Shown: piece by piece, positions 1 to 30,291 of the stretch
Layout of the letters: each line of letters opens with the position of its first letter
How positions within the stretch are numbered: position 1 is the first letter of the stretch
DNA from: a virus
Strand: one strand, 5' to 3'
IMG/VR virus record: IMGVR_UViG_3300047478_000291
Coordinates: 1 to 30,291 of that record
Length of the DNA stretch: 30,291 nt
Translations under genes and position numbers: made by a program
The notes under the pieces: model-generated
What the model was told of the DNA's origin: nothing
Database searches by the model: none
Seen by the model: only the letters and a program-made list of their open reading frames with translations

Positions 1-3000
1 CGACAATATTGTCTTTGACGTCCTTATTCATGTCATCGAATGCGCCTTGTGCAAGAAGTATAGCGATTTGCACTGCGGCCATTGTCTGCTGCAATTCAAA
101 TTGCTGCTTGGCAAAGCCAGCTTGTGCAGCAATAGCTTCTCGTTGAAGTTTCTGTTGCTCTACCCAGAATGCGCGTTGCATGGCCTGAGACTCTTCTTGC
201 ATTTTCTTGCTAGCCTCGAAGAAGGCCTCTGCGCTTTCAAGTTGCTCTAGTTGAAATGCTCTATTTTCCTCGAACTGGTTCTTCTGGGTTTGGAATCGCT
301 CGTCTTCCATGTTCCAGAGTTCCTGCTGTCTCTCTTTCTGTTTCTCTATTTGAGCATCTTCCTGATCGTGTACCGTAGTGGCGCGGCCCATCTGGCGCTC
401 TGCCAGTCTTCGCTGGCGTCCAGTCATGAAGCGTACGTCCTCCTGGAAGTCCTGCTGTTGCCACTGCCATGCCTGTCCACGCTGTTGAGCGTTGTATTGC
501 CAGTCCTGCTGAGTCCATCCACGCTGAGCCTGTACTTGCTGTTGCTGCTGAGCCATATTTGTATAAAATTGGCTGCTTTGAATATTCATTCCTTGACGCT
601 GAAACTCAAATTGTCTTTCCTGTTGAGCGAATCCAAGTTGCATCTGAGCGTCTTGCATACCCCAGAAGCCACCACCAGTAGATGTAAAGCTGCCAGCACC
701 AGGAACGTTCCATGAAGTAGGTCCAGTATTAAACCCGAATGGAGAACCAGTCTGAGGGTTAACCGTACCAGCGTATTGTTGTAAACCAACACCAGTCGTA
801 AAAGCGGAGGCGAGATTTAGTTGAGCGAGAGAGTTCCCGGCAGACGCCATAGATGCCTGATAGCTTAGCTGTGCCCCGTACAGATTCATACCCATCATAC
901 CACCAACATTTAGTCCTCCAGGAAGCTGATAGCCCTGACCGAATCCAGCCTGAACGGCGCCTGCGCTAATACCGGATCCTGCTGCTGGCATGAATTGACT
1001 ATAATCTTGATTCCATGATCCACCAAATATAGATTGGGCAACTTGTGCACTGCCCTGATTCCATGTGGCAAATGATGTCTGTCCATACGCAGTTCCATTA
1101 ACAGCACCTATCCCATTGGGTCCAACGAAATTGGTTCCAACAGTGCTGCCCATGGCCGCCTGATTCATACTAATAGGGGCGCCAGAATTGGTGACAAGGT
1201 TTTGACTTGCAAAGGCGTTCTGGATAAAGTCCGGATATCCCCTTGCGGCTGCTGTCGTTAATGCGTAGGGGGATAGTTGTGCTAGCCCCTGCATAAGATT
1301 GAATTGTCCTGGGGTTGCATTAGTCATCAGATCGGCATATCTATTAACGCCTGCGGCCATGGACGGATTTCTCATTACGGCTGGTTGAGATTGAATCCAA
1401 CTGGCTTGGGCGGCAGCGGACTGAGTTACATACTGCTGAGCGATACCCACATTTCCGCCATAAGACGGCAGGGCAGATGGAACAGTTCCACCATACGTAG
1501 CGGTCTGTTGTTCTATCTGACCGCGTAGATCCTGATATTGTAGCATAGCCGCGCCCGCGCCACCAGTAACTCTACTTAAATCGTATTCTGGACGCTCTAC
1601 GAGAACCCCACCCCTTCCGCGGGAAAATATCTGCTTACCGACAGTTGGTCTAATTTCATTTAACCAATCTCGCTGTTCTCTAGCGGACACGCCCTCTTGA
1701 GACCAATATTGTCGTAGTCTGGCGATAGTTTGACCAGGGCCCATGCTATATACATCCTGTTGAGCCTGAGCCATCTTAACCATTTCGGCTGTTGTTTGTC
1801 CAGCATTAACAGTGGTTCTATAGTCGGGACGCGGGGCCGCGATACCACCAGCACCTTGCATCTGGTAAGTTTGATTAAGAATAGTATTAACCTGATTTGC
1901 AAAGCCCCATGGAACAGCTTCCTGTGGAGTCATTGTTTCCGTGATAAATTTCGATGGAGCAGGAGTTGCTAGAATTGGCTCATAAGTTCCAGCCTTAGGA
2001 GTTATTCTAAGCTCTTCGTATGTAGCTCCACGATTGACCATTCCCTGAGCCTGCCACCTATTAAGGCTCTCCATTGCAGGGGTTAGTTCACGATCTCCTC
2101 TTTCTTTTGCCCACTTATCGAGAATCTCGTCTACGGTCGGTTTCCCGGATGCATAGTTTTCGCCTCTATCTCGTTTCATTTGCTCCGCAGCCCATGCAGT
2201 ATACTCCGGATTTGCGACCTCTCTGGTCGGAGGAGATAAAACAGGCATCTGTCCCTTGGTGCCAAGGGTACTCATGTATCCCTGAACGGATTGGGAATAA
2301 ATATCACCAGAAATATTTCCTGCATACTTCGCCCACTCCTGGGCTTGGGAGACCCATCCGGCCTGATCGGTTGCGGATAATCCTAGGGTTGCTCCAAAAT
2401 TACCAAGGCCTTGACCAAACTGAAGCCCCTGCAGAACAACGTTGCTCTGCTGGCTAGTCATGGGCATATTAGCTAAATTCATCATTTGCTGGCCCATAAC
2501 GCCACCCTGGTTCATCGCAAATTGGTTATATCCAAATACCTGACCCATGCTAGCAAGTGTTTCGGGTCTTGCAAATCCATATTGCCATTGCTGCGCTAGT
2601 TTTTCGTAGTCCTGGCCTTTCATGGAATTCTGAAGCATAAATGTCGCAACATCAATTGCAACTGGTTGTGTCTCTGGGTGTAGAGCGACCATTTGGGATG
2701 CATATGCAGGAGCGCCCTTAGAAACAACATCAGCAAGCGGTGCGTTTGTTCCAACGGGGCCCATCCCGAGTCTTGTAGCTTGCTCTACTGTTAGGTCCCC
2801 GCCCATTAATGCTCCCATGACCTGACGAGACTTTGGAGTCTCTTTTACATAGGAACCCCAATCTAGGAAGCGACTATTATCCTTTTTTGCACCAGAATAG
2901 AACGCCATGGCGGCAGCCATATTGTACTCTGCCTTATATTCTTCTGGCCGAAACTGTTTATCAACGGCCTCGGCAAGGGGAGCGGTTAAAGAAAAAGTTC

Positions 3001-6000
3001 TTCCGGACTGCTGTTGAGCCATCTTAAACGCAAGTGACCTAGGATCTGCAGCTTGGTTTAGGACATCTGCAATACCGCCAACAGCAAGAGCGCCAATCGT
3101 GAGGCCAAGTCCGCCACCTCCAGTCAGCCATTTTCCAGCCTTACTTTCTTTTCCAGTAATATCACCCAACCATTGGGTAGCAGCGAATGCGCCGATTCCC
3201 ATTTGAGCGGCACCACCAACTTCTCTTCCTATACCCTTAGAAGTGACCATCCCAAATACGTCCAAAGGTGACGTTGGCGTTCCATAGAGTCCGGACATAA
3301 TCGCGGATCTCTGCTGAGGAGTCATATAGCGCTCGCCAACACCAGATTCCCTGGCGGCACCCTCCGAAAACTGAGATCTTAGAGCTTGCGATTCCTGCAT
3401 ACCAGGAGCAAAACCACCAGTAGCAAGACCAAACATCGATCGCAAATACATAACGCCAAAGCCACCAAGCGCACGTCGGGCGACATGACCAATATCAGCC
3501 TGTTCGCTCTTGTAGTAGTCCTCAACTGATTTTTCGGCGGCTCCACCCTGCTTCAATAATCTCTGGGCTCCAGTAATTAATCCACGACCAGTCGCCTGCT
3601 CTTCTGGCGTTCCAGTAAGCATGGATCTCCCCTCTGATATAGCAACTTCTCCAAGTTGTTTGGTTCCATATCCCGCAGGAAGCTGAGCCGATCCACCAGT
3701 CTTGGCCAGAGTATTTTCGAGATCCATTATGGTGTTGCCAAGGGATTGGTTGAGTTCGGCTGCTCTGCCAACATCCTTCCACACCTCAGTGGCCTTCATA
3801 GCAATGGCACTGGTATCGTCCATTCTCTCGCCAACCTTCTTAAATGATTCCGCGAGTCTATCGGCTGTACCAGTCATGTTCTTTATCTGCTCTTCGGTCA
3901 TTGGAACGGCTTCTTTACCTCCACCAGTTCCACCTCCACCAGTTCCACTTCCGCCCTTACCACCACCGAGTTGTTCCCATAGGCTTTGCAGGGCAGTAAG
4001 ACCATGCGCAGCATGCGCAGCGTCCTGCTTGCTATCGGAGTATATTGCCTTAAGCTGCGCGGAACCAACCTTATCTGGAGCAGCAAGTAAATTCTCTCTA
4101 GCTTGAGCAACGCGACTCTGTTGGCCAGCAAGTTCCTTTACGCCAACTGCATTCACTGTTTCTTTGATTCGAGCAAGTAACTCTGGATTCTCCTTAAGTC
4201 TCTGTCTTACTAGTTCTGCCCCCGCGGTCTTTCCGGATATTAATCCCGCAACCGCAGCGGCTTCTCTGCTCTCGGATGTTTTGGATGCCCTAATCCCCTC
4301 GATATTTGTTTTCTCGTCATCGGATAGCGCCCGCTGCACCTCTTCGCTATTTATTAGTTCAGATAGACTCTGACTAATTCCAGGCGCAACTTTTTCATAT
4401 TGGGTCTGTGCGCTATACCATTCACTTACTAGCTTTCTCTTGGCCTCGAAATGTCCAGGAACGCGCCATCCATAGCCACCGTCGCCCTTGCTCTTATTGG
4501 GTGGACCGTTTTTCTTAGAAGATCCAGTTCCGGGAAGAGTAGGCGCATTGCCCTCCTCACTCTCACCTTCCTCACCGCTTTTATTGGCGAGGGTAATAGC
4601 ATTCTTCTTAAGATCTTCTTCAAAGAGATTGTTATTCGTCTCCGTCTCACTGGCTACATCAGATCCAGTGATACCCCTAGTGGATAATGAAATTTGCTGG
4701 CTTTTTTCACCCTCAGTTTTCGGGAGATGGGTAGCAAGCTCGTCGTGCTCTGCCTGTGATAAACCAATCTTTCCACCTTTGCCGACAATACTTGGATTGT
4801 GACCAAAGTTTCTTCTTAGGCCCTCGATGGCCACATCGGGATCAGTTCCACCCTCAACTTGTGATTGCAGATAGGCTATTTTTCCTTCGTGTGTTGAGAG
4901 ACTGGTTTCTAGTTCTTGGGGGGTAGGCGCAGATATACGACTGGGGGTAGAGGTTCGAGCTTCCCATTCCGAAATTCTCTCTCCGATATTCGCGGCACCT
5001 TTTTGTGCGCGCTTTGCTTTTTGCTCAATTGATTCACGACCTTGTTGCCCTGGCTCAAACTTACTTGCCGCGGCTTCGCCCCACCATCTCGATTCATATC
5101 GAAGGGCTGTGCCCTGCTTTATTTTTGCTTTCTCGTATTCTTCGGAACTGGTGATCGGCTTAATCGGATTTCTTAGATCACGAGTGATACTTTCAATATT
5201 GTTACTTTGTATACCAGCATCAGCCTTAAGCGCATTTGTAATAAAGGCCGACTCCTCGTCCGTAAGCGGCTCTACCTCATTATTTGCTTGCTGTGATCCC
5301 TTTCCGGGAGCGAGAGCGTTCACCTTAAGATCGGTAATAACCTCACCCCTAGTATTTACTATACGATCCTTATCCTCGACCACAGGCGAACTACCAGACA
5401 ACATATCAACATTCTTGCGATTTTCATCTAAAATATCCTGAACCCATTTCGGAACTGGTTGACCTGGAGTGCTAAATTTAGCGAAAGAGAATAGACGGGT
5501 CACGGATTCAACAATGCCCTTAGGAAGCCTGAACTCAGATATAGTCTTTAGAGTTCCGCGCTTATACGCATCGGTTGTACGTAAAATCTCTCCCTCGCTA
5601 AGCTTCTTGAGATCCATAATATTCTCTGGCATCTGCGACTTGATTTCCTCGACAACATCCTTAACCATTTTGTCTACAGAGCCCTTACCAATAAGAACAT
5701 TAAAGAGATGAGTGGCACTAAAAGTCTTGCCAATCTGAAGCATATGAGCATCTACATTGCCCTTGCCGATGGCGTTCATGACTCCCTCTACCCAATCATG
5801 CGCAAGAACAGGTGTGCCCTTACCCTCAGGAGTGCCACGGGCTTCGTCGTATTGCTTTTTGTAGTCCTCTAGAGTCGCTCTTAATTTATTTGGATTCTCT
5901 TTATAGGCCTCGATAATTCCATACTTATTGATAGCGGCCTGCCATTCACCAGATGCAAGTGTTTCTTTTCCACCATGCTTGGCCTCGGTAATAGTTAATC

Positions 6001-9000
6001 TACCCTTCTCGAGTTTAAGAAAATCGGGGATAAAGCGAATCTCTGTTCCTGCAATATTTGCAGTTATAGCACGCCCCTTTCCAACGTGCATGCCAAACTG
6101 TCCTTCTTTCTGGCGTTGGGCTATAATCTGTTCTGCTGCAGTACCCTCTTCGAGCGTAGCGCGATCTTCCTCATCGTAATCCCAGATATCAGTTGTTCTA
6201 TACTTGTCGCCAAGCTCATACATTTGCCCGACCCACTCTGCAGTAGCGCCAAGCATCTTTTGATATAAAAGTTTATGCCCACGAGCAGTCTTAACATTCA
6301 ATGATTCTACGCCAGCGGCAATACGAGCGAAGTCACTGGCACGCATACTACGCATACCCTGTCTGGCACGAGCTTGCATCATCTCCCTGCCAAGACCACC
6401 CCACTCTTTTTCAGTTTGAATCTCTATTGCATCATTGATGCCCATGTCCTGGGCAAAACCAGCTAGCCTTTGACCTTCCGGACCATTGGTAACAGTCGGA
6501 TCCGTTGAAGCATTCATGATATCGTTAATATCGTACTCGCGTATTCCACGACCAGTACGAATAGCCTTAAGAATACCAAGCGTGTTATTGATTCTATCGC
6601 GAAACGTTCCTCCATCAAAAGAGACATCTCTTAGCAAGTTTTCCTTAATATCAAGAGGGACATCCTTGCTGGCTTTTGCTGTTTGACGCAGGGAAAAGTC
6701 TACAATCGCTCCGAGAGGAGACTGAGCTTTGGCGATACGCTCAAGCAAACCCTTCCTTCCCGCAATACGAACGTATCTATCAATACCCTTGCTACCATCA
6801 ACGGTATCGATAATATCCTGGGCAAGCTCCGGGTCGTTAACACCACCAAAATACACACCCAACATCTGGTCGTTGAACGATTTTGATCTAGTATATGTGG
6901 ACAAGAACAGGTTCAGAATTTGTTCTCTTCGTGGAGTAACATCACCGCCCATACTCTCTTCTGGATTCGTAATTGTAGTCCAGTGCATCTTACCGCTCTC
7001 TGCTGGCAAACCAATGGAGTACCTATTGCCGCCATCAAGAGTTACCTTTAGGCTTTGAAAGAACTTTTCTAGTGGATCGCCCCTGGACGCGGCTTCGTTG
7101 GCTTCAAGAGATGACTGGACGTTCTGAATACCATAAGCTCCAAGGGCCCTGGTAAGAACATCCGATGTAATCCCCATAACAGCAACGGCTTCTTCCATCT
7201 GGCGAATTGTATTGTACGAGGAGGCGCGTCTCGCACGAATTTCGGACCACATCTGCGCTACATCATTTAGGACACCAGCGCGAACCCATCCAAAGTCGGC
7301 GGACTTCCCAGGCTTAAATCCCTCAGTGTAGGCTTCGTGAAAGTCTGCATAGTACTGACCAATATGAGAGTACTGCCGAACAAGATCCTCATTGTCACCA
7401 AGACCCTCCTTGAACTCCTTGATATATTCTGCGCCAGTCTTGCGCATAGCTTTTTGCCATTGGCTTGTCGCAGTGATCAAGTCCTTAACCTTGAGAACAC
7501 CAGCTTCTTTTTGCGTGATAAGTCCAGACCAAATAAGGGCCTTGTCAATATCGCGGTCGCCAATGCCAGACTCATGCATCCATCGGTTAACCCATATAGT
7601 TCCCTGTGCACTCGTGAGATCGGCATTTGGATCGTACCTGTCCCCATATTGTTTTCTGTATTGATCGGAGGTAAGAATCTTTACTGCATGAACTCCACCA
7701 ACAGATGGGATACGATGAAAGAACGCTGGAAGATATCCACGCTTTTTTACATTATCAATGAACTTCTTGGCGTCCTCTTCGACCTCCACTCCAGGCTGTT
7801 GCCATGCAAGTGCCTCGAGTTGAGCATCAGACATAACCGCTTCGTTTGGGGCTAGCTCATCGAGAATGTTATAGTTTCTCGAAATGGCAGCACCAGTACG
7901 AATAGTACTAAGAACCTTGTTGGCCTTGTTGCTTCTATCTATAAGACCGCTCTGGTAGTTTACAAATCTGCGATATGCAGAACCACCCTGTGCTCTCCCA
8001 GAGACTTCTGCATTTAATAAGTCGAGAACAGCAGACAGATATCTGGCAGACATACCAGTTGTAGCTTCACCAGTGGCTTTATTGTATTCATCGAGATACT
8101 GTGGAACATTGGTGGTTGGCATATATGCGCCAGTGCCCTTGAAGTAGAGCATATCAGTAAGGCTGCCGCCCTTTTTCTGGAGAATATCAGACAGCTTCTT
8201 TACTTGCTCAACACCAATCCCCTTGCCAGATAGATCGGATTGAGTCATATCGAGCTCTGCCATTATTTCTCTAGCAACCTTCTGGTCGATCATTAAAGTA
8301 TTCGGGGTTTTGTAGGTAGTACCAGTAAGGGCCTGATTTCTATACTTATCAGATTTAATAAGATCGACCCATGCCTTTACATTATTGCTTGGATCGCCAG
8401 CACCAAGAACACCCTTGCTTCCAGAAAGACCAAGGATACTCGCGAGTCCTGGGCCAGCAGCAGTATCAGGAAATGCTGCATTAAATTTTGCGACGGCCTG
8501 TGTGGGTATCTTGCCGCCACCCATAGGCCATTCCGCGGACACGCCAATAACTTTCGGCAGGATATAACTACCAGTTGGTATAGGGGTGCTTACTCTGAAT
8601 AGGCCTCCTGGCATCTCTTCGAATCTGATGTTATCCGTAGATGGATCGACAAGATTTCCCTCTTTATCGTGATACGTTGCCTTGAACTGGTCGACAGCTT
8701 CCTTTGTAAGAATTTCTGTCTGCATGCGCTCGCTAGGATTTGTGATACTATAAATACCAAACCTACGATAGTTGGCAAGTCTCTGGGTTGGATCTTGTTC
8801 ATCCAGAATTGTCTTGATGGCTTTTCCAATAATTTCCCGTGGAGTTTCGTACATCCTCTTGCCTTTAATAAGGCCAAGTGGACTGGGAAGAGACGCGTAC
8901 ATATTGGCGATATATTGTGGCGAAAGGTTTTGCGCAGAAATACGCCCACTCTGAACGTCCTTACGAACAATACGCTCGAGATCCGGATCGACAATGCTGA

Positions 9001-10897
9001 GCATACGCATCTTGTTTTCAAATGGTTGGGCCTCCCATGCTCCAACCCATAAATCGCCACCGGACTTTACTTCCTGGGTAATCGACGCGGCGCGTGCCAC
9101 GCCACCGCCTGGGAGAGATACCTCCCATCCCTCAAGCCCAGTAGGAGTAGCAGACTCCTTGACACCACGAAGCTTGAGACCCAAATCAACGAAACCACTA
9201 GTCGCAAGGGACAAATACATTCTATTTGTTCCAGAGTATTCAATCTTTGCCTGTCCCTTGCCAATAAGCTTTCGGAAATCAGCATCCATACTACTAGTCT
9301 CTACCCATGCCTTACGTTCCTGCTCTGATGCATTAGATGGAACGATGGGAGAGAACTCATTGGTCGTCATATTAAAGTATTTTGGCACAACCAGTGTAAT
9401 GGCGTCTACCTGGGCTTCGTATGGCTTTGCCTTTGTATACAAGGGCTTTTGAGTTGGCTTGCCATCCTTCATGACAGTAACAGAACCTATTCTTAAGCCC
9501 TGCGGACGATTTGCCTTAGACGATCTTCCAACCACGTCTTCGAGATCAAGTGCTACTCCACCTTCTTTGGTTTGCTGGCGGAGTGCCTCCGTCATTTCCT
9601 GCGGAGTCTGCCATGGCAATGGGACAACCTGAGAACCACTAAATGCATAGCCAATCTTGTTGCCAGCGGAATCGGTTTGTGGAATAGCGTTCTTGGCAAC
9701 GTATGATGTTCCGGCACCGGAAACTGTTTGGGTAACAATGGTGGACATCGCAAGAACATTCTGGCCACGGATATCCATCCACAGCCCACCACGTTGTCCG
9801 AAGCGCTCTCCATAGTATTCTGGCTTACCAGTAAAGGGATACTGTTTGTCCGTACGCTCGCTGCCAGTTCCAAGAACATCATCTGGAGTGGGAGCAGACA
9901 TTCTCTTACGCATAACCCTACCAGTAGCCTCATCAAAAGAGGCTACGACAGGATGGACCTCTTCTCGCGACTCGAATAATGACGGAAGTTGTTTGAATGT
10001 CTTAAGCCCCTTTTCTCCCATACGTGGAAGTTGTACTTCCTCTTCGCCAAAGGCTCCCCTACGAACATTGGCCTCTGGCCATGTCTGAAGAACCTTATGC
10101 ACTGGATCGTAGTATACTGGAGATTGCGTGTAGTAGCGTATACCAGAAAGGCTGCGCTCGAGTAGCTGCTGTTCCTTGTAGGCCTTTTCTGGCCCCCAAT
10201 AAATAGATATTCTGCGCGATAGTTCCTCGTAAAAGGTTGGGCGCTGTTGTCCCCAGGCCAAGCCACCAGCAGAAGAGATATGAAATTCCTGCCTAATACG
10301 TTTCATCATCTCTCCGCCACGACCAGTCTCGGCGGAACCCATAATAGCAGACAGAGCGGTAGTTGGCGTTCTGGCTCCAGAAGATTGTGCAGGTTCTTCT
10401 TCGTAGAGTTTATGTCCACCACGAATAATGTCGGCTATTTCCTGGACGGCATCGACAACTCTATATTGAGTTGCTCCTTCCTCTCGATATGCCTTGCCAC
10501 CATAAGTTCGCTCAGCGGCCTCGCCAACCTGACCCTCCTGACGAATGGCAACTACTGGAGAGCCAGTTACGGCACTCTCTAGTTTCTTTTTGCCACCCGG
10601 CTCCATAAGGGTGCGCATATCAATAACCATCTCGGGACCACCACGATGTGAAATAGCGAATCTTCCATAGGCACGCTCCTGCCCCTCTGCGCTTTCTCCG
10701 GTAATTTGGTCTGCTACACGAACGGCATAATCTTTGCCAAGAGACGTGCGAAGTCCACGAAGAAGATCCTTTAGAGAACCAGTCTTAAGTGGACCATAGT
10801 CGGCATCAGATACACTGGAGTTTGTAAGGGTGCTTCCAGCATGAGGGTCGTAGTTTGGATCGTTCTTTTGGGGGTCCCACAATGGGTCGTTTGTCAT
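1..10897 (-). CDS. Giant tape-measure protein (partial, runs off left edge)
   Basis: I read one stop-free frame of 3632 codons from an ATG at 10897 to the left edge; the C-terminus is outside the window. The start follows an AAGGAA ribosome site and lies 3 bases after the stop of the chaperone frameshift product, the classical position of the tape-measure gene. Tape-measure proteins set tail length and sit inside the tail tube. Visible parts: a long N-terminal region of unknown fold (about 1-1500); a PD-(D/E)XK-like segment (1583-1660); an acidic and polar low-complexity stretch near 2100; a Gly/Ser/Thr linker (about 2310-2327); hydrophobic Gly/Ala segments (about 2475-2615) that could be membrane-active; Gly/Gln/Asn-rich sequence; and a Gln/Glu-rich probable coiled coil from about 3436. 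The assignment rests on position, size and composition. The N-terminal 2300 residues are unlike an ordinary tape measure and may hold ejected enzymatic domains. Confidence 0.8.
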   Translation of the reverse strand, partial: MTNDPLWDPQKNDPNYDPHAGSTLTNSSVSDADYGPLKTGSLKDLLRGLRTSLGKDYAVRVADQITGESAEGQERAYGRFAISHRGGPEMVIDMRTLMEPGGKKKLESAVTGSPVVAIRQEGQVGEAAERTYGGKAYREEGATQYRVVDAVQEIADIIRGGHKLYEEEPAQSSGARTPTTALSAIMGSAETGRGGEMMKRIRQEFHISSAGGLAWGQQRPTFYEELSRRISIYWGPEKAYKEQQLLERSLSGIRYYTQSPVYYDPVHKVLQTWPEANVRRGAFGEEEVQLPRMGEKGLKTFKQLPSLFESREEVHPVVASFDEATGRVMRKRMSAPTPDDVLGTGSERTDKQYPFTGKPEYYGERFGQRGGLWMDIRGQNVLAMSTIVTQTVSGAGTSYVAKNAIPQTDSAGNKIGYAFSGSQVVPLPWQTPQEMTEALRQQTKEGGVALDLEDVVGRSSKANRPQGLRIGSVTVMKDGKPTQKPLYTKAKPYEAQVDAITLVVPKYFNMTTNEFSPIVPSNASEQERKAWVETSSMDADFRKLIGKGQAKIEYSGTNRMYLSLATSGFVDLGLKLRGVKESATPTGLEGWEVSLPGGGVARAASITQEVKSGGDLWVGAWEAQPFENKMRMLSIVDPDLERIVRKDVQSGRISAQNLSPQYIANMYASLPSPLGLIKGKRMYETPREIIGKAIKTILDEQDPTQRLANYRRFGIYSITNPSERMQTEILTKEAVDQFKATYHDKEGNLVDPSTDNIRFEEMPGGLFRVSTPIPTGSYILPKVIGVSAEWPMGGGKIPTQAVAKFNAAFPDTAAGPGLASILGLSGSKGVLGAGDPSNNVKAWVDLIKSDKYRNQALTGTTYKTPNTLMIDQKVAREIMAELDMTQSDLSGKGIGVEQVKKLSDILQKKGGSLTDMLYFKGTGAYMPTTNVPQYLDEYNKATGEATTGMSARYLSAVLDLLNAEVSGRAQGGSAYRRFVNYQSGLIDRSNKANKVLSTIRTGAAISRNYNILDELAPNEAVMSDAQLEALAWQQPGVEVEEDAKKFIDNVKKRGYLPAFFHRIPSVGGVHAVKILTSDQYRKQYGDRYDPNADLTSAQGTIWVNRWMHESGIGDRDIDKALIWSGLITQKEAGVLKVKDLITATSQWQKAMRKTGAEYIKEFKEGLGDNEDLVRQYSHIGQYYADFHEAYTEGFKPGKSADFGWVRAGVLNDVAQMWSEIRARRASSYNTIRQMEEAVAVMGITSDVLTRALGAYGIQNVQSSLEANEAASRGDPLEKFFQSLKVTLDGGNRYSIGLPAESGKMHWTTITNPEESMGGDVTPRREQILNLFLSTYTRSKSFNDQMLGVYFGGVNDPELAQDIIDTVDGSKGIDRYVRIAGRKGLLERIAKAQSPLGAIVDFSLRQTAKASKDVPLDIKENLLRDVSFDGGTFRDRINNTLGILKAIRTGRGIREYDINDIMNASTDPTVTNGPEGQRLAGFAQDMGINDAIEIQTEKEWGGLGREMMQARARQGMRSMRASDFARIAAGVESLNVKTARGHKLLYQKMLGATAEWVGQMYELGDKYRTTDIWDYDEEDRATLEEGTAAEQIIAQRQKEGQFGMHVGKGRAITANIAGTEIRFIPDFLKLEKGRLTITEAKHGGKETLASGEWQAAINKYGIIEAYKENPNKLRATLEDYKKQYDEARGTPEGKGTPVLAHDWVEGVMNAIGKGNVDAHMLQIGKTFSATHLFNVLIGKGSVDKMVKDVVEEIKSQMPENIMDLKKLSEGEILRTTDAYKRGTLKTISEFRLPKGIVESVTRLFSFAKFSTPGQPVPKWVQDILDENRKNVDMLSGSSPVVEDKDRIVNTRGEVITDLKVNALAPGKGSQQANNEVEPLTDEESAFITNALKADAGIQSNNIESITRDLRNPIKPITSSEEYEKAKIKQGTALRYESRWWGEAAASKFEPGQQGRESIEQKAKRAQKGAANIGERISEWEARTSTPSRISAPTPQELETSLSTHEGKIAYLQSQVEGGTDPDVAIEGLRRNFGHNPSIVGKGGKIGLSQAEHDELATHLPKTEGEKSQQISLSTRGITGSDVASETETNNNLFEEDLKKNAITLANKSGEEGESEEGNAPTLPGTGSSKKNGPPNKSKGDGGYGWRVPGHFEAKRKLVSEWYSAQTQYEKVAPGISQSLSELINSEEVQRALSDDEKTNIEGIRASKTSESREAAAVAGLISGKTAGAELVRQRLKENPELLARIKETVNAVGVKELAGQQSRVAQARENLLAAPDKVGSAQLKAIYSDSKQDAAHAAHGLTALQSLWEQLGGGKGGSGTGGGGTGGGKEAVPMTEEQIKNMTGTADRLAESFKKVGERMDDTSAIAMKATEVWKDVGRAAELNQSLGNTIMDLENTLAKTGGSAQLPAGYGTKQLGEVAISEGRSMLTGTPEEQATGRGLITGAQRLLKQGGAAEKSVEDYYKSEQADIGHVARRALGGFGVMYLRSMFGLATGGFAPGMQESQALRSQFSEGAARESGVGERYMTPQQRSAIMSGLYGTPTSPLDVFGMVTSKGIGREVGGAAQMGIGAFAATQWLGDITGKESKAGKWLTGGGGLGLTIGALAVGGIADVLNQAADPRSLAFKMAQQQSGRTFSLTAPLAEAVDKQFRPEEYKAEYNMAAAMAFYSGAKKDNSRFLDWGSYVKETPKSRQVMGALMGGDLTVEQATRLGMGPVGTNAPLADVVSKGAPAYASQMVALHPETQPVAIDVATFMLQNSMKGQDYEKLAQQWQYGFARPETLASMGQVFGYNQFAMNQGGVMGQQMMNLANMPMTSQQSNVVLQGLQFGQGLGNFGATLGLSATDQAGWVSQAQEWAKYAGNISGDIYSQSVQGYMSTLGTKGQMPVLSPPTREVANPEYTAWAAEQMKRDRGENYASGKPTVDEILDKWAKERGDRELTPAMESLNRWQAQGMVNRGATYEELRITPKAGTYEPILATPAPSKFITETMTPQEAVPWGFANQVNTILNQTYQMQGAGGIAAPRPDYRTTVNAGQTTAEMVKMAQAQQDVYSMGPGQTIARLRQYWSQEGVSAREQRDWLNEIRPTVGKQIFSRGRGGVLVERPEYDLSRVTGGAGAAMLQYQDLRGQIEQQTATYGGTVPSALPSYGGNVGIAQQYVTQSAAAQASWIQSQPAVMRNPSMAAGVNRYADLMTNATPGQFNLMQGLAQLSPYALTTAAARGYPDFIQNAFASQNLVTNSGAPISMNQAAMGSTVGTNFVGPNGIGAVNGTAYGQTSFATWNQGSAQVAQSIFGGSWNQDYSQFMPAAGSGISAGAVQAGFGQGYQLPGGLNVGGMMGMNLYGAQLSYQASMASAGNSLAQLNLASAFTTGVGLQQYAGTVNPQTGSPFGFNTGPTSWNVPGAGSFTSTGGGFWGMQDAQMQLGFAQQERQFEFQRQGMNIQSSQFYTNMAQQQQQVQAQRGWTQQDWQYNAQQRGQAWQWQQQDFQEDVRFMTGRQRRLAERQMGRATTVHDQEDAQIEKQKERQQELWNMEDERFQTQKNQFEENRAFQLEQLESAEAFFEASKKMQEESQAMQRAFWVEQQKLQREAIAAQAGFAKQQFELQQTMAAVQIAILLAQGAFDDMNKDVKDNIV
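5918..6151 (-). other. PD-(D/E)XK nuclease-like segment inside the giant tail protein
   Basis: Residues 1583-1660 of the giant protein show the motif order of the PD-(D/E)XK (RecB/Cas4-like) nuclease fold. There is a helix with a G-x3-E pattern (G1585, E1589), then beta-strand-like sequence ending in Pro1624-Asp1625-Phe, then 12 residues later Glu1638-Ala-Lys1640 on a hydrophobic strand. A Gln1653 to Tyr1659 helix follows, loosely like the QxxxY motif. Spacing and residues fit an active site that binds a divalent metal and cuts DNA or RNA. This is motif reading only; no profile search was possible. Confidence 0.5.
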
Positions 10898-10900
10898 TGG

Positions 10901-11185
10901 CTATTCCTTGGTAGGCTGTTGTGCTGCAGCGTCTAGTGCGTCCCACATCTTGGTACGCATAGCGCAAATAGCATATTGCTCCATCCAAATATGCGGCTGA
11001 TCGACAATGCCACCTTCTACAAGGGGAATGCCTAACTCTTTAGTTTGTTCGTAGAGGATGAGGGCTTCCGGTTTCTCCGGCAAGTTCTTGGCAGATCTCG
11101 CGTGGAGGCGCACTTCGTTTAGTGCGCCTCGATATTCATCAATGCCACTAACGAGTTCATCTAGGAGGCCCTCTAAGACGCTTCC
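10901..11185 (-). CDS. Tail assembly chaperone, T part, reached by -1 frameshift
   Basis: This frame is open from just after the slip site to a TAG at 10901 and encodes 94 residues, mostly helical and charged (it contains EKPEALILYEQTKELG). It has no convincing start of its own: the first internal start-like codon is a GTG at 11113 with poor ribosome-site spacing. The frame is -1 relative to the upstream chaperone ORF and overlaps its end, as in the G/G-T arrangement of lambda-like tails. The fusion would be about 237 residues. In the family, G-T binds the tape-measure protein and brings tube subunits to it. The stop lies 3 bases before the tape-measure start. Confidence 0.7.
   Translation of the reverse strand, partial: GSVLEGLLDELVSGIDEYRGALNEVRLHARSAKNLPEKPEALILYEQTKELGIPLVEGGIVDQPHIWMEQYAICAMRTKMWDALDAAAQQPTKE
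11105..11130 (-). repeat. Perfect 10-bp inverted repeat within the T frame
   Basis: GAGGCGCACT and AGTGCGCCTC flank a 6-base loop. The stem is GC-rich and perfect, and lies in the coding part of the T extension about 52 bases downstream of the slip site. It could help frameshifting or modulate flow into the tape-measure gene. The distance is longer than the 5-9 bases usual for a simple stimulatory hairpin. Confidence 0.6.
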
Positions 11186-11613
11186 CCCAATGATTGGTTC
11201 CAGGTTGGATTCACTTCTATAACCTTATCGTGGATCTCCTGGCAAACCTCCGCTGGTAACGATTCCCATGCTGCAAGAAAAGCAGAAACATCTTCGATAT
11301 AGGAACGTCCCTTTGCATCCTTGGCAAACTTAAAGAGGGGCTTGTCGTCTTCGCCTAATATGTTACAGTCCGTCATAGTAAGTCGTACTTCGAGAGCCTG
11401 TAACTCAGGAGGAGAGAATCTCTGAACCACTTCTACTGTATCTGAATTTCTTTGGAAACGAGTAAGCAGATTGGCATAAATATCGGAGCGTTTCTTGTGT
11501 TCGCCCTGGCTGGCCTGCTTAACAGTTACAATGGTGCCCTTGCTTTCGTATTGGGCATCGGTCTTGTCTAGCGTAAATGATTTTTCTATTGGTGGATTTA
11601 ACTTGAAAGACAT
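11173..11613 (-). CDS. Tail assembly chaperone G-like protein
   Basis: A 146-residue soluble protein starting at ATG 11613, with an AAAGGAG ribosome site 6 bases upstream. It is charged, with an N-terminal beta-like part and a helical C-terminal half ending in an IHDKVIEVNPTWNQ-like segment, typical in style of tail chaperones that precede the tape-measure gene. I recognise it mainly from position, size and the overlapping -1 frame at its 3' end. It is expected to be absent from the finished virion and to keep the tape-measure protein soluble during tail assembly, with a minority of ribosomes making the longer G-T form. The stop is at 11173-11175. Confidence 0.7.
   Translation of the reverse strand: MSFKLNPPIEKSFTLDKTDAQYESKGTIVTVKQASQGEHKKRSDIYANLLTRFQRNSDTVEVVQRFSPPELQALEVRLTMTDCNILGEDDKPLFKFAKDAKGRSYIEDVSAFLAAWESLPAEVCQEIHDKVIEVNPTWNQSLGEAS
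11182..11190 (-). promoter_or_regulatory. Putative -1 ribosomal frameshift site
   Basis: The mRNA reads TTG GGG GAA in the G frame. The run of five G (11188-11184) lets a P-site GGG re-pair perfectly with GGG one base back, and the next codon becomes GGA. The -1 frame upstream is closed by a TAA about 45 bases before the G-frame stop, so the shift must occur in this short overlap. It is not a perfect X-XXY-YYZ heptamer, because the A-site pairing is only partial. Confidence 0.55.
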
Positions 11614-11642
11614 TATTTCTCCTTTGAGTATTTCTTTTATAG

Positions 11643-11969
11643 CTATCGCATGAGGTCTAGTACAACCCGCACTACTCTAATTTGACCTTGAAAAAAAGCC
11701 TGCCTCGTTGGATTTGCCTGAACATCTAAATCGCGTAGCCTTTTCTCGTATTTAAGGATGGTGGCTTGGAGCAAGTGCCTGAGTTCCACTAACGATGTTG
11801 CTGCCGTTGAAAGTAACTCCCTAAGCTCATCGGCCTTTGTCGGGTTCGTCTGCATCGCTACGCTATTTAACTTTACATGCGTTTTAAAGATTACGGATTT
11901 GATATTGTCCAGAGCCGCAAGTTCGTAGTCGAGCGCAGCTTGCTGTTCTTCAGTTAATTCATAGTCCAT
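11643..11969 (-). CDS. Small helical tail-region protein, unknown function
   Basis: 108 residues starting at ATG 11969, with a GAGGTG ribosome site. It is Leu/Glu/Ala/Lys-rich and almost entirely helical in appearance, with a likely coiled coil around residues 60-90 (it contains ILKYEKRLRDLDVQ). It has no signal peptide or membrane segment. It is the first gene after an extended -10 promoter-like site and lies just before the chaperone gene, so it may share tail-assembly timing. I do not recognise the family; a chaperone or small virion component is possible. Confidence 0.65.
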   Translation of the reverse strand: MDYELTEEQQAALDYELAALDNIKSVIFKTHVKLNSVAMQTNPTKADELRELLSTAATSLVELRHLLQATILKYEKRLRDLDVQANPTRQAFFQGQIRVVRVVLDLMR

Positions 11970-11986
11970 GTTTACACCTCATTAAT

Positions 11987-11995
11987 ATTATACCA
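11987..11995 (-). promoter_or_regulatory. Extended -10 promoter-like site before the tail-assembly genes
   Basis: The minus strand reads TGG-TATAAT, a consensus -10 with a TGn extension, placed 18 bases before the ATG at 11969. The surrounding 13 bases, TTGTGGTATAATA (11986-11998), recur exactly at 29967-29979 before the sugar cassette. No good -35 is visible at 17 bases. It overlaps the end of the preceding gene, so transcription could restart for the chaperone and tape-measure genes. Confidence 0.5.
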
Positions 11996-11998
11996 CAA

Positions 11999-12433
11999 CT
12001 ATATCCCGATACCCAGAGTAGATGCCCCAGTGACAACAATAGTAGTACTAGGGAGATCGCTCGGCAAGTCTGGCGCAACAACACCAAGGAGAGGTCCGGA
12101 TGCAGTAATTATACCAGACACGAGAGATATAACCATGGGCCCAGGAACAACGCCGAGGACGGGGCCACTAGCCAAAATCATTCCGGGAGCAAGGGGGATA
12201 ATTGCTGGACCAGGAACAACATCAAGACTAGGACTACTAGTGGAAATTTCACCAGACTGCAATGGTACGGTAATAGGCGGCATATACCACTCAGCCATAA
12301 CGGCGACATTAGATACCCATTCCTGAGCGACTGGGGAATATTCAACCATAACAGCCGTGTTCGTAACGATATCAACTGCAACGTTGGAATATTCTACCAT
12401 TACGAAGGCGTTAGTGACGCGTATGTCACCCAT
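11999..12433 (-). CDS. Repeat-built hydrophobic virion-region protein, unknown
   Basis: 144 residues made almost wholly of repeats. Residues 6-55 are three copies of about 17 residues with the pattern V-T/S-N-x-x-V-M-x-E-Y/W. Residues 56-124 are three copies of 23 residues, roughly I/V-P/S-L-x-x-G-x-I-x-x-S-x-P-x-L-x-V-V-P-G-P, and a short Ser/Thr/Gly tail follows. There is no signal peptide or charged core; the composition (V, I, P, G, S) suggests short beta-strands and turns, as in fibres or surface-exposed structural proteins. It starts at ATG 12433, with only a weak GGGG-type ribosome site, 4 bases after the LamG-like gene. The function is unknown, but the position among tail genes suggests a virion part. 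Confidence 0.65.
   Translation of the reverse strand: MGDIRVTNAFVMVEYSNVAVDIVTNTAVMVEYSPVAQEWVSNVAVMAEWYMPPITVPLQSGEISTSSPSLDVVPGPAIIPLAPGMILASGPVLGVVPGPMVISLVSGIITASGPLLGVVAPDLPSDLPSTTIVVTGASTLGIGI
12062..12418 (-). repeat. Coding repeats: three 17-residue and three 23-residue units
   Basis: Within the gene at 11999-12433, codons 6-55 (12418-12269) hold three 51-base units and codons 56-124 (12268-12062) hold three 69-base units. The match is clear in protein and weaker in DNA, so the duplications are old or kept by selection on the protein. The last 23-residue unit departs from the pattern at its C-terminal end. Confidence 0.65.
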
Positions 12434-12437
12434 AATA

Positions 12438-13430
12438 TTACCCCTTCTCGATTACGAGTTCCAGAGCATCTAGATCAGCATCCTCCCATGCAGCGGAATC
12501 GTCTGGGTTAACAGTCATGTCAGGGCCGACTATTCTAGAGTAGTTTGTTGACAGATTGAGCGCGGACGACATTTCGTCAGAGCCACCACTCGGTAGTACG
12601 CCGAGCTTTAAAGTGTCGGCATCCGTTGTTGTCTTCTTTGCGCGCGCCTCCACGTAGATCCTGGATATAACTTTGCCAGTTCCATCAAAGGCAGAAAGTG
12701 AATACTGATCTTGCTCGCTAGACGTAGATGTCGATACATACGTGGTATCACCATCACTTGGAACCTCATCAACCAAAAGATAGTTGTCGGTACTATTTCC
12801 GTCGCTACCATCCCAATCGCTGGTGGCTCCATTTCCGTCTGGGGCTAGCTTGACAATATGACCATCTCCACACCAACTATCATCAACTCCTCCAGTCGTA
12901 TCATTTAGCGCCAAGTCATCTATATACCAAGTAGCGCCATTTTCGTTGTAATATATATTATCGACTGTAGTAGATGCGCCGTTCTTGACATCTCCTGTAT
13001 AGTCTATTTCTGTGACCCCATTAATTTTAATTGTTACTCTTCCATTCGGAGAATCCGCGACTTTCACATATACTTCAAACAAATTCCATGTATTAGTGAG
13101 TATAGAGTGCGTCGAAGAGGCTACGCCTGCAGACCCGCCAGCTTGTAGATATACTTTATTGTTCGAGCTATTTGTTGTAATGCCAGCATGTATAGTAGTG
13201 CTATTTCGAAAATATAAAACAATATCGTTAAACGCCGACTCGTAAATGGCGTATCGATAGTAGAATTCGCTAATTGCTGTGATATTTTTTTGGAGTACGG
13301 TATTTCCAGTATTGCCACCATAAGAATAAGAACCAGTTCTTTTTTGTGCTGTATGCACCTGTGCGGCAGTTACGACATCCCAGAATAACGTATCCCCCAT
13401 CTCAGCGCCTTCGGTAAATACTCTTGCCAT
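12438..13430 (-). CDS. LamG/concanavalin-A-like virion protein
   Basis: 330 residues starting at ATG 13430, with a GTAGGAGG ribosome site. The first 190 residues look like a jelly-roll lectin/glucanase (LamG) domain: an opening MARVFTEGAEMGD segment common in phage proteins of this type, alternating beta-strands, a WNLFEVYVKV strand, an NGxxEIDYTGD hairpin, and a closing WYIDDLALND strand. The second half is another beta-rich region with many Ser, Thr, Asp and Gly. Such proteins typically decorate capsids or tails and bind carbohydrate on the cell surface. There is no catalytic motif that I can assign. It lies between other virion genes and could be an adsorption aid. Confidence 0.65.
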   Translation of the reverse strand: MARVFTEGAEMGDTLFWDVVTAAQVHTAQKRTGSYSYGGNTGNTVLQKNITAISEFYYRYAIYESAFNDIVLYFRNSTTIHAGITTNSSNNKVYLQAGGSAGVASSTHSILTNTWNLFEVYVKVADSPNGRVTIKINGVTEIDYTGDVKNGASTTVDNIYYNENGATWYIDDLALNDTTGGVDDSWCGDGHIVKLAPDGNGATSDWDGSDGNSTDNYLLVDEVPSDGDTTYVSTSTSSEQDQYSLSAFDGTGKVISRIYVEARAKKTTTDADTLKLGVLPSGGSDEMSSALNLSTNYSRIVGPDMTVNPDDSAAWEDADLDALELVIEKG

Positions 13431-13439
13431 AATAGCCTC

Positions 13440-13859
13440 CTACGCGAGCAACAGAACGCCATCGGCGTCAAAGTCTAGGGTATAATCAGCGCCATTGCTA
13501 TTGGTGGAGAGTGCCCATAACATGAGAATCCATTTTGTTCCTGTGGTATTATCGTATAAACGAGCCTCTGCAATGGTAGCTGCGCCAAGATACGTCCAAA
13601 CTGGACTTGTGGCATCGAGAGACGCCCTATCATTTGCGTCATCCTGAGCGACTACTTTTCCAGCAAGAACCTTTCCCCCGGCAGCATAACCGGATGGGCC
13701 TATTTCATTTGTGACAGAATATGCCGGGGCGGAACCATCGGCACTATTAAGCGCAACAGAATACAGAGCTATCTTTAGCTCGTCATTAACTAGGTCAATT
13801 GTCTTTAACATCAATTGTTCCTTGAAGTTATTTAAGACAATGCAATCACCTTCAGCCAT
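13440..13859 (-). CDS. Phage virion/tail-associated protein, beta-rich
   Basis: 139 residues starting at ATG 13859 after an AAGGAGG ribosome site. The N-terminal part (FKEQLMLKTIDLVNDELKIALY) resembles a widespread phage structural family in which a short helix is followed by a strand of the form D-x-L-K-V/I-A-L-Y. The rest is beta-rich with Gly/Ala loops, a WTYLGAATIAEARLYDN segment and a hydrophobic C-terminal strand. No enzymatic motif is seen. The gene follows the small coiled-coil gene and precedes the LamG-like gene, so a role on the virion surface or tail is likely. The exact role is unknown. Confidence 0.6.
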   Translation of the reverse strand: MAEGDCIVLNNFKEQLMLKTIDLVNDELKIALYSVALNSADGSAPAYSVTNEIGPSGYAAGGKVLAGKVVAQDDANDRASLDATSPVWTYLGAATIAEARLYDNTTGTKWILMLWALSTNSNGADYTLDFDADGVLLLA

Positions 13860-13898
13860 AATGGCCTCCTTAAATTAAACGATATTGAGTTCGATCAC

Positions 13899-14120
13899 CT
13901 ATCGACCAATTTTGTGTGCTTGTGCCCCAATAATTCCAGGCATAAGCCTTACTATGATCGGAGGTGGTTTCTGGGAGGCAATTTGAGCCTCGATATCAGC
14001 AAGCTGTTTCTGATAATATTCTAGGGCGCTTGGCCTGCGCTCATCGTCAGTTTGCTCGCTGATAATAGCGATGGAGTGCTTGAGAATAGCCTGTCTCATG
14101 GATAATTCATCTAGTGTCAT
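13899..14120 (-). CDS. Small helical protein, unknown function
   Basis: 73 residues starting at ATG 14120 after an AAGGAGA ribosome site. The first 50 residues are helical and probably a coiled coil (they contain YYQKQLADIEAQIASQ); the C-terminal 20 are hydrophobic with a Pro-Pro-Pro turn (PPPIIVRLMPG). In style it resembles the 108-residue helical protein at 11643-11969, though I see no clear sequence match. Its place in the run of virion genes suggests a small structural or assembly factor. I do not recognise the family. Confidence 0.6.
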   Translation of the reverse strand: MTLDELSMRQAILKHSIAIISEQTDDERRPSALEYYQKQLADIEAQIASQKPPPIIVRLMPGIIGAQAHKIGR

Positions 14121-14131
14121 GGTGCATCTCC

Positions 14132-14584
14132 TTATATCTTGCGATATGCGTATTGTACGTCCATCCTGATGCCATCAGTTGCAGCGTCTATAGCCGCCGT
14201 ATCCGTTCCAACTATGTATTGCTCTGGTGCAAGAATCGTGGTTGGAATTGGGATGGTGAGAACTTTTGATGTCGGAAGAACTACCTGAAGGGGCACGCCA
14301 GATCCAAATACATATCCGTATGCCTGACTAGCTGGTTGGAGTACTCCAGCTTCCATATAATATACACCAGCCCCTCCGATATCACTTGCGGTAAAGGAGA
14401 TTCTGCGATTGCCAACATTCGCGGAAGACGTGTACGAAATGTAGACAGAGAGTATCTGCCACTCCTCATCATCTGGAACAGTAATTAGTATAGTATTTCC
14501 AGCATTGTCCTCTTCCGTTACATGTTTAATTCGCCATGTATCAATGGCCTGTAAGGCGGGACCCTTAAAAGTGCGTGGGGTCAT
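14132..14584 (-). CDS. Beta-rich structural protein, unknown function
   Basis: 150 residues starting at ATG 14584 after an AAAGGAGG ribosome site. It looks like a compact beta-sandwich: alternating hydrophobic strands (ITVPDDEEWQILSVYISY, RRISFTASDIGG, LQVVLPTSKVLTIPIP) and a C-terminal MDVQYAYRKI strand. There is no signal peptide or membrane segment. This form is common in small phage head or tail decoration proteins whose outer strands respond to an exposed surface. It is the first gene after the strong hairpin that follows the tail tube gene. Confidence 0.6.
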   Translation of the reverse strand: MTPRTFKGPALQAIDTWRIKHVTEEDNAGNTILITVPDDEEWQILSVYISYTSSANVGNRRISFTASDIGGAGVYYMEAGVLQPASQAYGYVFGSGVPLQVVLPTSKVLTIPIPTTILAPEQYIVGTDTAAIDAATDGIRMDVQYAYRKI

Positions 14585-14614
14585 ATATGACCTCCTTTAT
14601 GTATTATGGGAACG

Positions 14615-14649
14615 AAGGGTGGGAGGGCATTATAAATCCCTCCCACCTT
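14615..14649 (-). terminator. Strong hairpin downstream of the tail tube gene
   Basis: A 10-bp stem (14618-14627 with 14638-14647) with a 10-base AT-rich loop extends by two more pairs past a one-base bulge. It starts a few bases after the tail tube stop. On the minus strand it is followed by CTTCGTTCCC rather than a run of T, so it may be a partial terminator or a 3' stabiliser that sets tube protein levels above those of downstream genes. Confidence 0.5.
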
Positions 14650-14654
14650 AGTTA

Positions 14655-15731
14655 CTAGGTCGGCCAGACGTAGCTAGCTGTCTGATTGCGAAGAGTGAAG
14701 CGGCAGTAGTCACCACTCGGGGGAGCAAGAGCCGTACCAGTAAACCGAGCCATAACGGCTTGGTTACCAGCAAGGGTAATGCCCTCAGTCATAGCGAACA
14801 TACATTCACTTGCCTCGATCTTCAAGGAGTAGTGCGAGGTCGATGCTCCAGGCATAACACTAGGAGAATTGATGAACACTTCCAGACGTCCAGTGTAAGG
14901 CTGAGCGGTCCACGCTGTACCAGTTACACTACCAGTTAAGATAGTTGCATACAGTTTTGGATCGTTCCACTTCACAAGAACATCAAAGGTGAGTTGGCGC
15001 ATAACAATCGTGATATCCTCGAGGAACGGAGAGCCAAAGATGCGCTCCTGCCGTAGATCGAGAGGAATATTCTGGAATGTTACTGTTGCGGCAACCACCG
15101 GAAGTTCTGCGCCACCATTAAAATCGGGCAGCTTCAGATACCCATTGGTTTCACAACCAACTGGAATTGATGGGTAATCCTCAAAAGTGCTATTCTCGTA
15201 TGACCATGCGGAGGGATCGTGATCGAATGAAAACTCACGCCCAAGCATGTCAACACGAGCAGTGATGGGCGAATCATTGGGGAATGTCATAGCCAAAGAT
15301 GTAACCTTAACATCTTTGAAGACTTCACCAAGATCCGTGTCAGCACCACCGTTCTTTCTCGGGATCATCTTGCGTACACTGATGAACGGAACGTCCGAGG
15401 GATCAGTTTTGAAACGGAAGACGTGATCGAATGGGGTTCCAAGTTCAACCACCGTTGCGGTGTCGCATTTGCCAAGAGCAGCGTAGATAAGCCATCCGAA
15501 GACGCTTTCTAGACGAGGCTGCATGGTCATGCCACCACTTACGAGCACGCCAGCTTTATACGGAAATGTAGGTACAGGTATACCACCTACTTCGGGAACG
15601 CCCAGACGGGTGTCGTCATTCGGAGCGAGATCGATCTGTGTCACACGATGCTTAAAGTATGACGCAGTGATAGTGCCGAGATTGGGTTGTGGACCGAAGG
15701 AGACGATTCCTGCCATTGCAGTTACGGCCAT
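14655..15731 (-). CDS. Major tail tube protein
   Basis: 358 residues starting at ATG 15731, with a TAGGAGG ribosome site. The protein is beta-rich with features of siphovirus tube proteins: an N-terminal FGPQP/LGTITASYFKHRVTQ segment, a central region with LAMTFPNDSPITARVDMLGRE (the repeated inner-tube hairpin pattern), and a late TFDVLVKWNDPKLYATILTG stretch. No sheath gene follows, which supports a non-contractile tail. Position also fits: after the tail completion gene and before the accessory genes, chaperone and tape measure. It is somewhat longer than simple tube proteins (about 200-250), so an extra surface domain in the C-terminal half is likely. Confidence 0.75.
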   Translation of the reverse strand: MAVTAMAGIVSFGPQPNLGTITASYFKHRVTQIDLAPNDDTRLGVPEVGGIPVPTFPYKAGVLVSGGMTMQPRLESVFGWLIYAALGKCDTATVVELGTPFDHVFRFKTDPSDVPFISVRKMIPRKNGGADTDLGEVFKDVKVTSLAMTFPNDSPITARVDMLGREFSFDHDPSAWSYENSTFEDYPSIPVGCETNGYLKLPDFNGGAELPVVAATVTFQNIPLDLRQERIFGSPFLEDITIVMRQLTFDVLVKWNDPKLYATILTGSVTGTAWTAQPYTGRLEVFINSPSVMPGASTSHYSLKIEASECMFAMTEGITLAGNQAVMARFTGTALAPPSGDYCRFTLRNQTASYVWPT

Positions 15732-15743
15732 ATTAAAAACCTC

Positions 15744-16286
15744 CTATGGTTTTTGTGTCAGGCACATCCAGTGAACTTTCCCTCGCCAAATATATGTTTT
15801 GGGAGGCCCACCGGACATAAAGAAATTTGTTCCTACAAGGAACATTTTGAAGGCGACTTCTCCCCAGTCGTCTGGGGATAGGCCATCTAAACTCAGGGTT
15901 TCTATTGCGTACTCAGTTCTTCCAAGAACGGTATAAGCCACTTCCATGGCCACCTCTTCAGTATACTGTTCCTGAATGAAGTAACAGCCAATATTTACGA
16001 TTCCTTTTCTCCACCAAGCGGCGGCTCCACCCACTTCGTATGGAGGCATACTCCATCCGATATTGGGATGACTCCCTAAGCTAACAATGCCATCTAACTG
16101 GTTTGGATTCTCCAGGTTACCACCCTGGACCGCCAGAAAGATAGAGTCTCTAACAGGATCATCCTGGTAGCGGCCCTTTTTGACAATGGTTGCCCTAGCG
16201 AGGTCACTCGTTCCAAGGCTATCAATAAGGTCATATTGAAGCCTAGCAACAAGCGTGTCGCATATAGTGTCGACTATGTGGCTCAT
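15744..16286 (-). CDS. Tail terminator/completion protein (probable)
   Basis: 180 residues; the ATG at 16286 overlaps the stop of the upstream adaptor gene in an ATGA (16283-16286), implying translational coupling. It begins with a helix (SHIVDTICDTLVARLQYDL), as in small tail terminator proteins, followed by alternating strands and helices and an aromatic C-terminus. The order adaptor, completion protein, tube is standard in siphoviruses, where this protein caps the tube and joins it to the head. I assign it from size and order; the sequence alone is not diagnostic. Confidence 0.55.
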   Translation of the reverse strand: MSHIVDTICDTLVARLQYDLIDSLGTSDLARATIVKKGRYQDDPVRDSIFLAVQGGNLENPNQLDGIVSLGSHPNIGWSMPPYEVGGAAAWWRKGIVNIGCYFIQEQYTEEVAMEVAYTVLGRTEYAIETLSLDGLSPDDWGEVAFKMFLVGTNFFMSGGPPKTYIWRGKVHWMCLTQKP

Positions 16287-16936
16287 GATTTTACGCCTCT
16301 TGATTTGCCAGCGATGCGTGACATCTCTAGCTCGAAACGCTTCATGAATGCATTCGACATATCCAAAATAGGATTATCTGTCGGAACGCCACTATCCACT
16401 TTCATCTTGTATTGACCAAGAGTTCCAGTAGATAAAGCCTTTGGAAGTAAACAGTAACTAGCTGCGTAGAACGCAATACCCGGAATACAGGTGGCAGGCG
16501 CCTCGATGACTTCCTCATCGAGCGTTGGTTCTGCCCATTGAGCCGAATAGTAAAGCGTACCCCCATCGGATAACTCCGTTAAGAACGTAAGATATCCATC
16601 CGGGTACTCAAGCCAAGCATTACCAGAATCACTAGCCCTCGCATATCCCGCCGACATAACAAGCTCGTTGAGATATGCTTCGCCATCCTCGTCGTATACA
16701 CCCTCTATCCTATAGATGTCAGAGGGTAGTTCAAGAACCTCTGTAGCCGACGCGATAGTAGCGGTTTTGGACTTCCAGGCCCAAGGCAGGATTGCCTTGA
16801 GCCCGGCTCGAATGCTATCCTTGAGCAGCAGAGCAGGAGTGACCTTGCCTGTTACTGTATCAGTAACATCAGGATCTACCTCGTCCGCGAGAAGGCGTAT
16901 TACTATCGACTTGAGCTCACCAAGTGTTGTCGCCAT
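16283..16936 (-). CDS. Head-tail adaptor (connector) protein
   Basis: 217 residues starting at ATG 16936 after an AAGGGAG ribosome site. The helical N-terminus (TLGELKSIVIRLLADEV, then LLKDSIRAGLKAILPWAW), a beta middle (ATEVLELPSDIYRIEGVYDE) and a helical C-terminal segment (MSNAFMKRFELEMSRIAGK) fit the phage adaptor fold that forms a ring under the portal. It follows the major capsid gene directly, the usual site for this gene. The stop overlaps the next start. Confidence 0.6.
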   Translation of the reverse strand: MATTLGELKSIVIRLLADEVDPDVTDTVTGKVTPALLLKDSIRAGLKAILPWAWKSKTATIASATEVLELPSDIYRIEGVYDEDGEAYLNELVMSAGYARASDSGNAWLEYPDGYLTFLTELSDGGTLYYSAQWAEPTLDEEVIEAPATCIPGIAFYAASYCLLPKALSTGTLGQYKMKVDSGVPTDNPILDMSNAFMKRFELEMSRIAGKSRGVKS

Positions 16937-16945
16937 AATGCTCCC

Positions 16946-18367
16946 TTACGGAGTGATCAGTCCACCGACTGTCGGCAGGGTTAGAGCACAGAAGTGGCAC
17001 TCGAACAAGTTTGGTTCCCAGATGTTGTAGCCCTGGATAATATCCCAAACATAGCGCCATACGCTGTCGAAATCATCGATTGGTTTTGGTTCGTAGAACT
17101 TGATCGGACGAGCAACCGAAGCCATGATGCCACCACGAGAACCGAGAACCAGCACGAAGCCGATGTGTCGGGCTTTGGTTACGAAGGCATAGTAAGTGCC
17201 TGCAGCACCAGAGACAGGGGTAGCAACAAAGGGAGCGGTGTACGCAAAGGACAATGGACGGTCGAATGACAGCGTATTTGCAGCAGCATCGAGAGCCACG
17301 ATCTTACGAACGGAGTTCTTTACAGCGACAGGATTCACGCCATTGGTAACCCCAAGAGCAGAGGTACGAACGGTATGGATCGTCACGATATCGCCAATGG
17401 CGAAATCGTTAGCACCAAAGTTCTCTAACTGGATAAGATGGTTTACGTCCTTCTGGCCAACGTACCAAGTTTCATCAACTTTGGTCGTCTCGGGATCGGG
17501 AGAGCCATCACCAGCATTAATAACTGTGGTTACACCATACTGAAAAGTGATGGCGCCAGTGTTGTACAACACGGCGTTGTTTAGACCATACTTGTCATTA
17601 GGGTGCTGAACGAAACGGATGTTCTTGAAAGAACCAAGCTCGTAACGGATTTCCTTGCCAGAGTATAGCTGGGCATCACGCCACATTGACGCTTCGTTCG
17701 AGGAAGCTGCAGCGATGCTGGCCATGAAATCGTACACAACACCTGGGGGTATGATGGCAATCTTTGCAGAGGCCATATCACCAGGAACTACTGGAGAACC
17801 AGTGTTTCCCAACCGGAGGTTCCAAGCGTTCACCATTTCCATGTTGAAGGTATCCGCAGAGGTAATGCTACCAATATCAGTGGGTGAACCACCGCCATCG
17901 GCATACGTCCAGTGGGCCTTCGGGCCATTAAGGAAAGAGTTACGTGCGAGCATTTCCATTTTCTTTACCACGGATTGCCCCAAGAGGCCCCGCAGTAGTG
18001 GTCGCCAGTCACGTCCACCGCTCATCTGCCATTGCTGGAAGATATTGCTGGATTCGTGTAACTGGACTTTATCGCCATATCGCTTTACAGCGAGTTGGCG
18101 TGCACGGCTGTCGACGTTCAATGGAGCGTCGATGTAGTTGGCTGTGAGCGGGATCTCCGCTACATCAACATCACCTTCGATCATTTCGGTGTAAGTCGTG
18201 GTTTCGGCACCTGTGCGCTGCGTGTCGTCATTGTAATCAATAAGTGGAGTGTATACCACGGGTTGATTGCGGAACTGCATTGCCACTTCTGGCATCTTCA
18301 AGTCCCACTTGTTCTGATCGATTACGGCGACAGGATTTATATCGTAGTAGGTTTCAAATGTACTCAT
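16946..18367 (-). CDS. Major capsid protein
   Basis: 473 residues starting at ATG 18367, with a CAGGAGAA ribosome site. It follows the scaffold and decoration genes and precedes the adaptor, the usual head order. The N-terminal part has an extended arm, and segments such as YTEMIEGDVDVAEIPLTA, RQLAVKRYGDKVQL and the helix LLRGLLGQSVVKKMEML fit the HK97-like N-arm and spine region of N4 gp56-like capsid proteins. Residues about 295-395 contain a beta-barrel-like stretch (FAIGDIVTIH ... KIVALDAAANTLSFDRPL) that looks like an inserted surface domain. No protease gene was found nearby, so it may mature without cleavage or by an unrecognised protease. Confidence 0.75.
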   Translation of the reverse strand: MSTFETYYDINPVAVIDQNKWDLKMPEVAMQFRNQPVVYTPLIDYNDDTQRTGAETTTYTEMIEGDVDVAEIPLTANYIDAPLNVDSRARQLAVKRYGDKVQLHESSNIFQQWQMSGGRDWRPLLRGLLGQSVVKKMEMLARNSFLNGPKAHWTYADGGGSPTDIGSITSADTFNMEMVNAWNLRLGNTGSPVVPGDMASAKIAIIPPGVVYDFMASIAAASSNEASMWRDAQLYSGKEIRYELGSFKNIRFVQHPNDKYGLNNAVLYNTGAITFQYGVTTVINAGDGSPDPETTKVDETWYVGQKDVNHLIQLENFGANDFAIGDIVTIHTVRTSALGVTNGVNPVAVKNSVRKIVALDAAANTLSFDRPLSFAYTAPFVATPVSGAAGTYYAFVTKARHIGFVLVLGSRGGIMASVARPIKFYEPKPIDDFDSVWRYVWDIIQGYNIWEPNLFECHFCALTLPTVGGLITP

Positions 18368-18386
18368 TGTTTATATTCTCCTGGGC

Positions 18387-18818
18387 CTAGAATTGACCAA
18401 CAGTGCGCCAATTGGTGCGCTTGTCGATGTAGAAGATGAATAAGCTGCCTTCACCTGCGGTACGTTTGTTGTGACCAACCGAGATGTAATCTGTGGTTGC
18501 GTAGTATTTTCCCGAAGTCATCGGGACTACATCACCATCAACTGGAGCAACATTAGTTCCACCAGAAAATAGTTCTGTTCCACCGCTATCACCGATCACG
18601 ATGTTATCGGCAGTTCCACCAGTGAAAGCATCTACAACAAGATGCATGACACCAGCTACTAAAATTCCGGCCTCGACGGGCACCTTAATCATCTTAAGTT
18701 TCGAGACGGAATCGCCTTCAAGGTCCTCATAAGTATAGTCTACCGCCTGAACTTGCAACGGGAAACTAACGAACGAAAACTCATTAGGGCCTACTTTACG
18801 ACTTTCGTAAGTAGCCAT
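18387..18818 (-). CDS. Head decoration/stabilisation protein (probable)
   Basis: 143 residues starting at ATG 18818 after an AAAGGAGG ribosome site, between scaffold and major capsid genes. It is beta-rich and small, with hydrophobic strands (VPVEAGILVAGVMHLVVDAF) and Gly/Thr loops (GGTADNIVIGDSGGTELFSG), as in capsid decoration proteins that bind at the threefold or twofold sites and stiffen the shell. The gene order scaffold, decoration, major capsid is common. There is no lectin or Ig repeat motif. Confidence 0.6.
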   Translation of the reverse strand: MATYESRKVGPNEFSFVSFPLQVQAVDYTYEDLEGDSVSKLKMIKVPVEAGILVAGVMHLVVDAFTGGTADNIVIGDSGGTELFSGGTNVAPVDGDVVPMTSGKYYATTDYISVGHNKRTAGEGSLFIFYIDKRTNWRTVGQF

Positions 18819-18821
18819 AGT

Positions 18822-19466
18822 TTATCCTCCTTTAGGGGATGAAGTTTCAATATATTGAGTGTACAGTTTATTATACTCATCCATACGTCCCTCGCGCATA
18901 GCAGTGAGAGCTTGATGTAGCAATCCTTCCGACCCCTTAATGGAGGCTGGGGGATTTGCGGGAGAGGCGCCAGAGACATTAGAATCAACTGCACCCTTTT
19001 TAATGGACTCGATCTTTTCCGCAAGAGTCTTCAGCTTACCACGTAGTTCGTCGCCTGTACCGTCTGGCAGAGCGTCCTCTTCAGGTTTAAGCCCAAGCAG
19101 GGGTACTAATTGCGGGAACTCATGGGTTATGATAGATACACGATCAAGTTGTGCCTTGGTCGTCTCTAGTTCGGTCAAGTATGTGTCCTTTTCTTCGTCA
19201 ATTGTTGCATGCGCAGTCTTTAGGGCTTCGTATTCACCAATTAACTTTTTGTTGGCCTCATCAATTTCGATGAGCTTTGCGGCAGTTTGAGCCCATTTCT
19301 CTTGCTCTTGCTGGTATTTACCCTGCAATCCGCCGAAACGTTTCTGCCATTCCGCAGTCTCGGCTTGGGCTTTTTTGATCGGGTCTTCTGGTAGGGCTCC
19401 AGGTGTAACTGTGGCGGTGCCAGTAGTTACAGTGGTGTCTCCTGCAGCGGGGATTTGATCGGTCAT
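18822..19466 (-). CDS. Capsid scaffolding protein
   Basis: 214 residues starting at ATG 19466 after an AAGGAGAA ribosome site. A Thr/Pro/Gly-rich N-terminus is followed by a long coiled coil from about residue 35 to 115, rich in Gln, Glu, Lys and Ala. After a flexible acidic and Pro/Ala region comes a helical C-terminus (LLHQALTAMREGRMDEYNKLY) that could bind the capsid protein. This composition and the place before the capsid gene are typical of scaffolds that shape the procapsid and then leave. The stop is 3 bases before the decoration gene start. Confidence 0.75.
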   Translation of the reverse strand: MTDQIPAAGDTTVTTGTATVTPGALPEDPIKKAQAETAEWQKRFGGLQGKYQQEQEKWAQTAAKLIEIDEANKKLIGEYEALKTAHATIDEEKDTYLTELETTKAQLDRVSIITHEFPQLVPLLGLKPEEDALPDGTGDELRGKLKTLAEKIESIKKGAVDSNVSGASPANPPASIKGSEGLLHQALTAMREGRMDEYNKLYTQYIETSSPKGG

Positions 19467-19500
19467 GATAAAAAGTTCTCCTTTTTTTCTTTAGTATTTG

Positions 19501-19845
19501 TTACATCGCGGCAACGATTTTCATCGATGCGGCGAGAGCAACCTGGGTTGATATTTCTAATTTAGTGATAGCACAGTCCTGAAACAGGAATAATGTTCCC
19601 ACAAATCCATCATTGCTATCATTGATATAAATAGTGATAGCGGTATCAGATGAAATCATTAGAAGTTTGGCCGTTGTAACAGATCCAAGGTCGATAACCG
19701 CCTTGGCTGTATCCATGGCCTGATTGAGAATAACATGATTAAAAACAGTCATAGCCTGAAGAGTCTCGGTGACGGTTTCCTGTAAGATTACAGTAGTGCC
19801 ACTATCAACCTCTGCAAGCGCAGTGCATTTATAAGTATAAGCCAT
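19501..19845 (-). CDS. Small head-region protein, beta-rich
   Basis: 114 residues; the ATG at 19845 overlaps the stop of the upstream gene by one base (TAATG), so translation is probably coupled. It looks like a beta-sandwich with alternating strands (TTVILQETVTETLQAM, AKLLMISSDTAITIYIND, GFVGTLFLFQD) and no charged core or enzyme motif. It lies between a 72-residue basic protein and the scaffold. It may be a virion surface protein or an assembly factor; the family is not recognised. Confidence 0.6.
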   Translation of the reverse strand: MAYTYKCTALAEVDSGTTVILQETVTETLQAMTVFNHVILNQAMDTAKAVIDLGSVTTAKLLMISSDTAITIYINDSNDGFVGTLFLFQDCAITKLEISTQVALAASMKIVAAM

Positions 19846-20063
19846 TAAAGTAAGCCAGCCTTTCTGTCCGCTTCTAAAGCTTTACGAGCCGCCTCCGGGA
19901 GGTATTTGGCTGCGGCACGGATAACCGCACGCCTTTCGGCTTTGTTTTTAGTGTGGCCACGTAGCTTTAGAGCAGATGCGGCCTGAGCCTTATTAGTTAC
20001 AGGAAATCTCCCACCGCTAACTGCGGCGTGCTTTTCGCGATCTTCAGCAGTAACTTTGGCCAT
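19845..20063 (-). CDS. Small basic head-associated protein
   Basis: 72 residues starting at ATG 20063 after a GGAGG ribosome site. It is rich in Ala, Lys and Arg and mostly helical. The segment GRFPVTNKAQAASALKLRG resembles the short RFPI-x-D-x-x-H/A-A-x-x-A-L motif seen next to capsid or protease genes in many phages, and the C-terminal helix (AIRAAAKYLPEAARKALEA) is typical of that small family. The function in the family is uncertain; DNA contact or portal association is possible because of the charge. Confidence 0.6.
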   Translation of the reverse strand: MAKVTAEDREKHAAVSGGRFPVTNKAQAASALKLRGHTKNKAERRAVIRAAAKYLPEAARKALEADRKAGLL

Positions 20064-20074
20064 ATATACCTCCG

Positions 20075-21685
20075 TTAGTCTTTACTCGACTTGATGCTTG
20101 TATCTTTTCCGGCACCGGAACCGGATGGTTGTGAAGATGGCTGAACTGGGTCTGGCGTTCCTGCCTTTGCGACTTCCGCCTCATACATCATCCAGTCCTT
20201 GCGCTTCTTCATATCGGCCTCGAGATCATCTACGTCACCAAACATATCAGTAAGATGCTCAACAGAACCAAGTTTTTGTGCAGCGCGAGTAGTAAGCTCC
20301 GCTGCCAATTGCTCCCTGTCTCTCGGAAGAGATGAGTACCATTTACAACGTATCTTAAGGCTAAGATCCTCTACGGATATTCCGCCTACCTTTTTAATAT
20401 ACGCCATACTAAGTATCATCTTAAATAGAATACTAATTCCAGTAGACCAGTGAACACGTTCACCCTTTGTATGGCTTACAAGGGGCCACATACGATTAGC
20501 GAGAGTGGCTCCAGATCTCTGGGATCCTTCGTCCTCGCCATCTGCTACTGCAGGAACATATACCTCGCGTCTGAACTCTTTGTGGAGATCGCTTGTAAGC
20601 ACAAGCATGGACTGAGATAATGATTCTCTCCGAACAGAGAATAGGTCTGGCTCTGTCTGTCCGGTAATATTTTGTCCTGATCCGATATCGATAACTCGGA
20701 TATGGGTTCCGATTTTACGCAGTGTAGGAGACCCACGGACATTTCTCATAACAAGTAATGAGTGGCTCTCATCACTTGTGGCGTCACCAGCATCAGCAAC
20801 ACGGAGATTCTTCTCCCGAGTGATGCCTTTCACGGCCTCTGTAATAACACTTGTGCCCCAGAAGCTCGTCGCCCTTTCATGTGGAATATACACGAATGGT
20901 ACAAATCCAAAGGGGTTTTTTCCCTCCAGCTTATACAGAGTATCCCCAAACTGTTGCTGAATAGGCTCCCTGTTAATAGTAATGGTGTAGTGGTCTTCGG
21001 TCCAGGTTTCGATGTACCAGCCAGTAGTTACTCCGCCGGGAAGCGCTACGCCAAATTGCTCTGCAGTATATCCATCGATTGGTCTAACTACCCACGCCTT
21101 TCGCAGCCTCCAAAAGTTATTCATATAAGGAATACACATAAACTCTTCTGGTAGAATCTTTTCGAGACCTATTTTACCAGAGGTTGGATCTGGTAAATCG
21201 GGGAGCCAGCTAACCTTAAAGATGCATCCACCAAATACTTGGGATAGAATGGCGTTCTCTTGCTGCATAGACGCTCCGCCATTATCAGCGAATACATCCA
21301 TGAGAAAGTCTTCTATCTTTTGGGCCTGCTCTGCGTTCGGCCTGCCATTTCTGATCATAACCTTTGGCTGCACCAGAGATCCATATGCGTTATCTGGAAT
21401 TTCTCCAAATAGCGTATACACATGCTTCATAAGTGCGGAGCGTATAGGATTAAGATGTAGTGGATAAATCTCTACTTCTGTGTTACCCTGAGTTTGCGTA
21501 TCGTTTAAGGCGTACCCAGTGTACCATTGGTCCAACTCATCATAGATAGATTGAAGTTCCGTAAATTCACTATACGGAAACTCTTCGATATCCTTCAAGC
21601 TAAATTGTACGGGTGACATATTGAATAGCGCAGATGAGAGCGAATCACCCATTAGTTCTGGTGGCATTACTGGTTTTAAGAGCAT
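20075..21685 (-). CDS. Portal protein
   Basis: I choose the ATG at 21685 (536 residues) because GGAGG lies 4 bases before it; an upstream TTG in frame is less likely. The protein has the layout of portal proteins: an N-terminal helical and charged region, a wing with mixed beta-strands, a central SDLHKEFRREVYVP-type region with long helices, and a charged C-terminus with coiled-coil sequence (DVDDLEADMKKRKDWMMYEAEV) before a Pro/Ser/Gly-rich tail. The portal forms the dodecameric DNA channel at one vertex and docks the terminase. Its neighbours are the terminase upstream and head genes downstream, the standard order. Confidence 0.8.
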   Translation of the reverse strand: MLLKPVMPPELMGDSLSSALFNMSPVQFSLKDIEEFPYSEFTELQSIYDELDQWYTGYALNDTQTQGNTEVEIYPLHLNPIRSALMKHVYTLFGEIPDNAYGSLVQPKVMIRNGRPNAEQAQKIEDFLMDVFADNGGASMQQENAILSQVFGGCIFKVSWLPDLPDPTSGKIGLEKILPEEFMCIPYMNNFWRLRKAWVVRPIDGYTAEQFGVALPGGVTTGWYIETWTEDHYTITINREPIQQQFGDTLYKLEGKNPFGFVPFVYIPHERATSFWGTSVITEAVKGITREKNLRVADAGDATSDESHSLLVMRNVRGSPTLRKIGTHIRVIDIGSGQNITGQTEPDLFSVRRESLSQSMLVLTSDLHKEFRREVYVPAVADGEDEGSQRSGATLANRMWPLVSHTKGERVHWSTGISILFKMILSMAYIKKVGGISVEDLSLKIRCKWYSSLPRDREQLAAELTTRAAQKLGSVEHLTDMFGDVDDLEADMKKRKDWMMYEAEVAKAGTPDPVQPSSQPSGSGAGKDTSIKSSKD

Positions 21686-21707
21686 TAATCCTCCGGACAA
21701 CTATCTA

Positions 21708-21736
21708 ATTATACGTTGTATCTTTGTTTACGTCAA
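21708..21736 (-). promoter_or_regulatory. Near-consensus sigma70 promoter before the portal gene
   Basis: TTGACG (21736-21731) and TATAAT (21713-21708) are separated by exactly 17 bases: five of six -35 matches and a perfect -10. It lies in the 106-base gap between the terminase stop and the portal start, with the ribosome site about 15 bases past the -10. It would drive the head and tail genes independently of the upstream cassette. This is the best promoter in the window. Confidence 0.75.
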
Positions 21737-21791
21737 GGCCTAATAACGCAAATAACGTTGGTTTCTGTTTGCACTTCTTTGAACAATTTGT

Positions 21792-23414
21792 TTATCTGGA
21801 TCTTTTGGCACGGTCGTCAGAGGCTTCTCTTTGGGCTCGCTGGCCTCCTCGGATGGCTGCACCCACCGTAACAAGGTCTTCAGCAGTTTCGTCAGGAAGG
21901 TCCGCATTAAAATATATCCTTGCTGCCCAACACGACATCGATAACATGGCTACGATGTCCTGAGGTATCTTTGGCTGTCCCGCTCTGTCTTTCATGGGAT
22001 CGTAATTGGCAAGTTGGGCGCGAATGCCAATCAGAGTTTTCGGCCACGCAATCTTAGCACTCTCGATAGTAAGTCTTGCTGCTACGAGATACGCTGGTTT
22101 ACGAGCACCACTAAAGTCTAGTCCCGCAATAGACTGAAACCCCGGAGCATCTAATGATGCGTCTGGGTCAAAGTTCTGTATATTGAGCAACTCGGCAAAC
22201 ATCTTTTGAGGGCCAGTACTATCGATGGCTGTAAAGATAGCGTCATAGGTAGTACGTAACTCTAGAAGCTTGTCAACGAAGGGCGATATCTGCCCAAAGC
22301 CGTTTCCCCACCAGAAAGCGGTGAGTACCATAGGCTCTTGGGGAAAGCCTGTAACGTCCCAAACACCAATACAGGGAGCGTTACGACCAGGGGCGTTATC
22401 CGAACCTGGATCCCCAATACAGAAGTACATGTGTCCCTTGATGGGAGGAATGGCGTAGTGTACAACTCCGCAACCGTACTGTTCCGCATATACAAATCCT
22501 TTTGTTCCGGCACCGGAAGCCTTCTTGACCATCTCTCCGGAGAGATCGTCTTCGCACTTACCGATAGCCTGTCTGTTGAAGTAGATGCCTTGTCCCTCGG
22601 GGCGAGCACCATCAATAAAGCGAGCGCGTTCGTCCTCCGGGATATGCTTGAGCATATTGTCAAGCTGTTTCTCGGTTACGTTTTGGTTGCCTCTAGTAGA
22701 GACCTGTATTGAGAAACAATTTTCCGGATCTGCCGCCGCCATGTCAAATAGGTACCAGAGGTGCGGGGTATCCCATGGGTTAGAGGTGAAGGAGAACCTA
22801 CCCAGATAAGGTCTACCCGATCTTGTGTTACCCGTAAGACGAGTTGAGAGGTTACGGGAGATTTCATCAAGGTTGTCAAGAAGTCCAGCTTCTTCGACGT
22901 TAATCCAGTCGCCACGCCAGGAGAAGATTCCTGTGGCGTCTCTATCGACAGACATAAACTCAAGTGTGGAATGTATAGTTTGCTGGCCAAGTTTATACTC
23001 TATTGTTATCTTATGGTGTGGTCGTCTCACCGCTGAGACGATTAGGTTCGAAAAAGGCGCATCCGTAGCCCTCTCGATAATCAGGTCGTACATCTGGGCC
23101 GCTTGGTACTCCTTCTGGGCCACGTTCAGGAATTTGAAATCTGGAGTTGTAGTGCCAAAGACACACGCCGACATACCAACCCCTAGAGTCTTACCACTGC
23201 CAATCCCACCAATTAGAACTATAAGACTCTGGGCCGCAAAATGCATATCTCGTTGCCATGCGCCATCCTCTGTAAAATTCTTGTCAAAGTACCAGCCCTC
23301 ATCTGCGTACTCGGGCTTGAAGAAGTATCCCGTAATGAAATCAGGATTAGTTTGACCTTTGAGGATAATCTCCGCCTCTTCCTCAGTAGCCTGATAAATA
23401 CGCTTAGATTTCAT
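21792..23414 (-). CDS. terL: Terminase large subunit
   Basis: 540 residues starting at ATG 23414. The N-terminal ATPase shows a Walker A loop (IGGIGSGKT, residues 68-76), a Walker B region ending in acidic residues (WINVEEAG, Glu174-Glu175) and a coupling motif (FTSNPWD, about 209-215). The C-terminal nuclease has candidate metal ligands at Asp335 (FCIGDPGSD) and Asp398 (TAIDSTGP), as in the RNase H-like fold. It pumps DNA into the procapsid and cuts the concatemer. The length fits. No good ribosome site is seen before it, so translation may be coupled or weak. No small terminase gene was recognised upstream. Confidence 0.85.
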   Translation of the reverse strand: MKSKRIYQATEEEAEIILKGQTNPDFITGYFFKPEYADEGWYFDKNFTEDGAWQRDMHFAAQSLIVLIGGIGSGKTLGVGMSACVFGTTTPDFKFLNVAQKEYQAAQMYDLIIERATDAPFSNLIVSAVRRPHHKITIEYKLGQQTIHSTLEFMSVDRDATGIFSWRGDWINVEEAGLLDNLDEISRNLSTRLTGNTRSGRPYLGRFSFTSNPWDTPHLWYLFDMAAADPENCFSIQVSTRGNQNVTEKQLDNMLKHIPEDERARFIDGARPEGQGIYFNRQAIGKCEDDLSGEMVKKASGAGTKGFVYAEQYGCGVVHYAIPPIKGHMYFCIGDPGSDNAPGRNAPCIGVWDVTGFPQEPMVLTAFWWGNGFGQISPFVDKLLELRTTYDAIFTAIDSTGPQKMFAELLNIQNFDPDASLDAPGFQSIAGLDFSGARKPAYLVAARLTIESAKIAWPKTLIGIRAQLANYDPMKDRAGQPKIPQDIVAMLSMSCWAARIYFNADLPDETAEDLVTVGAAIRGGQRAQREASDDRAKRSR

Positions 23415-23425
23415 TTATACCCATA

Positions 23426-23462
23426 ACCAATGTTCTTGGTTGTATCACCAATATTCATGGTT
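23426..23462. repeat. Two near-identical 16-bp palindromic repeats before terL
   Basis: ACCAATGTTCTTGGTT (23426-23441) and ACCAATATTCATGGTT (23447-23462) match at 14 of 16 positions. Each is an interrupted inverted repeat (AACCAA/TTGGTT or ACCA/TGGT). Their starts are 21 bp apart, two helical turns, so a protein could bind both on one face. They fill the short gap before the terminase start. They could be an operator, a packaging-recognition site, or hairpins that affect terL translation. Confidence 0.6.
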
Positions 23463-23737
23463 TATTGACCCTGGCGCGCTCTAGAAATATTGATCTTCCA
23501 TACATTCTGCGCAGACCATAGATCACGTAGAGGAATACATAAATCGTCAATATCGCCACATGAAACAAGATTCGCGATATCTATAACCTGTTCGTATACA
23601 AAGAAATACGTGCAGATAATCCCATCTGCCTCGATACGTACCGGGGCGCACTTCATAGACATAAGTGCGATAACCAATTTTTCTTCTGAACTTGCAAACT
23701 CCTTTGGTGCAGAACCATCAACTATTGTTCTTTTCAT
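23462..23737 (-). CDS. Small protein before terL, unknown
   Basis: 91 residues starting at ATG 23737 after an AAAGGAG ribosome site. It has mixed helix and strand, several Cys (Cys35, and others near 47 and 65) and a basic C-terminus. It sits where a small terminase often lies, but I see no helix-turn-helix or typical small-terminase coiled coil, so I do not call it that. The start context AAATACTAAAAGGAG resembles the leaders of two other genes in this window. Confidence 0.6.
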   Translation of the reverse strand: MKRTIVDGSAPKEFASSEEKLVIALMSMKCAPVRIEADGIICTYFFVYEQVIDIANLVSCGDIDDLCIPLRDLWSAQNVWKINISRARQGQ

Positions 23738-23748
23738 ATATACTCCTT

Positions 23749-25359
23749 TTAGTATTTATAACACCAAAACTGCCACCATTTACATGGTTTAGGCGTTCTG
23801 GTTGGTGTAGGTGTTCTTGTTGGCCACGGTGTCCTAGTAGCGGTTTTTGTTGGGACAGATGTCTTAGTGGAGGTTGCAGTTAACGTAGATGTCTGTGTTG
23901 GAGAACTAGTCAAAGTAGGTGTTCTCGTTAACGTAGACGTTCTTGTTGCCGTAGCTTCTTGGGTGGCAGTATACGTACTAGTGGGTTTCGGCGTAGATGT
24001 ATCCGTAGCCGCGAGTGTAGCAGTTAATGTTGGAGCAGGCGGGGTTAATGTTCCTGCATCTGGTACCAATATATTGTTTCGTATTGTCACGTTTGCCCCG
24101 CTCACTTTATAGATATAAACACCAAAGCCAGGGTGCGCTATGGTATTGTATTCAATAAGATTTTCCGTTCCTTCTAAGTGTGCCCAAGTAATTCCGTACC
24201 CAACTGGATTTATAATTATATTATTGGTAACGCTAAGACTTTGACCGTGATGGAACGAAGATGGTCTATTATCCACATAGATCCCATCGTGCCAATATGT
24301 GCCTGCAGTCCCAACATTTGATATATAGTTATCGTGAATGGATCCACCCATTCCAGAGTAGGTGATTCCATTTCCACCAGAGTTTGTGACGGTATTGTCG
24401 TGAACATCGCACACGTCTCCGGTGTTGATATTAATCGCACCAATATCTGTCATTTCCAGTTGGGCGACATGATCAAAGGTATTATTGTTTATCTCGCAAT
24501 CGGAAACTGCAGACCCGAATTGCATTGCCTTGTCTCCTGTATTCTCGATTACCTCATTGTAAATATGTAAACCATAAATAACAGGATTGACAACCACTAC
24601 TCCATAGGTAATACTTCCGTCTGGGTTTATACAACTGCGAGTGTATGGTATCGTGGAGTAATTAGAGTTTCCTATATAGTGAGATAGGCCGATATCGCTT
24701 GGGATACTTCCGTGGAAATAGTTGTCATGGATGATGATTTCGTGCATATTAAAGTTGGAACGATCGACCTCATCCAAGATATTGATGATTCCATCTCCAT
24801 TGTAATCCCACTCATCGTTATTTTTGCCATTCGGAATAGGACAGGTTGCAACTTGGGTTATGTGAATTCCAATGCTGCTAGAAACATTGGCAACATAACC
24901 AATAATATTTTTAAACTCAATATGGTCTATCTCTATATAATCGGGTTTAGCTGCATCAAGTATCCCGAAGGTTTTCGCCCTTTGTACCACAAAGCCGTAT
25001 TTGTCTGCGCTTCCAGTTCCCGTAATATGAACATGTTGTATATTTGCGATAGACATACCGTAGCCAGTTGCAGTGTCAATAACAACCTGCCCGCCATGAT
25101 TTATGACGGTGATAGGGTTTTCGGAGGTTCCAGCAAAGTTCTTAAGACCTAGTGAACCCCTTGTTCCCGCCGAAATACAAATAGTATCTCCTGGTTGAAG
25201 TGCGGTATAGGGAGAATATCTACCATTCACAGTAGAAACATTGGTAGGTACGGTAAAATCGCACACTATTTCTTGAGCGACGGATTTTGTATCTTGTGGA
25301 GCAAGACACATGGATAGTACCATAACAAGAATCAACGACAGTAAAAGCACCCTCTTCAT
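23749..25359 (-). CDS. Exported parallel beta-helix protein with Pro/Thr-rich tail
   Basis: 536 residues starting at ATG 25359 after an AGGAGGG ribosome site. Residues 1-24 form a signal peptide (basic start, hydrophobic core, SMCLAPQ). The middle holds right-handed parallel beta-helix repeats with Asn ladders and short Ile/Val strands (INNNTFDHV, IHDNYISNV, VTNNIIINP), as in pectate-lyase-like and tailspike-type proteins that bind or cut polysaccharide. A dockerin-like calcium loop (residues 185-196) is inserted. Residues 438-525 are a Pro/Thr/Ser-rich stalk, followed by an 11-residue end with two Cys and three Trp. Catalytic residues are not clear. It may be secreted by the infected cell, act as a depolymerase, or modify the cell surface. 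Confidence 0.7.
   Translation of the reverse strand: MKRVLLLSLILVMVLSMCLAPQDTKSVAQEIVCDFTVPTNVSTVNGRYSPYTALQPGDTICISAGTRGSLGLKNFAGTSENPITVINHGGQVVIDTATGYGMSIANIQHVHITGTGSADKYGFVVQRAKTFGILDAAKPDYIEIDHIEFKNIIGYVANVSSSIGIHITQVATCPIPNGKNNDEWDYNGDGIINILDEVDRSNFNMHEIIIHDNYFHGSIPSDIGLSHYIGNSNYSTIPYTRSCINPDGSITYGVVVVNPVIYGLHIYNEVIENTGDKAMQFGSAVSDCEINNNTFDHVAQLEMTDIGAININTGDVCDVHDNTVTNSGGNGITYSGMGGSIHDNYISNVGTAGTYWHDGIYVDNRPSSFHHGQSLSVTNNIIINPVGYGITWAHLEGTENLIEYNTIAHPGFGVYIYKVSGANVTIRNNILVPDAGTLTPPAPTLTATLAATDTSTPKPTSTYTATQEATATRTSTLTRTPTLTSSPTQTSTLTATSTKTSVPTKTATRTPWPTRTPTPTRTPKPCKWWQFWCYKY
23785..24048 (-). repeat. Coding Pro/Thr-rich low-complexity repeat
   Basis: Codons 438-525 of the beta-helix protein are nearly all Thr, Pro, Ser, Ala, Arg and Lys, with a loose TPT-R/S-T rhythm that becomes denser at the end (PTRTPTPTRTPKP). 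Such stalks are common in secreted proteins of Chloroflexota, where they act as flexible and often glycosylated spacers. The DNA shows degenerate GTT/GTA-rich repeats on the plus strand, consistent with repeat expansion. Confidence 0.6.
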
Positions 25360-25368
25360 TAAGCCCTC

Positions 25369-25587
25369 CTATAAAAGCCCTCGACTAACAAGCACATAGA
25401 TCAATTCTTTGGCTTGTTCTCTTCCAAACTTGGGTTTTTTCTCTTCTGGGCATTTCTCCCTAAAAAGTGATGCATATTCGTCTACAATCATATCGCACAT
25501 CTTATTTATCTCGCTTTGCGCTTCTGGAGACAAAGATGCGTGTAAACGACTGATATTCTCAGGGGTAAGTGGCTGCGTCATTTTCAT
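25369..25587 (-). CDS. Small helical protein, unknown
   Basis: 72 residues if started at ATG 25587, which overlaps the upstream stop in an ATGA (25584-25587). An earlier in-frame start at 25623 would overlap the upstream gene by 40 bases and is less likely. The protein is helical and acidic/basic (it contains LSPEAQSEINKMCDMIVDEYAS and PKFGREQAKELIYVLVSRGLL), with no motif I recognise. It ends inside the ribosome site of the beta-helix gene. It may be a small regulator or assembly factor. Confidence 0.6.
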   Translation of the reverse strand: MKMTQPLTPENISRLHASLSPEAQSEINKMCDMIVDEYASLFREKCPEEKKPKFGREQAKELIYVLVSRGLL

Positions 25588-25790
25588 GATGTTCTTTTCT
25601 CTCTTCCCCACGAAATACTCCATGGTATCTCGTAAAATGGTTTATATGGATGGGATCTATGTAATTCGATGCCACTGGGCTTAAAGTACACGGAATATGC
25701 CGTGGTGCTGTTTTTTACACCAATAACAAGGTTTTTTGGGCCACGATCGAAATCATCGACGTTCCCATAGTAAAACTTGAACTTAATCAT
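25584..25790 (-). CDS. Small protein, unknown
   Basis: 68 residues starting at ATG 25790 after an AGGAGAA ribosome site. It is rich in aromatic residues, Lys and Ser, with beta-strand character (KFKFYYGNVDD, YSVYFKPSGIEL) and a basic C-terminus. There is no signal peptide or membrane helix. It is the first gene after a promoter-like site and is coupled to the next gene by an ATGA overlap. The function is unknown. Confidence 0.6.
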   Translation of the reverse strand: MIKFKFYYGNVDDFDRGPKNLVIGVKNSTTAYSVYFKPSGIELHRSHPYKPFYEIPWSISWGREKRTS

Positions 25791-25803
25791 ATATTCTCCT
25801 ACT

Positions 25804-25812
25804 AGTATACCA
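25804..25812 (-). promoter_or_regulatory. Extended -10 promoter-like site before the small-gene group
   Basis: The minus strand reads TGG-TATACT (25812-25804), a five-of-six -10 with a TGn extension, 14 bases before the ATG at 25790 and just after the HExxH gene stop. The -35 at 17 bases is TTACGA, a weak match. It resembles the extended -10 sites at 11987 and 29968 and may be one of a set. Confidence 0.4.
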
Positions 25813-25813
25813 T

Positions 25814-26197
25814 CTATTCAAAGTTTTCGTAATGGCCGTTCCAGAATCGTCTTGTAAGCGTTTCTATGAGTCTGGCCATCCTTTCATTCTGGGATCTAAA
25901 GTTCCAGTCATGTAACATCGCCCAAAAGCTTGCGATATGCCATATTTCGTGTGCCGCAGTTCCTACACCGTATTTTCCAGTAACAAGATGGATTTCTCCA
26001 TACTTTTTGGGGATTAGCACCTCTTTTGTCTCTTTGTTGACAAAACACTTGGTAGAAACAGCATATCCGTTAGCTTTTGTAATATTATTCATCTTTTCGA
26101 GGGTTTCACTCGAATCCCAGACGAAAACACGGATATAGTGCTTTTTATTGAACTTTACCTCCCACCAAGCCACCAATCCCTCTTTATGAGTATGCAT
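25814..26197 (-). CDS. Small HExxH putative metallopeptidase-like protein
   Basis: 127 residues if started at ATG 26197, which overlaps the epimerase gene by 14 bases; an earlier ATG at 26236 is possible but overlaps more. Residues 83-87 are HEIWH in the helix TAAHEIWHIASFWAM, the zinc-binding and catalytic pattern of zincin metallopeptidases. A Glu at 105 or 112 in the following helix could be the third ligand. The N-terminal half is beta-like and basic. There is no signal peptide, so it would act inside the cell. The substrate is unknown. Small zincins of this kind occur in phages, and a structural role without catalysis is also possible. Confidence 0.5.
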   Translation of the reverse strand: MHTHKEGLVAWWEVKFNKKHYIRVFVWDSSETLEKMNNITKANGYAVSTKCFVNKETKEVLIPKKYGEIHLVTGKYGVGTAAHEIWHIASFWAMLHDWNFRSQNERMARLIETLTRRFWNGHYENFE

Positions 26198-27245
26198 TGA
26201 TGATATCCATAATGTTTTTGGTCGCATTGCCATCACCGAACAGTGGAAGTTGCTTGCTCATCACCCCACGATAGTCTGTGATGGCGGAATTGATGCGAAG
26301 GGGGTCGGAACCAACAAGAACGTTCCATCCAGCAGCAAGTGTCTCGGGCCACTCAGTCTCCGTGCGCAAAGTGATGCACGGAACCTGAAACCAATAGGCT
26401 TCTTTCTGCATACCGCCAGAATCAGTGATTACATACCTCGAATTCTTTTCGAGGGCCAGAGTATCTATATATCCCATGGGCATAAGCGGAATGACATTGA
26501 CTGGCATCTTAATCTTATACTTTTCCATGGTTTTAGCTGTATGGGGATGTACCGGAAAGACAACTTCCATTCCAGACATACCAATACCAGTCATAATTCC
26601 TGCCAGGGCGTATGGGTTGTCAAGATTGTACGATCTATGCACCGTCATGATGGAATAACTGCCAGGAGTGAGATTATGACGTTGTAAAACATCAGATGCA
26701 GCGGCTTTGCCAATATGTTGCAGGAAAGAGTCGTAAGTAATATCTCCGGTAAGGAAAATGCCCGAAGGGATCGCCTCGTTTATCAAGTTTCTGGTTGAGA
26801 TCATGGTTGGGCACAGTAAGAGTTGGGAAACGTGATCTGTGAGGATACGATTGTGTTCTTCGGGCATATTTCTATTATAGGAGCGGATCCCGGCCTCAAT
26901 ATGAGCAAGCTTAATTCCCATCTTATTTGCTGCAAGTGCGCCAGCCAGGGTAGATGTAGTATCGCCAAAGACAACCACCATCCCTGGTTTCTCGACTGCG
27001 AGTACGTCACCAATCATATCGATCATTCGCCCAAGTTGACGTGTTGGTTCTTTGTCTACCACATTTAGATTGATATCTGGTTTATTAATGGTAAGTTCTT
27101 CATAGAAACGATCGGAGAGTGTTGTATCGTAGTGCTGGCCAGTATGTATAGCGTATTCAATGTGTCCGGCACGCTTAAGTGCCTCGCTTAGAGGAGCGAG
27201 CTTGATAAATTGAGGGCGAGCGCCAACAATAGTTGCTATTTTCAT
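26184..27245 (-). CDS. UDP-GlcNAc3NAcA 2-epimerase-like (WlbD/WbpI type)
   Basis: 353 residues starting at ATG 27245, whose ATGA overlaps the upstream stop. It belongs to the non-hydrolysing UDP-sugar 2-epimerases (WecB superfamily): IVGARPQFIKLAPL at the N-terminus, a GDTTSTLAGALAA loop with Asp95, AHIEAGIRS with Glu117, PEEHNR at 128-133, TVHRSYN and TDSGGMQKEAY. The segment TLRTETEWPETLAAGWN fits the WbpI/WlbD subgroup better than WecB. These enzymes convert UDP-GlcNAc3NAcA to UDP-ManNAc3NAcA, a precursor of O-antigen sugars. It is last in the wlb-like operon. Confidence 0.75.
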   Translation of the reverse strand: MKIATIVGARPQFIKLAPLSEALKRAGHIEYAIHTGQHYDTTLSDRFYEELTINKPDINLNVVDKEPTRQLGRMIDMIGDVLAVEKPGMVVVFGDTTSTLAGALAANKMGIKLAHIEAGIRSYNRNMPEEHNRILTDHVSQLLLCPTMISTRNLINEAIPSGIFLTGDITYDSFLQHIGKAAASDVLQRHNLTPGSYSIMTVHRSYNLDNPYALAGIMTGIGMSGMEVVFPVHPHTAKTMEKYKIKMPVNVIPLMPMGYIDTLALEKNSRYVITDSGGMQKEAYWFQVPCITLRTETEWPETLAAGWNVLVGSDPLRINSAITDYRGVMSKQLPLFGDGNATKNIMDIINAYS

Positions 27246-28351
27246 GAAAGCTCCTCTATGATATCGCATATGGTGTTAATTTGTCTTGTAAACTGGTATG
27301 GCCGCATAGGAAGTGCTATTGTTGTACGCGATGCATAACGAGCACTGGGAAAATCGTCGCCACTCACACCTGGGAATATCCATTGGTCCGGAAGAGACAT
27401 TGGATAATAAATACCAGTATCTACGCCGCTATCCCGAAGGTGTTTAATCATTGCGCCGCGACTTTGCTCGTTTTGAGCGCCAACAATATAGAGATGGTAA
27501 ATATGGTGATTACCAATTTCCTCAAATGGATAATCGAGTACCTCGCTGTTTATCAGTCGCTTGTTATACGTTTCTGCGTTACGTCTACGCCACGCATTCC
27601 ATGAATCGAGATATGGGAACTTGGCATTAAGAACGGCAGCCTGGATTTCGTCCATCCTGAAGTTACCGCCAAGAACGCGAGAATAATACTTTTGTTTCTG
27701 TCCATGATTACGGATCATCATCAGTTTATTGTAGAGACACCAATCGTTTGTGACTATTGCTCCACCATCGCCGTAACCACCAAGGTTTTTGGTTGGAAAG
27801 AAACTAAAACAGCCCATGTCGCCAATACTACCAGCTTTCTTGTAGTGTTGCGATGCGCCAATCGCTTGACAGGCATCCTCTATGACGACAAGACCATAGG
27901 CCGCAGCAAGTAGCATTATTCTGTCCATGTCCGCCATCTGCCCAGCAAAATGCACTGGAATTATGGCCTTCGTTTTATCTGTGATAGCGGCCTCGATATG
28001 GTTTGCGTTAATGTTGTAATCACTAATGCAGATATCCACAAACACTGGTGTTGCGCCAAGTCTGCTTATACAACTTGCAGATGCAACAAACGAATAGGAT
28101 GGAACAATGACCTCATCGCCGGGTCCGATTTCGCATGCCATGAGGGAGGCAAGCAGAGCGTCGGTTCCAGAGGACACTGCCACGGCATGTCTTGTACCAC
28201 AATATCGCGCTAGTTCTTCCTCAAACCTCTCGACCTCGGGCCCAAGAATAAAATGCTGACTTTCGACTACTCTTTCGATGGCCTCGTAGATTTCGCTACG
28301 CATTTCCTCTAGTTCATGCTTCAGATCGTTTAACGGATACCTTATTTCCAT
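27242..28351 (-). CDS. Sugar aminotransferase (DegT/DnrJ/EryC1, WlbC/WbpE-like)
   Basis: 369 residues; the ATG at 28351 overlaps the acetyltransferase by 38 bases but has a GGAGAGG ribosome site and gives the full N-terminus of the family. The fold is PLP-dependent type [26 protein letters not shown], Asp159 in VIEDACQA, and the catalytic Lys188 in [13 protein letters not shown] that forms the Schiff base. The enzyme would aminate the 3-keto sugar from the WlbA-like step, using glutamate. Its stop overlaps the epimerase start by ATGA, so translation is probably coupled. A related specificity such as VioA or QdtB type is possible, but the neighbours favour WlbC. Confidence 0.75.
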
Positions 28352-28823
28352 CTTTGTCTACCTCTCCAATCTTTTTTGCTGGATTTCCTACCACAACAGT
28401 GTATGGCTCAACGTCTTTGGTGACAACCGCGCCCGCGCCAACCATAGCGTACTCGCCAATATGCACACCACAGATAATAGTTGCGTTCGCGCCAATGGAT
28501 GCGCCCTTGCTTATAAGAGTTGGTTTGAATTCGTCCTTGCGCTCTACGGTCGCCCTTGGGTTTATTACATTAGTAAAGACGACAGACGGCCCAATGAATA
28601 CATCATCTTCGATGGTTACGCCAGTATAGACGGACACATTGTTCTGTATCTTCACGTTATTGCCGATATACACCTTCGGGGCTATGTAAACATTCTGCCC
28701 AATGATGCATCTTTCTCCGATTTTGCACTGACCAGAGATATGAGAGAAGTGCCAGATCTTGGTATAGGAACCAATTTGTGTTGGAAAGTCGACAACCGAG
28801 GTTATATGCTTGGTATATTTCAT
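28314..28823 (-). CDS. N-acetyltransferase (left-handed beta-helix, WlbB/WbpD-like)
   Basis: 169 residues; the ATG at 28823 overlaps the stop of the small upstream gene by ATGA. It shows hexapeptide repeats of the left-handed beta-helix ([40 protein letters not shown]), and the [17 protein letters not shown] segment that is typical of WlbB/WbpD-type enzymes. A further [29 protein letters not shown] stretch lines the acetyl-CoA site. It would acetylate the 3-amino group of UDP-GlcNAc(3N)A. The C-terminus ([16 protein letters not shown]) ends the helix, and the length is close to that of the family. Confidence 0.8.
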
Positions 28824-29032
28824 TTTGCCAGTGTCCTAATCAGCTTTAGACTGATTTCTCGTGGTTTTACACGATTTATACGAAACAAATAGTTGTTAAT
28901 TTGGATGGTACTGCCAACTCTAAACCATTTATATGGTGCAGGGGCGTCTTCTGGCTCATTTTCACTGATTTTTTCCTGTATTTTCTGCTGAATGGTATCA
29001 ATTTGCTTCTCGGACATGATATCTTCGTTCAT
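28820..29032 (-). CDS. Small protein within the sugar operon, unknown
   Basis: 70 residues with ATGA overlaps at both ends (29029-29032 and 28820-28823), so it is translated as part of the operon. The N-terminal 30 residues are helical and acidic ([20 protein letters not shown]); the rest has beta-strands ([19 protein letters not shown]) and a basic C-terminus. I do not know it from bacterial wlb clusters. The coupled position between the WlbA-like and WlbB-like genes suggests a role with the sugar enzymes, or simply a phage insertion that keeps coupling. Confidence 0.6.
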
Positions 29033-29946
29033 TTTTCCTCCATAGTGATTATAGATCTGATATTTTGGGCTAAAACAAGGGCCGGACGAGCGTCCTCGAT
29101 GGTAAAACCATCTCCGCCAAGCGTTTTCTTGTAAACTTCAGTGTGTAGATCGGTGAATCCACCAGTAAAGTCTACACTAACGCCATCGACCCATAGTGTT
29201 CTTACTGGTTTGTAGGGAACTAATTGTTGTTCGGGTAAACTTCTCGGATCGATGGATAATCCCCAACGAGTTTTGGCCTTTTTCTGGAAAAACTCACCAG
29301 TAATATACTTATCGCCATGCGAGTGAATGTCTACATGATAAACGTCGCCAAACAGCCAGATAAGCATATCCAACAAATGGATGCCAATATTGGTGATCAA
29401 ACCGCCCGATTTCTCTACATCGCCCTTCCAGGATTCATGATACCATCGTCCACGAGGAGTAATATATTTCATCTCGACATAGTGTATATCATCGGAGGCA
29501 TCTATACGCTCTTTTAGCTTCACGAGTTCTTCCTGTAGGCGTAACTGCAGTACGGTATAGATCCTTTTGCCAGTGCGTTCTTCCATATCATGCAATAGAT
29601 CGAGATTCCACGTATTCAACGTGAGCGGTTTCTCGCAAATCACATTGGCACCAGCCTCTAATCCCAATCGGCAGTGCGAATCATGTAAGTAGTTAGGGGA
29701 ACAAACACTAACCCAATCAACTTTATCTGGGCTATCGGTGAAGCGAAGCTTCTGAAGACAGCGCTCCAGTCGTTCCGCTTCCGAGAAGTAATCAATATCG
29801 TACGAATACGAATCCAAGCGCCCTACTGAATCATGGGGATCTAGCACGGCCACGATACGATTACCTGTCTCTTGAATTGCTTTGAGATGCCTGGGGGCTA
29901 TATATCCCGCTGCGCCTATCACTGCAAAGTTTTTCTGATCTATCAT
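29029..29946 (-). CDS. UDP-sugar 3-dehydrogenase (Gfo/Idh/MocA, WlbA/WbpB-like)
   Basis: 305 residues starting at ATG 29946 after an AAAGGATAA ribosome site. The N-terminal Rossmann fold has GAAGYIAPRH at 11-20 and IVAVLDPHDSVG at 31-42; SVCSPNYLHDSH at 80-91 and the GANVICEKPL segment with Glu105-Lys106-Pro107 are hallmarks of this family. The substrate domain has a GGLITNIGIHLLD stretch with His190, the likely catalytic base. The wording AAGYIAPRH and DPHDSVG matches WlbA-type enzymes that oxidise C3 of UDP-GlcNAcA with NAD. It is the first gene of the cassette. A UDP-GlcNAc 6-dehydrogenase is not in the window, so the host or another phage gene must supply UDP-GlcNAcA. Confidence 0.8.
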   Translation of the reverse strand: MIDQKNFAVIGAAGYIAPRHLKAIQETGNRIVAVLDPHDSVGRLDSYSYDIDYFSEAERLERCLQKLRFTDSPDKVDWVSVCSPNYLHDSHCRLGLEAGANVICEKPLTLNTWNLDLLHDMEERTGKRIYTVLQLRLQEELVKLKERIDASDDIHYVEMKYITPRGRWYHESWKGDVEKSGGLITNIGIHLLDMLIWLFGDVYHVDIHSHGDKYITGEFFQKKAKTRWGLSIDPRSLPEQQLVPYKPVRTLWVDGVSVDFTGGFTDLHTEVYKKTLGGDGFTIEDARPALVLAQNIRSIITMEEK

Positions 29947-29967
29947 ATCTTATCCTTTCTTTCTTTT

Positions 29968-29976
29968 ATTATACCA
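29968..29976 (-). promoter_or_regulatory. Extended -10 promoter-like site for the sugar cassette
   Basis: The minus strand reads TGG-TATAAT about 21 bases before the ATG at 29946. The 13 bases TTGTGGTATAATA (29967-29979) are repeated exactly at 11986-11998. A -35 at 17 bases would fall in the GC-rich hairpin just upstream and does not match well, so this could be an extended -10 promoter or one that needs a phage factor. Confidence 0.5.
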
Positions 29977-29985
29977 CAATGCAAA

Positions 29986-30003
29986 CCGCCCCCGAAGAGG
30001 CGG
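29986..30003 (-). terminator. GC-rich hairpin with UUCG tetraloop
   Basis: The minus-strand RNA would form a 7-bp stem, CCGCCUC with GGGGCGG, closed by a C(UUCG)G tetraloop, an unusually stable form; one pair is G-U. On the plus strand the same pair would be a C-A mismatch, so the structure is specific to leftward RNA. It is followed by UUUG, too short for a strong terminator. It may stop transcription entering from the right before the promoter at 29968. Confidence 0.45.
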
Positions 30004-30110
30004 CATGATCCTTTTCCACACATGGTGGATAGGGCTACAAGAGTGGCGCACCCAACAGGGCTGGCTAAGCTTTAATCGAAGAACCACTCGCCTCACCAGA
30101 TGGCATGTAT

Positions 30111-30139
30111 ATTGTACCACATGTGATTTGAATTGTAAG
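30111..30139 (-). promoter_or_regulatory. Second promoter-like site in the leader
   Basis: The minus strand shows CTTACA (30139-30134), a 17-base spacer and TACAAT (30116-30111) with a TGG extension. The local string ATGTGGTACAATA differs from the shared TTGTGGTATAATA at two of 13 positions. It would transcribe leftward through the UUCG hairpin into the sugar cassette. Confidence 0.4.
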
Positions 30140-30183
30140 AAACTGCACCATTTGTTTAAATTGGATGGGGAGATTGTAACAAT

Positions 30184-30222
30184 GTAAGGGAAACCTTACC
30201 ATCTCCTAACAAGATGGTAAGG
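30184..30222. repeat. Overlapping inverted repeats (alternative hairpins)
   Basis: CCTTACCATCT (30194-30204) pairs perfectly with AGATGGTAAGG (30212-30222), an 11-bp stem with a 7-base loop. GTAAGG (30184-30189) can instead pair with CCTTAC (30194-30199) over a GAAA loop. The two stems share bases and so exclude each other, as in attenuators or protein-binding sites. Neither has a clear T-run. Confidence 0.5.
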
Positions 30223-30291
30223 AATGTTAGGGATGGGGACTGTACTTAATGTATAGGGGAGGAAAATGTGGGGTGGCATTATAGTGGAAGG

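Follow-up and report, generated by a model that had tools for sequence, protein, structure and literature searches.

A stalked beta-helix protein with a signal-peptide-like N-terminus is encoded by an accessory gene next to phage packaging genes

Introduction

The exported proteins known from phages are mainly small exclusion lipoproteins and toxins. Right-handed parallel beta-helices occur in phage tailspikes, in PL6 lyases and in mannuronan C5-epimerases such as AlgE4 and AlgG, in which DPH is the catalytic motif. Two described proteins come close to the one reported here. Ltp of phage TP-J34 (PMC3952083), a surface-exposed exclusion lipoprotein, is phage-encoded, exported and placed on the infected cell, as we propose for our protein, but it is a lipoprotein and differs in fold, size and location. 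PfbA, a cell-wall-anchored beta-helix adhesin of Streptococcus pneumoniae (PMC3718772), is alike in fold (Z 21.9) and in its exported, surface-displayed plan, whereas its gene is bacterial, the phage protein has no LPXTG anchor, and no sequence relation between the two is shown.

Here we describe a beta-helix gene in a 30,291-base IMG/VR virus record (IMGVR_UViG_3300047478_000291), which is part of a genome rather than a whole one and is hereafter called the window. The encoded protein resembles secreted bacterial beta-helix proteins in descent and phage-encoded exported surface proteins in kind, and it departs in testable features from tailspikes, lipoproteins, LPXTG proteins and alginate epimerases.

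Results and Discussion

Gene, neighbors and start codon

An earlier note on this DNA, made from the letters alone, had placed the open reading frame exactly: it is intact and encodes 536 aa on the minus strand (Table 1). The minus-strand order runs from a sugar cassette (29946 to 26184) through 140-aa, 68-aa and 84-aa genes, the beta-helix gene and a 91-aa gene to the terminase large subunit and the portal, past which lie scaffold-like and capsid-like genes, tail genes and a giant tape-measure-like gene. The last of these (window 2-10897, minus strand, continued in L080 to 3970) encodes about 3,800 residues, is unusually large and has Gln-rich stretches near its C-terminus. The gene had been described as lying among phage head genes and just upstream of the terminase. 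The region is right, and packaging genes and small unknown genes adjoin it, but capsid genes proper are not its neighbors and the 91-aa gene intervenes before the terminase.

The direction of the gene and the 9- and 11-nt gaps to its neighbors are consistent with a packaging operon. No promoter-like site was found just upstream, and same-strand terminator-like sites fall only inside the open reading frame or in the next gene, with regional counts at chance level. The GC content is only mildly low, and composition argues only weakly for transfer.

A strong ribosome-binding site, GGAGGG, lies 4 nt ahead of the first ATG. Because in-frame starts beyond residue 4 (residues 9, 13, 17, 32 and 44) have no Shine-Dalgarno match, a start beyond the hydrophobic core is unsupported; we therefore reject a start after the hydrophobic segment, which had been raised earlier as a case against export.

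Table 1. Features of the beta-helix gene and its surroundings in the window
Feature	Coordinates	Strand	Evidence
Exported stalked beta-helix protein gene	23749..25359	(-)	ORF and translation, 536 aa, ATG start; not present between these flanking genes in sister phage L002
Shine-Dalgarno GGAGGG of the beta-helix gene	25364..25369	(-)	Sequence; overlaps stop codon of upstream gene
Signal-peptide-like N-terminus, residues 1-28, likely cleavage between SVA and QE	25276..25359	(-)	Sequence, hydrophobicity comparison, start-codon check
Right-handed parallel beta-helix domain, residues 33-434	24058..25263	(-)	PF13229 over cut-off; model pTM 0.68; VIA-align Z 20-23
EF-hand/dockerin-type calcium-loop motif DYNGDGIINILD, residues 185-196	24772..24807	(-)	15/20000 shuffles carry motif; sits in insert
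Thr/Pro/Ser-rich stalk, residues 435-522	23794..24057	(-)	Composition
C-terminal CKWWQFWCYKY, two Cys 7 residues apart enclosing Trp/Phe	23752..23784	(-)	Sequence
84-aa gene, upstream flank of insertion	25369..25623	(-)	70% identical to L002 gene ending 13 nt before 91-aa gene there
91-aa gene, downstream flank of insertion	23462..23737	(-)	78% identical in L002
Terminase large subunit	21792..23414	(-)	phrog_2, E 9.6e-15
Sugar cassette, four genes, WbpB, WbpD, WbpE, WbpI-like	26184..29946	(-)	Pfam, NCBIfam; kept in L002
Gfo/Idh oxidoreductase	29029-29946	(-)	Pfam, NCBIfam
Hexapeptide acetyltransferase	28314-28823	(-)	Pfam, NCBIfam
DegT aminotransferase	27242-28351	(-)	Pfam, NCBIfam
UDP-GlcNAc 2-epimerase	26184-27269	(-)	Pfam, NCBIfam

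Insertion relative to a sister phage

The closest relative found, L002, is a 20.4-kb record with a terminase 89% identical to that of the window and with portal, capsid and terminase proteins that are 73-89% identical. Its gene order is the same (four cassette genes, 140-aa, 84-aa and 91-aa genes, terminase, portal, capsid), except that the 84-aa and 91-aa genes lie 13 nt apart with nothing between them. In the window the beta-helix gene occupies this junction, 9 nt after one neighbor and 11 nt before the other, and searching the complete L002 record with the beta-helix protein gave no match. Since the same flanking genes adjoin without it in L002, the gene is an accessory gene, a clean one-gene insertion of the kind expected of a moron.

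A search for further phages with the flanking 84-aa gene returned L002 only. The related phage records searched with the beta-helix protein gave no match, a single copy is known, and none of the 28 clade records searched has a beta-helix family match. Because distant relatives thus also go without the family, gain in the window phage is favored over loss in L002, in a comparison that rests on one close relative. The 68-aa gene of the window (25584-25790, minus strand) is also missing in L002 and makes a further insertion beside the beta-helix gene.

Signal segment, stalk and C-terminal end

The protein begins MKRVLLLSLILVMVLSMCLAPQDTKSVAQE, and its signal-like N-terminus reads MKRVLLLSLILVMVLSMCLAPQDTKSVA, followed by QE. 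Judged by simple sequence rules rather than by a trained predictor, the true start carries a Sec-type segment with a basic n-region, a hydrophobic core and an AXA-like site (MKR...LLLSLILVMVLSMCLA...SVA, then QE), and the Shine-Dalgarno site stands at the first ATG. Cleavage likely follows SVA (residue 28), on our own reading of the sequence. N-terminal hydrophobicity is the highest among the window proteins checked (mean Kyte-Doolittle 2.97 over 15 residues; next 1.61), and no other protein in the window has a signal-like N-terminus, in agreement with the signal peptide proposed earlier. The protein was rejected as a bacterial lipoprotein: the lipobox pattern [LVI][ASTVI][GAS]C is not matched, as LSMC has Met at -1.

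The long Pro/Thr stalk described in the earlier note is present but is Thr-rich rather than Pro-rich, with 36 Thr, 12 Pro and 8 Ser in its 88 residues. It is followed by PKP and then CKWWQFWCYKY. No transmembrane segment was found at the C-terminus, which is TPKPCKWWQFWCYKY, without an LPXTG motif, hydrophobic stretch and basic tail, and an LPXTG wall-anchored protein was likewise rejected. The two C-terminal cysteines could close a small aromatic loop, and we speculate that the Cys-Trp-rich end serves as an anchor. In the viral collection, the pattern PC.WW..WC matches 64 contigs, none of them with a P/T stalk.

Fold and motifs of the beta-helix domain

In a six-frame search, the protein matched PF13229 above the curated cut-off (39.9 vs 25.9 bits). 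A plain hmmscan did not list this family, and the match is thus sensitive to filtering, probably through the HMMER composition bias filter. As the full-length model was poor (mean pLDDT 43), the helix domain was folded alone (residues 31-437), with three distant relatives. The resulting model has a pTM of 0.68, its C-terminal half lying mostly at pLDDT 62-91 and its N-terminal half mostly below 60, and it superposes on many solved right-handed beta-helices with Z 20-23, up to 22.9 over 270-309 residues (Foldseek, VIA-align). The right-handed beta-helix claimed from the sequence is supported by the profile match, the model and the superposition.

The top structural matches are AlgE/AlgG mannuronan epimerases and PL6 lyases (Z about 20-23), RbmB, several tailspikes (Sf6, 9NA, Pam1 and CBA120 TSP3, Z about 21-22) and PfbA. 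Because the Z scores are nearly equal and effectively tied, the model points to a carbohydrate- or surface-related fold and makes no choice among enzyme, tailspike and adhesin. A PDB sequence search gave nothing significant, and no Pfam or NCBIfam enzyme family matched the protein. PL6 is not among the Pfam matches up to E 0.1, and structural likeness alone does not decide the matter. No catalytic motif was identified, and a mannuronan C5-epimerase (AlgE/AlgG) was rejected, there being no [DN]PH anywhere in the protein.

According to alignments, the insert with DYNGDGIINILD is missing from homologues. From its sequence pattern, this loop may bind calcium.

Homologues and descent

The best homologue is WPO38840.1, a secreted protein from a Flammeovirgaceae (Bacteroidota) plasmid (29% over 349 aa, E 9e-23), in which a signal peptide and a secretion-sorting tail accompany PKD domains and an esterase-like domain. 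A second cellular homologue, WP_013124675.1 (22% over 260 aa), is encoded on Salinibacter plasmid pSR84 beside glycosyltransferases and a flippase, in a polysaccharide cluster. These secreted Bacteroidota/Rhodothermota proteins have the same N-terminal cap (QPGDxICIxAG...NPIT...GGQVVI) and beta-helix as the phage protein. The phage protein differs in adding the EF-hand-like insert, the Thr/Pro stalk and the Cys-Trp end, and in the alignment it does not keep the acidic residues of GGEG and GWDG that are common to both plasmid homologues.

Two viral homologues were found, in L014 and L013. A signal peptide and a sorting tail mark the L014 protein; both are missing from the L013 protein (29% identity), whose gene belongs to a stretch of probable virion genes. 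When compared directly, the Flammeovirgaceae protein reaches 110 bits, ahead of L013 at 65.9 and Salinibacter at 52.8, with L014 below the reporting limit. A tblastn search of 50,697 phage records with the beta-helix protein returned nothing, and single-sequence peptide-pattern scans yielded nothing closely related among viral contigs and, among genome contigs, a single weak match (27% identity) from an archaeon.

The earlier note had suggested a comparison with host secreted proteins as a check on acquisition. The best matches are indeed secreted cellular proteins, and we read the gene as an acquired accessory gene. It had also held that virion tailspike homologues without a signal peptide would speak against export; a virion-type one exists, in L013, but it scores lower than the secreted cellular homologue. 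The accompanying premise that phage structural proteins normally lack signal peptides is not universal. Downstream of its probable capsid gene, L013 (4103-16804, IMGVR_UViG_3300046529_000477) encodes at least five probable virion proteins whose signal-like N-termini end near Q, e.g., MKYLITILLILSCAVSFSQ.

The pre-terminase region in relatives

Among 31 relative loci scanned, only L084 and L085 have P/T stalks. L084 (IMGVR_UViG_3300009509_000705) encodes at 2443-3054 (+) a protein of 203 aa that combines a signal peptide, the sequence YMPLVFKN and a P/T stalk; it is unrelated to the protein of the window, and its gene lies directly upstream of a homologue of the 91-aa gene and the terminase. 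The L085 contig (IMGVR_UViG_3300009091_000278) begins partway through a P/T stalk (1-258, +) that finishes with LPITG, followed by a hydrophobic stretch and a basic tail, 2.7 kb upstream of the terminase, and a 123-aa signal-peptide protein (905-1276, +) is also encoded upstream of the terminase. The style of the P/T stalks allows no more than a guess at a Chloroflexota host.

The sequence up to 4 kb upstream of the terminase makes up 21.5% of that examined and holds both stalks (2/2), for which chance gives about 0.05. Signal peptides, called by a crude rule, occur upstream of the terminase in 4/94 ORFs, compared to 2/196 (p = 0.09, not significant). These figures are suggestive, though not significant, of an exchange slot for unrelated exported or Thr/Pro-stalked proteins in the pre-terminase region. 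A broader possibility, which we hold only tentatively and consider doubtful, is that this uncultured clade keeps the slot for swapping unrelated Sec-exported, Thr/Pro-stalked surface proteins that are expressed late, together with the packaging genes, giving the infected cell a new surface before it lyses.

Proposed role and alternatives

The explanation that best accounts for the whole, which we hold at roughly an even chance, is a late-expressed accessory gene whose exported, stalked beta-helix lies outside the cell and acts on envelope polysaccharide. The gene would have been gained as a single unit between two packaging-operon genes; it lies inside the packaging operon and is therefore likely to be expressed late. 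The host Sec system would export the protein, placing the beta-helix domain outside the membrane on its long Thr/Pro stalk, and an uncleaved signal segment or the Cys-Trp-rich end may hold it near the envelope, or it may be shed. There, as the fold and the homologues suggest, the domain would bind or process envelope or matrix polysaccharide. Plausible benefits are masked or altered receptors that would keep rival phages out, or progeny kept from sticking to debris.

Display on the infected cell, or release from it, to bind or process envelope polysaccharide is thus the likeliest role, with target, anchoring and benefit as we infer them. The earlier note had proposed a protein that is released or displayed and acts on polysaccharide. 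Sequence and homologues bear out the exported, stalked architecture; for the polysaccharide action the evidence is the fold class, in which lyases, epimerases, tailspikes and adhesins are tied. If the proposal is true, certain phages change the exterior of their host cell at a late stage of infection, here with a large stalked beta-helix protein and in relatives with other stalked proteins.

The same structural matches to AlgE/AlgG epimerases, PL6 lyases and RbmB would also suit a freely secreted polysaccharide enzyme, a lyase or epimerase encoded by an auxiliary metabolic gene that loosens the matrix or feeds the host, and the esterase-like domain of the homologous plasmid protein points the same way. 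We consider this unlikely, though it keeps appreciable weight: the protein has neither an enzyme family in Pfam or NCBIfam nor a DPH motif, the acidic residues shared by the plasmid proteins are not kept, and the stalk suggests tethering or spacing over simple release.

It is easy to label a beta-helix protein on a viral contig a tailspike or depolymerase, and here caution is needed. The beta-helix is the classic tailspike fold, with four tailspikes among the top structural matches, and the homologue in L013 lies among signal-like proteins downstream of a probable capsid gene. A virion protein (tailspike or decoration) with a signal peptide would have to be exported and then assembled onto particles or act at release, while dsDNA tailed virions are put together in the cytoplasm. 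The phage continues past the left end of the window in a 100%-identical record, IMGVR_UViG_3300043431_000339. Beyond the end of the tape-measure-like gene, that record carries a 137-aa gene, then a gene for a 1,426-aa tail-like protein and one for a 291-aa protein that starts like a beta-helix and lacks a signal peptide. Pfam gave no match for the 291-aa protein, which by our inspection of its residues may itself be a beta-helix. A candidate receptor-binding protein is therefore already encoded where phages usually have one, and this speaks against a tailspike role for the stalked protein. The beta-helix gene lies about 18 kb from this tail module, its product has the signal-like N-terminus that a tailspike would lack, no head-, tail- or other virion-attachment domain was recognized in sequence searches, and the gene is absent from a sister phage with closely similar portal, capsid and terminase. 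By gene location, signal segment and absence from the sister phage the protein fails the tests for a tailspike, and we regard a virion role as quite unlikely.

An exported product of a single accessory phage gene, with further exported proteins encoded in the corresponding region of L084 and L085, also recalls superinfection-exclusion factors, which, like phage-encoded surface lipoproteins, would occupy or hide the receptor. This is improbable: there is no lipobox, the protein is far larger than known exclusion lipoproteins, and the gene lies in a presumed late operon rather than in an early or lysogeny region, on a fragment that shows no lysogeny. A recently captured host gene without phage function, or an assembly artefact, is very improbable, for although the single known copy and the lack of the family in related records would suit it, both flanks match the same sister phage, the open reading frame is intact, the junctions are neat, and the beta-helix gene and the next gene have good ribosome-binding sites.

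Sugar cassette

The window also carries a WbpB/D/E/I-like cassette for a diacetamido uronic acid sugar nucleotide (Table 1); WbpB, WbpD, WbpE and WbpI lead from UDP-GlcNAcA to UDP-ManNAc3NAcA (PMC10622841). WbpA is absent from the window, whose end lies shortly past the cassette. The earlier note had set the beta-helix protein alongside this cassette, but L002 keeps all four cassette genes without the beta-helix gene, and the two are therefore not obligate partners. The cassette genes are 52-70% identical in L002, compared to 89% for the terminase, suggesting that the cassette evolves faster than the packaging genes.
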